From positions 307,001 through 371,000 of the forward strand of contig JAJGOT010000258.1 of the NCBI GenBank assembly GCA_022457155.1: a DNA stretch of 64,000 nt. The letters are read 5' to 3'. The notes beneath the pieces were generated by a model that saw only the letters and a program-made list of their open reading frames with translations, did not search any database and was not told the DNA's origin. This DNA comes from Cladopsammia gracilis. Taxonomy: Eukaryota > Cnidaria > Anthozoa > Scleractinia > Dendrophylliidae. This document shows, one piece after another, positions 1 to 64,000 of this stretch; position 1 is the first letter of the stretch, and each line of letters opens with the position of its first letter. Made by a program: the position numbers and the translations under genes.

Positions 1-2009
1 TTGACCTTCAAAAACCTGTTTGAAACAATTTCCAAGTTTAACCCCTTCAGTCGAATGACGATTGCCTCAGCCTGCAATGCGGATTTCCGCATGAACAGAA
101 TTATTGAAGAAACATTGGCCTGTGAACCACTGAGAGGGTGGCGTTGTCAAATGAAGCATTCTCATGTGGCGATAGAGTGGTTGTACTGGCAAGAGAATCA
201 GCTGAAATGCGAAGAACGCGCAGCCCTGTCAGAAGAACATCGTATGGCAGAAGACTTGATGGCCTTGGCCTACCCTGACGAGTTTCAAGTACGACCTGAC
301 AGAATCCAGTACGCACGCAACCAGGGAGAGTACTTAATCCCCAACACATACTTCCATGTGGACGGTTATGATGCTTGTACAAACACCATTTACGAGTTTC
401 ATGGCTGTTACTATCACGGCTGTCCGGACTGCTTCCCAAACCGTCACGAAATCTACTTCCGTCACATGGGTGTCACCATGCGCGATGTTCATCAGCGAAC
501 ACTGAAAAAATAGACTACCTGCGGAGACAGGGGTACAACGTGATACAAATTTGGGAGTGTCAATGGAAGCGGATGAAAGAGGAGCGTGACAACTTGGCCC
601 AATTTGTTCACGATCTCAACCTGCAGCCACCGTTACAGCCTCGTGATGCCTTCTTTGGTGGACGAACCAACGCTATCAAGCTCTACCATCAGATCCAAGA
701 GGGTGAGGAGATTCGGTACGTCTATTTTACAAGTTTATATCCTTTTGTCAACAAGACAAAAGAATTCCCTATCGGTCATCCTGAATTTATCAATAGTCCC
801 GACATGTCACAGTGGAACGACTACTTTGGACTGGCTCGCTGTACGCTTCTACCTCCATACAACTTGTACCACCCCGTGCTGCCCTATCGTTGTCAAGGCA
901 AGCTGGTCTTTCCGCTATGTCGCAGCTGTGTTGAATCCGAAATGGTCAAGCCTCTGCTAGAGCGTTCGTTTTGGTGCCGCCATTCACCCCAAGAACGCCA
1001 ATTTACCGGTACGTGGTGTACGCTTGAAATAAACGAAGCCTTGTTAATGGGGAACGAAATCATCCAACTGCATGAAGTGTGGCATTTTGAAAAACGGTCG
1101 TGTGACCTGTTTAAAAATTACATCGACACCTGATTGAAAATTAAACAGGAAGCTAGCGGATGGCCCGAACACGTAGGTACTGACGAAAGCAAGCGACATG
1201 CCTATCTCCACGATTACTTGGAGCACGAAGGCATCCAATTGGACTACTGTAACGTGCAGAAAAACCCTGCAAAAATGATGTTAAATAGCTTTTGGGGAAA
1301 GTTTGGCCAGCGACCCAACAAGACACAAGTCCGTCAATTTATTGACCATGTCGAGTTTCATCAGCATTTGGACACAGATGCTTACGAAATTCAACAAGTG
1401 TCTGTCATTGACGAAGACATTTTAGAAGTTCACTACAAACACCACGAAGGCGATGTCCCTCTGTCACCCAACCTGAACATCTTTGTGTCGTGTTTTACCA
1501 CCTGTCATGCCCGTCTTCATCTGTACCAGACCTTAAAGAAACTACAAGAGCGTGTTCTCTACATGGATACAGACAGCGTCATTTATCTGCACCGTTCCAA
1601 CCAATATAACCCTCCTCTGGGCGATTATCTCGGTGAATTTACCAACGAGCTAAAATCGGGAGATTACATTACAGAGTTTGTCAGTGGCGGTCCAAAGAAT
1701 TATGGGTACCTGACAAAAGAACGCAAGAAAGAATGTAAAGTTCGTGGTTTCAAATTGAACTGTGAAGGACAACAACAACTGAATTATGATTCGCCTCGCG
1801 ATAACGTCCTGAAAGAAATTCAGAAGCCACTGACAAAACCGAGGGAACGCCAAATTATCAACAGTTTTCACATTGTGCGCGAGACTAAAACAGCTAATTT
1901 ATTTACCTTTCCACAATATAAAAGCTATAAGCTCGTTTTTGATAAGAGGGTCATTGACCCTCACACCTTTCAATCTTTTCCTTATGGTTTTGCTGCTGCT
2001 CATGTATAA
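1..2009 (+). pseudogene. polB: Outer Polinton: protein-primed DNA polymerase B, C-terminal part, decayed
   Basis: Would replicate the element from a terminal protein primer. The 5' part lies outside the window. The reading frame shifts near the A-run at about 505, carries an in-frame TGA at 1131-1133, then runs in the same frame to the TAA at 2007-2009. Visible family features are a Cys/His-containing segment near 400-430, motif A as FTSLYP near 730, motif B-like NSFWGKFG near 1290 and motif C as YMDTDS near 1560. The Asp that should open motif A is Tyr (codon TAT at about 730), so the catalytic site is damaged as well as the frame. The remaining protein is otherwise well preserved, suggesting moderate age. 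Family assignment is secure from motifs and from the other Polinton genes on the same strand downstream. Confidence 0.9.
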
Positions 2010-2268
2010 ATAAGCGATGCAAGGTTAACAGAACTTGGCACGCATTCCCAATTGTAAACAGATATTTTTTTTATGTTAACCCAAAGGGACGTCTGGTCAA
2101 TAGGACTGGACACACGTTCCCGCTTGTAAAATAGGATTATGATCGATATTATATGTACAGTGAAACTAAACATTTGTGTGATATCTATGATTTCAACCCT
2201 AACCGCTTATCAAGCGTGGGAGGGCTATAAAAAGAGACTATAACTGTCGTAAACCATCAGTTATCATC
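2010..2268 (+). promoter_or_regulatory. Outer Polinton intergenic region with TATA box
   Basis: Non-coding gap between the polymerase remnant and the next reading frame. A TATA box (TATAAAAAG, 2226-2234) stands 43 bp before the ATG at 2269. Nearly the same block recurs before the integrase at 4546, so it is probably an element promoter. Two loosely similar 35-bp segments (about 2026-2060 and 2098-2136, each with a GGNACAC/GGCACGC-TTCCC core) look like a degenerate direct repeat. Confidence 0.6.
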
Positions 2269-2598
2269 ATGAACTCTTCTAAAGAACGTCTCGTGCAATG
2301 GATTTTTGTTCAAATGGGAGACGAAAGTCTAAGACTTGTCTTTGACCAGATTAGTTCAGACGATTTTAAAACTAGTTGTCCCACGGAGATGTTTGAAGCT
2401 TTGATAGAAAAATGTAATGGACACGTCAAACCATTTCATTTTATGTTTTACTATCAATGTCTGAGACATGGATTACCACCTGAGTTTTTTAGAGTCTACC
2501 GAGATCGGCTGTTTCGCCTTCACCAACGTCACGTTCCTTCGTGGATCTGTTTGCTACGTATAGCGTTGAAGTTACTGTATTCCCAATGTATGGTATAA
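2269..2598 (+). CDS. Outer Polinton: unrecognised protein, N-terminal piece
   Basis: 109 codons starting at the first ATG after the TATA box at 2226. The predicted product is mostly helical with many aromatic residues (HFMFYYQCLRHGLPPEFF is typical) and no motif I can name. It ends at a TAA where the sequence becomes A-rich (2596-2606). The 2710-3111 frame just downstream has similar composition, so the two may be pieces of one broken gene; I could not prove this. A replication or transcription accessory role next to polB is only a guess from position. Confidence 0.5.
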   Translation: MNSSKERLVQWIFVQMGDESLRLVFDQISSDDFKTSCPTEMFEALIEKCNGHVKPFHFMFYYQCLRHGLPPEFFRVYRDRLFRLHQRHVPSWICLLRIALKLLYSQCMV

Positions 2599-2709
2599 AA
2601 AAGACTGTACTACCCAGACTTTGTCACAGACATGCAGGTTATTCACAAAGGAAAGCTACAGGAGGAACTTAAAGACAGTGAATGAAAACGGTTATGGATT
2701 CTAGCTGTC

Positions 2710-3111
2710 ATGTATAAGATGAAAGAAAAAACTGAAAATGTCAGTGTCACAGATGCTTCTGTGTATTCCTACCGACAAGTCCATTACCGGACCCGTTTGA
2801 GTCATACCGTGATAGAGTTATTGACAACTAAAAGCATAGAGTTTGATCGAGTGTTGAGTCAATTTCAAGATCTAGCGTGCCTGTATGGAGTGGTGAAACC
2901 TTCGTTTACTGTGGACGATCTCCAGTTTTGTTTCAAGATGTTGCGAAACAGTCCAGACTGCTTTGAACTCTACACCATGTTGTTTTGGTGTGTCATGGAT
3001 CTACGAGGCATCTTTATGTATGAACAAATGAATTTTACCCACGAGCAAATGGATCACCTGATGGGGTGGGACCGAGACATTAGTCTCTATGGAATTGACA
3101 CGGTTCATTAA
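2710..3111 (+). CDS. Outer Polinton: unrecognised protein, second piece
   Basis: 133 codons with an early ATG at 2710, ending in TAA at 3109-3111. The product is rich in helix-forming and aromatic residues with several scattered Cys, and lacks a signal peptide or TM segment. The 111-bp gap from the previous frame has no promoter-like TATA box, which fits one gene broken by indels rather than two genes. No homologue recognised. Confidence 0.45.
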   Translation: MYKMKEKTENVSVTDASVYSYRQVHYRTRLSHTVIELLTTKSIEFDRVLSQFQDLACLYGVVKPSFTVDDLQFCFKMLRNSPDCFELYTMLFWCVMDLRGIFMYEQMNFTHEQMDHLMGWDRDISLYGIDTVH

Positions 3112-3280
3112 CTTGGCCTTATTTGGACAAGACGTCCTTTCTTTGTTAAGGATCTGACCATTCCTGACACTTTCAAACCATATATGGACAAAGCGTTGTT
3201 TCTTTGTTTGGCTTGAAATGACCATATTTTGACACGGCGTTGCGTCAATTAACCAATCCTAACACAGAAGCATTGTAGTA
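3112..3280. other. Gap without gene
   Basis: Short intergenic piece with scattered Phe/Leu-like codons but no open frame and no clear TATA box. It probably includes the lost 3' part of the preceding gene and the leader of the next. Confidence 0.4.
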
Positions 3281-4447
3281 TTGTTTGACTTACTATTTAG
3301 TGAGTGCATCCAGTCCAAGAATATCATTCAGTCCTCCCTGTGCAAACCATTCACATTTTTGAAAGATTTCGACATGCCTATCTCCAAAAAATACAACGAT
3401 TTGTCTCCTGCTAGTTATCCTGATGCAGCACATCAAGACAAAATTGTCAAAAACAACAAGAGCAAGAAAGCCAAAAAGCCCTCCAAAGAAGAGAAACCGG
3501 TCGAGAACGAAGTGACGGTTGAACCTGTCGTGAGACCTTTGCAAATGTCGACCCACATAGCACCTGTGGAACCACTGACACCTAAACCTTTGCAAATACT
3601 AGAAGAAGGTGAAATTGTAGAGGTTAACGAGGAAGAATGTGACCCAGAGAAGACGTTGGAAGAGTTAAGACAACTCTTCAACGAGCAGCATAAAGAGCAA
3701 CAAGTCAAGGAAAACCATATGAATCGTGAGCTGGTAGACCACTGCGGTTACAAAACAGACGAAGAATTGACTGAGGCTATACACAGACGGGCGGAAGAGT
3801 TACCAGACAAGCTGATGGAACCGCCTCAGTTTTATTGTCCTTTTCACTGTGTTGTGTTGGAAGCCTTTTACTCCCAACGAGGAGACAACTACCTGCGTTG
3901 TAGCAACTCTGAATGTTTGGTGTTTTGTGCTGAAGGCGATGCAGAACTCTATCTCAAAGCCACAGAAGATTTGCATCAGAGTATCCGAGTACTGCTTTCC
4001 TCCACCATATTGAAAAGAAAGAATGTGTCCCTTCGTCTAAGTCACAGCCAAAATAACCCAGGCCGTTTGTACCTGAGCTGTCGCGATCCCGACACCAAAT
4101 TTTTCCAGTGGGGAGATGAGCTGTTGACAGACAACAATCGAATTTGGTTGTACGAAGAAAAGTCTAAAGCCGTCCGTCCGTATCGTGTCAAAGATATCAG
4201 ACAGTACTGTAACCCTCAATTTAAATACAAAGCACCCATCAAGTTTTCTCCAGTCAAGCGTTCTCCGGAAGTCAATCATCGATTACTTTCAGCGAAAATT
4301 GTTAGCCCTCATGAGTTTCGTGGCTTGGTCTACACCCTTGAGCTTGATGATTTGTGGAAAAAGATGAAATGCCAAGGTCCTCCTTACGATTTTAAGTTGC
4401 TGAAAAAGCATTACCAGGAGGTGATGAAGAACATAGACATATATTGA
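3281..4447 (+). CDS. Outer Polinton: zinc-finger protein with GRF-like domain
   Basis: 388 codons without interruption, the longest intact frame of the outer element. The true start may be the internal ATG at 3374 (residue 32), because residues 1-31 look like leader sequence. Residues 55-145 are Lys/Glu/Pro-rich and probably disordered. Residues 186-212 hold C186, C190, C207 and C212, a plausible zinc site. Residues 250-280 resemble a GRF finger (NNPGR at 258-262, C267, FFQWGDE at 274-280). GRF domains bind single-stranded nucleic acid, so a role in replication or repair is plausible. The gene lies between polB and the integrase. Its intactness among broken neighbours may be chance or recent origin. 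Confidence 0.65.
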   Translation: MFDLLFSECIQSKNIIQSSLCKPFTFLKDFDMPISKKYNDLSPASYPDAAHQDKIVKNNKSKKAKKPSKEEKPVENEVTVEPVVRPLQMSTHIAPVEPLTPKPLQILEEGEIVEVNEEECDPEKTLEELRQLFNEQHKEQQVKENHMNRELVDHCGYKTDEELTEAIHRRAEELPDKLMEPPQFYCPFHCVVLEAFYSQRGDNYLRCSNSECLVFCAEGDAELYLKATEDLHQSIRVLLSSTILKRKNVSLRLSHSQNNPGRLYLSCRDPDTKFFQWGDELLTDNNRIWLYEEKSKAVRPYRVKDIRQYCNPQFKYKAPIKFSPVKRSPEVNHRLLSAKIVSPHEFRGLVYTLELDDLWKKMKCQGPPYDFKLLKKHYQEVMKNIDIY

Positions 4448-4591
4448 CATCCAAGTCTTTAAGGAAATAAGACGTTGAACTGTTTTTCAAGTATAACGAC
4501 ATGTATTTTTCTATAGTGAGTGATTTGTTTTTTTGTGAATAAAGCTATAAAAAGAGAGCTAAACTTTAATTTGTGTGTGATTATTTACGCC
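4448..4591 (+). promoter_or_regulatory. Outer Polinton integrase promoter region
   Basis: TATAAAAAG at 4546-4554 lies 46 bp before the ATG at 4592. The surrounding block (GCTATAAAAAGAGAGCTAAACT) closely resembles the one at 2225, differing by a few bases, and the TATA-to-ATG distance is nearly the same. Confidence 0.6.
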
Positions 4592-5160
4592 ATGGGGTTG
4601 AAAAGTCAATATGAAGATCCCGGTGCTAAGGGAAGTTTGGGTGGAGTCCAACGCTTTGCACACACCCAACGCATTGCTCCCAAAGAAGCCCAAGAGACTT
4701 TAGAAAAAGTACTGAGTTATTCACTGCATAAATCTCGACGTAAACATTTTCCCACCTTACCTGTCGTTGTGTATAACATTGACGAGCAATGGGCAGCCGA
4801 TCTCGTGGACCTGCAAAAATTAACACGATGGAATAAAGGCACTACATATCTCTTGACGGTGATTGATATTTTGTCCAAACATGCCTGGGTTCAACCCATC
4901 AAAGACAAAACAAGCAAAAGTATTGTGTTAGCCTTTCCAAAAATTTTCGAGAGTGGACGTCAACCTCGGCGACTTAAATCGGATGCCGGCAAAGAATTTT
5001 ATAACAAGGTGTTTCAAACTTTTTTGAAAAAGAAAGGCATCAAACTTTGTAGTACGCATGGTGATACCAAAGCCAGTGTGGCGGAACGTTTCAATCGCAC
5101 ACTGAAAGAGCGGATGTGCCGATGGTTTACGGCCAGCAATCAGTTACGTTACTTGGATGT
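4592..5160 (+). pseudogene. int: Outer Polinton: retroviral-type integrase, 5' part, split by the inner element
   Basis: Integrates element DNA into the host genome. From the ATG at 4592 the frame encodes a complete DDE catalytic core: D70 (AADLVD), D131 (SDAGKEF) and E165 (VAERFNRT). The usual first-Asp context IDEQWAAD and the VIDILSKHAW segment are present. The frame is cut at codon 190 by the inner element, whose TIR begins at 5161. Coding resumes after the second target copy at 24016 in the frame expected if the insertion and one target copy were removed. The start at 4592 is preferred over upstream non-ATG codons because a TATA box lies 46 bp before it. The gene was therefore still open up to this point when the inner element landed. 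Confidence 0.9.
5155..5160. repeat. Left target-site duplication GGATGT
   Basis: GGATGT directly abuts the left TIR, and the same six bases follow the right TIR at 24016-24021. A 6-bp duplication is the known Polinton/Maverick signature. Confidence 0.95.
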
Positions 5161-5802
5161 AGTAGTTATAAAAATATGCTTTCCTCGACTTCCCCAACTA
5201 TACTTTACCCTATCATTTTTCTATTTATTTAAGTTATTTAAATTTTCAAAAATCGTAAAATCAAAATTTCCTGTCATTTTCCTGCGAATCCCTGTTATAA
5301 AATTCTTTAAATAAAGGGAAATCAAGATCTAATTAAACCTTGTGATTTTTTATATTATTGACAAAATTTGAATTTTAGAAAAATTTTTTAAAACGGGAAA
5401 TAAATATAACTTATACGGCAACTCTTGTTTGTATCGTTGTTTTTCTATTTATTTAAGTATTTAAAAAAGACGTTAAAAATTATTTCATAAATTTAACGTC
5501 TTTTTTAATACTTAAAATTTTTTCTGTATAATATCTAATTATTTAAGTTATTAAAATTTGAGAAATTCTAAACAAGAAAAAAAACTCAATATCCTAAAAA
5601 ATTACATAACCTAATGAAATCTTGATTTGCCTTATCCTAAAGAAATTATAAGCTCGCCCTTCGGGCTCGCGGGATTCGCAGGAAAATGACAGGAAATTTT
5701 GATTTTACGATTTTTGAAAATTTAAATAACTTAAATAAATAGAAAAATGATAGGGTAAAGTATAGTTGGGGAAGTCGAGGAAAGCATATTTTTATAACTA
5801 CT
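5161..5802. repeat. 642-bp imperfect palindrome at the left tip
   Basis: The first 132 bases (5161-5292) are exactly complementary to 5671-5802, so the unit begins AGTAGT and ends ACTACT, copying the element's own tip inward. Further in, the arms remain related but diverged. The centre is a strong hairpin (about 5456-5512) whose arms contain AAAAAAGACGTTAAA and its complement. A GC-rich patch (5651-5670) is present only in the inner arm. Confidence 0.9.
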
Positions 5803-5818
5803 ATTTCATATAGAAAAC

Positions 5819-5836
5819 TGTCTAACGCGTTAGACA
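5819..5836. repeat. 18-bp perfect palindrome
   Basis: TGTCTAACGCGTTAGACA is perfectly self-complementary and lies 16 bp inside the 642-bp palindrome. It is followed by a near-palindrome GGGGATTCCCC. The same sequence occurs in the right TIR. It could be a binding or processing site. Confidence 0.8.
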
Positions 5837-5969
5837 AGGGGATTCCCCGAATTATGCGTATTGATATTTCTTGAATATAAACACCTGCAGTTTGTTTTGA
5901 CTATGGTTGAATATTTAATGATTTTACACATGAATATTCTAGAAGGGGTTTTCCCCTTTTTAAACCAAT

Positions 5970-6070
5970 CAAAACTGAAACAAAACTGAAACAAAACTGA
6001 AATAAAACTGATAAATTTTACAATTTGGATTTCAATTTGTTTCACAGTTTGGTTTCAGTTTTGTGTATTA
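5970..6070. repeat. Short tandem repeats CAAAACTGAAA in left TIR
   Basis: Three to four copies of an 11-bp unit (AAAACTGAAAC) run from about 5970 to 6015. Degenerate complementary copies (GTTTCAGTTTTG) follow to about 6066, so the stretch can fold back on itself. The mirror image is at about 23106-23206. Confidence 0.75.
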
Positions 6071-6158
6071 AATATTTTAACACCTGCTTTCAGTTTATGA
6101 AAATATCTAATTAAAATAACAGCGTGAAATACAAACAAGCCTGGATTTATTTAATTTC

Positions 6159-6680
6159 TTATGTCTTAAACTTTTTAATGTATTTCTTTTCAATCTTCGA
6201 TGAAGTAGGTGTTAATTCTATCATTTCTTGATCTAAAAGTTTCATATCAGATATAAATTTCTGATAATCGAATTCACCACCTCTCATTGCTGTTCGTAAA
6301 TTAGTCAACACTTTTTCATAAGTTGTAAATCCAAATTTAACCATATCTAATTTACCATTGTAATTTTTCATTTCATGATATGTTTTTAATATTATTCCAG
6401 CTCCAGTTAAAACACTTAAAATAATAGGGTTTAAGGTTATTCCACCTGTTATTACACCAACTGAAGCTAGTAACACAGATGAAATATTCATAATATAATT
6501 TATTTTTTTGTATTTACTTTGACTTTTTTTGTATATCCATGTTTTTTTATGATAAAAAGAGTATAAATTCTTTAATTGTTGGATTTTCTCAAGATCTAAA
6601 GTTGAAGAAATATGATTGAATTCGAATATATCTTTTGGTTCTTTTTTATTTCTTAATGATTTTATTCTTTTGATTGACAT
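6159..6680 (-). CDS. Inner Polinton: two-TM membrane protein
   Basis: 173 residues, first gene inside the left TIR, read toward the TIR. Residues 1-60 are Lys-rich and probably helical. Residues 62-82 and 83-98 are hydrophobic, separated by a short Gly/Thr/Asn turn, giving a membrane hairpin. Residues 100-173 are charged and helical. The start has an AT-rich motif directly upstream (ATTATATAATAAAATG on the minus strand), as other genes of this element do. The layout recalls small two-TM proteins such as SLATT-type pore formers, but I see no diagnostic residue. Possible roles are membrane association or lysis; both are guesses. Confidence 0.7.
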   Translation of the reverse strand: MSIKRIKSLRNKKEPKDIFEFNHISSTLDLEKIQQLKNLYSFYHKKTWIYKKSQSKYKKINYIMNISSVLLASVGVITGGITLNPIILSVLTGAGIILKTYHEMKNYNGKLDMVKFGFTTYEKVLTNLRTAMRGGEFDYQKFISDMKLLDQEMIELTPTSSKIEKKYIKKFKT

Positions 6681-6697
6681 TTTATTATATAATTATT

Positions 6698-9025
6698 TTA
6701 ATTTATTATTTTTCTAGTGAAAACTAAATCAAATGAAATTTCAGTTAAATTTGTTAAATTTCCTAAATTATTAAAAACATCCATAAATAAATTTGTATTT
6801 TCCGGTAATATGAAATTTATATTTTTAAAAATAAAAAAAACAGAAGTAGTATTATTTGTTCTTAATTCTTTTATTATTTTTCTTCCTTTTAAAAAATAAT
6901 AAATTTCTAATTTTAATAAATAATCATTTCCATTATTAGAATAATTATTACGTAAATATATTTCTTCCAATAAAGAATCTTTTATATTATAAAAAGATGT
7001 TGTAATATTATTATAAAAACATTGTCTATTATTTTTTGTTTTATCAAAATTGAATAGAATGTTAAAATAATATTTCAACGATTTCAAAAAAGCTAAACTA
7101 ACAGGTTGATCATCTTTTGTTGGATTTTTAATACTAATATCATGATTATTCATATTAATATCTGTTTCCATCACCATTTTCTGATTTTCAAAAATATAAG
7201 GAGAATCATAAACACTTGAATCAACATCATTAACATAATTTTTTACACCATAAATAATCAAATAAGCAGGTGCTTTTACTATAGGTGATGATTTTGATCC
7301 ATCACAATGTAAATCAACCATTATATATTCAGGTGGGGAAATTTGATATTTATGTAAATGAATTATGGATCTGGTATATCCTTCTTTTTGAAAAATTTTT
7401 GTTGATTGTTGACCAATATTTAAACTTGATGAAACAACATTAACACTAACATTATCCATTGTTGGAGGAAAAAACTCAATACAAATTGTATATTCTCCTT
7501 CTGGTAATTTATACATATTAAAACCTAATCTGGAAATATATTTATAATCAAAATTAATGTCAAGAAGCATATCATAAACTTTTTTGTTAAAAATATGTGG
7601 ACTTTTATTTAAATTAGTAAATCCAGTTACAGTAATATTACTTTCTGATGAACTTTCATTAACATCTTCCATTAAATATCTGAATTCATCTTTTGGATGA
7701 GAGGATGCTGAGATATGAGATTTATTTACATAATTTTCTAAATATGAAACATTTACTGCAGAATTTTTTTCACTTGAATCTGGAGTTGCTAAATTAGTAA
7801 TCTTTTTATCATTCATATTAAGATTAACATTTGTAGGATTACTTAATTTATGAAGATCTAATTGATGTATTTGACTATTTATTTTTACAGTTTCTTGATC
7901 TACATATGCTTTATTAGCTGCATGTTTATAATTTGTAGGAATTGCTAAATTAGTAATCTTTTTATCATTCATATTTAGATCAATATTTGCAGGATTACTT
8001 AATTTAGTATCTACATATTGTTTATTTGCAACTTCATGATCAAAGGTAGGTAATTTTGATAAATTAAATATTCGATTATTATTAATATCAATATCAACAT
8101 TCATCGGAGTTACCTCTAAACGTGATAAAAAAATATTTTTTGCATCATTATAAGAAAGTAAATTATCTTGATTTGTTTGTAAAAAATCATAACTTTGAGG
8201 TTTACTTTGAATAACATTAAAATTCCCTTTCAAATCAATATTAGTACTTATATTTTGCGTATGTGGAATTCCACTAATTCTTCCATCAACATATGATTTA
8301 TTAGCTGCATCTTTATCACCTCTTGGAGTTGTTAAATTTATTATTCTTGTATTTTTTGCATCATAATATCTACCTCCATTTAATGTTAAAAAAATACTTT
8401 TCCCATAAAACAAAGAAAAAGCATCATTATCACCTGCTGATTGAATATTTGTTATAGCATGAAAATTCATATTTAGATGATCTTCCATTGGATTTTCTTC
8501 TTTACGATTTAAGAAAATATTATTTGCATCTTTATAAGAAAGTAAATTATCTTGATTTTTATCTAAATAATCATAACTTTGTGGTTTACTATTTAAAACA
8601 TTAAAATTTCTTTTCATATCTATATTTTTAATAACATCATGAGTATGACTAGGTACAGTAGGATGAAAATTTTTCAAAGTTTCCATATTTACAGCTGATT
8701 TATCATTATTTCGATCTGTCTCCAAATTTGTAATTAATTTCCTATCCATATCAATTTCACCAGGAAAAATTAATTTATTTCCTCTTAAATCAAAATCACC
8801 AGTCATATGAGTTGATCCATCTAAGTTTAAAAAGTGTGTTTTAGCAGTACCATAATTAATAGCATCCTTTAAATTTACTGGATTATCCACATTTACTAAT
8901 TTTTTGTTTTGAATATCATAATCACCTGAAGAAGTTAATTTAAAACCAACACCTGGTAATCCTGGTTGTACTTGAGTTGTTTTATAAATACTAGATTCTG
9001 ATAATAATCCATTTGAGTAACTCAT
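6698..9025 (-). CDS. Inner Polinton: phage tail-fibre-like repeat protein
   Basis: 775 residues. The N-terminal two thirds contain repeated blocks of the form 'planar Asn/Met-Asn, K-I-T-N-L, then A-A-N-K-x-Y-V-D'. Clear copies are near residues 243, 335 and 372, with shorter variants near residues 60-110 and 410. This block is typical of bacteriophage fibre shafts and related adhesins. The C-terminal part (about 450-775) is non-repetitive and rich in aromatic and Asn residues, as expected for a receptor-binding head. No signal peptide. A fibre or spike on the virion vertex is the best reading. It lies 17 bp from its neighbours and is read with the ATPase and TM genes. The function is inferred; the repeats are seen. 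Confidence 0.75.
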   Translation of the reverse strand: MSYSNGLLSESSIYKTTQVQPGLPGVGFKLTSSGDYDIQNKKLVNVDNPVNLKDAINYGTAKTHFLNLDGSTHMTGDFDLRGNKLIFPGEIDMDRKLITNLETDRNNDKSAVNMETLKNFHPTVPSHTHDVIKNIDMKRNFNVLNSKPQSYDYLDKNQDNLLSYKDANNIFLNRKEENPMEDHLNMNFHAITNIQSAGDNDAFSLFYGKSIFLTLNGGRYYDAKNTRIINLTTPRGDKDAANKSYVDGRISGIPHTQNISTNIDLKGNFNVIQSKPQSYDFLQTNQDNLLSYNDAKNIFLSRLEVTPMNVDIDINNNRIFNLSKLPTFDHEVANKQYVDTKLSNPANIDLNMNDKKITNLAIPTNYKHAANKAYVDQETVKINSQIHQLDLHKLSNPTNVNLNMNDKKITNLATPDSSEKNSAVNVSYLENYVNKSHISASSHPKDEFRYLMEDVNESSSESNITVTGFTNLNKSPHIFNKKVYDMLLDINFDYKYISRLGFNMYKLPEGEYTICIEFFPPTMDNVSVNVVSSSLNIGQQSTKIFQKEGYTRSIIHLHKYQISPPEYIMVDLHCDGSKSSPIVKAPAYLIIYGVKNYVNDVDSSVYDSPYIFENQKMVMETDINMNNHDISIKNPTKDDQPVSLAFLKSLKYYFNILFNFDKTKNNRQCFYNNITTSFYNIKDSLLEEIYLRNNYSNNGNDYLLKLEIYYFLKGRKIIKELRTNNTTSVFFIFKNINFILPENTNLFMDVFNNLGNLTNLTEISFDLVFTRKIIN

Positions 9026-9042
9026 TTTTTTTTATTTTATAT

Positions 9043-9696
9043 TTATATAATATCATTAAAATTTTTAAATATTTCTTTCTTTGGTTTATCAATATATAAA
9101 AAAGAATAAGGATCTTTTGTAGCTAATCTATATTTCTTTTTATCAACATTATTTTCACGACATATCATAGAAATTTCATTATTACTTGGAAATTCATAAA
9201 TACAGAAATGAGAACAATTTAGTCGTATATCTTTTGGTGTTTTGTAATAACTTTGTGAAAGATAAATAACACTACAATTTTTATGCCTTCCATTAATAAA
9301 ATAATCAATCAGTGGTTTTTGATTCTTTTCACAAACAAAATCATCAAATATGATTACTTTTTGGTTATCATCTGATAATTCAGAAACTGGTAAAATTTCA
9401 TCATTACTAGGTTCTATAACTTCATAACCTGCTTCTTTATTAATTGATTTTTTAAATTTTCTTAATAAATACTTATATTTTGGTTGTTCTAAATTTTTAG
9501 CATATAAATATATTTTATCATAATATAATAACCTAAGAATCATATCTAGTAAAACATTTGTTTTTCCAGAACCTGAAGGACCACAAATAAGCATTCTAAA
9601 ATTTTGATTTGGCATGAAATCATGTAATTGCTTAAAATTAGAAATTAAGTCATCATCTAGATCATAGTTTGGTATTTTCATTTTATTATAAATCAT
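9043..9696 (-). CDS. atp: Inner Polinton: FtsK/HerA-type DNA-packaging ATPase
   Basis: 217 residues, the usual size for Polinton ATPases. Walker A is GPSGSGKT at residues 39-46 after a hydrophobic strand (RMLIC). Walker B is KVIIFDDF at residues 113-120, with D118 and D119. A conserved Ser/Gln-rich sensor region (YLSQSYYKTPKDIR) follows. The protein would pump element DNA into a preformed capsid. The ATG at 9696 sits just after an AT-rich leader shared with the divergent gene at 9739, so 9697-9738 is probably a two-way promoter. Confidence 0.93.
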   Translation of the reverse strand: MIYNKMKIPNYDLDDDLISNFKQLHDFMPNQNFRMLICGPSGSGKTNVLLDMILRLLYYDKIYLYAKNLEQPKYKYLLRKFKKSINKEAGYEVIEPSNDEILPVSELSDDNQKVIIFDDFVCEKNQKPLIDYFINGRHKNCSVIYLSQSYYKTPKDIRLNCSHFCIYEFPSNNEISMICRENNVDKKKYRLATKDPYSFLYIDKPKKEIFKNFNDII

Positions 9697-9738
9697 AGAT
9701 AATTTAAAAAAAAAAATAATACAATCATAATAATAAAA
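9697..9738. promoter_or_regulatory. Divergent promoter between ATPase and Glu/Lys-rich gene
   Basis: 42 bp, almost entirely A and T, separating two divergent ATGs. Contains an A-run (about 9701-9715) and CATAATAATAAAAATG at the plus-strand start, resembling the other capsid-gene leaders. It must serve both genes. Confidence 0.6.
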
Positions 9739-10857
9739 ATGAGTTTATTGAAATGGAAAGAACTTGCTAAACAAAAATCTGAGTTGGGAAATAAAATTAA
9801 TTTTGTTCATGATAGAATAACAAAGAAAAAATTAGGCGAAGAAACAAGTCAATTAGGTTATGAAAAAATGTTTAAACCTATAACAAAATTACTAGAAGAA
9901 AAACCTAAAAAAGAAGAAAAACCTAAAAAGAAGGAGATAGAAGAAGATTTATATGAAGGTTTGGAAGATTTTTTAGAAGATGATTTTGGATATGATATTG
10001 ATGATGTTTTTAATTATGGTGAGGATATACAACCTTATGAAACTGCTGCACCCAAAGAATATGAAACTGCTGTAGCCGAAGAATATGAACTACAACCTTA
10101 TGAAACTGCTGTACTCGAAGAAGAAAAACAAATACCAGAAGATATTGGTGAAGAAGTTTTTCCACAAAAAGAAAAACAAATACCTAAAGGTCCTCCACCA
10201 GGATATGATCCTGGATCATATGTAGAAGAAGCACAAAGAAAAGCTTTAGAAGAAAAAGAAGTATTTAAAAGTTATGGTTTACCTATTCCTGAAGAAAATA
10301 TTGGCAAAAAATCAAAAGAAGAATTACTTGAATCTTGGAATAAAGTAGTAATTGACATTGGAAATGTAAAAGCTAAAAATACAAAAGATTTAAAAAAAAT
10401 AATGAAAGAAAATTCTCCTGAAAATGGAGAAAAATTTTTTAATAAAATACAAGAATTAAAGAAGAAAGAAAATTCTCCTGAAAGACAAGAAGAAATGAAT
10501 ATTTTAAGTAAAAATATGATTAAAGAATTTTCTCCTGAAATACAAGAAGAAATATCAAAAAATTTAAAAGAAAGAGATAAACTAGATTTAGAAAGTAATA
10601 TTATTACACTAAGAAGAGATAAATTTAAAAAAACTGGTAAAGGACTTAAAATAAAAAAAGGTGGAAATGTAACATTTTACAATGATCCAAAAGAACTTCT
10701 TAAAAAACTTGAATTAATTGTAGGTTCTATTATAGCTGGTAATACAAATATTGAAATGTATAATATTGGAATTGCAATTTTAGACATCCTTTTGAAAACA
10801 AAAGTAATAAATAAATCTCAACATGAAAAGATTTATAAAAATTATTTTAAACAATAA
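9739..10857 (+). CDS. Inner Polinton: Glu/Lys-rich protein of unknown function
   Basis: 372 residues. Residues 45-90 are highly acidic and basic in turn, 95-130 contain three YETAV/YETAA repeats, and a PPPGYDPG segment lies near residue 155. Three (E/F)SPE repeats lie between about 220 and 270. The C-terminal 70 residues, beginning with a Gly/Lys-rich stretch, look folded (YNDPKELLKKLELIVGS and a helical end). First gene of the plus-strand virion block. The charged repeats suggest a disordered scaffold or internal virion protein; the Pro-rich PPPGY could be a late-domain-like motif. Both are inferences. Confidence 0.65.
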   Translation: MSLLKWKELAKQKSELGNKINFVHDRITKKKLGEETSQLGYEKMFKPITKLLEEKPKKEEKPKKKEIEEDLYEGLEDFLEDDFGYDIDDVFNYGEDIQPYETAAPKEYETAVAEEYELQPYETAVLEEEKQIPEDIGEEVFPQKEKQIPKGPPPGYDPGSYVEEAQRKALEEKEVFKSYGLPIPEENIGKKSKEELLESWNKVVIDIGNVKAKNTKDLKKIMKENSPENGEKFFNKIQELKKKENSPERQEEMNILSKNMIKEFSPEIQEEISKNLKERDKLDLESNIITLRRDKFKKTGKGLKIKKGGNVTFYNDPKELLKKLELIVGSIIAGNTNIEMYNIGIAILDILLKTKVINKSQHEKIYKNYFKQ

Positions 10858-10874
10858 TATATTATTATTATAAA
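10855..10874 (+). promoter_or_regulatory. Capsid-gene leader motif before penton-like gene
   Basis: A variant of the recurrent AT-rich motif (ATATATTATTATTATAAA) lies immediately before the ATG at 10875. It gives almost no untranslated leader if it is a TATA-type promoter. Confidence 0.5.
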
Positions 10875-11636
10875 ATGGATAGAGAAATAGTATTATCATC
10901 ATATTCTGTTAAAACAGAAAATGGTAACAAACCTGAAAATTTCACAACAAAATTTAGTAAACCAATTGTTTTAGATAGCAATGCACAATATGTAATTGGT
11001 CTTAATCGTGTTATTAATATGAGTTTTACATGGTTTAATATAAATGCTGATTATAAAAATCAATTAATTAGATACAGTTCTGATAATGGTAGAACATTTA
11101 AAGATATCAGTTTTCCAGGTGGAGTTTGGAATTATGTTTATATCGATGCATTTATTAAACATATAACTGTAATAAAACAATCTGGAAAAGAAGATGAATA
11201 TCCAATTAGTATTATTTTTGATGAAACAACTTTTAGAGTAACAATAAGATTGAAAGAGAATTATCAACTGGATTTTACACAAAGTAATTTTTATGAATTA
11301 TTAGGATTTGATAAGAAAATTATAAAAGATAAAATAAATGTGGGTCCTAGAGTTCCAAATTTAAGTCAAGATACAGATATTTTAAATATACATTGTGATT
11401 TAATTAATGATTCACTTGTAGATGGTCAAGATAGTGATATTATTTATAGTTTTTCCACTTCTGTTTTAAGACCATCATTTAGTTTTACTCTTGAACCAAA
11501 AAGAATTACTTATAATCCAGTAAATAAAAATACTATTAATAGTATAAGAATTTACATTACTGATGGAAAAAGAAGATTAATTGACCTCAATGGGGCGGAT
11601 ACATCTTTTTCATTATTGTTGAAAAAAATAATATAA
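10875..11636 (+). CDS. Inner Polinton: penton-like minor capsid protein
   Basis: 253 residues, beta-rich, without TM segment or signal. It has features of the Polinton minor capsid (penton) family: an N-terminal strand with NFTTKFSKPIVL, a middle FYELLGFDKK and a C-terminal strand ending SFSLLLKKI. The family is predicted to form single jelly-roll capsomers at the fivefold vertices. Position one gene before the basic protein and MCP supports the role. Assignment rests on size, strand pattern and context more than on invariant residues. Confidence 0.7.
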   Translation: MDREIVLSSYSVKTENGNKPENFTTKFSKPIVLDSNAQYVIGLNRVINMSFTWFNINADYKNQLIRYSSDNGRTFKDISFPGGVWNYVYIDAFIKHITVIKQSGKEDEYPISIIFDETTFRVTIRLKENYQLDFTQSNFYELLGFDKKIIKDKINVGPRVPNLSQDTDILNIHCDLINDSLVDGQDSDIIYSFSTSVLRPSFSFTLEPKRITYNPVNKNTINSIRIYITDGKRRLIDLNGADTSFSLLLKKII

Positions 11637-11651
11637 ATCTAATAATAAAAA
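11628..11651 (+). promoter_or_regulatory. Capsid-gene leader motif before basic protein
   Basis: AATATAAATCTAATAATAAAA directly precedes the ATG at 11652, the same pattern as before the MCP and core genes (TATAATCTAATAATAAAA). Confidence 0.6.
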
Positions 11652-12023
11652 ATGAAATCTTACGAATTTTCTCGTTTTTATAATCCAAAATTAGGTAGAT
11701 TTATGTATAAACATAAAGGTAATGGTATGGTTGTTGATAATATTTTAAAACCAATGAGAAGTGTTATGTCAACTGTTTTCAAAAAATTTGCTAAACCTGT
11801 GGCTAAAAAAGCATTAGAAGCAGGGATTTCTCATACTGGAGAAAGATTAGGTAAAAAGATTTCTGAAAAATCTGGTGATTTAATAATGAAAAAATTAGGT
11901 AATATGAGAATAAACACTCCTAAAAAAACAAAACAAACATTACCAAAAACACCCCTAAAACAAAAAGAAGATACTAACATTATTTTAAATAGATTAATAT
12001 CTGGTAATGGATTAAAATTTTAA
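11652..12023 (+). CDS. Inner Polinton: small basic virion protein
   Basis: 123 residues, strongly basic. The middle (about 33-80) is predicted helical with alternating hydrophobic and Lys residues and ends in a Lys/Pro/Thr-rich tail. It precedes the MCP, like the Arg/Lys-rich protein at 24696-25031 in the outer element. A cement or membrane-lytic role like adenovirus protein VI, or DNA condensation, is possible; the sequence alone does not decide. Confidence 0.65.
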   Translation: MKSYEFSRFYNPKLGRFMYKHKGNGMVVDNILKPMRSVMSTVFKKFAKPVAKKALEAGISHTGERLGKKISEKSGDLIMKKLGNMRINTPKKTKQTLPKTPLKQKEDTNIILNRLISGNGLKF

Positions 12024-12032
12024 AAAATAAAA

Positions 12033-12057
12033 TTTATATAATCTTATAAAATAAAAT
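12033..12057 (+). promoter_or_regulatory. Capsid-gene leader motif before MCP
   Basis: TTTATATAATCTTATAAAAT followed by AAAAT lies directly before the MCP ATG. It is one of the clearest copies of the motif TTTATATAATCTNATAATAAAATG. Confidence 0.65.
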
Positions 12058-13335
12058 ATGGCTTTCAGATCAAGTGAATATTTACAAAGAAATGAAATGA
12101 TAAGATTTCAATTAGATGATGTGATTAGAATTCCAGCTAATGGTCAATCTCAAGTTAAAACTGGTTATAAATTCACAATTAATGATAGATCAGCATTTTA
12201 CGATTGGTATAACGCATATTTTGAAGTAGATTTTGAGTTACAAAAATTAGCAGATGGTGCTGGTTATGCTGCAGCTGATAGAATTACAGTTTTAAATGGT
12301 TCACATAGTTTAATTAATCATATCATGCTTAAATCTGCAGGTAAAATAATTTATGATACTAATAATTTACATAAAGTTACTTTTGTTAAAAATTTGTTAG
12401 AATATTCTGATGATTATAGCAGATCAGTAGCTAAAAACAGTTTCTGGTATTTGGATACTGATAATACAACTGCTAATACTAATTCAGGATATGAAGCTAG
12501 ACGTGTACAAACTCAAGCTGTACAAAACAATGGTGGTGGAGGCTCTAAAAATATTAATACTATTATACCATTAAATCGTTTTTCTTTCTTTGAAGAACTT
12601 GAAGATAAGATGCTTGTACCTATGCAATTACAATTCAACATTGAGCTTCAAAATGACAGTGAATTAATTCATATGGCTAATGGTACTGATGCTGGAAGAG
12701 TTGTTGTTAAAAAATTTTTACTTTGGGTACCAAAATTAACACCAAAAGACTCTTTATATGATAAATTTGTTACTTCATTCATGAAAGAAACAAAATGGAA
12801 ATATTTAAGGGAAATGTATGAATCATCAGCTCCTACACGATCATCAGGATTTTTTCAAATATCAAGTAGTATTGATAATATAAAACATATTTTTATTTAC
12901 TTGAAAAATACAAATCCACCTAATAATGCTCAAGCTGAAGATAATCCTTATCTTATGAATACTTATGAATTGGATGCTAATTCTCACTTACAAAACTGTA
13001 GATTGGAATATGGAAATGGAGTATTTTATCCAGAAACAGAATATGATAGTGAAGGTAAAGTAAGAATATTCAATGATGTAATGTCATACGCAATGAGGAA
13101 AAATGATTATAATACAGGAACACAACTTAATTTAGCTAATTATAATTCTCTATATGGATTGATATATTTTGATCTTACATATCAAGCAGAAAAAATCACT
13201 AGAGATCCTAAACAATTAATTTTCAGATATACATTAAGTGCTAATGCAGCTGAAAACTTTAATGTACATGCTATAGTATTATATGAAGAAATGGTGAAAA
13301 TTGATAAAATTGGAAATGAATTAGTAATTGTATAA
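12058..13335 (+). CDS. mcp: Inner Polinton: double-jelly-roll major capsid protein
   Basis: 425 residues, beta-rich, no TM. It would form the capsid shell as trimeric capsomers. Recognised from the N-terminal pattern (NEMIRFQLDD, then NDRSAFYDWYNAYFEVDFEL), the ITVLNGSHSLINHIMLKSAG segment, the NRFSFFEELEDKMLVPMQLQ core and the C-terminal strand EKITRDPKQLIFRYTL. It lies between the basic protein and the core protein, the usual Polinton order. The outer element's MCP (25192-26588) is clearly a different lineage, with no shared block I can align by eye. Start supported by the leader motif at 12033. Confidence 0.88.
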   Translation: MAFRSSEYLQRNEMIRFQLDDVIRIPANGQSQVKTGYKFTINDRSAFYDWYNAYFEVDFELQKLADGAGYAAADRITVLNGSHSLINHIMLKSAGKIIYDTNNLHKVTFVKNLLEYSDDYSRSVAKNSFWYLDTDNTTANTNSGYEARRVQTQAVQNNGGGGSKNINTIIPLNRFSFFEELEDKMLVPMQLQFNIELQNDSELIHMANGTDAGRVVVKKFLLWVPKLTPKDSLYDKFVTSFMKETKWKYLREMYESSAPTRSSGFFQISSSIDNIKHIFIYLKNTNPPNNAQAEDNPYLMNTYELDANSHLQNCRLEYGNGVFYPETEYDSEGKVRIFNDVMSYAMRKNDYNTGTQLNLANYNSLYGLIYFDLTYQAEKITRDPKQLIFRYTLSANAAENFNVHAIVLYEEMVKIDKIGNELVIV

Positions 13336-13346
13336 AATGTAAAAAA

Positions 13347-13373
13347 TTTATATAATCTAATAATAAAATTAAA
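13347..13373 (+). promoter_or_regulatory. Capsid-gene leader motif before core protein
   Basis: TTTATATAATCTAATAATAA plus AATTAAA immediately before the ATG at 13374. Same motif as before the MCP. Confidence 0.65.
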
Positions 13374-14207
13374 ATGACAACTTATCATCCATACAAAATA
13401 AATTTATCTGACAATCAAAAAAAGAAACTTGCAAAAGCATATAAAACAAACACTCCTTTAACATTTAGATTAAAAAATAATCAAACAAGTGGAAATGATG
13501 AATTACTATTAACAACTAATCAAATTAACAAAATTAAAAAGGCTAAATCATTAGGAAAAGGAACAGACATCAAGATATCAAAAACACAAATTAGAAAAGT
13601 AATGAGACAGGGAGGAAGTTTATTTAGTAGTATTATTCCATTAGCACGTGCTGTTGCACCAACTTTAGCTAAAACACTTGGATTATCTGCTCTTGCTGGT
13701 TTAGCAAGTGAAGGAGCAAGTCAAATTGTTAAAAAGATAAGTGGTAATGGTCAAATAGGTGGTTTTTTAATACCACAAGATAAAATAAAAAAACTCATTG
13801 AAAATAAAAATCTACTTACAAATAAACAAAAACAAGACATATTAAACGCTCTTCAATCTGGAGGTAAATTAGTGATAAAACCAACTAAAAAACAATCTGG
13901 TGGATTATTAGGTACATTACTAGCTAGTATTGGTATACCTCTTGCTATTGAGGCTTTTAAAAAAATTACTGGAAAAGGAGCACCAAGAGTAGGTAGACCA
14001 AAAGGAAAAGGAGCACCAAGAATAGGAAAAGGAGCACCAAGAATAGGAATGTATGAACCACCCCCACCTTTTATAGGTCAATGGGGAAAAAATACTATTG
14101 GTATGGGAAAAAAAAAGTCAAAAAAAACTACGAAAAAAGGAAAAGGTCTTTTATTAGGGAAGGACAGTCCATTCAACAGCATTCCAATTCTCGGAACAAT
14201 ATTATAA
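13374..14207 (+). CDS. Inner Polinton: Gly/Lys-rich core protein with hydrophobic segments
   Basis: 277 residues. The N-terminal 85 residues are basic with LTTNQINKIKKAKSLGKG and a second K-I-S-K-T-Q block. Residues about 85-120 are Ala/Leu-rich and hydrophobic. Gly-Gly pairs recur (for example QGGS, IGGF, SGGK, SGGL) and could be cut by the adenain-like protease next door. Residues 200-230 repeat GKGAPR(V/I)G three times. The C-terminus SPFNSIPILGTIL is a compact hydrophobic end. The layout resembles adenovirus pX/pVI-like minor core proteins. The 3' end overlaps the protease frame by 127 bp in the -1 frame, with slippery A-runs at 14105-14117. Confidence 0.75.
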   Translation: MTTYHPYKINLSDNQKKKLAKAYKTNTPLTFRLKNNQTSGNDELLLTTNQINKIKKAKSLGKGTDIKISKTQIRKVMRQGGSLFSSIIPLARAVAPTLAKTLGLSALAGLASEGASQIVKKISGNGQIGGFLIPQDKIKKLIENKNLLTNKQKQDILNALQSGGKLVIKPTKKQSGGLLGTLLASIGIPLAIEAFKKITGKGAPRVGRPKGKGAPRIGKGAPRIGMYEPPPPFIGQWGKNTIGMGKKKSKKTTKKGKGLLLGKDSPFNSIPILGTIL

Positions 14208-14647
14208 AACCAAAATTCATAAACAAACCATTAAGTAATATTGATTTAATGAAATGGATAAAATACTTAAAAATTCCAAATTTCAAAGGTATATATTCAA
14301 GAGATGAAAATATGACTAAAAGTCATAGTCCATGTATAATAAATCTTGATTCATATGAAAACGTTGGAACTCATTGGGTTTGTTGTGTGAAAAGTCATGA
14401 TAATAAATTTATATGGTATTTTGATAGTTTTGGAATGGGTTATCCTGAAGAATTTAAAAGTAATGGTAAACCAATAATTTACAACTCAAGTCAATATCAA
14501 AATATTAAAAGTGTTCTTTGTGGTTATTATTGTCTTTATTTTCTTCATCAATGGTCAATGAAAAAAAATTTTTATGATATATTAAAACCATTCAGTTTAA
14601 GTGATACTATGTTTAATGAAAGATTTATTAAAAAATACTTTGAATAA
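14081..14647 (+). CDS. pro: Inner Polinton: adenain-like cysteine protease
   Basis: 188 residues from the first ATG. Catalytic residues are visible in order: H98 (THWVCC), D115 (WYFDSFG), Gln138 or Gln140 and nucleophile C151 (CGYYCLYFL). This is the adenovirus protease (C5) arrangement used to mature capsid precursors. The conserved N-terminal LSNIDLMKWIKYLK begins at residue 51, so residues 1-50, which overlap the core gene, may be read only incidentally. The next in-frame ATG (14249) lies inside that conserved helix and would cut it. Translation may therefore use the ATG at 14081 or -1 frameshifting from the core frame. Confidence 0.9.
   Translation: MGKKYYWYGKKKVKKNYEKRKRSFIREGQSIQQHSNSRNNIIKPKFINKPLSNIDLMKWIKYLKIPNFKGIYSRDENMTKSHSPCIINLDSYENVGTHWVCCVKSHDNKFIWYFDSFGMGYPEEFKSNGKPIIYNSSQYQNIKSVLCGYYCLYFLHQWSMKKNFYDILKPFSLSDTMFNERFIKKYFE
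14105..14117 (+). other. Possible -1 frameshift site, core protein to protease
   Basis: In the core frame the codons ATG GGA AAA AAA AAG create two phased heptamers, G GGA AAA (14105-14111) and A AAA AAG (14111-14117). A -1 slip enters the protease frame, open to 14647. The only downstream stem I see (14146-14152 with 14159-14165) is rather far away. The region is A-rich, so chance is a real alternative. Confidence 0.35.
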
Positions 14648-14649
14648 TC

Positions 14650-14678
14650 TTTTTTATAACAATGATTGTTATAAAAAA
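14650..14678. terminator. Hairpin between convergent genes
   Basis: TTTTTTATAACAAT and its exact complement ATTGTTATAAAAAA are separated by one base. The structure lies between the protease stop (14647) and the stop of the convergent minus-strand gene (14680), and could end transcripts from both sides. Confidence 0.55.
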
Positions 14679-14679
14679 A

Positions 14680-14880
14680 TCAAATATATATACTTCCCTT
14701 TATCAATCCTTTTAATTTTCTAAGTTTTCTCTTTATATTCAAAACTAAAATAATTATCTTTAATAATCTTTTATCTTCATTAAAATTAGTATAAACAATA
14801 TGATCAAATATGCATTCTATCATTTCATTCAAGTTTTTTATTTCATTCTCTATAAATACAGATCTACTACTTTCTTCCAT
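14680..14880 (-). CDS. Inner Polinton: small Lys-rich protein
   Basis: 66 residues, convergent with the protease. The N-terminal half is acidic and helical and the C-terminal half is rich in Lys and Ile/Leu. Support as a real gene: its ATG at 14880 has the same ATATAAATATAAAATAAAA-type leader as the fibre gene, it ends at a hairpin terminator, and the space is otherwise unused. No family recognised. Confidence 0.5.
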   Translation of the reverse strand: MEESSRSVFIENEIKNLNEMIECIFDHIVYTNFNEDKRLLKIIILVLNIKRKLRKLKGLIKGSIYI

Positions 14881-14920
14881 ATTTTATTTTATTTTATATT
14901 TATATAATCTTAATAATAAA
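14881..14920. promoter_or_regulatory. Divergent promoter with capsid-gene motif
   Basis: 40 bp of nearly pure A/T between divergent ATGs. On the plus strand TTTATATAATCTTAATAATA (14899-14918) is a clear copy of the capsid-gene leader motif before the zinc-ribbon start at 14921; on the minus strand it reads as an AT-rich leader for the 66-codon gene. Confidence 0.6.
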
Positions 14921-15073
14921 ATGAAATCTTATTGTGTGAAAGAAAAAAAACAAACTGATTGTGTAGAACCTAGTGGATATAAAACAACAAAAAATGGAAG
15001 ATTAATGTTTTTCTGTAAATGTGCTTCTTGTGGAATAAAAAAAACACGTTTTGTTAAGAAACAGGGAAACTAA
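14921..15073 (+). CDS. Inner Polinton: 50-residue zinc-ribbon protein (DUF5679-like), upstream partner of a -1 frameshift
   Basis: 50 codons, ATG 14921 directly after a capsid-gene leader motif, TAA at 15071-15073. It resembles the DUF5679 zinc-ribbon family found in Polintons: Y-C-V-K start, a middle KTTKNGRLM, then CASCG and a basic KKTRFV end. C34 and C37 form the second pair; in the first pair the usual second Cys is Glu8, so C5 may pair with C14 or C32. The last two sense codons plus the preceding base form the slippery heptamer G GGA AAC, immediately before the stop. The -1 frame is open to 15756. An upstream long frame beginning at 14810 is chance, since it lacks the promoter motif. 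Confidence 0.8.
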   Translation: MKSYCVKEKKQTDCVEPSGYKTTKNGRLMFFCKCASCGIKKTRFVKKQGN

Positions 15074-15129
15074 AAAAGCCTTCTTCTTCACAAACATCTC
15101 CTCTCAAAACATCAGAAGGAGAAGGCTTT
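15064..15129 (+). other. Predicted -1 ribosomal frameshift signal 1 (zinc ribbon to PLA2)
   Basis: The slippery heptamer G GGA AAC is at 15064-15070 in the correct phase (zero-frame codons GGA, AAC), followed by the zero-frame TAA. After a 4-7 nt spacer comes a stem-loop: 15075-15089 pairs with 15115-15129, 15 pairs with a single U-G wobble, around a 25-nt loop. These are the parts of a classical eukaryotic -1 frameshift element. Confidence 0.75.
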
Positions 15130-15756
15130 GGTGAATTAGCATTAACAGGTTTAACTCATGCTTTACCTTGGTTAGGTAAAAAAACAGTTGAAATGGGACG
15201 ATATGGAGCAAGTGAATTAATGAGAAATAAAAACATGCAAAAAGAAGCATTAGATTATGCTTTAGACCACGCAAAACCATTTTTACAAAAAACAACTTCA
15301 GATATGATGCATCAACTAAGTACTAAAATAAGACCAAAATTAAAATATAAAACAAATAGAAAAGATTTAGACTTTCAAGGAGGTAGTGTAGATATTCATA
15401 GCCTCATTGGAAAATTGCCAAAACCAAAAGGTGGTTGGACTCCTGGAGAATACAAGTATATGGGACCGTATAACCCTTTGAATGAACAATTAAGATATGA
15501 TCCTGAAACAGGTGAAGTATTAGAATGGATGGTTAAACCATATAATAAAGTAGATGAAATTGCTGCTTATCATGATATATGTTATGATATGGGAAAAAAT
15601 AAGAATGAATGTGATAGACAAATGGTTAAATCTTTAGATCAGATTCCATACGGTGAAATACCGAAATGGGGTCAAACAGCGAGATTTATTATAAATGCTA
15701 AACAAAAACTTGGTTTGGGTTTACCAAAGAAAACAAAAAACGTAAAGCGGCGTTGA
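15070..15756 (+). CDS. Inner Polinton: phospholipase A2-like capsid protein (reached by -1 frameshift)
   Basis: The frame is open from 15058 to the TGA at 15754-15756. The first ATG is at 15193 and would give 187 residues. Counting from it, a GPYNPL calcium-loop-like motif is at 91-96 and the catalytic dyad H127-D128 lies in AAYHDICYD. This is the arrangement of parvovirus VP1-type PLA2 domains that breach the endosomal membrane during entry. The region before 15193 is open and in phase with the frameshift site, and the ATG at 15193 lacks the AT-rich leader found before other genes. Hence I favour expression as an extension of the zinc-ribbon protein; initiation at 15193 is the alternative. 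It ends 13 bp after a second slippery site. Confidence 0.78.
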   Translation, partial: LKKPSSSQTSPLKTSEGEGFGELALTGLTHALPWLGKKTVEMGRYGASELMRNKNMQKEALDYALDHAKPFLQKTTSDMMHQLSTKIRPKLKYKTNRKDLDFQGGSVDIHSLIGKLPKPKGGWTPGEYKYMGPYNPLNEQLRYDPETGEVLEWMVKPYNKVDEIAAYHDICYDMGKNKNECDRQMVKSLDQIPYGEIPKWGQTARFIINAKQKLGLGLPKKTKNVKRR

Positions 15757-15789
15757 GTAATAATAGTGATTGGACTCAACAATTAGCCG
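15735..15789 (+). other. Predicted -1 ribosomal frameshift signal 2 (PLA2 to integrase)
   Basis: A AAA AAC (15735-15741) is phased with the PLA2 frame (codons AAA, AAC) and lies 12 nt before its TGA. A -1 slip enters the integrase frame. Downstream, GTTGAGT (15752-15758) pairs exactly with ACTCAAC (15774-15780), and CGGC (15748-15751) can add pairs with GCCG (15786-15789) across a small bulge. The spacer is then 6 nt. Confidence 0.7.
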
Positions 15790-16709
15790 ATGAATTACAT
15801 AAACCAATCACCAGAAATTTTTCAAAGAGAACTGTAATATCAAATGGGATTGATGAAATCTGGGCTGCAGATTTGGTTGAAATGCAAAAGTTTAGTAAAT
15901 GGAATAAAGGAATAAATTATTTACTGATGGTAATAGATATTTTTAGTAAATATGGATGGATTGAACCATTGAAAAACAAAAAGACTGAAAGTGTTAGTAA
16001 AGCATTTGATGATATATTTAAAAAAAGTAAACGTAAACCAAAAATGCTTTGGACAGATAAAGGTTCTGAATTTATCAGTAAACATTTCAAGGACTTTCTT
16101 GAAAAGAATAAAATCAAATTATATCATACAGAGAATGAAGAGAAATCAAGCATTGTTGAGAGATGGAATAAAACAATGAAAACCAGAATGTTTAAGATGT
16201 TCAGTGTAAATAACAATACTGTTTATTGGAACATCCTTGATAAATTAGTTAATAATTATAATAAAACAAGACATTCTAGTATTAAAATGACTCCAATTCA
16301 AGCTAGTAAAAAAGAAAACGAAGAAAAAGTTTATGCTAATTTATATTCAGATTTAATTTATTTGAAACCTGGAAAAATAAAATTTAAGGTTGGAGATTTC
16401 GTTCGTATATCAAAATATAAGAGACCTGTATTTGATAAAGGATATACTCCTAACTGGACAGAGGAAGTATTTGTGGTTAATGAAATATTAAATACAAAAC
16501 CTATTACCTATAAAATTGTTGATTTAATGGGTGAAGAAGTAAAAGGATCTTTTTATGAAAAAGAGTTACAAAAAACAAAACAAGAAATATATAGAATTGA
16601 GAAAGTATTGAAACGAGACACCAAGAAAAAGTTAGCTTTAGTTAAATGGAGTGGATATCCTGACAAGTTTAATTCGTGGATTCCTTTGAGTGATTTAAAA
16701 GATTTTTAA
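15741..16709 (+). CDS. int: Inner Polinton: retroviral-type integrase with chromodomain (reached by -1 frameshift)
   Basis: Inserts element DNA, making the 6-bp duplication. Numbering from the TTG at 15753 gives 318 residues: D40 (WAADLVEM), D102 (WTDKGSEF) and E136 (IVERWNKT) form the DDE core; an SH3-like region with KFKVGDFVRISK follows near 210; a chromodomain (YRIEKVLKR ... VKWSGYPDKFNSWIP) ends the protein. The frame opens after a stop at 15699-15701 and contains no ATG until Met44 at 15882, four residues past the first catalytic Asp. AUG initiation would therefore give an inactive enzyme. Expression by -1 frameshifting at 15735-15741 explains this; non-AUG initiation at TTG is the main alternative. 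Confidence 0.92.
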   Translation, partial: RKAALSNNSDWTQQLADELHKPITRNFSKRTVISNGIDEIWAADLVEMQKFSKWNKGINYLLMVIDIFSKYGWIEPLKNKKTESVSKAFDDIFKKSKRKPKMLWTDKGSEFISKHFKDFLEKNKIKLYHTENEEKSSIVERWNKTMKTRMFKMFSVNNNTVYWNILDKLVNNYNKTRHSSIKMTPIQASKKENEEKVYANLYSDLIYLKPGKIKFKVGDFVRISKYKRPVFDKGYTPNWTEEVFVVNEILNTKPITYKIVDLMGEEVKGSFYEKELQKTKQEIYRIEKVLKRDTKKKLALVKWSGYPDKFNSWIPLSDLKDF

Positions 16710-16730
16710 TACTATTGTAGTATTAAAAAT
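16702..16730. terminator. Hairpin at integrase stop
   Basis: ATTTTTAATACTA pairs perfectly with TAGTATTAAAAAT around a 3-nt loop and includes the integrase TAA (16707-16709). Confidence 0.5.
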
Positions 16731-16752
16731 TGTTTCAAGCGACATAAAAAAA

Positions 16753-16769
16753 AGCCCTTAAAAGGGCTA
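16753..16769. terminator. GC-cored hairpin between convergent genes
   Basis: AGCCCTT-AA-AAGGGCT (16753-16768) is flanked by an A-run on the left and a T-run on the right. It resembles a two-way intrinsic terminator between the integrase and the convergent gene ending at 16786. Confidence 0.55.
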
Positions 16770-16785
16770 ATACTTTTTTTTTATT

Positions 16786-17532
16786 TTAAAACAAATCCTG
16801 TGAATCACCTTCTTCATTTTCTTCATCGACTTCGTCATCACTTTCTTCTTTAATCATTAATAATGATTCTCTTGGTTTCAATGGTCTAACATAAACTTCA
16901 TGAACTTTAATTTGAATAGATTTTACTAATTTGGAAATATAAATACTCTCAATTATTAAAGCTAATTTTACTTTACAATATTGATTAAGGTATTCAAATG
17001 GATCAACATTTTTATTTCCTTTTGTTTTAAACAAAGATAGAATTTTATTAGATTTTTCTGAATATATAAGTTTTGCATATAAAACTGGTGAAACACTATC
17101 ATCAATTACTGTTTTAGGTCTTCCTTTTTTATCAGTAATTTCTTTCTTTTTATAATATAATATTTGCGATAAATTTTGAGATTCTTCAACACCAATTGTT
17201 TCTTCAAGATGATTATAACAAAGTTGTTGTATTTTTTCTAATGTTTTAAAAAACTTTTTTTCTTCTTTTGTTGGTTCTTTATCTTTTTCCCATAAACAAA
17301 CAGGAATTGTATATCCAACTAATTCTTGAGATTCTTGATTCTTTCTTTCAGATACACCAAAACTAAAAAGTAAAGGTGTTTCTATTATAAGAGGACCTTT
17401 AGAACCATTAGGATAAGTTGTTTCGATTTTCATACGATGATATTTCATTTTAGAATTCTTGACTTTATATTGTTTGGCTTCGTTAAAAAATAGATTTTCT
17501 TTAGAAATGTTTTCGGGAGATATAAGTTGCAT
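16786..17532 (-). CDS. Inner Polinton: DUF2738-like protein, possible ssDNA-binding factor
   Basis: 248 residues. The N-terminal half carries KGPLIIETPLLFSFGV (about 45-60), and residues 150-220 carry SPVLYAKLIY and a C-terminal beta pattern (VKLALIIESIYIS, then KVHEVYVRPL). This recalls the DUF2738 family of large DNA viruses and Polinton-like viruses, for which a single-stranded DNA-binding role has been suggested. The last 25 residues are a very acidic tail (EESDDEVDEENEEGD), common in ssDNA-binding replication proteins. It belongs to the right minus-strand block with polB. The start has the leader TTTATATATAATAAAATG. Family match is by eye only. Confidence 0.55.
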   Translation of the reverse strand: MQLISPENISKENLFFNEAKQYKVKNSKMKYHRMKIETTYPNGSKGPLIIETPLLFSFGVSERKNQESQELVGYTIPVCLWEKDKEPTKEEKKFFKTLEKIQQLCYNHLEETIGVEESQNLSQILYYKKKEITDKKGRPKTVIDDSVSPVLYAKLIYSEKSNKILSLFKTKGNKNVDPFEYLNQYCKVKLALIIESIYISKLVKSIQIKVHEVYVRPLKPRESLLMIKEESDDEVDEENEEGDSQDLF

Positions 17533-17602
17533 TTTATTATATATAAATATTTTTTTTTAAATTTTTTTTTTTTTTAAAATTATAAATTTCAGCATAAAAA
17601 AA
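17533..17602 (-). promoter_or_regulatory. Replication-block promoter-like region
   Basis: On the minus strand it reads poly-A, TTTAAAAAAAAATATTTATA, then TATAATAAAATG at the start of the gene at 17532. The same TTTAAAAAAAA-ATATTTA core precedes the gene at 18346 and, in weaker form, polB. A GTTGTAGC box is absent here. Confidence 0.5.
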
Positions 17603-17619
17603 ATCCCTAAAAAAGGGAT
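17603..17619. terminator. Hairpin after minus-strand gene
   Basis: ATCCCT-AAAAA-AGGGAT lies just beyond the stop (17627) of the minus-strand gene that begins at 18346, flanked by A- and T-rich runs. Confidence 0.45.
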
Positions 17620-17626
17620 ATAATTA

Positions 17627-18346
17627 TTAATAAATATAATTAACTTGACTATCACTAACACTTACTCTAGCAGAATCAGAATCAGAATCAGAATCAGAAT
17701 CAGAATAATCGGTTTGCCAATGAATAATAACATCTTTTTCTTTAAAATAACTTTTAAAATCTTTAACAATTTTTCTTATTTCTTTATTTATTTCTTTATC
17801 ATCTTTTCTCAATGAAAGTTTTCCCTGACATTTAAAAATATCTTCACGATATAATGATTTTCTATATTTTTTTTGTCTTAACATAATACTTTTAATTATG
17901 CTAAAACTTAAATAATTAGAATGTGTAAAATCTATTAACTTTTCATAATTTAAAATTCCGAATTTTATATCATCACCTTCTATACAATATAATACTTTTT
18001 TTTTATATTCTTCTTTCATTAAATATTTTCTAATATATTTTATTTCTTTTCTTATTCTATTCAAATATTTTCTTTTTTGTTTGTCTATTTCATTACTTTT
18101 TTGACTTTTTTTAAAATATCTTAATATATCTTTTATTTTTAAACTATTATCTGATATAATTTTATCTTCAATTTCTCTCTTTCTTAACTCATAAAATCTT
18201 CGATAATTAATATATATATTGTGAAAATGAAGATCAATCATAAACATTTTACCATATAATATTTTATCAAAATATGTTACACCAAAAAGAGTGATAGGAA
18301 TTGCTTTGTATTGCGTATTAACAGATTTGCTTTGCGAAGAATTCAT
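17627..18346 (-). CDS. Inner Polinton: unrecognised Lys-rich protein with Ser-Asp tail
   Basis: 239 residues. An N-terminal beta-like part (ITLFGVTYFDKILYGKMFMIDLHFHN) is followed by a long Lys/Arg/Glu helical region (50-200) and a tail of six consecutive Ser-Asp pairs (about 217-228). Such SD runs are typical casein-kinase targets or acidic linkers. It is read with polB and the transcription-factor-like gene. Its promoter region shares the GTTGTAGC box with polB, suggesting common timing. No function assigned. Confidence 0.6.
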   Translation of the reverse strand: MNSSQSKSVNTQYKAIPITLFGVTYFDKILYGKMFMIDLHFHNIYINYRRFYELRKREIEDKIISDNSLKIKDILRYFKKSQKSNEIDKQKRKYLNRIRKEIKYIRKYLMKEEYKKKVLYCIEGDDIKFGILNYEKLIDFTHSNYLSFSIIKSIMLRQKKYRKSLYREDIFKCQGKLSLRKDDKEINKEIRKIVKDFKSYFKEKDVIIHWQTDYSDSDSDSDSDSARVSVSDSQVNYIY

Positions 18347-18403
18347 TTTTTATTTTATATAAATATTTTTTTTTTTAAATTATTATTTTTTTTCTGCTAC
18401 AAC
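18347..18403 (-). promoter_or_regulatory. Promoter region with GTTGTAGC box
   Basis: On the minus strand GTTGTAGC (18396-18403), then A-rich sequence with TTTAAAAAAAAAAATATTTA and TATAAAATAAAA before the ATG. The box lies 50 bp before the start codon, almost as before polB (55 bp), and is preceded in both cases by TTTTGAAA/TTTTTGAAA. Confidence 0.55.
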
Positions 18404-18427
18404 TTAATTTTCAAAACTTAATTAAAA

Positions 18428-18976
18428 TTATGATATTATAATTTCTTTTTTAACTAATTCCCACCATTCTTCATAAAAAGCTTTTGTTTCTTCTGAAAGT
18501 TTTAGTGGTAATAATTCATCAACATTACTATATCCAAGAATAATTAAAATCTTTTTTATAATAAAAGTGATATTAATGATTCTCTTTCTTTCAAACTGTG
18601 TATTTACTTTCTTAATTAAATTTGCATTATCAATTTTATAAAGTATTTCATTAATCTTAGAAATATCATCATTTTTTATATCAAAAATGTTTTGTATTTC
18701 ATTGATCTTTTTCTTAAAAAAATACTTTCTTTGGTATACTGATTTTTTTCTATAACAACATCTTTCCCAATCAGATATATTAACATCATAATTTAATATT
18801 CTTTGAATTTGAAGACCACAATCACAACAAACTTCAGCATAATCAATAATTTCTTTATTCTCATGTTTACATTTTTCATATATTGGTTTATTTCTTTTTT
18901 TCTTTTTTTTGATTTTACTTTTTTCATAAGATCTTAATATGGAAGAATATAATTTAATCTCTTCTTCTGTATACAT
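18428..18976 (-). CDS. Inner Polinton: zinc-ribbon transcription-factor-like protein (VLTF3/TFIIB type)
   Basis: 182 residues. A Lys-rich start is followed by a zinc-ribbon-like segment with C36, H38 and C50/C51-x-x-C53-G (ending DCGLQIQR). Next comes a Y-x-R-x-x-F-F motif (residues 81-87, VYQRKYFFKKKINEIQ) and two helical blocks, the last containing KKILIILGYSNVDELLPL. The order zinc ribbon, then YxR-(H/F)F motif, then helices, recalls poxvirus late transcription factor 3 and relatives in large DNA viruses; the ribbon itself also looks like TFIIB. Such a factor could recognise the repeated AT-rich leaders seen before the capsid genes. Family assignment is tentative. Confidence 0.5.
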   Translation of the reverse strand: MYTEEEIKLYSSILRSYEKSKIKKKKKRNKPIYEKCKHENKEIIDYAEVCCDCGLQIQRILNYDVNISDWERCCYRKKSVYQRKYFFKKKINEIQNIFDIKNDDISKINEILYKIDNANLIKKVNTQFERKRIINITFIIKKILIILGYSNVDELLPLKLSEETKAFYEEWWELVKKEIIIS

Positions 18977-18978
18977 AT

Positions 18979-19133
18979 TTAATCTTTTATTTTTTTTAAA
19001 TTTTTTAAATTTTCTCTTTTATAAAATCTTTCTCTCTTATACCTTTTATATCTAATTTCTTCATCAAAATCTTCTATTAAAAAAGTCTTCTTAAATATAT
19101 TAATAAAATATCTTTTTTTGTGAAATTAATCAT
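18979..19133 (-). other. Possible tiny gene or remnant between transcription-factor-like gene and polB
   Basis: An ATG at 19133 follows a typical leader (ATAATATAAAATAAAATG on the minus strand) but stops after 18 codons (19077). The -1 frame then stays open for about 33 codons to 18979 and is very Lys/Arg/Tyr-rich. The junction CTT TTT TAA is not a canonical slippery heptamer. It may be a damaged small gene or chance in A/T-rich sequence. Confidence 0.25.
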
Positions 19134-19156
19134 TTTATTTTATATTATTATTTTTT

Positions 19157-22100
19157 TTATTTTCTCAAAGCTAAAGTATTAATTTTATTTTTACAAATCA
19201 GTCTTTTATCGTCATTTGCAGATAATGCTACTTTATTCACTTTCATTGAGTAAATTTCATGATTTTTACTTCTAATTATATTCATTTGCCGGAAGTCTTC
19301 TTTTTCTGAGAATAAACAATTTTTATAATCTTCAAATGTTATTTCCTTTTTAATAACATTCTTTTTAATTCCTTTACATTTCTTAATTTCTTCATCATCA
19401 ACCTTAAAAGAATAAAGTTTAGGTCTTAATCCAACAAATTCCGTTATTTGTTTTCCACAAACTTCATCCTTAAACATTCCTATTACTTTCTTATTAACTC
19501 CTGTTTTTATTCCAGATTCATGTTTTTCTGGATAATCACTTGTATCAAACTTCTTTTTTATGTCTTTCTTTATATCATTGTAAAAATCATCTGTATGAAT
19601 TTCATACATTAATGAATCTGTATCTGTAAAAAGTAATTCAGCTTTATTAGAATATTTTTTTCTTATATAATTATAGTGAAAATCATACATATGTAATTTA
19701 GATAAATCAAGAACAGCTTGACCAACATAAATAGGTTTATTAAAATATATTTCTGTTTTTTTCATATGAACTGCTATTAAATTTTTATCAAACATTGTTA
19801 AACGATCATAATTAGGTTTTGATGTTAATTTTTTAACAATTTCCATATTATTTACTATTTTTATATTTTGTCTTTTTCTAATATTTTCAATTGTTTTCCC
19901 AAATACAGAATTATTCATTAATTTAAAAAAGTCTTTTTCAAATGAATTTTTAGATTGTTTTCTTAATTCTGTATTTTTATGAATATAAGGTTTCATCCAA
20001 GTAGATTGATAAAATGATATTCCTCTATGTACTTTTTTTAGTGTAAGACCTAAATCTAAACATTGTTTAAGATTTCTATAATGTATTATATAATTTTTTT
20101 TAATATAAAAATTACCAACAAGTTTCTCTACTGAATCAAACTTTAATCTTTCGACCGCAAGTGGATAATCATTATGTGGATCCCATAATTCCTTTGGATA
20201 TTTAAGATCCACTTCAAATATATATCCATGATTTGTGATTTTCTTATTTAGTATTTTTAATACACTTTCTTTTGTTATATCTTTCATCCATTTAAAACCA
20301 TGAGTTGGAAGTCTTTGAAACATTGCATGACCATAAAGATTATTTGCATCAAGATATGTAATAAATTTTGATGGAATATCAGGATTATAATTTTCCATAT
20401 ATTTATTGTTTGCTTCTGAATATCTTTTTGATATATGAGTAATTCCACCTCTAATTCCTTGATCAAACATCATTAACATATCATAATCATGTAATAATTC
20501 AAGACTTTGTTTTGTTTCTTTAAGACAAGCATCCCAAGCTAAACCAGGAGATGTATAATAATGAGCTGGATCTAAATTATAATGTTTCAAACATGTTTTA
20601 CGGAAATTTTCAAAAACATCAGCTAAAAGCAATACATCAGTCTTAAGATATAAATCATGATAATCTTTAATAGTTTTACAATTGAAAGAAGACCAAACTT
20701 TTTGTGCATGGTGGTAGTCATCTTCTGTGATGTCTTCATTATATAAATGTGAATAAAAGTCTTCTTTTAGTGGTAATTTAGTTTCTTTAAATTTTTCTAG
20801 AGAATTTACATAATCATAAGGATATACTCCTTTTCTTATTAATAAATCTGTATTATTTTTATAATACTTTTTTATTGAATAAAAATCATTAGGTTGTAAA
20901 TTATTAACAAGACCTGAAAGGGAAGTTAATAAAAATTTAAATGAATCAATAAATCGTAATTCAAAAATAACATTAACTATTTCTTCTGTCTTTTCTGATT
21001 TAAATTCATGAACTTTAATTTTCTTAGAAAATGATATATATTTCTCTTCTGTTTTAGGAATAAAAGTTAAATCATTACCTTCCATTTTTGCTAATTCTTT
21101 AATAAAAAGATGTGAATCATAACCTTGAAGATTATGAAATATTATAGGAATTATTTTAGGTTTTCTACAATTAAGATTACAAATATTATGAGCAGCTCCT
21201 CTATATTTCCCAGTAAAATGACAATGATCTCTAACTTTACTATATTTTTTATTAATATCATCTTTTATAAAAGGTTTTTCACAAATATGACAAATAGTTG
21301 AATTATTAAATTCTATTTTATCAGATGTCGTAAATATCATCATTTTTTTAAAGGTATAAAAACTAAAATTAATTTGTTTTACTATTTTTTCTAGTTTTTC
21401 TACAAAAATTAATGCAATATTTTCATCTTCTTTTTCCTTTGTATAAACAATAGGATTAGTTTTAAATATTCTATCCACACTTTCATCAAAATCAAAAGAT
21501 TTAATATAAATACAAAATCCACAAGGTTCATGTTTTTGATATTCCATTGTAAAAGAAGAATTAGGATCTGGTTCACAATTATTCATTGGTTTTGTAAAAC
21601 ATTCAAAATCAGCATAAATAACAAATGGAAAAGGTATTTTATAATTAAAATTTTTGAAAAATGTAAATGAGTTTTTAGTAGGCATTTTTATTGCAGCTGT
21701 GGTATTATCTTTACAAAAAATAAAATGTTTCTTTAAGAGATCCTCTTTTATAAAATGAGACAAACATTTTTTACAATAATATTTTTTTCTGGTAGTATCT
21801 TTACTAACTTGAGAATTGATTAATCTTTGAAAATTTTTAATAAAAGTATAATGTGATTTTCCATTGTCTTCATAAAGAAACAAATCTATTGAATTATTAC
21901 AATCTTTATCATTCATTCTTAAAGGATAAAATTTATTATTTTCATTAATAGAAAAAACATTAATTCCTGGAAGACTTGGATTTAGATTTTCAAACTTTTT
22001 TATATCTGTTAATTTAATTGGAAATTTAATACCTTTAAAATTAAGTTCTTTTTTATACTGTTTCAAATCTGAAATCCTTTGAGGTTGACCAATTTTAGAT

Positions 22101-22921
22101 GGATGTAAATACCTTAAAATACTCCACATGAAACATTTATTATCTTTTTTATTTTCTAAATTTACTATAGCTTTCTTTTTTGAAATAAAATCAGGAAGTT
22201 TAATATATGAAGAACCTTTCATAGGTTTATATTTTACAGTATGAATTTCTAATGATAAAACCTCTCTAAAATACCAACCTGAACCATTTCTTAGATAAAT
22301 TGAAATTTTATTAAGAATTTCTTGAAATATTTTTGTTAAAATTTCTTTAGTAATAGAGCCTTCAAGATTAATATGTGTTTCAGAATGAAAATAAGCTTTA
22401 TCTGTAATAAAATTAGCTATATTTTTATCAAACACCACTTTTTCCATTAAACAAACTAATATAAATCTAACTTTTATATTTCTATGATTTCTAAGAAAAT
22501 CTTTCAATTGTGGAGTTTTTTCTTTAAAATAATCTTTAGGAAATATTTTTGGTTTCCCTTCAATAACATATTCTTCAGCAAAATTACTAAGAGCAGATTT
22601 TACAAATTTAATTCCAACTTGATATTCCTTCATTGCTCTTTCAAGTGCTTTCTTTAAATATTTTGGTGTATCTTCTGGAATTTTTTTATTCTTTATACAT
22701 TCAAGAAAATAATCATCAAATGTTTTAATTTTCTTTCTTAGTTTTGATTTGGCATTTTTAATATCTTTTCTATGTTTTTCTATTTCCATAATTTCATCAA
22801 TCAATTTTTCTTTCTCTTGAGTTTTATATTCAGAATACTCTGTTTTCAATTTAGTTTGTTTATCTCTTTTTATATTCTTTAATTCTTCGATTGAAAGATT
22901 AGTTAAATCCTTTGAAGGCAT
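19157..22921 (-). CDS. polB: Inner Polinton: protein-primed DNA polymerase B
   Basis: 1254 residues, uninterrupted. Replicates the linear element from a protein primer. Exonuclease motifs: D438-x-E440 (YADFECF), a GYDSHLF block near 600 and KTDVLLLADVF near 760. Polymerase motifs: A as LDANNLYG with D858, B as LMNNSVFGK near 1005, and C as FTDTDSL with D1100 and D1102. A Cys/His cluster (CHIC ... HCHFTGKYRGAAHNIC, about 545-585), found in many Polinton polymerases, lies between the exonuclease motifs. The Lys/Glu-rich N-terminal 350 residues could hold the terminal-protein region, but this is not shown. All catalytic acids are present, in contrast to the outer element's copy. Confidence 0.95.
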   Translation of the reverse strand: MPSKDLTNLSIEELKNIKRDKQTKLKTEYSEYKTQEKEKLIDEIMEIEKHRKDIKNAKSKLRKKIKTFDDYFLECIKNKKIPEDTPKYLKKALERAMKEYQVGIKFVKSALSNFAEEYVIEGKPKIFPKDYFKEKTPQLKDFLRNHRNIKVRFILVCLMEKVVFDKNIANFITDKAYFHSETHINLEGSITKEILTKIFQEILNKISIYLRNGSGWYFREVLSLEIHTVKYKPMKGSSYIKLPDFISKKKAIVNLENKKDNKCFMWSILRYLHPSKIGQPQRISDLKQYKKELNFKGIKFPIKLTDIKKFENLNPSLPGINVFSINENNKFYPLRMNDKDCNNSIDLFLYEDNGKSHYTFIKNFQRLINSQVSKDTTRKKYYCKKCLSHFIKEDLLKKHFIFCKDNTTAAIKMPTKNSFTFFKNFNYKIPFPFVIYADFECFTKPMNNCEPDPNSSFTMEYQKHEPCGFCIYIKSFDFDESVDRIFKTNPIVYTKEKEDENIALIFVEKLEKIVKQINFSFYTFKKMMIFTTSDKIEFNNSTICHICEKPFIKDDINKKYSKVRDHCHFTGKYRGAAHNICNLNCRKPKIIPIIFHNLQGYDSHLFIKELAKMEGNDLTFIPKTEEKYISFSKKIKVHEFKSEKTEEIVNVIFELRFIDSFKFLLTSLSGLVNNLQPNDFYSIKKYYKNNTDLLIRKGVYPYDYVNSLEKFKETKLPLKEDFYSHLYNEDITEDDYHHAQKVWSSFNCKTIKDYHDLYLKTDVLLLADVFENFRKTCLKHYNLDPAHYYTSPGLAWDACLKETKQSLELLHDYDMLMMFDQGIRGGITHISKRYSEANNKYMENYNPDIPSKFITYLDANNLYGHAMFQRLPTHGFKWMKDITKESVLKILNKKITNHGYIFEVDLKYPKELWDPHNDYPLAVERLKFDSVEKLVGNFYIKKNYIIHYRNLKQCLDLGLTLKKVHRGISFYQSTWMKPYIHKNTELRKQSKNSFEKDFFKLMNNSVFGKTIENIRKRQNIKIVNNMEIVKKLTSKPNYDRLTMFDKNLIAVHMKKTEIYFNKPIYVGQAVLDLSKLHMYDFHYNYIRKKYSNKAELLFTDTDSLMYEIHTDDFYNDIKKDIKKKFDTSDYPEKHESGIKTGVNKKVIGMFKDEVCGKQITEFVGLRPKLYSFKVDDEEIKKCKGIKKNVIKKEITFEDYKNCLFSEKEDFRQMNIIRSKNHEIYSMKVNKVALSANDDKRLICKNKINTLALRK

Positions 22922-23026
22922 CCTTTTATAATATGTAAATATTATTTTTTTTAAATTTCAATTTTATTTATTTTCGCTACAACGCAATTTCAAAAATATT
23001 TACACTCCCTACAGACAAAAATCAAT
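22922..23026 (-). promoter_or_regulatory. polB promoter region with GTTGTAGC box
   Basis: Between the polB ATG and the right TIR. On the minus strand: TTTTTGAAATTGCGTTGTAG C (box at 22976-22983), A-rich spacer, TTTAAAAAAAATAATATTTA, then TATTATAAAAGGATG. Box spacing and flanks match those before the gene at 18346. Confidence 0.55.
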
Positions 23027-23339
23027 TAAATCCAGGCTTGTTTGTATTTCACGCTGTTATTTTAATTAGATATTTTCATAAACTGAAAGCAGGTGTTAAA
23101 ATATTTAATACACAAAACTGAAACCAAACTGTGAAACAAATTGAAATCCAAATTGTAAAATTTATCAGTTTTATTTCAGTTTTGTTTCAGTTTTGTTTCA
23201 GTTTTGATTGGTTTAAAAAGGGGAAAACCCCTTCTAGAATATTCATGTGTAAAATCATTAAATATTCAACCATAGTCAAAACAAACTGCAGGTGTTTATA
23301 TTCAAGAAATATCAATACGCATAATTCGGGGAATCCCCT

Positions 23340-23357
23340 TGTCTAACGCGTTAGACA
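23340..23357. repeat. 18-bp perfect palindrome, right copy
   Basis: TGTCTAACGCGTTAGACA, the mirror position of 5819-5836, 16 bp inside the right terminal palindrome. Confidence 0.8.
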
Positions 23358-23373
23358 GTTTTCTATATGAAAT

Positions 23374-24015
23374 AGTAGTTATAAAAATATGCTTTCCTCG
23401 ACTTCCCCAACTATACTTTACCCTATCATTTTTCTATTTATTTAAGTTATTTAAATTTTCAAAAATCGTAAAATCAAAATTTCCTGTCATTTTCCTGCGA
23501 ATCCCGCGAGCCCGAAGGGCGAGCTTATAATTTCTTTAGGATAAGGCAAATCAAGATTTCATTAGGTTATGTAATTTTTTAGGATATTGAGTTTTTTTTC
23601 TTGTTTAGAATTTCTCAAATTTTAATAACTTAAATAATTAGATATTATACAGAAAAAATTTTAAGTATTAAAAAAGACGTTAAATTTATGAAATAATTTT
23701 TAACGTCTTTTTTAAATACTTAAATAAATAGAAAAACAACGATACAAACAAGAGTTGCCGTATAAGTTATATTTATTTCCCGTTTTAAAAAATTTTTCTA
23801 AAATTCAAATTTTGTCAATAATATAAAAAATCACAAGGTTTAATTAGATCTTGATTTCCCTTTATTTAAAGAATTTTATAACAGGGATTCGCAGGAAAAT
23901 GACAGGAAATTTTGATTTTACGATTTTTGAAAATTTAAATAACTTAAATAAATAGAAAAATGATAGGGTAAAGTATAGTTGGGGAAGTCGAGGAAAGCAT
24001 ATTTTTATAACTACT
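23374..24015. repeat. 642-bp imperfect palindrome at the right tip
   Basis: Mirror of 5161-5802: begins AGTAGT at 23374 and ends ACTACT at 24015, with 132-nt perfectly complementary arms and a central AAGACGTTAAA hairpin. Confidence 0.9.
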
Positions 24016-24021
24016 GGATGT
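24016..24021. repeat. Right target-site duplication GGATGT
   Basis: Second copy of the 6-bp target, directly after ACTACT at 24010-24015. Confidence 0.95.
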
Positions 24022-24184
24022 GTTGCAAGACTTGGTGCAAAACTATAATAACTCGAAACATCGCAGTATTGGTATGACTCCAAACAAAGTCACTGTTAAA
24101 AATCATAAACAAGTATGGTTCAACCTGTATGGAAAAAGACTGAAACAATGGAAACAGCCCTTCTCAAACTCAATCTTAAGTTAG
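24016..24184 (+). pseudogene. int: Outer Polinton: integrase, downstream fragment
   Basis: Resumes the integrase frame after the inner element: about 55 codons including an NYNNSKHRSIGMTPN segment, typical of the end of the integrase core, up to a TAG at 24182-24184. The SH3-like and chromodomain parts expected next are missing, so the gene had already decayed or has decayed since. Confidence 0.8.
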
Positions 24185-24645
24185 CCAAGCTGGCGAAATT
24201 GGTGTTGGAAACCAGTCCTGGCAAGTACCAATTGGGACCCAACCTACGCTACGAATTTTTTCCTGGCAAGGTTCATCCCGCGAATTCTTTATGGAGCGTT
24301 GTTAACAATGAATTAAAACTCAACGGCGTTTGTAATTGGGTGTTTCTGAATACACAGTCTTGCCTTAATGACCTCTTTAGCTACTCTCAACGAAGTTTGC
24401 AAGTCTATTCCAATGAAGGAGAGAGTCGCGTGGTCGGCAACCAAGTCACGGATTTGTTGCGAGAGATTCAATATAAAGTCAAAGGCCGTGGTTATTCGTG
24501 TTATGAACCACTTCACATACACTACGTGAACGTGCGTCAAACTCAATACGATGTCATCGAAACGCAAATTGCCGAAACTAATGGATCTCTGGCAAAGTTA
24601 GGCTCTGGCAACACTATTGTGACCCTACATTTCAAGCGAGCCTGA
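24115..24645 (+). pseudogene. Outer Polinton: penton-like minor capsid protein remnant
   Basis: The 176-codon frame overlaps the integrase remnant in another frame; only about residue 35 onward looks like real protein. Penton-family features are the beta-rich middle and the C-terminal end TIVTLHFKR preceded by IAETNGSL. N-terminal strands are absent, so the gene is 5'-truncated or frameshifted. It lies just before the basic protein and MCP, as in intact Polintons. Confidence 0.65.
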
Positions 24646-24648
24646 GAG

Positions 24649-24695
24649 TATAAAACGACAACCGTACTCCTGGTTTTGAAACAGTGTAACTCATC
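24649..24695 (+). promoter_or_regulatory. TATA box before outer basic protein gene
   Basis: TATAAAA at 24649-24655, 47 bp before the ATG at 24696. Spacing agrees with the other outer-element TATA boxes (43-46 bp). Confidence 0.6.
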
Positions 24696-25031
24696 ATGCG
24701 CGGTGGAAGTCTAACTCGATTTCATCCAGACCCCGCACAAGGTGGGCGTGGCCTTGGAGGTCAAATAACCAGCACGGTGTTCGAAATTTTAAAAGGAGGA
24801 TTGTCCGAAGGATTGCAAGGTTTGAGACAATCTCACAGTGCGGGAGATTTACGAACCAAGCCGTTACAAGGCTTTAAAAAGGGAGCCACGCGTGCAGTCA
24901 AACGAAAACTAGCAGACGTCGCACTACAAGAAGGTGGCAAACAATTAGCTAAACGAGCCAAGAAAACAGTGGTCAGGCAAATCAAGAAACGAGCACCAAA
25001 GATTGTAAGGGATTTGTTTGACACAGTATGA
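24696..25031 (+). CDS. Outer Polinton: basic virion protein
   Basis: 111 residues, intact. Gly-rich start with repeated GG pairs (possible adenain cleavage sites), a short amphipathic helix (about 28-45), then a strongly Lys/Arg-rich C-terminal half (KKTVVRQIKKRAPK). Resembles an adenovirus pVI/core-type protein in position and composition. The TGA overlaps the next ATG (ATGA), indicating tight packing. Confidence 0.6.
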   Translation: MRGGSLTRFHPDPAQGGRGLGGQITSTVFEILKGGLSEGLQGLRQSHSAGDLRTKPLQGFKKGATRAVKRKLADVALQEGGKQLAKRAKKTVVRQIKKRAPKIVRDLFDTV

Positions 25032-25189
25032 TTATTCATTCAAGACCAAGTCGTATGCGCGGAGACAAAGGTCCCAAATATCGAATGCGTAAAAGACGAA
25101 TCGACCCTTTTCTGATAAAAGCCCTGAAGGTAGGATATAAAAGTGCGCGCTCTCGAAAACCACAACAAAGACGAAAACGTAAGCGCTGA
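25028..25189 (+). CDS. Outer Polinton: tiny Arg/Lys-rich protein
   Basis: 53 residues starting at an ATG that overlaps the previous stop and ending 2 bp before the MCP ATG. About a third of the residues are Arg or Lys, ending in RRKRKR. Suited to bind DNA like the small adenovirus core peptide mu. The gene is short, but its exact fit between neighbours and its open frame support it. Confidence 0.55.
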   Translation: MIIHSRPSRMRGDKGPKYRMRKRRIDPFLIKALKVGYKSARSRKPQQRRKRKR

Positions 25190-25191
25190 GG

Positions 25192-26588
25192 ATGCAAGCT
25201 ACAGTAGCACACCCACGCTCTCGCAAAATGATAAATCCTGCATTGCAGGTGTTTCAAGTGCCACCCACAGACACGAACACAAATGGCTACCGTATGGTCA
25301 CCATGTATCCGCTCAACACGGGTATAAACTCCACGGAATTTGTGGTGCCTGCCTTCGATGAATTTGTGGATTTGAGTCGCAGTTACTTTACTATGAAATA
25401 AGCCTTGAAAAAATCAGATGGCAGTAACATCGTCAACGCGACCAATCTTTGGCCTGTGCCTAACTTGGCCCACAATCTGATCAAGCAAGTAACGGTCAAT
25501 TTGAATGGGGTCTTGAGTAGTCATCAAACCGACACATATCCTTACAAAGCATACTTGGAAACCCTGCTCAATTATGACAAGCAAGAAGCCAAGACGATTC
25601 TCAAACCTCAAGGATGGTATCAAGCTATAGATTTCCCAGCACGGTGGACAGCTAACAACATTGATACGACCAGTAATACAGGAGCAGGTCATGTTGACTA
25701 TCAAAGTTAGACAGCGAATCACAAATCAGCCCTGGCTTTGGCGAAAGCAGAAAAAGCGAATTACATTGACGGAAAAGAACACACGCTAATTTTCCAGCCT
25801 CGCCATGAAGTCTTTCAGATGGGTAAAGTGCTGGTGCCAAATGTGGAGATTAAAATCCGCTTTTTCTTCAACTCGGCGGACTTTTTTATGGATGGTGTGA
25901 CTGATAGGGGGCGACTGAATCAAGACGACCTCAAGATCACTTTTTATCTCTGTCAGCTTCGACTGAGTGACAGTATCTACAAAGAGTTGAGTGCCGCCCG
26001 TCACAACAAAAGACAACTTGCCACTTACCCTGATGTACGCAGTGAAATTCGGGTGTTCTCCCATCCTGCCGATGTACTAGAATTTGACGAAGGGAATTTG
26101 TTCCAAGGCAGAATTCCTGACCGTTTGATTGTGGGTCTGTTGCACAACAATGCGTTTAACGGAACGGTCGATTATCACCCGTTTGCTTTTCAAAAGTTTG
26201 GAGTAAAAAGCATTCGACAGCTAGTACGTGGCGAGGAATATCCTTATGAGACACTGGAGTTGAATCATAATAACGGAAATAAAGATTTGGCAGGTTACTT
26301 CCGTTTCTTCAAGCCAGCGGAGCATGGGGCAAGAAACAAGCCAGTATGGTCACGCCCAGTTAATGGGGTCAAGGCAAAAATGGTACCCTGTCCATGTTTG
26401 ACAATGTAGCGAATGGGTATGCCGACATTCCCCATCTGAACCTTAAACAAAAAGGAGAAGTCAGGGTCATAATTCAGTTTGGAGAGGCCAACAACCACGT
26501 TATAAATGTGGTAATGTATGCTGAGTTTGGAAATACTCTGGAAGTGGATCCTAACGGAGCTGTGCTTTACGACGTGTACCGCCGTTAA
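25192..26588 (+). pseudogene. mcp: Outer Polinton: major capsid protein, decayed
   Basis: Recognised as the Polinton double-jelly-roll MCP widely annotated as an 'F54H12.2-like' protein: the N-terminus has ALQVFQVPPTDT, then VTVNLNGVLSSHQTDTYPYK and ALAKAEKANYIDGKEHTLIF. The gene has an in-frame TAA at 25399-25401, an in-frame TAG at 25708-25710, and a frame change near 26394 before ending TAA at 26586-26588. It clearly differs in lineage from the inner MCP at 12058-13335. A TATAAAA at 25136-25142 lies upstream within the preceding gene. Confidence 0.9.
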
Positions 26589-26596
26589 CAAGCGAC

Positions 26597-27163
26597 ATGG
26601 AGTTTGTAGCCTTTACCAATGTACAATTAGAACACTTGGCAAGACATCATCCCAAGTTGGGTCCTTATTTTGTGGGCGTGTTTCCTGCTGACCGTTTACC
26701 CCCCGTGGAAACAAGACAACCTCAAGCTTACATTGTCAACTCTGATCCTGAGGGACAACCCGGTATGCATTGGCTCGCTTGTTGGATTCATGACGGGACC
26801 TGTGAAGTCATGGACAGTTACGGCTAAGGTTATGAATTTTATGGTCAAGGAGACATTGAATATTGGATCGAAAGTCAGTGGAATCAAGTACAGAGAAACC
26901 ACAAGAGTTTACAAGCTTTACAGTCGATGAGTTGTGGACACTATTGTCTAGCATTTTTAGTTGATCGTAGTGAAGGAAAATCGTTTCAAGAGATTTTAAA
27001 TCAGTTTTCCAAACATGATTATGTACTGAATGATTATCGAGTAGGACAACGCGTTAAGGTCATGGTTCAGAACGATATACAGTGGCATAAATTGACTTAT
27101 GTGGAGTATCAGCAAGATAATAAACGAGATGTTGTCACTGACATTCTAATGAAAACACAATAA
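26597..27163 (+). pseudogene. pro: Outer Polinton: adenain-like protease with a stop codon
   Basis: Begins with an ATG 8 bp after the MCP. H58 (GMHWLACW) and D73 (VMDSYG) lie before an in-frame TAA at 26825-26827. The same frame then continues open with a Gln-rich stretch and the nucleophile motif SCGHYCLAFL near 26930 to the TAA at 27161-27163. A single point change therefore separates it from an open frame; the catalytic residues are all still encoded. Confidence 0.88.
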
Positions 27164-27496
27164 AAAAATAGTGTGTGCTTGAACCAATGGTGTGTTTGTT
27201 ATTGTCTGTCCGAATGACTTGACCAAATACGGTCATGGGAATCCTCTTAAAAGCGACGGTTCAACCCGTTGTAAACAGTCATGAAGAAAGTACGCTTTGC
27301 GCAATATGTTTACGTCAAACGACTGACGGAAAAAAGGTTACGTGCTCTCGAAAGAAGCAATTACGAGTGAAAAGGACATTGCTGGTAGAAAATCACCTTT
27401 TCAAGAGAAGCGTAAATTTCTAAAACATCTCCACTTGCATCATCTAGCAATAAAAGCAAGGCAAACTGATAAAAAGACTAGACGATAAAAGGCAAC
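27164..27496 (+). pseudogene. Outer Polinton: degraded stretch, possible zinc-ribbon remnant
   Basis: A 62-codon frame (27235-27423) contains C-x-x-C (LCAICLRQT) and further Cys and Lys/Arg-rich residues reminiscent of the DUF5679-like zinc ribbon at 14921, but the second Cys pair is not in the same frame. TATA-like GATAAAAAG at 27469 may belong to the next gene. Low certainty. Confidence 0.35.
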
Positions 27497-27769
27497 GTGC
27501 GTTTGAAAACCTCTGTGTTTATGATGGTGTTTCAATTTTATTGTCCTTCAAGCATCCTTGTTGTCGGACCTTCGGGCTCGGGCAAAACGGTGTTTGTAAC
27601 TCGCTTGCTACAACAAGCCGACGAGTTGTTTCAACAACCTCCTGACAAGATTTGTTATTGTTATGGCGCTTGGCAAGACGGGTTTAAGTCTTTACAGCGA
27701 CAAGGCGTAACGTTTTACGAAGGCATCCCAGATTTAATGCAACTGAAAAAATGGTTTCCCAAGGGCTAA
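27497..27769 (+). pseudogene. atp: Outer Polinton: packaging ATPase, truncated after Walker A
   Basis: 90 codons. Walker A GPSGSGKT is at residues 24-31 after ILVV. The frame ends in TAA at 27767-27769 before any Walker B, and the next bases belong to a different gene, so about half of the usual ~220 residues is deleted. Same family as 9043-9696 but on the opposite strand relative to the element's left-right order. Confidence 0.85.
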
Positions 27770-27779
27770 AACGAAAAGT

Positions 27780-28082
27780 ATAAAAAGACGTCGTAAACCA
27801 AAAGACTCGTTCAAAGAACCAAAGCCAAAGAGGAGACAAGACAACTCTTTAAAAAGGAGATGCCTAAACAAAAGAGTCAGACGCAAACGACACGCCACTT
27901 CAAGAAGGCGAAAAGGGTACCGTCAAAAAGACTTTAACCGACTAAAAAAGCAAACAGGAGGGCTATTTTCTTTACTCATTCTTGCTTTAATAGCTGCGGG
28001 AAAAGCCAATGCTGCAGGTGCTATGAGTGGAGCGGCCGGCTACGGGGTGAAAAAAGCGTTGGACGCAGCCACTAAGAAATGA
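27780..28082 (+). pseudogene. Outer Polinton: basic, hydrophobic-tailed core protein lacking a start
   Basis: About 100 codons in one open frame: an Arg/Lys-rich first two thirds (repeated RRRK and KRRK), then GGLFSLLILALIAAGKANAA, a hydrophobic segment after a Gly-Gly pair, and a small Ala/Lys-rich tail. Looks like an adenovirus pX-like precursor. A TATA box (27779-27787) precedes it, but no ATG occurs 40-50 bp later, so the start was probably lost. The TGA overlaps the next gene's ATG. Confidence 0.5.
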
Positions 28083-28324
28083 AACGAATCAAAAGACAGG
28101 TCCATTTTTTGAAAGCAGTATTACAAGAAGCCCAGGGTCAAAAACGACAAGAATTACTTCAACATGCCATCTCAGATCAGATCAATGCAGTAAGTGAAAT
28201 GGTGTTGAATCTACTGAAACAACGACTTCCCGTGTCTCCTGAAACGATTCGTCGTTTAAAACCACACCGTACAACTTTAAGAGAGTTAAGCAAACGGTCC
28301 CACTCTATTAAAAAGCGTCGTTAG
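28079..28324 (+). CDS. Outer Polinton: small basic helical protein
   Basis: 81 residues, ATG overlapping the preceding stop and TAG directly followed by the next ATG. Pattern: basic start, LLQHAISDQINAVSEMVLNL helix, VSPETIRRLKPHRTTLREL helix, SIKKRR end. Similar small proteins occur in many Polintons, usually without known function. It looks intact. Confidence 0.55.
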   Translation: MKRIKRQVHFLKAVLQEAQGQKRQELLQHAISDQINAVSEMVLNLLKQRLPVSPETIRRLKPHRTTLRELSKRSHSIKKRR

Positions 28325-28972
28325 ATGACGATGCAACAGAAAGGACGCGGGTTGTGGAACGGGTTACAGCAAATCTGTCAAAGTTGTGGATTGTACTAAC
28401 AGCATGCAAGACACGTTAAAGAACTGTCTGACTTAGTTGCCTGGTACAAAGGTGAATTGAGCGAAAATGCCTTACTGAACAAAACTGCTACTGTAGCCGC
28501 CAAAAAACAATGCGTGTTGAAAGATCCTCGATCCACAAAAGAAGATATTCATCCTCTTACAGCTAAACTGAGAGGACTGACACGTAAACTTCGACAAGGC
28601 CCCAGTTGGAGTTCAACGCTAGGAGGACAAGAGGTCACTAAAGACGATGACGAGGATGAAATGGTGACCAATGCGACGGAAAAAAATTTTAAAGAAATGA
28701 TACGCAACACACGCGTGCCTATAAAAGAAGAACCGATTTCCCCACCACCAGTTAAACCGTCCACAAGTCAAATCAAGAACAAGAAGAAGAAGAAAAGCAA
28801 AGCTGATAGTAAAAAGAAGAAACGTACCTTATCTTATCATCCAGAACCCTACGCGCTGACGCAAAGACGTAAAGCACCCAAAGCAATCAAACGTCTTCGA
28901 ACGGGTCCTGGCTGGTTAGATTGGGAGCAAGGGCGTAAACTCGGACGTCGACTCGATGGGAAGGATTACTAA
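28325..28972 (+). pseudogene. Outer Polinton: Lys-rich virion-type protein with an early stop
   Basis: Starts at the ATG at 28325, one base after the preceding TAG. An in-frame TAA lies at 28397-28399 after 24 codons; the same frame is then open to 28972 (about 190 codons). The product has an acidic patch (DDDEDE), a Pro-rich EEPISPPPVKP and a poly-Lys run, then ends in basic sequence. Related in style to the Glu/Lys-rich gene at 9739. Function unknown. Confidence 0.55.
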
Positions 28973-29294
28973 ACGCAAGAAACGTCATCAAAGGAGACGT
29001 GGTTTGGACCTTCGAAAATTTTTGTCCCAGTTTGGTGAGCTGCACTGGCCGGGATATCAGTACATGGGGCCTGGGACCAAGTTAAAAAAGAAACGTTTGA
29101 AACGAGGGGACCCTGGTATTAACAGGTTGGACAAGATCGCAAAACAACACGACATCGATTACAGCCGAGCTACGAATTTAGAAGACAAATGGAAAGCTGA
29201 TGGAAAGATGATCCAAGCCATTAACAAACTGCCTGGCAAGAAAACACTAACGGAAAAAATGTCAAAAAGATTATACAGGCCAAGAAACATTTAA
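28956..29294 (+). CDS. Outer Polinton: phospholipase A2-like capsid protein
   Basis: 112 residues, overlapping the preceding gene by 17 bp. A basic N-terminus (KRKKRHQRRR) precedes WPGYQYMGPGTKL (calcium-loop-like GPG at 38-40) and the dyad H65-D66 in IAKQHDIDYS, as in parvovirus VP1 PLA2. It has its own ATG, unlike the inner element's PLA2. It appears intact and is the last recognisable gene of the outer element. Confidence 0.8.
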   Translation: MGRITKRKKRHQRRRGLDLRKFLSQFGELHWPGYQYMGPGTKLKKKRLKRGDPGINRLDKIAKQHDIDYSRATNLEDKWKADGKMIQAINKLPGKKTLTEKMSKRLYRPRNI

Positions 29295-29425
29295 AGCTGT
29301 AATACTTTTTTCTTTGTGAATTGTTTTAATAAACAATGTTGGTCAAACAATGATTTTGTTGTCTATTTAATTAAAGGAAAAAGAGATCATTTTAAAAAGA
29401 TATTTTTTAGAGATGTTTAGTGAAA
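29295..29425. other. AT-rich tail after outer Polinton
   Basis: No gene. AATAAA at 29329-29334 could be a polyadenylation signal for the last outer gene. The right TIR of the outer element is not recognisable here. Confidence 0.4.
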
Positions 29426-29497
29426 GGGCCTTTAGCTCAACGGGCAGAGCACACGCCATGCAAAAGGCGAGAGATGGTGGTTCGAGTTTACTTCGCG
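29426..29497 (+). pseudogene. tRNA-like sequence, degenerate
   Basis: Has GGGCC(T)TTAGCTCAACGGGC, a recognisable D-arm (A box), an anticodon-arm-like CGCC-ATGCAAAA-GGCG and GGTGGTTCGAGTTTAC resembling a T-arm (B box). The 3' acceptor strand is missing and the anticodon loop is 8 nt, so a working tRNA is unlikely. Its closeness to the outer Polinton's right side is notable. Confidence 0.45.
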
Positions 29498-29869
29498 TTT
29501 TTATTTATTGATTACTTTTTTAGCGTTTTATTTTTAAAGGGCTTTATAGAAGCTACATTGCTTACATTTTCCCAGTTAATTTTGATAACGTTAATGCTCT
29601 AATTAGAATAAATTTAGATAAACATTTGAGAACAAAGATTAGCGAAAGAAGTCTGACACAACGTTTCGATGTCGCCATGACATCATTTTCAAGTGAGAAA
29701 ATAAAAATAAAATGAGAAATAAGAAAAATAAGACAAATGGAAAGAATAATAAGAAAAATTACCCCTAACCCTACCCTCGACCATCTTAGATTTTGCGCGT
29801 GGGTTCGCGCGCTTCGTACGCGATGTTGACGTCACCCATTGTTCTTGGACGCATGTTGCGCACATTGGA
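29498..29869. other. Gap without gene
   Basis: AT-rich then Lys-codon-like A-rich sequence, followed by CGCG-rich bases near 29797-29825 that include a small inverted repeat (CGCGTGGGTTCGCGCGCTTCGTACGCG area). Nothing else recognised. Confidence 0.4.
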
Positions 29870-31393
29870 TTAGCCGTCCACGTTACTAATATATACAATA
29901 AGGATAGGAATAAATGAATAAATTGGCCTGGTTGAGCCCGGACTACTACTGTCGTCCCCGGGGGACTTTCCATTTTGAAAGGATTTCAACACATTTTCAC
30001 ATTCGTCTACGGTTATATTACCTTCAAGATCATTTTTTTCTTCCTCAGATAGCTTTTGAAAATTCACACCCTGAGTGAATACTTCAAAACCATCTGTGAT
30101 GTCGTCTACACACGAGCTGTATAATTCCTCATAAAATTTTTGAATCTCGTCCATAATCCCCTTGTCATTTCCCACCATCTTCCCATTTGACCCTTTAATT
30201 TCTGTGATGACTTTTCTGTTGTAGTTTCTCCTTTCCATATTAAAAAAAGTATTTGGTTGGTTTTTCACCATATTCAATCCATTTTACTTTTGAGCAGAAC
30301 ATTGCACCTTTCCCTTAGTTTCATAGAGGTTGTCGAGTTCGCGTTTTAGCCGTTCATATTCCTTTCGTTCAGAATCAAGATTTAAAAGATCAGAGCTGTT
30401 ACAGATTTGTTTGTCTATTTCCTCTACACGTCTTTGTAAATCCGACTCCCGTCTGCGAAAAATCAAAGCTTTGCGCTTGGAAAAGGGTATTGTAATACTT
30501 CTTATTTCCATTTTAATAAGCTCCCATTTCAGTCTTTTTTCCACAATGTTAGCATACTTCTCACGGATCAAAGGATAATTGTAAGTAATCAATTCTACAA
30601 ATTCATTGTCCTTCAAAAGCCTATTGTTAACTTCCAAAGTCCCGGGCCTCTTGTTGCGTTTGAGAAGTGAAGGCTTAATTTAACAGCTTTGTGATTGGGG
30701 GCGTTAGCACTTTTAATGTCAACCCTGTTTACATAATTAACCAGAAATTTAGCTACGAGAAATAAATCGATTCGCGATTTAACTTTTAAAGGTTTAGACT
30801 CATAAGAATAGCATTTTGTGCTAGGTTTCATTTTCCTGAATATATCAACTAAGTCTAATTCTTCCATCAGGGAAATAATTTTGTTTCGGTGGGACGTTGG
30901 TCTCCACGGTATACCGCCTTTCTTATCGATACTTTCTAGCGTTGCATTCCAATCTCCTCCTACAATGAGCTGGGCAATGTTAAATTTAGTTGTCAAAAAC
31001 TCACTCAGAACCTGCACAAATTTTTCTTGAAGTTGGGAGCTGGTAGGTGCATAAACATTGCAGACAGCAATTTGGAATCCATTTAAAATTGCATCAACAG
31101 CGACGATTCTTCCCTCTTGGTCTCGGTAGGTATTGTTCACTAAGGCATGACAAAGTGGATTAACAAGAATACAGACACCTTTGCTGTGGTTGGACCCATG
31201 GGAGAAGAAAATGTCGCCACCCCATTCATTTTTCCACACGGTCCTGTTCTGTAGATTCAGAAAAAGTTTCTTGCAAAAGATAGAACTCGCAGTTCTGGTC
31301 CTTTAAATAACTAGAAATAGATCTCCGTTTGATTCGATTTTTTAAACCTTCAACATTTAAAGTAAGAATATTATATTTTGAAAAACCCACCAT
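29870..31393 (-). pseudogene. L1/Tx1-like retrotransposon ORF2: endonuclease and start of RT
   Basis: Read leftward from the ATG at 31393. The first ~45 codons (31260-31393) carry the endonuclease start (ILTLNVEGLKNRIKR, FYLLQETFS), then a frame change. 30613-31239 holds the rest of an APE-type endonuclease: GDWNATLES and SRIDLF motifs. 30284-30637 and 29870-30277 contain the linker and the RT start (LSEEEKNDLEGNITVDE and GKSPGDD). It breaks off near 29950, so most of the RT is missing; loss of the 3' side is unusual for L1 copies and suggests a later deletion or rearrangement. Confidence 0.85.
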
Positions 31394-31601
31394 GACTGTC
31401 TAAATTAAAGATATACCATAGAATGTCCAATGATGCATCAACGAAAAACATGGAACATTCAAACTAAAAACACAATGAAACATGTAAACAAATAAAGAGG
31501 CAATAACCCCAACTAATCCACTAATCGGCTAAGCGCCATCCTTCCCTTGAAGAATATCTATAAATCAATTACTATAAAGTACGCAGTTCGGTCCTGAAAT
31601 A
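31394..31601. other. L1-like inter-ORF spacer, part 1
   Basis: Between the ORF2 start and the left tip of the inserted DNA transposon. No coding sequence. AATA at 31598-31601 is the proposed left target copy. Confidence 0.5.
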
Positions 31602-31917
31602 CACTGGAAAATTTGGACCATTTACAGACTTCATAAAATGTCTATAAATCTTGAATTTACAGACTTGGTACTTTCACCTGTTCAAAACAACATCTGTGTA
31701 AATTCTTTTGACAGACATTTTGTATAGTTTTATTGTCTTGTTACAAAGATTTCATAATGCCTAGACTTCTAATATAAAATGTCTGTAAATGGCACTGCGT
31801 AATTTTAATGTTAATTCAGTTACCAAATCTCTGTAAATTAATGTGGTCCCCAAGCGGAACAGCTAATGACAAACGGGGAATTATAAAATTTCTGTAAATT
31901 GACACAAACAAACATAA

Positions 31918-32098
31918 TCTTTCTCCGAATCGTCTAAATAGAATTTTTAAAGCTACATCCAGTGTTCACTCACATAATGTAAGAAATTCAAAATACAACC
32001 TTTTCGTTCCTAGACCGAGTACTGAAGCAGGCAAACGAAGTTTTCAATATCACGGTTCTGTTCTCTGGAACCGCTTGCCTTTAAGCGCTAAGATGTAG
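31918..32098 (+). pseudogene. Non-LTR retrotransposon C-terminal fragment
   Basis: An open frame ending TAG at 32096-32098 contains FVPRPSTEAGKRSFQYHGSV, LWNRLPLS and related residues, the typical C-terminal end of CR1/L2-type reverse-transcriptase proteins. It continues into a 3' tail with TATTATTATTATTAT near 32177. Only the end is present. Confidence 0.65.
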
Positions 32099-32358
32099 CC
32101 CACTCTTAGCTCTTCTAAATCATGCATTAAAGCGCCATGAAACATGTGTGATAAGTGCGCCATATAAGTCTCTGTATTATTATTATTATTCATAAAGGAT
32201 ACTTTTTAAAGTTTTTAGTATAATCCCGTATAGATAATGAATTTAGTTAGATAACTTGATTTTGTTAAGTAATTAATCTATTGTCGTTTAAGGCTCGACG
32301 GAAGAACATGTATTATGAATTGACAACGCGTAATATAAATAAAGTTTACCTACCTAAC

Positions 32359-32815
32359 GGGGCATTATAAAATCTCTGTAAATTGACGCAAACGGGGCAT
32401 TATAAAATCTCTGAAAATTGACGCAAATGGGGCATTATAAAATCTCTGTAAATTGACGCAAATGGGGCATTATAAAATCTCTGTAAATTGACGCAAACGG
32501 GGCATTATAAAATCTCTGTAAATTGACGCAAACAGGGCATTATAAAATCTCTGTAAATTGACGCAAATGGGGCATTATAAAATCTCTGTAAATTGACGCA
32601 AGCGGGGCATCATAAAATCTCTGTAAATTGACGCAAACGGGGCACTATGAAATCTCTGTAAATTGACGCAAGCGGGGCATTATAAAATCTCTGTAAATTG
32701 ACGCAAATGGGGCATTATAAAATCTCTGTAAATTGACGCAAACGGGGCATCATAAAATCTCTGTAAATTGACGCAAGCGGGGCATTATAAAATCTCTGTA
32801 AATTGACGCAAAGAA
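32359..32815 (+). repeat. 35-bp minisatellite, 13 copies
   Basis: The unit GGGGCATTATAAAATCTCTG plus TAAATTGACGCAAAC repeats 13 times with few changes. A lone degenerate copy is at about 31876-31912. The unit core matches the transposon's terminal subrepeats (AATCTCTGTAAATT), so it probably expanded from them. Confidence 0.9.
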
Positions 32816-33599
32816 TAAAACTGACTAATTTTGTTTAGCAGAGTAGGTATTTTACTCGATATTTTGAGTTAGTTTACTTAAAATTTAACTTAAATATTTA
32901 ATTCAACATAGTGAGTTGAAACAACTCCTTAGTTTGAGAAAATCAAGTGAAAGTCACTTTTACTCAAACATACGATTAAAAACTTACTCACTGCAGTGAG
33001 TCAGTGCTTCTCACTCAAATTAAGAATATGAGATTATTCTTATCCCAATAAAGTGAGTTGATACAACTCTTTATTTTGAGTGAACAGGGGGTGCAACAGT
33101 CCGACATCTACTCAAACGTGAAAGCACACACATAAGAGATTGCGAGGGTCCTAAAGGGGTAAAATGGGAACTGGAATTGGCCTGTTTTTGCCCTGGGAAA
33201 TGGGATTTGAGTCACTGAGACTGAGATTTGCTTACTGGGAATGGAAAAAAAACGTCGTAATTGGAATGGGACAGTTGTCATTAAGCATGTCCAGTCAATG
33301 CTTAACTGGTCTTAACTAGTCTAACTAATTCCCTTAGTGAAACAAAAGAAACGGAAAACTGATTCTTACGGCAGAAAAACAGAAGCTGAATCAGAAGCAA
33401 ATAAAATAAAATAAAATAAAAGTGGAATATAATAGTGCCCAATATTTCGCTTTGCAAAACAAAGCTTCTTCAAGGTCTAGCACTATAAATGATTACAACA
33501 GTAAAACCGTTATACAAGTGGTTTTGAAAAACCTAAAGGATAACAAAAACAATGAATATGATTGGTGAAGGGTTTGACGGGTGATAAACTAAACTGACT
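32816..33599. other. Gap without gene inside the 7.8-kb transposon
   Basis: Contains repeated ACTCA/TGAGT words (32840-33090) and the left copy of an inverted repeat (about 33360-33630). No gene seen. Confidence 0.4.
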
Positions 33600-34620
33600 A
33601 GTGATGAAAAAGTTAATGAACTTCGTCGCGTCTGTTGATTTTAAGTGGTTCTAACGTCTGGAGTTTGTCTATGCGAAATGCTTCACGCAATTTTCGTACA
33701 GAGTCTCTGCTATTACGTATTAATTCCAGTGGTATAAGTTGCATATCCTTACAGGCGCGGATCCAGGATTTTTTTATGTGGGGTGGCTACGGATATTTGC
33801 TTAAGTCTATAGAACGTTTTATTGTTGCAATTAAAAAGAAAACTGTTAAAACCGACGGTCTAAAGGGGGGTGTGGCTAGCCACCCAATCCACCCCCTGTA
33901 TCCGCCCCTGTCTTAGTAGAGTGGCCTGGTAGATTAAAGTGTTGTGATATAGGAGTAGGGCAGCTGAGGTGATGTGATTCTCTACAGAGCGGCGATCTTC
34001 ACCAAAGCGTTCATTTATATTAGTTTGCGTTTTGTTTCTCCGATGTCTTGACACGGTATATTACGTTTAAAACAATTTTTACATTGGATCATATAGATCA
34101 GGTTTTTTGAATTACATGTTATGTGATTATAAATATAACGTTCCTCTTTAGTAGTAAAAAAGTGTATTTCTTTTGGCCATGTTGAATAAACTGACAGGTC
34201 AAACAGCGTGGGTGGTTGCATCTGTAAGCTCCTGCTGGAAGCACCGATCTGATCTCTCTCGCTGGTTGGTTTCCTTAGTTTAGTTTGTAGTAGTTTAGAA
34301 CCACTTGGAATCAACAGACAGGACGAACTTCGTTAACTTTCTCATCACTAGTCAGTTTAGTTTATCATCCGTCAAACCCTTCACCAATCATATTCATTGT
34401 TTTTGTTATTCTTTAGTTTTTTCAAAACCATTTGTACAACGGTTTTACAGTTTTAATCATTTATAGTGCTAGCCCCTGGAGAAGCTTTGTTTTGTAAAGC
34501 GAAATATTGGGCACTATTATATTCCACTTTTATTTTATTTGCATCAGTGAGTGTTCTATTTTTCTACCGTAAGGATCAGTTTGCCGTTCTTTTGTTTCAC
34601 TTCAAGTATTAGTACTGATC
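33330..34620 (-). mobile_element. Penelope-like element fragment flanked by inverted repeats
   Basis: 33420-33630 (with GCAAAACAAAGCTTCTTCAA and CAATGAATATGATTGGTGAA) recurs inverted at about 34310-34590. Between them, on the minus strand, 34015-34314 encodes PKEIHFFTTKEERYIYNHIT followed by LIYMIQCKNC and IGETKRKL, the end of a Penelope-like reverse transcriptase and the start of its GIY-YIG endonuclease. Both ends are truncated. Confidence 0.65.
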
Positions 34621-34700
34621 TAGGTCTGGAAACCCAAATCCGGCCATTCTCAACGGTTTGTTGCAGTGATCGTGCATTCTGTTTCTTTTTAATTCCCTTA
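34555..34700 (+). repeat. Dispersed repeat, copy 1
   Basis: TTCTACCGTAAGGATCAGTT through GGCCATTCTCAACGGTTTGT to about 34690 is nearly repeated at 52782-52920. Origin unknown. Confidence 0.7.
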
Positions 34701-36318
34701 ATTTGGCAAACATCAGAAAACTGTTAAAAGTGCCTATTTTACGGCCAATTCTACGATAGGAATATGAGATTATTATATTTTTTCACTTGTCTTGCGGTCA
34801 ACGATATTTGTGTACATCGGCGCAATCAAGCCAAAAACGTTGAGCATGCGTATTTTCATGTTAAAAACAACATGGCGGAATGTCTGCAGGCGACAGGAAT
34901 GTGAAGTGGCAGAGCATATCACCTGATATGCGGATGTGAATAGAAAAGAGTTGGTATGAAAAACACTGGTATTTTTCCAGAATTCTGCGAGTGGGAATTT
35001 GGACGCTGGGAAATGGGATTGGTATCCCCCCCCCACCTTTCAGGACCCTCGATTGCCGCTTCGCGAGCGAGAGCGGGAAAAAAACGTATCTTTAAAAGAA
35101 AAGATAATATTTCAAAATACAAGACCCAGATCAGAGTTGAACGGCGGTATTACTGTTGTATGAGATATGTGTCTTATATACCATCTTTATTTCACATGTC
35201 AATAGCTGACGCAGCATTTTAATATTTTTGTCTTGCCTAAACAGCTCTTGAAAGAGGTGTTTTTAAAGCCTATTTACCTGGAACGGAAATAGGAATGATT
35301 TCCGAAGAACGAGAGATTAAAAAAAATGCATTGAAAAAGCCGTATGTAAGCTCGAAAAATAATAATGGTGAATACAATGTAAAATACAATACAGACAATA
35401 CAGTAAATCAAAGGCAATCGAAGGCAATCTTCCGCTTGGTCGCTCGGCCGAGAGGTCTTGGGTGCGAATTGATCATGCGCAAGCGAGTCATTCCCGGCGG
35501 GCAGTTCGTGTTGGCGCTTCTTTTAACGAACTCCCATGTTTAATATTACTCGGTTATTACTGTCTTGCTGCTCGCTTTCAGCGCTCAAAACTTCACTTGC
35601 TTTGAAAAGACAACTTGTGATTTGAGCCTTTTTCTCGTTTCACGTTTTCTGAATAAGCTGCATGCAATGTTTTTGCAAAATATCAACGATCGCTATGCAT
35701 TCGATTGCTTCCAACCTACATCCATGGCATAAAAGTCAAGTTGGCTAGTTCTCAATAAATGCTACACCAATTCAAGCGCTTCATTCTTGCTGCCCTTGTG
35801 ATCCCAAAGGTAAGTAAGCTTACGTTAAAAATGTAAACCAGTTTAAATATTATTTTTGGCTACCTGTACTGAAGATTTTCTACGAATTTCAGGGTTCTGT
35901 CTTGGTGACTGTACGGGCTCACTTCGCAAGGGATTTCACGTTGTAATTTGTTTAGTCTTTTGTTTTAGTCCGTGTGTATTGGTACACCAGAACAGAACCA
36001 ATTTCAGCCTGCTCGTTTGAATAAATAAGCTTATAAGAAACTAAAACTTGAATTTTAATATTTCTTTCAATCTTGCAATTCTGTTCAAGTGATGTTGATT
36101 TTTAACATGAAGTACCTGTACAGTATTATTTTCTTCTTATTTGCTGGGGCCTTTGGTCGTCCATGCTTAGGAAACCATACTTTACTGTAGGCCATAAGAC
36201 CACTGACTTGTTATGTACACATGCTAAATTGTTGGAGGTAAAACCTTTGGAAAAGGCGAACATTGCTCAGTTAATCAGTACCAAAAATGACAATAGTCAG
36301 TTCAAGGAGGTACAGTAT
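34701..36318. other. Gap without gene
   Basis: No coding region supported. A short frame (34956-35222) spans sequence with a C-run and is not protein-like. Confidence 0.4.
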
Positions 36319-37318
36319 ACAAAACATGGACCCAGGTACATGGACCACCTTTAATTTTCGTCAGTTTTAATATAGCATATTTTTTTCTGAATTTTTCTGT
36401 CATTATTATAAAGGATGGACTGGGGACAGGGTATAAAACACAGTCTTCAGTTTAAATAAATATGACATTCAACTTCAAGCAGCCATGTCAAGACACAAGT
36501 ACTGTAGAACAAGAAGGACTGGACCCAAGGTACTATAATTATGGGATGCAGACAATCCCATGTGCTTTTCTTTTGGATTTGTTGTGCATGTGCTGTCAAG
36601 AAAATGCTGATAGGCCTGGTGGAGTATAAACAAACACATGTGCAAGCAACCATACTGATGAAAAGACAGTGTCAGATCAAGATAAAGATTGGTTTGTTTG
36701 TTATTATTTCTACAATGTAGATGCTTTGTGGATACTTGTGAAGAGCAGTGTTTAAGGTTTGAACATAGCCTCACCTTCCCCTTCCCTCACCGAGAACTCA
36801 AACTGAAAACACTGCTCTTCGCGAGTATTCACGAAGCACCTACATGTAGAAACAATGAAAACAATTACATGTAGTATGGTGGCTTTGGCATGTGTTTGTT
36901 TATACTCCACTAGACTTTCGTTTTAACCGAATCCAAAAGAAAAGCACATGGGATTATCTGCATGTCATAATACATGTAATAGCACACTGTACAGTGTAGC
37001 TTGGGACTTGGCCCAGTCCTTCTTGTTCTACATGCATCAAAGGAAATCTGTGGGGAGAGTACTAAAACTTCACATCATTGCTTGCCTCCTGCCCCAACAG
37101 TACCGGCCCAGAATCGGACTGCATACATTGTATAAAATGCAATGTTGGCAAAAGGGTAAAATAGTAGGGAATTAAATACCAATTGATGTTCAATGTCATA
37201 TTTATTAAAACTTAAGACTGTGTTTTATACCCTGTCCCCAGTCCACAGTCCATCGTTAAATTGACGAAAATTAGGGGTGGTTTCTCAGGTTGTCCATGGA
37301 CCCGGGTCCATGTTTTGT
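36319..37318. mobile_element. ~1-kb element with long terminal inverted repeats, copy 1
   Basis: Starts ACAAAACATGGACCCAGGTA and ends with CCATGTTTTGT, with about 150 bp of inverted similarity at each end (including TTAATTTTCGTCA and GGGTATAAAACACAGTCTT). A second, partly truncated copy is at 61966-62932. No transposase; probably a non-autonomous DNA element. Confidence 0.65.
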
Positions 37319-38478
37319 AAACGTCCTCAGTTCAGTGTATTTTTAATATGATTATAATACATGTACAGCTGTAGTTCACAAATGTCATATCAGATGGCTC
37401 TTTGTAAAGAGAAAGGGCAACCAGAAAAGAAGGCAATTTTAATTTGTTGCTGTACATGTATGTTGATTGATCATGTAGCTATTGCATCTTCACTTATTTT
37501 TTTCTTTAGTCTGTGTGAGATACCTGGAATGTTTGCTAATGAGGATAAAACAAAAATAGAATCAAGGATAGTTTTAAGCACAACATAGGCTGTGCTTCAA
37601 ATCTAAATTATTGGTGCCAGCTTATAAGTTTTTTGAAAAGCTACATGTTTGTACACTTTCTGATCACCCAAGGTCAAAAGTGATATGCTACGGGCCACTG
37701 TGTGTTGCTAGAGCACAGCTTAACAATGCAAAACTTTACCTTTGGGCAACCAGGAAATCTTTGTTTTTGCACCAAACTTACACTGTATGCTGAGCACCCC
37801 AAATTTCAAGTGCTTGGAGATTTCGGGCTCCCAACTATTTTTCTTAGAGCACAGCCTTGGTTGTCTAATACTTGTACAGGTGTACATGTATGTAGTCAAA
37901 GTTTATAGTTTTTGATCTAAATGGTGACTATTTCCTTTATTCCTTAGAAAACTGAGTGACAAAACTACAGTACTAAAACACGCAGTAATGAAAAAGATGT
38001 ACAGTGTACATGTACAATTGCAGAATGGTCTGAGCCAGAGGTATGTGTATACTATCTTTCATCTTGCAGCAATGGAACTTGTTGGAACTTGTAACAGATT
38101 GAAATATATCTTAATGAACACCTTCATGTAACTTTGTTGAAATTTGATTGTGCTGTATAATGAGACTTGAGCTACATGTATGTCACACACTGGGCACCTG
38201 TCAGACACCATTTTGAAACATAAGCATAGCAGGGAATTATGGGTATGTAAAGCAGTGGATTGAGGGTCAAGTGCTTCTAAGCAACGAAATATGCTTTTGC
38301 ACAGAGAGCCAGTGCTCACTTAAGTGCCCGATAATTAATTCTCAGGCACCAAGTGTGAACTGAGCCTTACTGAAGACCTTTTAATTTCACTTAATACAAT
38401 GTATAACTCTGGTGTTTAAAATCTTACATTTTAAAACAGTTGCATTCCGCTGCCATTAGTTTTATTTGAACTTCAGAG
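37319..38478. other. Gap without gene
   Basis: AT-rich, with many TACATGTA words (for example 37360 and 37885) but no open frame of note. Confidence 0.4.
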
Positions 38479-38604
38479 TTAGGGCCTGGTCGCACTACAG
38501 TCAAAAACAAAAATCCGCCCGTGCAAAATGACATACAATGTAAAAACAAACGATTTTTGCATAGGAGGATTTTTGTTTTTGACTGTAGTGCGACCAGGCC
38601 CTAA
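38479..38604. mobile_element. Hairpin MITE
   Basis: TTAGGGCCTGGTCGCACTAC is complemented by GTAGTGCGACCAGGCCCTAA at the far end, with arms of about 39 bp and a 126-bp total. TTA/TAA at the tips may be part of the target. Confidence 0.8.
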
Positions 38605-39386
38605 TTAAACAAAAGGCAGTAAAGTTGTTCAATCCTTTTGTTTAACTGCAGCAACATTTTTCTTCCTACAGCTAGATTTTATTGAGTAATGTAGACATTT
38701 TGCAAGAATTTATATTTACAATAAAATTTTAGAAATTTACAGACATTATATGAACTTCTGAGACATTTGTGTGGTTTATTTGTGGACATTTAACTAACAT
38801 TTTATGCAATGTTTCGTTTACTTTTTACAGATATTTTAGTGAGATTTTATGCTATGCGTGTTCACGCGTTCCTTTTATACCTGCTGATTTTACAGAGAAA
38901 ATGTGGACATTTTGAATAGATTTAGTGCAATAAAATACATACATTTTACGAGCATTGTATGTACTTTTCTGTGACATTTTGTGTAGTTTTTTTTTGTGTA
39001 CATTTTACAAACATTTCATTAAGTTTTTTTTTACTCACTTTTTACGGAGATAATAAGGAGATTTTATATTTACTGGTTTACAGAGATTTTTTTCTCGTGC
39101 CATTTTACAGAGACAGTAGAAAGATTGTACAGAGATTTGTTGTTTGTAACATAAAATCTCTGTAAATTTTACACAAAATTTACAAGAAAAACATCAAGAT
39201 TACATACACATTTTATGCGATCTTAGCGCAGAAAATGTGCTGTAATTTACAGACTTTTTACGAAGTTACAAAATCTCTGGGAATGTACACGTTTACAGAG
39301 TTCGTAATTTACAAAGGAAATGTAGACATTTTACAGAGATTTAACTAACGTTAGTGAAGTCTGTAAGTGGTTCAAGTCTTCCAGTG
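38605..39386. repeat. Right subterminal repeat region of the 7.8-kb transposon
   Basis: More than ten degenerate TTTACAGA(G/C)ATTT words on the plus strand, inverted relative to those at 31602-31930. Confidence 0.6.
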
Positions 39387-39423
39387 AATAAAGGGGAAAA
39401 AACGATAATAGTATAGTGATTAA
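39387..39423. other. L1-like inter-ORF spacer, part 2
   Basis: AATA (39387-39390) is the proposed right target copy; then 34 bp to the ORF1 stop. Confidence 0.4.
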
Positions 39424-40327
39424 CTAGAGTTCTTCAACATCATCAGTGCAGTACATTTGTCTTTGTCTCCCCAAGGTAGAAGTTTTAATAAATATTTTTC
39501 CATCTAGCGACCAAGTATTTATAATCTTTCCATCTTTCCTTTTTTGTAGAGCCAACTTCATCATTTCTCTTCTGTACTGCGTCAGATTTTCATTAATAAA
39601 GATACGCTGGTCAGCTTGGCCGGTTACCGTATAATTTGTAAAAATGCTTGAAAAGGTTACGTCCTTGAGCTGAGTGCGGGCTTTGTATAGTTTTGTTTTG
39701 TCTTTGTGGTTTACAAATTTAGCAATTATTGGCTTAATCCCTTTCTTCCTATAGAGGCGATGTGTTATCTCAATCGTTTCGGGTAACATCACTACACCAA
39801 CCGCCTGAGCCACCTTGCAAACAATTTCATCAGTTTGAACTTCGATGTCTTCTGGAATACCATGTATTTCTAAGGAGTTCTTTCTTGAATATTGCTCAAG
39901 CTCATCGAGACTTACCTGCAGATCTTCAATGATTTCCCTCTGTTTCTTTGACGTTTTTTCTGACACGCCCAAGTTCAATCTCCAAGGACGCCACATATTT
40001 ATTTTGACTTGTCAGTTCTTCTTTCAGCTTTTGAACCTCATCATTATTCTTTGGAATATCGTGTCGAAGTTCGGTCACATCCTTAGACAGTCTGTTATTG
40101 TCCTTAACCAACGTCGCTACAGTACTCTGAATGATGCCAATAGCATACTGAATGCTCTTAAGGAGTTTGTGTATATCTTTTAGGTTAGGTTCGTCCGCTT
40201 CAAATTCCTCCGAGTCTCTTTTTTCAGTTGTAGAAAGAGAAAACTCCATGTCGAAGGTGTCACCACGTGCAATTTTGTGGTCAGGCGATATAATTTCGTC
40301 GCCAGAACCGCGTTCACTTCGTTTCAT
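39424..40327 (-). pseudogene. L1-like ORF1 RNA-binding protein, frameshifted
   Basis: Read leftward from the ATG at 40327. The first frame (39926-40327) has a charged start and a heptad-rich coiled coil (LLKSIQYAIGIIQST, VQKLKEELTSQNKYV). A frame change near 39930-39990 leads to 39424-39996, with LEQYSRKNSLEIHGIPE, the conserved start of the L1 ORF1 RRM domain, and a C-terminal domain ending near YCTDDVEEL. ORF1 would package element RNA. Followed, after the inserted transposon, by ORF2 at 31393. Confidence 0.85.
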
Positions 40328-41259
40328 TCCTTGCTCACCATAGGCAAATTACTTATAGAAAAGTTTCAAAATATTCTACAAGCATATTTTCCTTGATATT
40401 TCACAATTTTGGAAAAGATAGCGCGGAGCTCGATTGCACACGTCTGATCATAACGAGAACCAGGCCTCTCTATCTTCGCCTCTCTATCCTCTCTATCTTC
40501 GCCTCTCTAATGCTTATTTAAGGTAAAGCCGGATCACCCACACCCTATACTACTTAATGACAGAGAATGCAAGGAGATCGGATCTATCAGACCACCACGA
40601 GTATAAAAATAAACGAAACTGCAAATACCGTAAACGATCTACTGCGTATAAACATTGGATCAATACAGTGATATGTAAATAGACCACCTCAAGGACCGAT
40701 CAAACAATGTGAAAAGGCATTTTCTCGAAATGGCACTACGGTTGGCCAAACCTGACATGATCAGCGCTCAAAATTAGAAAGCAGACACAGACAGCTGTTT
40801 TGGGCGTTTTGGCCCTCGTCAGTGTGCCGTAGCTAGAACATAATGAGACTCAGTAACACTTCACCTACCTCAAATATGTCGCTAATCATTCTAAAAAAAG
40901 CTATGATAGGAAAGATTGCTCAACGGTCACACCACAAACAATTGTGGCACATGGCCAAAGAGCAATTCAAGATGGCCGCCATTTTGGATTTAACTAAAAA
41001 TTCAAATTTATCAGAAAAATTCGGAAATTGCAAATATTTTTTGCTAGAGTTGCAAAATAACATACAAGTAAGCATTTTGATGCTTTTTTGTAGCGAAAAC
41101 AGGTGAAAAACGCGCCTTTTTATTTATAAATGGCTTGACCTCATGCTACTTATGACGTCATAACTCGTTACCATAGCAACCGCTTGTCGCCAAACTTCAC
41201 CAAAATGTGTCTGAAGGATCATCGAATAGCTACTGAAGACGGCATGTGTCCAATATACA
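40328..41259. other. Gap without gene
   Basis: Includes a short CTCTCTATCTTCGC repeat (40467-40510), probably part of or next to the L1 5' region. No gene supported. Confidence 0.4.
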
Positions 41260-41560
41260 CGCACAGTCACGTTCCGTGAAAGCTAAGTTACGGTCCGTGG
41301 AATTCCTTCCGACCGTGACGTTAAGAGTCGATCCGTACGGAGCGTACGGTTCGTGAACTGAACAGACGGACCGTAATCAAGAAACCACGGTCCGTGAATT
41401 GCATCTCATTAAGGGGACTTAGAATATTTTCGTGTATTTCGTTGAACCGTGTGTACCCCAAACGGTTCATCGATCCGTACGGTGCGTACGGTTTGTGAAC
41501 TGGACAGATGGACCGTATTCAAGAAACCACGGCCTTGAATTGCATCTCATGAATAGTTTT
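41260..41560. repeat. CCGTACGG-type palindromic repeats
   Basis: Two related ~100-bp blocks contain GATCCGTACGGAGCGTACGG and GATCCGTACGGTGCGTACGG, each followed by GTTCGTGAACTG- or GTTTGTGAACTG-like sequence and by a CACGG(T)CC motif. Related short words recur at 45260-45500. Confidence 0.7.
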
Positions 41561-42774
41561 AGTGGACAAAAATGATTGATAGCGGAAGGTTTGGCGGAGG
41601 TAATTCAGTTATGCAGATTGACCAGACATGAAAATGAACGCAGTCGTTGCTTTGGTGCTGCTTGATCGTTCCCAGGGTCTCTCTCCTTCAAGCTACATAA
41701 AGAGATCCTGGGAACAACTGCAACCTTGTTTCCACGTCATGTAAGGACATCCCTTTTCAACAATGAAAATTTGGTTTTATCGACTGAGTCGATAAGGTAA
41801 ATTAGCCACCGTAAAAAAATCGAGAAAGCTGACGTTTCGATGATGCAGGTGTATTGAACTGTGTTCAAATTCAATGATACGTACCTCGCGTAATTTTTAT
41901 GGAAGGCATGTCCAGTCCACGTCGTACCCGTAGCAGCTCTTCAAATCAAGGTCCAACCGTTGAAAATGATTGGCCATTATGAGTTGCTTAATAAATGACT
42001 TCGCAAAACACTATTTTTTTTAAAAACTGCGTGGGGTAAATTGAAGCCTGTGTAACGGCAGTAAAATGGCAGTGAATGTGTCACTGGTGTGCGCCGTTGA
42101 CTGCTTGAAATTAATCGGGCGGTTTATGTACGGATAAAGATGCGTTTCATTGTATATTTGAATGGGATTTAACAAATGGAAGGTGTGAGAAATCAGGAGT
42201 AATTTATTCGCAAACACCACCCGACCATTTACATTATCCACGCAATCATAAAATTAAAACAAATTAAGAGAAACATTAAAAAAAACACAGGCTTGGCAAG
42301 CATAAGAGGACATGATATTTCTTTTGAAAGAAACGTACTTTTGTGTTATGGAATGTATGTGTTTTATAGAAAGAAGGCAATTAATGAAATAATAACGGGG
42401 CGTATTAAATTGGGAAAAAATAAAATTATTTGCTAAAAAAAATGATAAATGGTAGATCAATATTGATGCTGGCCTTTGATGATGGCGGCACATTTGTTTG
42501 GATGAATGGAATATGTTTTCAGTGATATGTGTGATAATTTTGAAAAGCAAGCCGAAAGTCATGGGGACGAGGGCGAGAAATAAGTGTTGCTATTGCCGAG
42601 GAGGAAAGAAAAGAACTGGTTAAAGTGTTGAATGGAGATGCGTTTTTCCTCTTCTCAAAGCATGGCCAATGGAGATGAGGATAATATTTTGGAAGAAGCC
42701 ACTGGGCGATACGGAAACCTTCAAGATGGTGTTATTTCTTATAAGCAATGGATGCGAGCCCACATTGATTGCAG
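41561..42774. other. Gap without gene
   Basis: No supported gene; only short chance frames. Confidence 0.4.
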
Positions 42775-43712
42775 AGTGGATTATGGCTCCGTCAATGGCT
42801 CCGTCAATTCCAAGCCCGCTCATTTCCCCCCCCCCCCCCCCGCGGGCATTTGTCGGGCATTTTATAACTTTTCCTTTTCAAGGGTGGGACATTTGCTAAA
42901 ATAGGTCATCCCGGGGGGCATTGTCAAAACAACGTTATCTTATGGATATTAAAATTCGTACATGCTTCGTTGTTTATTTTTAATTTTTCTGATTATAAAA
43001 ACCGAGTTGATAAATGTCGTTTCAGTCCTGCACTTTTCATGTGAAAATATTAAAGTTTCACACAATTTACAAAACAGGCCGCCTATTGCCTTACCTTTCA
43101 AGTGCCAAAGAAGATAATATCTATATCACGGCAAATTTTCAAGTTTTGTCGACGTCTTATTTTCCAACATTCGTGGCCGTGATGTCTTTTATCATGATAT
43201 GTCGCAACAGAAGAATCTGGCTATTTAAAAATTCAACAGCAACTTCACTTGAAAAAGCGTCTCAATCAACGGCGACCTTACCGTGTAAATAATTGGATTG
43301 AACGTAAGCATAATTTTAATCAAACTTAATAACATTAACAACGAGAATCGACAGGAAATTATTGGAGTCAAAAGTTTTGCGGAAACATGACTGAAATATT
43401 TAGAACGAATGAGGGAACGGATGTAAGTAACACTGAGTTAGAACGAAAAAATTCCTAGCATGAATAAAGATCCATTTATTTGTGAGCAATTATTGCTCCC
43501 ATCAATAATCATTGAAATAAAAATTTTGTTCTTGTCCCATGGGTCGGGCATTTGCACTCTTTCAGATGCCCCACCGTGGTGATTTGTACATATAAGCTGA
43601 CCCCACCGTGGGGCATTTGCAAGTTTAAAAAAAAAAACAAATGCCCGACAAATGCCCCGGGGGGGGGGGGGGGGGGGGGGGTGAGCGGGCTTGGAATTAA
43701 CGGAGCCATTAT
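42775..43712. mobile_element. Inverted-repeat element with C/G runs at its ends
   Basis: The left end has GGCTCCGTCAATTCCAAGCC, CGCTCA, a run of about 16 C and GCGGGCATTTGTCGGGCATT. The right end is the complement, with about 22 G (43660-43681), TGAGCGGGCTTGGAATTAAC and GGAGCC. Internal sequence is non-coding. Likely a MITE or other non-autonomous element. Confidence 0.6.
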
Positions 43713-43990
43713 GTCTTTAGACTTGTTCAGACTAACGACCGATGTACATAACTATAGAACCAGGTCTGCATCAGACCAAAATTATTATGTTGAGTACTCC
43801 CGAACGGAAAAATGAAAAAATCGTTTGCGAGAACTGGCGCTATGATATGGAACGGACTACCTAAATCTCTTAAATCGTTGAGGAAATCTCAATTCAATCG
43901 AAAATCAAACAAATTCTTCTGGAGATTCTTCAGAAAACAGATGACTATATTGATGTTCCCCAAATACTTTGTGATATTAAACAAATGAAA
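43713..43990 (+). pseudogene. Non-LTR retrotransposon C-terminal fragment
   Basis: HNYRTRSASDQNYYVEYSRT, then after a frame change FARTGAMIWNGLPKSLKSL and KSQFNRKSNKFFW: the end of a CR1/L2-type reverse-transcriptase protein. A TTTGTTGTTGTTGTTG tail follows at about 44170. Confidence 0.7.
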
Positions 43991-44565
43991 TTGTTATAAT
44001 TTGCATATTTCATTTATTTCCCGTGTCTGCCACCAATGTCATGATTTTATCAAAAGCTTTAAAATAATCTGTAACTCTACAGATCAGCTTCTGTTTTGTT
44101 ATATTGTCTAACCTTTGTTATTTTCAATTACATTACTTTTCCCTGCCTCGAATAGCGTCTAATAAAGTTTTGTTTGTTGTTGTTGTTGTTTGTTGTCTTC
44201 TCAATTTTGGGGCACAACTAAAGGAGCTGAGAAAAGAGCAAGGCAGATAGATGTTATCTTAAACAATGCGGATCAGAAGCGGCATTCCTGGTTTTATTTT
44301 GACATTGACTATAACAAAGTGCTGTATTTAAATGGCCTGCCAAAAAAGAAGTGAAACGGAGATAAACTAAATGGATGTGAAGGCAGTTTACTAAACTAAA
44401 AGTGAACAATGACATTATTGATTTGATATGTGATAAGTGTGCTACAATAAATGAATAAATGAATGTATATTCTGACTGTTGTTTCGATCGTGGGAAGGGT
44501 GATTGTTTATTTTTATATGGTTTGAATCATGCATAGTTATGTTTGGTGGAGTGGCGTGTTTTGAT
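43991..44565. other. Gap without gene
   Basis: Holds the retrotransposon 3' region with a (TTG)n tract (44170-44195); nothing else recognised. Confidence 0.4.
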
Positions 44566-45243
44566 TTAACGCCTCTCCGCGCTAATATTGTTTATTTTTT
44601 CGGCTCGTGTGTTTGTGAAAGCGTATCGTAGCAAAATAGATATTTGGTCCTTATTTCCTCTCGCGTGTATGTTCGGGTTTAGTTTTCGGCTCGCGTGTTT
44701 GTTTATATTTGAAAGCATATCGCAGCAAAATAGATATTTGATGTAGTGGCGCGCTGTTTGTCGCCTCACGCTTAACGAACGAGATATATGTGTAGGTTGC
44801 TTATTTCCTCGCGCGTGTATGTTCGGGTTTAGTTTTCGGCTCGCGTGTTTGTTTAGATTTGAAAGCGTATCGTAACAAAATAGATATTTGGTGTAGTGGC
44901 GCGCTGTTTGTCGCCTCACGCTTAAAGAACGAGATATATGTGTAGGTTCCTTATTTCCTCTCGCGTGTATCTTGGGGTTTAGTTTTCGGCTCGCGTGTTT
45001 GTTTATATTTGAAAGCGTATCGTAGCAAAATAGATATTTGGTGTAGTGGCGCGCTGTTTGTCGCCTCACGCTTAAAGAACGAGATATAGGTGTAGGTTCC
45101 TTATTTCCTCTCGCGTGTATGTTCGGGTTTAGTTTTCGGCTCGCGTATTTGTTTATATTTGAAAGCGTAGCACAGTAAGATAGATATTTAGTGCAGTGGC
45201 GCGTTGTTTGCCGCCTCACGCTTAAAGAACGAGATATATGCAC
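44566..45243. repeat. 150-bp tandem repeat, about four copies
   Basis: TTATTTCCTC recurs at 44651, 44801, 44951 and 45101, exactly 150 bp apart, with units over 90 percent alike by eye. Since 150 is a multiple of three, the minus strand has an open frame of 225 codons that looks like protein only because of this. Confidence 0.9.
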
Positions 45244-45500
45244 GCTCCGTAAGCAAGGATTACGTTCCGTACGAAACGTACGGTTCGTACGAAACGTACG
45301 GTTCGTACGAATCGTATGGACAGTAAAAAGTTATTCACACTGACTGAGTGTGATAATAAGATGCACGTTCCGTATACAGACAGAACACGGACCGTATAGT
45401 TACGTAAAGCTAGAAGGTTACGGACCGTAAGCGAGGATGACGATCCGTACGTTTTGTACGGACCGTCACGGACCGTCAACGTTTACTTACGGTCCGTATC
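45244..45500. repeat. Palindromic CGTACG cluster
   Basis: Repeated ACGAAACGTACGGTTCGTAC words (45272-45312) and CCGTACG/TTTTGTACGGACC near 45450. Similar in style to 41260-41560 on the other side of the 42-45 kb repeat block. Confidence 0.65.
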
Positions 45501-46317
45501 AGTGCTTATGTTCGTCGGGGTTTCTTTGGAGCTCTCTCTTGTAGCCATGTTTCTTGGTTAAAATACGATCCACGATCGCTTTCGGCCAAAGTGCTTGCTC
45601 GTTCTTCGTCTAACGGCCTTATTTGTGATTGATTTTCATCGTTTTGGCTTCGATGATGCAAGAGCTTCGCTTGCGTTTCTTTTCAGGGATTAGGGGATTA
45701 GCTGCAAAATCGTATCAATTTCGCAGAGAGCAGCGAAATGAAGCGGTCTCGATAGGAGAATAGACTGTTCGCGTGCGCGATTTGTCTTTGTGATGAAATA
45801 TTACACCCGACAAAGTACGCATTCATATCGTGACAGCTTTGGGGGAATGTCAATTAGCGTTGACAGAAACTTGTCAACACTTAATAAGCATTATTAAAAT
45901 TCAAAAATAATTTTTCCCTTTATCTTTAAAAGTAAAAAAAAAAACGCTTTCTCCCCGTTTATTTGGCAAATATAGATCTCGGTCTCCCCGATTAAACTAG
46001 CGAAAAAGATATCGTTTAAAATTTTGCGGCGAAATCCACGTGTCATGATACCTTAAACAAGTTTAAATGTTGTTAACTTAAAAACGTTTTTGAAACTGAA
46101 AAAAAATGTTCAAAATGATCTGATAAAGTTTGAATCAGTGTCACTGCAGGCATAATCGGTTCTTATTTGCCGTTGGTCTCCAGGGATGCTGCTAAAGATA
46201 AATAAAGCTGTGGGAATTATTATGTTTGTTTGCGGAGTTGCGGTCTTGATTGGAATGCAAAGGTTCCAGGAAAAGGCGTTCTTGCCTATTGTTCAGGTTC
46301 CTTTCTAGAATTTCAAC
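45501..46317. other. Gap without gene
   Basis: No supported coding sequence. Confidence 0.4.
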
Positions 46318-46600
46318 GTAGTCTGGGAGGCAGCGTGGTCGAGTGGTTAGGGCGTCGGACTTGTAATCCGGAGGTGCCGGGTTCAAGTCCCGCTCTGACT
46401 ACTTGCTGGAGTTGTTTCACGGCAGACCCGAATTCAACTCCTCGACCATGCTTGTAAAATAGCCAACTGGTTTGCCTCCTGCCAGTTGGGATTTTTAAAA
46501 TGTTATGTTCTATTTGAATATTTGTTTCTTTATTTAGTGTCCCCAATTAGTGCTCGCGCGCTAAATACCTTGACACTTAAATAAAGTGATTATTATTTAT
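46318..46600 (+). mobile_element. tRNA-derived SINE
   Basis: The head resembles a tRNA: GTGGTCGAGTGGTTAGGGC (A box), anticodon loop CTTGTAA with TGT, and GGGTTCAAGTCCC (B box), giving an internal Pol III promoter. The tRNA cloverleaf is imperfect. A body containing GCCAACTGGTTTGCCTCC and CCAGTTGGGATT follows. The tail is AT-rich. Such SINEs are frequent in cnidarian genomes. Confidence 0.75.
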
Positions 46601-46634
46601 TAATGTTGTCATCTGTTGTTTCGGTGTGGTGCCT

Positions 46635-46788
46635 AATAGACCAATTTCGTTATATTAACTTCAAACAAAAGACATGACTACGAGGCTTAGGGGAATAAAC
46701 CATATAAATCCCTATTTTCATTCCCTTAAGCCTCGCAGTGATGTCTTTTGTTGCAAGTTGAATTACAATATATCGAAATTGGGCTATT
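46635..46788. mobile_element. Hairpin MITE
   Basis: AATAGACCAATTTCGTTATA at the left matches, inverted, TATATCGAAATTGGGCTATT at the right. Inside, AAGACAT and GAGGCTTAGGGGAAT also pair with their complements. Confidence 0.75.
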
Positions 46789-46816
46789 GCACTTTCATTT
46801 TTCGATCTTGTACTGG

Positions 46817-47125
46817 CTAGTGATCTGCACCTCGTGAGTTCCAGGATCTCTTACTTTCTCCGATATAAGTGAAATCACATGTCTTACACTTAACTTTGCA
46901 AACAATTCCTTTGATCTGATTTACGGCGGGACGGTCTTTCGGTTTCTTAAAAATGTTGCCTGGTGTTTCAACGGGGTTGAACGTGGTCCTAATATTTTCT
47001 TTGCTGAGTGCACTTCGAACTCTCTCTGAAACACCCTTTACATAAGGAATTGAAGCGTACCCCTCGGATTCACTTGATTTTCTTGATTTTCTGGCTGTTT
47101 GTTTACTTGGGCTGAATGAAGGCAA
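46817..47125 (-). pseudogene. Penelope-like element endonuclease fragment
   Basis: 102 codons with VKGVSERVRSALSKENIRT, NIFKKPKDRPAVNQIKGIVC and KCKTCDFTYIGESKRSWNSR: the RT end and GIY-YIG start of a Penelope-like element. Truncated on both sides. Confidence 0.8.
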
Positions 47126-47879
47126 CGTTCGTTAAAATTTGGGGGTATCCAACGCGAAACGCGACGTTGATGTCTATTTTCTTTTTGTCAAATTCAACTC
47201 AGTTGAATTTGTTATATTTCTTAGATTTTATAGTACGTTATTGCATTTATAGCTTTATTCATTGTACGTTGTTTCGTTCAAGAGTTTTCAAATTTTCTAC
47301 CTGAGCCGGTTGTGTGGTCCGATGAAGGGCCAGTAGGATAATAACGTTTTCGTTTTGGGGTTGGTCCTGAATGACGCGTCCAGTCAAATACATTTGAGGT
47401 AGATTGCCGCCAACCAAAGCACAGCCAGGTATCGAAGTTACAAGATGCTAGAGAAGCAGCTAAGGAAATAGAAATAAAAAAAAATAATTCATTTTGATTG
47501 AGTACTCACAACTTAGTCTTGTTGAATTCTACAAGATACACAAAGTATACAACTACATCACTGTTATCTGTTCATATTATTTTACGATTATTTTACGAAA
47601 TAAAAAAACACATTGACAAAATAAAAAAAAAAATAACATAACGGGCCAAAAAACTATGCAGGCAAATAAAATGCTATTAAAGTTACATAACTTGCCAGTT
47701 AAAAATAAATACGAAGGTGTGTGGTGGTTTTGCTGAATTTAGTTAGTAACATGCAATGGGGCTAACGTTTTGGGTCTCAAGTGTCAGCGGATGAAGCGAA
47801 CTTAGCCCGAAAGGTGTCGGGGGTTGAGCGGGGACAAAGTGAGCCTGCTCCAATGCTTTTAATTTTGTCATTTATAATA

Positions 47880-47917
<38 letters not shown>

Positions 47918-48857
47918 TGCATTTGTATAGCGCAAATTCTATATACATATTCAAATGCGCTTCACAATCAATCAGACCCACCCCACCCATGAACAAGTAC
48001 TGACACTGAGGGTGGTCACAGCCAGGGTTTGTTACGTCCTCAGTGGTTCTTTTACGTCCCCATGGGAGACGGGACCGCCATTTCTACGTGGTCATCCGAG
48101 CCACGTGAAGGTCAACTACCATTAGCACGAAAAATGTTACATTCCAATAGCGTGTAAAAATTGCCATATTTCCAATGCATTGTCATAAATTAACACGCCA
48201 GAATTTATAAACAATCTGTTAACACTATTCAGCTTGGGATTAGGGGGGGGGGGGGGGGGCACAAAAAGCCTGCGCATAATTTGAATATTCATAACTTTTA
48301 TAATATGGAAGCAAACACCACCAAACCGCATTTTCTTAAATTTCATCTCACAACGATTCGGTATGACATTTTATTGTTCACATAACTTTGATTTCTCTTA
48401 AACCTGTTGAGGAGTAATTTTAAGTTTACACCTTTTGCTGTTCATTAGCAGAAAATATAAATTCATTTGTGTGAATAGTTAGTAGCGTGGAAATATTTTC
48501 ATTTACACCAAAAGATCATTCATTTAGGCGAAAATAACTTCATTAACGATTTTGGCATAAGAAGTACCATTCAATGATATTAACAGACAATCATTGGTAT
48601 CCTTTAACATTCATTAGCTCGAAACGTACTTTCATTTGCGCCATAATCAACTTCAATATACAGTAATAGTAATGTGCAAAAATTTGAGCCAATTGACAAT
48701 CATTTTAGTGTATGTAAATTTCATTAGCGAGTTTTACATAAACACCCACATCTCATAGCATTAACAGACGACTATTTTCACAACCTAGAGTACTGAACAT
48801 GTTTGACGAAGGATTTTAATAGCGGAGCTCTTGCCTGGCCGAAGGCCAGGCTGCGCA
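47126..48857. other. Gap without gene; (TAA)n microsatellite
   Basis: A TAA/AAT repeat lies at about 47874-47920 and a G-run at about 48244-48259. The rest has no protein-like frame. Confidence 0.45.
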
Positions 48858-49160
48858 GCCCCATACTCATAGAACCATAAGAGAACCATAGAACCCATGG
48901 CCGTCATTTTTCATGGTCATGGCTAGCGGAATGTTTCGCGGGCGCGTTGTCACACCGCCGCCGACGCCGACGCCGCCGTCGCTTAAGGTTAACTCGCGGG
49001 CGCGTAGACCGTCGCAAAACATGTGCGTATGACGCCACACCGGGATCTTTGCAATTTTCACGTCACCTGGGAAAACACTGCTGTGTTTCAGCGGAGAAAA
49101 CCGTTTAAATTAAAGTCGTTATTCTCCTGAATTTTTTCGCGGTTTGCTACTCAAGACAAA
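48858..49160. repeat. Dispersed repeat with TTTCGCGGGCGCGTTG, copy 1
   Basis: CCATACTCATAGAACCATAA, GAACCCATGGCCGTCATTTT and TCATGGCTAGCGGAATGTTT recur at 59527-59610. The later part (GGAGAAAACCG ... TTTTTTCGCGGTTTGCTACT) also recurs at 52090-52150 and 59780-59830. Confidence 0.75.
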
Positions 49161-49989
49161 GATACTAATTATGGGATACTCAGAAGCCGCTATAGTGGAA
49201 ATAGAAGAGCTTTCAGAGATAAAATCTTGCTTCGAGGATGGGAGCAATGCGGGAAGATGTTTGTCACTTCGGGTTTCAGAACTGAAAAGAAGCGGAGATT
49301 TAAACAATTTCCAAGCAGTGGATGGACTTAAAGGTAAAACAAAATACATTTTATTTTTCGATGGGAATTTAAGTTGATATCAATCTGTGATTGACTTTTT
49401 TGTGTTCTCGCTAGTTTTCGGGAGAATTGTTTATAACGCGCTCAATTAAATTCAGTTGTTTTGATTTCTTTCATCGGAGACATCTCGGCCTCGAATCATG
49501 AGCTCTTAATGGTTCGCGTTTTGCTTTTAAACATAAACTTATGGAGATTTGAATAACATTTTTCGAAAGAAGATTGTGTTGTCCATTTTTATGTGTTTGT
49601 TCATTCATTACATAGATTGAAAAGCGATTTTATGTAAACAAAACAGGACTTAGATTTTCTGTCTTCACTCGCGTCGCCTCATGTTATGCAAACATGTTTG
49701 TGTATTTTTGCAATTTTGATTTCCAAATCAGTTTCTCGGGCAATTTTTGACAAACGAAAACTGTATTTTATTCGGAAAGTAGTCGTACTAGTTATTCTAG
49801 ACAGAGAAAAGTTGTTTTTGTGAACTTTTGTACGGTCTGAATGTACTGTGTAGACTGTCGGGTAATACTGTTTTTTTTAGAATTGCTAAAATTGAAAATA
49901 GCCCGGTCGTCAATCTTAATTCTTGTGCTTCCGACCTTTCACCTTAATTAAGTTTCACCTTAGTTAAGCTTGTTCCTTTTCTCCGGCTC
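49161..49989. other. Gap without gene
   Basis: A 77-codon frame at 49144-49377 begins in the dispersed repeat and shows no family feature. Confidence 0.35.
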
Positions 49990-51320
49990 ATTTCGATTTT
50001 TACCGTAATTTGAACTTGCAAGAACCTGTTAATTTAACAGTCCAAACCGAATTTTTGAACAAACTTGAAAACAGATTAAGTGAGAGCGAAATTTTATCCT
50101 GCGAAGAATTTTTATCTTTGGCTGAAATTACCCACGCAATGCGTGGACTTTCTTCAGGGAAAACCCCCGGTTCAGACAGATTACCTCAAGAATTTTACGC
50201 TAAATTCTGGGATCTTTTAGGCCCTATTCTGTTCGAAATTATAAATTTAGTTTGGAAAATAATTCTCTCAGTGATTCAATGCAAGGAAGCGTGACTAGAT
50301 TACTTTACAAGAAAGATGATAAGAAAAACCTCAAAAATTGGTGACCCGGCCATTTCGCTACTCAATGTTCATTACAAAATGTGTTCAAAAGTTCTTACAA
50401 ACAGACTTTCAAAAGTGTTACCCTCGATTATTTCAAGAAGGTCAAACTTGTTCCTTCCCAGGTAGGACGATTTTTGAGAATTTCTTTCTCTTGCGTGACT
50501 CTCTAGATTATATAAATATTACCAATGAAACTGGTATCTTGCTGAATATCTACATTATACTGTCAAGCAAATATGAAAATTATAGTTTATGGTTTTTTGA
50601 CTAAAGAAATTCCACTCGAGTGGGGGGTGAGGCAGGGAGATCCCTGGTCTCCACTTTTGTACATTTTATGCGCAGACGTTTTGGCTACCAATATAAGAAA
50701 GGATGATACTATTGAAGGTTTTCTCCTTCCAGAAGCTCGAGGAAAGCGTTTTAAAATTCGCCAATATGTGGATAACTCCACATGTTTTGTAAATGACATT
50801 TTTTCTTTAGACAAATCGTTTACCTTACTTCACAAATACGAGACAGGTACAGGGACTAAATTAAATGTGGCAAAGAGTACTTAAGCCATGAAGTCCAGAC
50901 ACTCCTTATGACCTGACGTGGATGTCAAGAATGCGAATCTTGGGTGTCTGGTTTAGCAATGGTACTGCAAATGTGGAACCAGATAACTGTTTACCACGCC
51001 TTTCCAAGCTAGATTAAAATTTGAACCTGTGGAAGGGTGTGGGGTGTTTTCACTCCCACCGTATCGGTACTACTCAATACTAGGTTTTTAGTTAATGTTA
51101 AGACTATTTTCTTTTACCTATTGGACTTCTGCTGTCGACGAGAATGACATGCGAGCACGCTTTTTCATAGAGACCATACTTTATGGTATATGGGTTTTTC
51201 GAAATAAAGCAACTTTTCACAATAGCACCGAGAACTCTCGGGCCACTGTAACGGACATAAGGAATGACATCACAACACAGTTGCAAATTGACCGACGGGG
51301 GGGTGGGGGGTGAGGTACTT
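49990..51320 (+). pseudogene. L1/Tx1-like retrotransposon reverse transcriptase fragment
   Basis: Plus-strand pieces in changing frames. 50010-50294 has ITHAMRGLSSGKTPGSDRLP. 50338-50604 has FQEGQTCSFPGRTIFENF. 50573-50884 has WGVRQGDPWSPLLYILCADV and YVDNST where the catalytic YADD should be. 51095-51313 has the C-terminal ILYGIWVFRNKATF. Several frame changes and the altered active site show it is dead. It is a different copy from the one at 29870-40327. Confidence 0.82.
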
Positions 51321-53004
51321 TGCAAATTTTTAGGCGGGGGTGTGATGCTGGGAACTATACTAGACCTATACTAGACCTATACTAGGCCATTTTAGCTGCA
51401 TTTTGCAACCATATTCTAGACTAAACACCGAAAAATCCTACCCTATCCTAGACCTTTTCTAGACTCGCTATTTTGCAGAAACTCATTCACTATCACAGTC
51501 TAAGATACCAGGGGTCAGTGAAAATGTCATACAGCACACCTTACCGATTATTAAATGCCATTTGCCAGTAAACCTCGTCTAGACTAAATTCTTCATGCAA
51601 CTCATCAGTTTCGTAGAAAATGATACCCTATTCTAGACCAAAAATATATGATTACTATACCCTATCCCAGACTAAACTGCCTGAAAACCATACCCTTCAC
51701 AGCGGCACATACCTATATAGCTCATATATGGGAGTACCCCCCTCCCCCACCCCCCCCCCCCCCCGCCCCCCCACTGCAAACAGAAATTTTCTGCTTTGTG
51801 GTGTCATCTGAATATCTGTGAAATACAACAGTCAAAGCTTCTGACTCTAATAATTTAGCTACTGGCAACTCATCATTCATTACTAAAAATGACTAAAGTA
51901 ATCATGTGCAAACCAGAAAGGACTGCAAACCGGAACTGACCTTGTATTATTGTAACCGGAAATGACTAGCTTTAACTCAGGATGCCTTGTAACCGGAAAT
52001 GACTAACCTCTCAGGATAATATTGTAAACTTTAGGGATTTGTTATTGATAAATAAAACATTTAAAAAAAATCACTGTTGTGTTTAGCGGAGAAAACGGTT
52101 TGCAAAATCGTTTTTTCCTGCTTTTTTTTCGCGGTTTGCTACTCAAGAGAGGTTTCACATTTCTCAAACAGTGAGCTTTTGTGGAATTTGTGCAGTCTAA
52201 ATGTTCTGTGCAGACGGTCTCGTAATAAGCTTACTGTTTTTGAGAATTGCTAAAATTAATAGCCTGGTCATCAATCTTAATTCTAATTTTTCTTGTGCTT
52301 CCGACCTTTCACCTAAGTTAAGCTTATCATCATCGTTTCTGTTCAGAGAGCTCCGCTGTTAGGCTAAGCCTATCTATATATTAGATTAAAGCCTTCTCTT
52401 TTTCGCTAGGTAGTCTGTGGTTTTGGAATTGTGATACATGTTTTGAGTTATAGGATCCCTTAAAGTGCCTTTGAAATGAAATTTTCGTTCCCGTTTTTAT
52501 ACAAAAAAGTTGAAGTCCGTGTTCCACTGATTCACAATTTTCCATTTTAAGTTATGGTCAAGCGCGCAATCTATTTTTTCTTACCTCAAAGTTGGTCTAT
52601 TTGTGCCAAAAATATGGGACAACCAGCGCGCAAATATGCAAATTAGGACTTGTGACGTCAACATTTGCGCAGACCTTTGTAATCAACATGGTAATCAAAA
52701 TTCATCGTCGAAGCGACACAATTTTTTTTTGCATTTTTGAACCACTCATTACGTCACCATGTTATTTGCTTCTGCTTCTGTTTTTCTGCCGTAAGGATCA
52801 GTTTGCCGTTTCTTTTGTTTCACTTTACGTATTAATACTGATCGAGGTCTGAAAACCCAGATCCGGCCATTCTCAACGGCTTGTTGTGGTGATTGTGTAT
52901 TCTATGTTCCTTTTTATGCTAGTTCCAGGCCCCAGGACACGAAAAGTTCATTTTTGACAAAATTTGGACGTCCAAAAAATAGTTTTCGTTAGTGCATATA
53001 TAAC
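51321..53004. other. Gap without gene
   Basis: Contains tandem CTATACTAGAC words (51354-51400), C-runs near 51740-51770, copies of dispersed repeats (52080-52330 and 52782-52920). No coding sequence. Confidence 0.45.
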
Positions 53005-53798
53005 TTAAGGTGGTTCCCAACAGTTTCCAGCACTTTTCAAGACTTAGAATTTGATGGGTCATTATAACCACTCTTTCTCAGTTGATGCTACAATCATGAT
53101 ATCAAACGAATGCCCAATGATTGGTGCACACGTTGTTATCATTTCTGTGACACAATATGTTACTATAGCAACAGTATAACGTGCTAAAAACACCCTTAAT
53201 TTTAGCTTTAAGTGTTAATAACTCAAAAATGTCTCGGTGAACCCCATTTTTATTGTTGAATTTTGATCAGTAGGATCAGATGCAACTTTTGGCAAAGTTT
53301 AAAAAATTCTGCAAGTAGATCTAAACCCCAACTGAACCCGCCAAAAAATACTGTAGGTGGGGTTCAGAGCCACCTTAAATTTTCGAAAATTTAAGGTGGG
53401 TCTGAACCCCAACTACAGAATTTTGTTAAACTTTGCCAAAAGTTGCATCTTATCCTACTGATCAAAATTGGACAATAAAAAATGGGGTACGCCGAGTCAT
53501 TTTTGAGTTATTAACACTTAAAATTTTGTAGACCAAGTACGTCAGGTCGAAGATCCAGAGAGGGTTTTCCAAAATTATCTCTTGATGACAATTAAATCGG
53601 TATTATATTATACAGGGAATGACGCCATAACGTTGCTATGGCAGCTCCGATTTCCGTAAAACTTACCTCATCTGAAACTTTAATCTTTGTCTAGTACAGC
53701 TGTGGCAATCGATTTTCCGTTGGATCGTTTGTGGTGGTACACAAGATTCTCAAAGCTAAACGGTATCGTCACTCAAAAACCCAGTCGAGCCACCTTAA
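53005..53798. mobile_element. MITE-like element with TTAAGGTGG ends and internal palindrome
   Basis: Begins TTAAGGTGG and ends CCACCTTAA. Internally about 53205-53330 pairs with 53410-53530 (TTTGCCAAAAGTTGCATCT and its complement, and GGGGTTCAGA with TCTGAACCCC). The centre is CTTAAATTTTCGAAAATTTA. This looks like an element inserted into or duplicated within itself. Confidence 0.6.
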
Positions 53799-55892
53799 AG
53801 CTATGTTTTTGTGAGTCGGCAAGAGTCAAACTGAGTTTATTATGAGAACAAGAACTCTACGAGTAGTAAAATCGGGCTTTAAGTACGTTGGCGCGAAAAT
53901 CTTCTAACATTGATTTTTTTATAAAACTTTTGCTACAGCTAGGTTTTATACTATTCGTGTCAGAAATGCAAAAAGAATGGGCGATCCTAATTTTGAAAAA
54001 TTGGTCTTCCTTAATGCATATGACCCCAAGGTCTGTTAGTCTAAAAATATTGCAAATATTTTAGAGCATGTTAGAGATTTATCAATCTCTAAAGTGCTGC
54101 TTTCCTTCCCAAATTTTATGCGAGTAAGTCTGTTAAGCAAATTCATTCAACTGGTGACGTCCCTTAAAAGAAATCTAATCTTTAAACGATAGCATTTGCA
54201 AACTCTGACAACCGCAAGTTGGCAGGATTCGATGTCGCTCGGGTAGAAAAATGGAAAAAGTTTAAACTTCCTACATTGGTTTTTTGCTCATTTTTTTCAC
54301 AATCTGTCTAGAATTGGCAAAGAAAATTATCTATAAAAAAATACTGTTCAAAGTTCCCGCCATGGCTTTTTTCCCTTGTTTACCAGTTCCGCCTGATGCA
54401 AAACAATGGATTGAATGTTTACACATTTCGATCTAACACCTATGATCCATTTTTAATCAGGATCCGTTATAATGTTTCCAATACAAAACCATATTCGCTT
54501 GCCAATTATATCAATGTTTGCGCATTGTTAGCTGTCAGATCGATAAATTGGTTTCACTATTGCCGATACGAGGACAAGAGGACAAACGATAGAAATAGGT
54601 AGCATGGTGGCAACCCCCCCCCCCCCCCCCTCTTTGTACGTCCGAGGGTTAAATACTGTCTCATGTCACTAATAAATTAAAGTACATAGAATGTATTGAA
54701 CGAACAATTGCAAAAAAAAAAAAAACAACAAACTCAAATTCCACCTTGAAAAATGGAAGCCGTTAAGAGATATTGAACGAACGATTACATAAGCTTGTGT
54801 TTAATTACTTTTGCACTGCTGGAATTTACTGTTTTTAAAACTTTCGTCTTCTGTAACATAAAGTTAAGTATCGTAATGTGTTGTAGCGTAATGTAATGTA
54901 GTCAATAGGTTAATTTTTTTTTCTTTCGCGTGAACCTATTTTTCCTAATTTAGTTGAAAGTTGTAAGTTAATGTAAAATAAAAAAAAATAAAAAAAAACG
55001 CGCACGAATGTTGCCCAACTTTCGGTCCTCCTAGAACATGCTTAAAATCAAAATATCGCTCACCCAAACGCCTCATTTGAAAAAAAAGCTGATTAGTATA
55101 TCAGCCCGGTTTAACAATTCATTTATTTCATAATAATGTTACAGTTTGCATGGGCCTAGCCAGACCTTTTTCCGTTTAAGCCCGTGATATTTTATTTGGG
55201 GTATAAAATAGGAGCGCCGAAGGCGCGGGCCTCTGGAGGGGTCTGAGGGCATGCCCCCCGCCCAAGGAAATTTTGAAATCTAGAGGCTCGGAAATGCTAT
55301 TTTCAGCGTTCTCCTCGATATATTTCGTCCAAAAATCGATCTGGATTCAGTGAAAAATAACAGGTATTTTTAGTGCTTATGCAATATGTCCGAGGTTTAT
55401 ATTCTGGTCTTAGTACACTAAACAACGTTTTACAAAAGCTCGACGTGTGCAGAGAGGAATATCGGCGCAAGGACGAAATGATATGGTAAGGAATTGATCT
55501 GGTAAGGAATGATCTGGAATGATCGGCGCAAGAACGAAATGATCCGGTAAGACGAAATGATCTGGTAAGGAATTGATCATCGATTGCAATATGTGATAAA
55601 TTCCTCTAGGCGGCGCGCCATCTTGTAATAGCGTAGAAATCGTGCGCGCGCAATGTTCAGTTTTTATGTTTTACGTTTTATTATGATGCACAACGAAAAT
55701 TGAGTATATCAACATCCGAACTGGTGGTCATACCAGTTTTACCGCTGACAGACAAAAACCTAATCCTTTGCTTTATACAAATTAAAAAGCACAGCCGATT
55801 TCTTTTCCGACTATGACTTATGAAGATAACTAACGGTTATTAACATGCTTCGTCGATGAACAGATCATAGTCATAACCGCGACTGTTATTGA
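53799..55892. other. Gap without gene
   Basis: No protein-like frame. Short imperfect repeats GATCTGGTAAGGAAT occur at about 55490-55580; a C-run lies at 54617-54630. Confidence 0.4.
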
Positions 55893-57033
55893 CTATCTGT
55901 CACTCGATTCAAATGCAAGCCTTCTTGGCTTGCTTGCACAGACATACCTGATGACTCTTTCCGGGTCAATAGGCATCTCTCTATATGCGTGCATAAGAGC
56001 AAGGGACGATAGCCGCTCTGTAAGCATAGTAGATCGCATGTATGTTTTCACTCTTCTGAATGATCTCTGTGGTGTCGCATTCGACACTGGCATGGTTAGG
56101 AGAATAGTGAGCACAGTGGTGACATGCGGGTAAAGGTCTTCACCTGTGCAGCTTAGTGTATCCACTAGGCTCTTCGGTTTCTCTCCCTCGGCAAGAGACC
56201 ATCTCTTTTTTCACCGGAAGATTTCGTTGTCGAAGACCTCTCTATCACTTAAGTCGTTGGAGTAGGCGTTGTAAATCTTGTTTGTGGTATCTCTTTTCAG
56301 TGATCCGAGCTGGGTAGGTATGAGGTATTGACCCAGGAACCGGTCATGGTACACAAGCAGCCGGTCATTGAGTTCTTGGATGAGATGATCGACAAGCGGT
56401 AAGTAGAGGGCTCTGTGCCAATACTGCTGTGGAGTGGCTGTGGGAACATTGGGTCGGTTACGCTGGACTAGCAGACACTCTTGGCATGCTGGGCTCGATA
56501 TTACAACCTGCTGCCAACTCCTTTGCACGCTCAAACAGTTCGTGCCAAACCATTTGGTCGTTTCTTTCATCCTTTAATATGCCAATCGCTACCTTTGACT
56601 CTTTGGCTGCCTCCATGAGGTCGATAGATTAACCTTGAAGCGTGGTGGATAGTGCAACTGTATTTGAAAGGACATGCTCTGTGACACAAAGCGCAATGAT
56701 AAAGACGAACTTCCGGATGGAGCACAAGTACCCTCTCGCTTTGGCATCACCATCCTCTGCAACGCTCTCTAGTGCCTGTACTACCACTGGAAAAGCTGTC
56801 CGGAACGTATACAACGAGTCAGCTCTGCTTGCCCATCGCGTCTCGCGGAGGGTTCGTAGTTTGGCGCGACTTTGCATTTCATCTATTACTGCGGTATCTT
56901 GAGACAAACACTCCTGAAACAAAAACAGTCTCTTTGCAGAGTAATCGAACGCAAAAGCTATATGCTGTACTGAGGTTCCGAGCATGTTTCTCACCAGGGT
57001 CTCCTTACAGGCATGTCCAATTGCCAGGTTCAA
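55893..57033 (-). pseudogene. hAT-superfamily transposase remnant (ZMYM1-like)
   Basis: Read leftward. 56629-57033 and 56211-56570 hold middle parts (TRWASRADSL and YWHRALYLPLVDHLIQELNDR). 55893-56165 has the C-terminal dimerisation domain (LYPHVTTVLTILLTMPVSNA, RSFRRVKTYMRSTM). Three frames and internal stops show decay; the N-terminal zinc finger and the terminal repeats were not found. Confidence 0.82.
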
Positions 57034-57770
57034 TGAGCCAGCCTTTCATGGACATAAACGGCGTCCGGAAATTCCTGTTAAACCCGGGCTTAATGGCTTA
57101 TATAAAAAGGTTGGCTACGCACCTGGTTTGAGTTATCCATACACTGTGAACCTTTGAAAACACAAATCATGAATGAATGAATGGGAAAGCGTTTTAAAAT
57201 CCTTTATGTAAACAGTGAGCAACGTCATCGTTCACCGGCGAATTCGATAATATATCGCCAAATGTTAAACGGCTAATAATAAGGAACATACTTTAGATAA
57301 ACATTATTAGAGTTTACCGATGCAGGTTCTAATAATATTGTGTGCGCGAGTGTCGTCATACGGGCGGCGATGCCGACCCATCGTCGTTTTGTACTCACTC
57401 GCGGCTTCGCTGCTCGCGTAATAAAGTGCGTAACCCAAATAGAAGTGCTTGCTCGTAAGCTATAAATGCGACCCCTAGAGAAAACAAGCCTTTGCAACTA
57501 AACTAAGGATCCCTTCGTCTTGCTTTTCAAAACCGGTTTTGCGTTTAACAAAATATATTTCACAAACCAACCATGACGCTATATATAAAATGATGATCCC
57601 TCGTGGAAATTTCTTAATGTATAGTCCCTAATAAGATGTATTTTTCGGATCGACAACTATCTCTTTCAGGTCGTCAATAAATTTCTCCATTTGTACGACT
57701 CGTACGATTCGACAACCATTCAGTGTGCCCAACACGCAAAATAAATCATTCAGTCAATAATAGTGTTACA
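57034..57770. other. Gap without gene
   Basis: No gene seen. Confidence 0.4.
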
Positions 57771-57848
57771 AATGAAATGAAGAATGATCCTCGCAGTTGT
57801 GAACGCAATTTAAGCAATTGCGAAAAGAAGCCTGAAAAAAAAATTCAG

Positions 57849-57899
57849 GACTTCAACGGGGTTCGAACCCGTGACCTCGCGATACCGGTGCGATGCTCT

Positions 57900-57919
<20 letters not shown>
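57849..57919 (-). tRNA. tRNA-Thr(GGT)-like sequence, copy 1
   Basis: 71 nt. On the minus strand GGCTTCATAGCTCAGTTGGT, AGAGC, an anticodon arm with GGT, and GGGTTCGAACCCC. The acceptor stem pairs GGCTTCA with TGAAGTC (one G-U). Position 33 of the anticodon loop is C, not the usual T, and one anticodon-stem pair is A-C, so it may be SINE-like and non-functional. Confidence 0.55.
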
Positions 57920-57934
<15 letters not shown>

Positions 57935-58100
57935 AGGTCAATTGTAGGTTCATATGTTCCCGTGAAAGGAGTGCATGTGAAATGATATATATGAAACAAA
58001 TCATATATGAACTGCGGAAATGAAATCAAATGAAGAATGATCCTCGCAGTTGTGAACGCAATTTAAGCAATTGCGAAAAGAAGCCTGAAAAAAAATTCAG

Positions 58101-58171
58101 GACTCCAACGGGGTTCGAACCCGTGACCTCGCGATACCGGTGCGATGCTCTACCAACTGAGCTATGAAGCC
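58101..58171 (-). pseudogene. tRNA-Thr(GGT)-like sequence, copy 2
   Basis: Same as copy 1 except for an additional acceptor-stem mismatch (TGGAGTC in place of TGAAGTC). Part of the tandem unit. Confidence 0.5.
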
Positions 58172-58321
58172 ACTGACTTTGGGAGCAGGTCAATTGTAGG
58201 TTCATATGTTCCCGTGAAAGGAGTGAATGTGAAATGATATATACGAAATAAATCATATATGAAATCAAATGAAGAATGATCCTCGCAGTTGTGAACGCAA
58301 TTTAAGCAATTGCGAAAAGAA

Positions 58322-58388
58322 GATTTATTTCACCTCTGGTTCCGCCCTCGAGCTGCGCCCTCGGGCGGAACCAGAGGTGAATAAATCT
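58322..58388. repeat. Hairpin GATTTATTTCACCTCTGGTT
   Basis: GATTTATTTCACCTCTGGTT and CCGCCCTCG pair with CGGGCGGAACCAGAGGTGAA and TAAATC across a short loop. A small MITE or hairpin insertion that truncated the third tandem unit. Confidence 0.65.
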
Positions 58389-59025
58389 GATATCCCCGAG
58401 TGAAAGGCCGATAAAATGCTTATTTTACACATTGGTGAGGTTTTCTAAAACAAAGAAACTATTTTAAAACTGTTCGGAGAATAACATTCCGTTCAATTCA
58501 AATGCAAAAAAGCATGATTCCGCAAGGCCGCATTGGGATTACGGCACATTACGAAGCGAGACGGTAAACATGTTTTGCTTTTGCCAAATTTGCATTGAGC
58601 ACGTTGCTTCGTTATGAGTAGACGGAGAGAGAGAGAGAGAGAGAGAGAAGAAAATGTATGAACAGTACTTGTGGTCTCGCCATGGCCCAACTGCCCGCCT
58701 TCATCTTTCGAAGATCAATGGAGTGGTTGCGGTGTGTTTTCCAAGGGAAACCGGCGGAAACATATTCAGGTTGAAGCGTAAAACGAGGCGTCATATATTA
58801 TTGAAGACCCGAAACCTGAATCGAGGTACCATACCACCGAATAATATAATGTTATTAACAATTCGCTTTTTGGTCGCGACCGGCAAGTTAATTACGTAGA
58901 AATAAGATTGATGAAGTTGTCTTTTTATGTAAACAAAAAATATTGACCGATGCTAGAGTGTTTTCCTTGTTATGTGCTATTTTGACTTCCCGTTTATGTT
59001 ATTCCATTATGAGTGGAATAAGTCG
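58389..59025. other. Gap without gene; (GA)n at 58625-58649
   Basis: The only notable element is a GA microsatellite. Confidence 0.45.
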
Positions 59026-59113
59026 AGGGGAAAAACTGGAGGGGAATAACTGCAGGGGAATAACTGCAGGGTAATAACTGCAGGGGAATAACTGCAGGGG
59101 AATAACTCAGCCC
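59026..59113. repeat. 14-bp tandem repeat
   Basis: AGGGGAATAACTGC repeats about five times, with one copy reading AGGGTAATAACTGC. Confidence 0.85.
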
Positions 59114-59526
59114 CGCACTCCCCTGTTACAATCAAAAGCCGCCACCAGCTTTTCAGACAGTTTAGTATTGGCGGGGAATATTCGATATAATCCCCTGCGA
59201 GAACAAAGAAAACCGAGCCATGTGGAAAATAAATAGTTTTATCCTGTAAGTAAAACATTTGTAAGTTTCTATTGCCTTCGACTCAATAAACCCTTTTTGC
59301 CTCAGATGTAACTATATTTTTGACTATTCAATGGTCTGTTGTTTCTGTACAAAGAATATTTACATTCAGCGGAGAAAAGTTCACGAAAACAGCGAATTAG
59401 AAAGTCTCTTATGCAGCCGTTACTTTGGTCGTGAGGAACCTAATAAGGGCTAAGTAGGAGCAAGAGTTTATAATTGGATACAGAGGACGTCCAGGGGCGT
59501 TTGTTGGGATATCTTAATTGCCCGGC
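59114..59526. other. Gap without gene
   Basis: Nothing recognised. Confidence 0.4.
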
Positions 59527-59830
59527 TGCGCAGCTCCATACTCATAGAACCAGAGAACCAAAGAACCCATGGCCGTCATTTTTCATGGTCATGGCTAGCG
59601 GAATGTTTCGCGGGCGCGTTGTGTGCCCGCCGCTGTCGCCGGCCGCCGCCGTCGCTTAGGGCTAACTCGCAGGCGCGTAGACCGTCGCAAAACATGCGCG
59701 TATGACGCCACACAACATCCGGGATCTTTGCAATTTTCACGTGAAATGGGAAAACACTTTTGACGTTTTGCTGTGTTTAGCGGAGAAAACCGATTCAAAT
59801 CCCTGCATTTTTTCGCGGTTTGCTACTCAA
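59527..59830. repeat. Dispersed repeat with TTTCGCGGGCGCGTTG, copy 2
   Basis: Matches 48858-49160 through most of its length, with small insertions (for example around 59700-59765). Confidence 0.75.
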
Positions 59831-61965
59831 GACAGGTTTCACATTTTTCAAACAGTGGTCGACACCGCATTTGAGACTGCGTAACTTTGCAAATCAAGCG
59901 TTTTTGGAGGAATATTAAGCTAAGTGCTCAATTTTAAACCATTCAATTGTAGCTGGTACATCGCGTCGAAACATTTGTTTACAGCTAAACTCTTTTGAGT
60001 TTAATTCTTGTGCTTCCGACCTTTTAACCTTAGCAGTCCGGGATCGTTATCAGATTTGATAACCTGCACCAAAACAAACCATTAGCCAATCGCTGCTCAA
60101 AAACTCGGTCACGTGTCATTATTACGAGGCAAAAAATCTTAAATTCAATATGGCGGGCGATGCTGAGACGATTTTGGGAAGGAAAGGGTTGATTACAATG
60201 CAATTTTTTCTAATAAATATCGTACTTGGATCACAGTAAATTGAGGAATACGAAAAGAAAAGGGTTTTTGAATAGTATTATTTTCCAAACCGAGTGAAAT
60301 GACACAATGAAAGGAGACAACGGTTATTATAATATTCTCATCATCTAAGCGTTCTTTATTCATTAATATTTGTTAACATTTTCATTCATGCTTCATTTTC
60401 TTCGTGAAAGGCGAAGCTGGTCTTTCAAGAATCTGTATAAAGTATAAACAAAATAATCATCATGAACAAACTGATAATGGTTTTACAAACGGCTGTACTG
60501 CCATTATATTCAGTGGAGTTTTCGATTGCACAGGAAGCGATGGTAGAAGCGGAAAGCTGAATTGTAGCACGTTTAAAATTTGCCTGTACGAAGCTTGTTT
60601 AGAGCGGAAAACATCATCTCGCAAATCGGGCTTAATATTTATCCTGCAAACATATTATTATTACTCGTTGCGACTACGAAATTTTGCCATCATCTGAAGC
60701 TACTCTCCCTCCATAATAGCTTACTTAGATACCCATATCCGATCCTTCGTTTCCCAATTCTTGGATCACCAATTCAATTCTTTTCTGTACCTCTTCCAAG
60801 CAGCCTTCACTGTAATGGATTTTCCAGACACAAGGAATGACAGCCCCTTCGCCTTGCTGGAAATTTTTTCTCCATTTCTGGTTAACCGGCGGTCGCTTGA
60901 TCGCTGTGAGCTGGCCTGTTATGTTTCTGGTAATAAAAATATAACAAATATATTTACTTTTTAAATTCGTGTTACACTGACTTTATTTTACTTGAACGCG
61001 TACGTGTATATGTAAACTTTATGTCATAGTAAACTTGTTATTTCCGGAAAGTATTGATCGGTCAATTTTGTGGATTCAGTAACATGAGTTGTTATAAAAG
61101 GTGACAGGCCTAGCACAAATCCTGCTCGTCGCTAAAAGCATTTTAGCCCAGCTTTAGAATAAGTTTACCCCAAGAACGTGTCTGAGAGATTTTTCCATTA
61201 GAATAAAGACAATAAGTATAACATTTATACCAAAAATATTAACCCTTTCACTCCTAAGAGTGGGCAAGTTAAGAAGAAAAAAATAAAATTGACCTTTAAC
61301 TTGTAAAATAATTATTGTTCAAAGAAATACCACCATAGGAAAGTACTGAAAAGCTTTCAGTTCAATTATCACTCTTTAAGTTTTTATCCTCAGACTCTAA
61401 AGTTGAAACCACCTTGTACTGCATAGTAGATTACACCCCAGGAATGAAAATAAAATGGTCAATTGCTTTCACTCGAATGCTCATGCTTTTATACCATTAT
61501 TATCATGTCAAGTACATGACATGCCTTTTTTTGTGAAAGGGTGAAATATATTGTTTATCAATAATTGTATTTGCCCCTCTCTTCGAAGCTTGATTCTCCA
61601 TACAAGCACTTCTTCTTTAAAATCATTCTTCTTTCGTGAAACAGCAGCATCTTCCTTGGGATCAGACATCCCAATTAAGGATAATAGCCAATCTCTTACC
61701 TAGGACAATCAAAGAATGATCAGTAAACCACTTGTTTACAGCAGAGCGACACATACAAAGACACACAAAACAGATCCAGGTGCAACTAGGTGTCCATTTA
61801 CTGGTAGAGTTCATGTAAAGTACATGTAGGGCAGGGACCAACACTTAAGGTATCCATTACAGTGTCACTTTACATTGTTTTACTATCACGGTGAAAGGGA
61901 CAAATTTTAAATTTAAAAGACACAATATAAATCTGTAGACCTCCCTTTACCATTACAATGATGGA
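59831..61965. other. Gap without gene
   Basis: No supported gene. A small palindrome ATGTCAAGTACATGACAT lies at about 61504-61521. Confidence 0.4.
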
Positions 61966-62932
61966 CCACCCCTAATTTTCGTCAATTTTAATGTATACTT
62001 TTCTCTGAATTTTTCTGTCAGTATAAAGGATGGACTGCGGACTGGGGATAGGGTATAAAACACAGTGTTAAGTTTAAATAAATATGGCGTTAAACATCAA
62101 GTAGCAACATCAAGATGCAAGGCCTAAGTCCCACTATAATTATTGGATGCAGACAATCCCATGTGGTTTTCTTTTGGATTCGCTGTGCATGAGTAATCAA
62201 GACATACTGATAAAACAAAGCCTAGTGGAGTATAAGCAAATATATGCATAAGCCACTCTGATGAATAGTGTCGGAACGAGAATAGACTAGTAGTAATAGT
62301 TTTGTTTGTTATTGTTTCTAGATACTTCGTGGATACTCGCAAAGAAAGAAACGGTGTTTTCGTTTTGAGCGCCGCTCCCATCCCCTCCCCTCACCGGGAA
62401 CTCAAAATGAAAACACTGCTCTTCGTGAGTATCAATGAAGCACCTAGAAACAACAAAAACAATCAGTATGGTGGGTTGCACATGTGTTTGTTTATACTCC
62501 ACTAGGCTTAATGTTTTATCAGTATTTCTTGACTGCACATGTACAGTGAATCCAAAAGAAAAGCACATGGGATTGTCTGCATCCCAGAATAATAGTAGTT
62601 TGCGACTTAGTCCAGTCTTTCTTGTTCTACTTTCGTCAAATGAAATCTGCGAGGAGAGCACTAAAACTTGACATACTCCAGCCCTAACAGAACCCGCCAG
62701 GAATCAGACTGCGTATAAAATGCTGGCAAAAGCGTAAGATTGCAATTAGATTGATCGTAGGAAGTTAAATATTGATGTTGAACTCCATATTTATTTAAAC
62801 TTAAGACTGTGTTTTATACCCTGTTCTTAGTCTACATAATGTCGACAGAAAAATTCGGAAAAATTTAAATTGACGAAAATTAGGGGTGGTCCATCAGGTG
62901 GTCCATGGACCGGATCCATGTTTTGTATACGT
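61966..62932. mobile_element. ~1-kb element with long terminal inverted repeats, copy 2
   Basis: Similar to 36319-37318 (GGACCACCCCTAATTTTCGT at the left and CCATGGACCGGATCCATGTT near the right end). The outermost left tip is missing. Confidence 0.65.
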
Positions 62933-63235
62933 CCTATTTTAAGCCGACATTTTAAGTGTTTAAATAATGCATTTTTATTAAATTGTGGGATTTCTGTCTA
63001 CACTGTACTTCTAAAAGCATGTTTTCCAGGTAAAAAGCCATTCAACATGATACAGACAGTTACGAATTAGGTTTGCAAATTAAAATGTAACGAAATCATG
63101 TGGGTAAAATAAATGTGGAGATATAAGAGGGTCAATAATTAATTATTATCAAGCAATGTATCAGAACCTGTATCAAGTGGACACCCTGTATTAAGGGGAC
63201 ACTAGTGACGGTCCCGAGGGTGTCTGCTTAATGCA
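62933..63235. other. Gap without gene
   Basis: Nothing recognised. Confidence 0.4.
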
Positions 63236-63358
63236 GGGGTCAATTCAATAAAACTTTTACAAGTGTAATTTACAAGTGAAGCTATTGTTTTCAACCTCTG
63301 AAACAATTATGGCTACACTTGTTAATTACACTTGTAAAAGTTTTATTGAATTGACCCC
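63236..63358. mobile_element. Hairpin MITE
   Basis: GGGGTCAATTCAATAAAACT and TTTACAAGTGTAA pair with the complementary right arm ending AGTTTTATTGAATTGACCCC. 123 bp in total. Confidence 0.8.
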
Positions 63359-64000
63359 AGGTTTGACTGCTTACCAGTCATACAAATCAATCAAAGCACA
63401 TTTGGAAGCACAGTTCCTGAATGACTTGAAGCTGACTATCTCAAGCGATATAAATTCTTCGCACACCTCTGACAACAGTCGGTGGATGAATTTCATCCCT
63501 GTCCTCCTGAATATTAACGCCATAATGCCGTTCAAAATCGTCCGTGAATTTTCCCTTTAGGTCTTGCATCTTTCGCAGCAGTCTTAGCACAAAATCGACA
63601 CAACTTTACTATGTTCTTTCTGTGAGCAAAAACATCCGTCATCTCAATGCCTACGAACACAATCAAGATCAATTAAAAATGGCCGTTATTCCAAGCACAC
63701 CGCAAATCAAAACACCCCCGTGCACATTTTTCACAGATCATGCCCAACGATAAACGAACTTCGAATCGCATGAAAATAGCTTAAAGATAACGACATTTTT
63801 TTTGTGACTACCGCAAAAATCTACAAGTAACTTAAATTTAATGACAAAACCGACAAACATACCTGGTTTGGTTGCAAAACCTGAAGCGTCCTTTTACTTT
63901 ACGGCTAAACTTCTCATCGATATCGCCTGCTTTCGACCGCCATCTTGTAAAAATGTGAAGTTCCTTTGTTCCTTGCCGTCCTCCAATAGAACTATGGGCA
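63359..64000. other. Window end without gene
   Basis: No protein-like frame or repeat recognised. Confidence 0.4.

What the first reader, a model, noticed from the sequence alone, without database searches (positions are those of the whole stretch)
15735..15789. Second -1 frameshift signal: integrase frame lacks any usable AUG
A AAA AAC (15735-15741) is phased with the PLA2 frame, 12 nt before its stop, and a stem-loop (15752-15758 with 15774-15780, extendable by 15748-15751 with 15786-15789) follows. The integrase frame has no ATG between the stop at 15699-15701 and Met44 at 15882, which lies after catalytic Asp40. So an active integrase from AUG is impossible without a slip (or non-AUG start). 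Together with the first site this gives serial -1 events, zinc ribbon to PLA2 to integrase, like gag-pro-pol in some retroviruses.
Basis: partly seen in the sequence, partly recalled or inferred. Interest (0 to 1): 0.9.

Follow-up and report, generated by a model that had tools for sequence, protein, structure and literature searches.

The report
Double frameshift signal in a Polinton

Summary
In detail: A AAA AAC (15735-15741) is phased with the PLA2 frame, a -1 slip enters the integrase frame, and that frame has no ATG before 15882. Alone this is weak: 3345 of 5000 shuffles hold a phased heptamer. Relatives decide it. Of 78 junctions from the host genome, 73 could be anchored: 60 keep exactly A6C in the slipping phase (57 with integrase at -1 to PLA2), 8 have A7 (7 fuse PLA2 and integrase), 5 are other. 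A stem starts 6-7 nt downstream: an H-type pseudoknot in the window's clade, a 13-bp long-range stem in a sister clade, both with some compensatory changes. Site 1, G GGA AAC at the zinc-ribbon stop, shows the same pattern. TTG 15753 is lost in several families that keep the heptamer. Related proteins include natural PLA2-integrase and zinc ribbon-PLA2 fusions. Best reading: serial -1 frameshifting, zinc ribbon to PLA2 to integrase, in a Polinton. Nothing here measures slipping. My paper searches found no report of it.

The parts
5161..24015 (.). Polinton/Maverick element that carries the finding; ends AGTAGT...ACTACT, flanked by GGATGT on both sides
   Evidence: 997-nt perfect inverted repeats 5161-6157 and 23019-24015; flanks; GC mostly 20-28% between the repeats against about 35-45% outside
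14921..15073 (+). Zinc-ribbon ORF (DUF5679), first frame of the series; stop TAA 15071-15073
   Evidence: PF18930 E 2.6e-07
15064..15070 (+). Slip site 1, G GGA AAC, last codons before the zinc-ribbon stop
   Evidence: same heptamer before the stop in 43 of 58 long loci and by DNA pattern in at least 6 of the other 15
15075..15129 (+). Hairpin after site 1: 15-bp stem 15075-15089 x 15115-15129
   Evidence: -20.9 kcal/mol, z -6.84 in 60 nt, -3.69 in 90 nt; an 8-bp hairpin at the same place in 13 diverged copies
15058..15756 (+). PLA2 ORF (parvovirus-type phospholipase A2 domain), -1 to the zinc ribbon; stop TGA 15754-15756
   Evidence: PF08398 E 2.8e-07
15735..15741 (+). Slip site 2, A AAA AAC, in the PLA2 frame
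   Evidence: A6C in the slipping phase in 60 of 73 anchored loci
15748..15789 (+). Stem 1 of the pseudoknot after site 2: 15752-15758 x 15774-15780, outer part 15748-15751 x 15786-15789; 6-nt spacer
   Evidence: compensatory changes
15766..15811 (+). Stem 2 of the pseudoknot: 15766-15773 x 15804-15811
   Evidence: a 6-bp core can form in 22 of 25 distinct sequences, 4.8 expected
15702..16709 (+). Integrase frame (rve core + chromodomain), -1 to PLA2, no ATG before 15882
   Evidence: PF00665 E 1.5e-12, PF00385 E 2.5e-07; retroviral integrases among PDB matches

Best explanation
The element expresses three overlapping ORFs, zinc ribbon, PLA2 (-1) and integrase (-1 again), from one mRNA by two successive programmed -1 ribosomal frameshifts. 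At site 1 the ribosome slips on G GGA AAC just before the stop, helped by a hairpin about 7 nt downstream. At site 2 it slips on A AAA AAC, helped by an H-type pseudoknot 6 nt downstream in the window's clade and by a long-range stem 7 nt downstream in a sister clade. Most ribosomes make zinc ribbon or zinc ribbon-PLA2; a minority make the C-terminally extended integrase fusion. Shown here: the sequence signals, their phase, their conservation and pairing in relatives, and in-frame fusions in relatives. Inferred: that slipping happens, its efficiency, and that the fusion keeps integrase scarce and carries it with a virion-type protein (PLA2), as Gag-Pro-Pol does.
For: Signals and phase. Site 2: of 78 loci, 73 anchored, 60 A6C in phase, 8 A7, 5 other; 57 of the 60 have integrase at -1 by tblastn frames. 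All 20 stretches keep CAAAAAAC, 19 with integrase at -1; they were picked as 20 of 28 matches covering only the integrase part, which favours split frames but not the heptamer. The 60 fall into 11 clusters at 80% identity; AAC is 37 of 404 Asn codons in the window's element. Window-clade pseudoknot (21 of 25 distinct sequences): 96.0% of cells paired, at most 44.8% when slid, 15 cells changed on both sides, 0 of 500 shuffles. Stem 2 pairs as GATTGG/CCAATC, GACTGG/CCAGTC and, in a shifted register, GGCTGG/CCAGCC. Sister-clade 13-bp stem (16 sequences): 99.5% paired, at most 48.8% slid, 7 double-change cells, 0 of 500. Site 1: GGGAAAC before the stop in 43 of 58; hairpin in the 13 short-loop sequences of 27 distinct: 98.1% paired, at most 58.7% slid. 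The integrase-frame stop lies 2 codons before the heptamer in L054, 5 in L066 and L073. Natural fusions: ten zinc ribbon-PLA2 by motif, 34 PLA2-integrase proteins of 462-583 aa.
Against: No RNA, ribosome or protein data. A phased heptamer alone is common by chance at site 2. The number of pairs with double changes is small and often reached by shuffles: 2 pairs, 133 of 500; 2 pairs, 11 of 500; 3 pairs, 265 of 500; further pair types 198, 500 and 500 of 500. These are the measures least misled by relatedness. Single-sequence folding is modest: z60 at or below -2 in 8 of 28 distinct site-2 sequences and near 0 in much of the sister clade; 12 of 27 at site 1. Not all copies conform at site 2: 8 of 73 are A7, L030-L033 and L036 are in frame by other indels, L035 has a changed heptamer, L048, L056 and L074 have A6 but other frame relations. 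At site 1, L030-L032, L036, L046 and L050 have no canonical heptamer before the stop, L033 has A7, and L011 and L013 gave no zinc motif and no GGGAAAC row. 9 of 60 A6 copies have an ATG in the integrase frame before the first Asp, and 38 of 60 keep a TTG within 8 codons.
Confidence: 0.88

Rival explanations
1. The integrase starts at TTG 15753 (overlapping the PLA2 stop as TTGA), by reinitiation or non-AUG initiation.
For: The aligned position is where 105 of the 120 listed integrase homologues begin in the database's predicted proteins. TTGA overlap in the window; TTG within 8 codons of the heptamer in 38 of 60 A6 copies.
Against: A predicted start written as M may be TTG in the DNA, which was not seen; natural fusions such as P0025, P0052 and P0077 have Leu there. 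The VSS family has TCG and the sister clade TCG or CTG, yet both keep heptamer and stem.
Confidence: 0.05
2. An intron, RNA editing or polymerase slippage on the A-run puts the integrase in frame at the RNA level.
For: A6 and A7 variants exist among genomic copies, so the run changes length in DNA; splicing was not tested.
Against: A GT right after the heptamer is not conserved (GT, GG, GC, GA, AG). Stems kept 6-7 nt downstream fit ribosomes better than polymerases. Six A is short for polymerase slippage (recalled).
Confidence: 0.06
3. Two or three separate genes; the frame offsets and heptamers are chance or decay, and the integrase frame of these copies is not translated.
For: Phased heptamer in 3345 of 5000 shuffles at site 2; decayed copies with internal stops occur among relatives.
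Against: 117 of the 120 scored integrase matches, the best end of the list, have no internal stop. Residues before the first ATG are conserved across families. Pairing at both sites far exceeds the slid controls.
Confidence: 0.01
4. Same mechanism, with a twist: A7 copies read PLA2-integrase directly and use the kept signal in reverse, to release some PLA2.
For: The 7 fused A7 copies all keep stem 1 and 5 of 7 keep stem 2; several have open fused ORFs.
Against: The kept stems may only reflect recent ancestry or the protein sequence.
Confidence: 0.15

Closest known systems
Retroviral gag-pro-pol frameshifting (betaretroviruses, HTLV group)
   Same: The heptamers GGGAAAC (MPMV, SRV, FIV) and AAAAAAC (MMTV, IAP, HTLV) with spacers of mostly 6-8 nt and pseudoknots are tabulated in PMC3835772 (passages; its text names gag-pro junctions). 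Two successive -1 slips with the integrase at the far end are recalled.
   Different: A Polinton with long inverted ends; the upstream proteins are a zinc ribbon and a PLA2; no reverse transcriptase among the ORFs scanned.
Adintovirus penton and hexon-adenain slippery sequences predicted with KnotInFrame (PMC11071296)
   Same: A related virus group; a -1 slip proposed from sequence.
   Different: Different genes; the frameshift passages seen concern penton and hexon-adenain, not integrase, and PLA2 is not mentioned in that text.
Sf Maverick CAP (PLA2 domain) and INT (PMC5803895)
   Same: A Maverick with a PLA2-domain protein and a chromodomain integrase (passages).
   Different: The passages seen list CAP and INT as separate ORFs and use 'frameshift' only for errantiviruses.
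Bacterial IS1/IS3 orfA-orfB transposase frameshifting (recalled, no call)
   Same: A DNA transposon whose enzyme needs a -1 slip.
   Different: Bacterial, one slip, small two-gene element.

Membership tests
Programmed -1 ribosomal frameshift signal | X XXY YYZ heptamer in the upstream frame | tested here: met
   both sites
Programmed -1 ribosomal frameshift signal | Downstream ORF at -1 overlapping the upstream stop | tested here: met
Programmed -1 ribosomal frameshift signal | Stem-loop or pseudoknot about 5-9 nt downstream | tested here: met
   6 nt at site 2, 7 nt at site 1 counted to the GCC core, 4 nt to the full 15-bp stem
Programmed -1 ribosomal frameshift signal | Conservation with compensatory changes | tested here: met
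   pairing and double-change cells beyond controls; the count of double-change pairs is within shuffles at site 1 and in the window's clade
Programmed -1 ribosomal frameshift signal | Measured slip in cells | not testable with these tools
   no expression data held
Polinton/Maverick | Long terminal inverted repeats and 6-bp target duplication (the latter recalled) | tested here: met
   997 nt at 100%; GGATGT on both sides; AGTAGT/ACTACT ends as described in PMC8097293
Polinton/Maverick | Retrovirus-like integrase | tested here: met
   PF00665 plus chromodomain PF00385
Polinton/Maverick | Protein-primed DNA polymerase B | tested here: inconclusive
   1254-aa ORF 19157-22921; Pfam gave only endonuclease VII below cut-off; polymerase motifs recognised from memory
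Polinton/Maverick | Adenovirus-type protease | tested here: inconclusive
   PF00770 E 0.021, below cut-off
Polinton/Maverick | Packaging ATPase | tested here: met
   PHROG terminase E 3.3e-14 and ATPase E 1.8e-08 for 9043-9696
Polinton/Maverick | Double jelly-roll capsid protein | tested here: inconclusive
   12055-13335 has no significant Pfam or PHROG match; no fold was run
Adintovirus | PolB with OTU-like domain and adintovirus hexon | not tested
   definition seen in PMC11071296
Retrovirus / LTR element | Reverse transcriptase and LTRs | tested here: not met
   long inverted ends; no reverse transcriptase among the ten ORFs scanned with Pfam

The most novel reading that the evidence does not exclude
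In this Polinton clade the integrase is made as the end of a zinc ribbon-PLA2-integrase polyprotein through two serial -1 frameshifts, and the clade has repeatedly switched between frameshift (A6) and in-frame fusion (A7 or other indels) while keeping the signal; A7 copies may use it in reverse to release PLA2. A eukaryotic dsDNA element has thus converged on the gag-pro-pol strategy down to the same heptamers.
Probability: 0.5. Interest if true: 0.93.

Novelty: new variant of a known kind. Interest (0 to 1): 0.86.

Why it matters
[quoted passage not shown] A conserved double frameshift would set the integrase dose, tie the integrase to a virion-type protein, and be a clear convergence with retroviruses in a DNA element. 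It also means that annotation by single ORFs can miss or truncate such integrases; the database starts may be an example. It is directly testable with a short reporter.

Tried and rejected
Relatives of the integrase were sought in IMG/VR with two scans and none was found; GTDB contigs gave one distant bacterial match, not used. The single heptamer as evidence was rejected as too weak. A heptamer near 15040 considered first for site 1 was dropped because the PLA2 frame is closed just before 15058. The idea that the TTG is a mutated ATG was raised and dropped when natural fusions showed Leu and diverged DNA showed TCG or CTG there. A stop-codon-readthrough variant was suspected from four PLA2 homologues ending DWS (P0148, P0161, P0165, P0167), but no DNA was available, so it stays a lead.

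Imperfect parses: one search parsed 62 of 78 loci and misread the A-run in the L002 and L026 rows; one search used too narrow a pattern (16 sequences) and was replaced (25). In one search, five of 58 long loci had no zinc motif and ten a heptamer other than GGGAAAC; at least six of those fifteen (L004, L014, L045, L047, L049, L054) do have GGGAAAC + stop + hairpin in the DNA. The 50-nt windows cut the longer hairpins short. Alignment A4 uses 21 of 25 distinct sequences (L033, L036, L039 and L054 left out for indels or a mis-set start), A2 the 13 short-loop sequences of 27, A3 16 distinct sequences without L066 and L073, which are of the window type. The search was made with a fused protein, so its list favours fusions.

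Full report
What the window holds. Bases 5161-24015 are one Polinton/Maverick element: 997-nt perfect inverted repeats, ends AGTAGT/ACTACT, GGATGT on both sides, low GC against its surroundings. The end motif agrees with the vertebrate Maverick description in PMC8097293 (passages); that Polintons make a 6-bp target duplication is recalled. On the + strand, in order, lie a zinc ribbon (DUF5679), a parvovirus-type PLA2 protein and an rve integrase with a chromodomain. The three overlap, each at -1 to the one before.

The observation. Every coordinate in the finding is right. The first site, which the finding only mentions, is G GGA AAC at 15064-15070, directly before the zinc-ribbon stop, followed by a 15-bp stem (15075-15089 x 15115-15129; -20.9 kcal/mol, z -6.84 in 60 nt, -3.69 in 90 nt). 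Its fold has z -3.94 in 50 nt, -2.20 in 80 and -1.62 in 120. Taken alone, site 2 would not convince: 3345 of 5000 shuffled overlaps contain some phased heptamer; for site 1 it is 355 of 5000.

Conservation in the host genome. The window lies in an 878-Mb genome. The integrase query gave 5273 first-look candidates, of which 120 were scored, 97-100% identical, 117 without internal stop (this is the best end of the list). I read 78 junctions: 8 loci, 20 from the lower end of that list, 30 from a diverged query, and 20 of 28 matches that cover only the integrase part (this choice favours split frames, not the heptamer). Of the 78, 73 could be anchored: 60 have exactly A6C in the slipping phase, 8 have A7, and 5 are other. 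By tblastn frames 57 of the 60 have integrase at -1 to PLA2; L048, L056 and L074 do not. Seven of the 8 A7 copies read PLA2 and integrase in one frame, L050 does not. Of the 5 not anchored, L037 and L038 show A AAA AAC with integrase at -1, L035 has a changed heptamer, L033 and L036 are in frame. The 60 form 11 single-linkage clusters at 80% identity, 33 of them in one cluster; AAC makes 37 of 404 Asn codons in 14 ORFs of the window's element. All 20 stretches keep CAAAAAAC.

Structure. In the window's clade stem 1 changes in step: first inner pair G-C or U-A, third inner pair U-A or C-G, and the outer part is CGGC/GCCG with a bulge or AGAU/AUCU and AGGU/GCCU or ACCU without. Stem 2 changes in step too: GATTGG/CCAATC, GACTGG/CCAGTC and, four nucleotides nearer, GGCTGG with CCAGCC or CCGGCC; six pairs can form in 22 of 25 distinct sequences, 4.8 expected from shuffles, and L030, L052 and L053 fail. 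On 21 sequences the six inner pairs of stem 1 plus stem 2 are 96.0% paired, at most 44.8% when slid, with 15 cells changed on both sides (0 of 500 shuffles); the number of pairs with a double change, 3, is reached in 265 of 500 shuffles. In the sister clade a different helix, 13 bp with a long loop, starts 7 nt after the heptamer: 99.5% paired, at most 48.8% slid, 7 double-change cells (0 of 500), 2 double-change pairs (11 of 500). So the place of the stem is constant while its partner strand has turned over. Site 1 in 13 diverged copies has an 8-bp hairpin with a 3-nt loop, 98.1% paired, at most 58.7% slid, 5 double-change cells (0 of 500), 2 double-change pairs (133 of 500); the window's clade has a longer hairpin built on GCCUUCUUC and GAAGGAGAAGGC. 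Further pair types are within shuffles in all three. The sequences are related, so shuffles are not probabilities; the slid controls keep relatedness. Single-sequence z-scores are modest: at or below -2 in 8 of 28 distinct site-2 sequences and 12 of 27 at site 1.

Which start codon. In the 60 A6 copies, 5 have an ATG between the integrase-frame stop and the heptamer and 5 have one between the heptamer and the first Asp, L041 in both, so 9 copies in all; the Asp motif was found in 58 of 60. The integrase frame is open for only 2 codons before the heptamer in L054 and 5 in L066 and L073. TTG is kept in the window's family and some others (38 of 60 within 8 codons), but the VSS family reads TCG and the sister clade TCG or CTG.

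Relatives elsewhere. Of the 120 PLA2 homologues listed from 1456, 70 end KN..R, 16 LN..R, 11 have a KN or LN motif with a longer tail, 5 end at N, 18 are other. Ten are natural fusions with a zinc ribbon by the motif used there. A search with a fused protein, which favours fusions, listed 120 of 2494 matches. Among all 281 proteins held, 34 are continuous PLA2-integrase proteins of 462-583 aa, one cluster with 98 members. In 23 of these 34 the linker holds KKR, which is what the integrase frame reads at the A-run; the others differ. These are proteins; their DNA was not seen. Fused open frames without stops exist in the host genome as well.

How it most likely works. Ribosomes translating the zinc ribbon slip at G GGA AAC and continue into PLA2; a share of these slip again at A AAA AAC into the integrase. 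The products form a graded series with integrase rarest. A viral PLA2 is required for parvovirus infectivity (title of a reference in PMC5803895), so a PLA2 in a Polinton is plausibly a virion protein and the fusion could load integrase into particles; this step is inference. The A7 and other in-frame copies suggest that the fused protein is tolerated or used, and that relatives have moved between the two states more than once.

Comparison with the known. The heptamers and spacers are among those tabulated for MPMV, SRV, FIV (GGGAAAC) and MMTV, IAP, HTLV (AAAAAAC) in PMC3835772 (passages). It works like gag-pro-pol; it is not a retrovirus. For Polintons and adintoviruses I saw only a suggestion of slippery sequences in penton and hexon-adenain genes (PMC11071296, passages). 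Searches for Polinton with frameshift, slippery or PLA2, and adintovirus with phospholipase, listed no paper on this. Passages on frameshift were seen in eight of those papers; in the rest I saw only the listing. Subscription journals and Repbase are not held.

Limits. No measurement of slipping. The host and the species behind the database proteins are unnamed. The pairing evidence comes from families within one host genome.

Noticed in passing
window 14057-14207: The protease ORF (14057-14647) is also at -1 to the ORF before it (13356-14207) with a 150-nt overlap and five phased heptamers (14084-14120); a third slip is possible, but the protease frame has an ATG at 14081.
   Followed up: partly
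L040, L042, L045, L047, L049, L050, L052, L053: Copies with seven A instead of six at site 2; all but L050 read PLA2 and integrase as one frame and keep stem 1.
   Followed up: partly
P0148, P0161, P0165, P0167: PLA2 homologues that run into the integrase frame and stop after DWS, where relatives have QQLA; a stop before CAA TTA would resemble a known readthrough context (recalled). Protein only, no DNA.
   Followed up: no
L036: An open 543-aa frame in which the linker is read in the PLA2 frame and an indel leads back to the integrase frame at DELHKP.
   Followed up: no
G000: Integrase queries give 5273 to 7037 first-look candidates in the host genome, from several diverged Polinton families, many scored ones with open frames.
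   Followed up: partly
window 16786-17532 (-): A DUF2738 protein (E 3.1e-33) in the element.
   Followed up: no
window 5160-5292 and 5671-5803: Each terminal repeat contains a perfect inverted repeat of its own, 132-133 nt.
   Followed up: no
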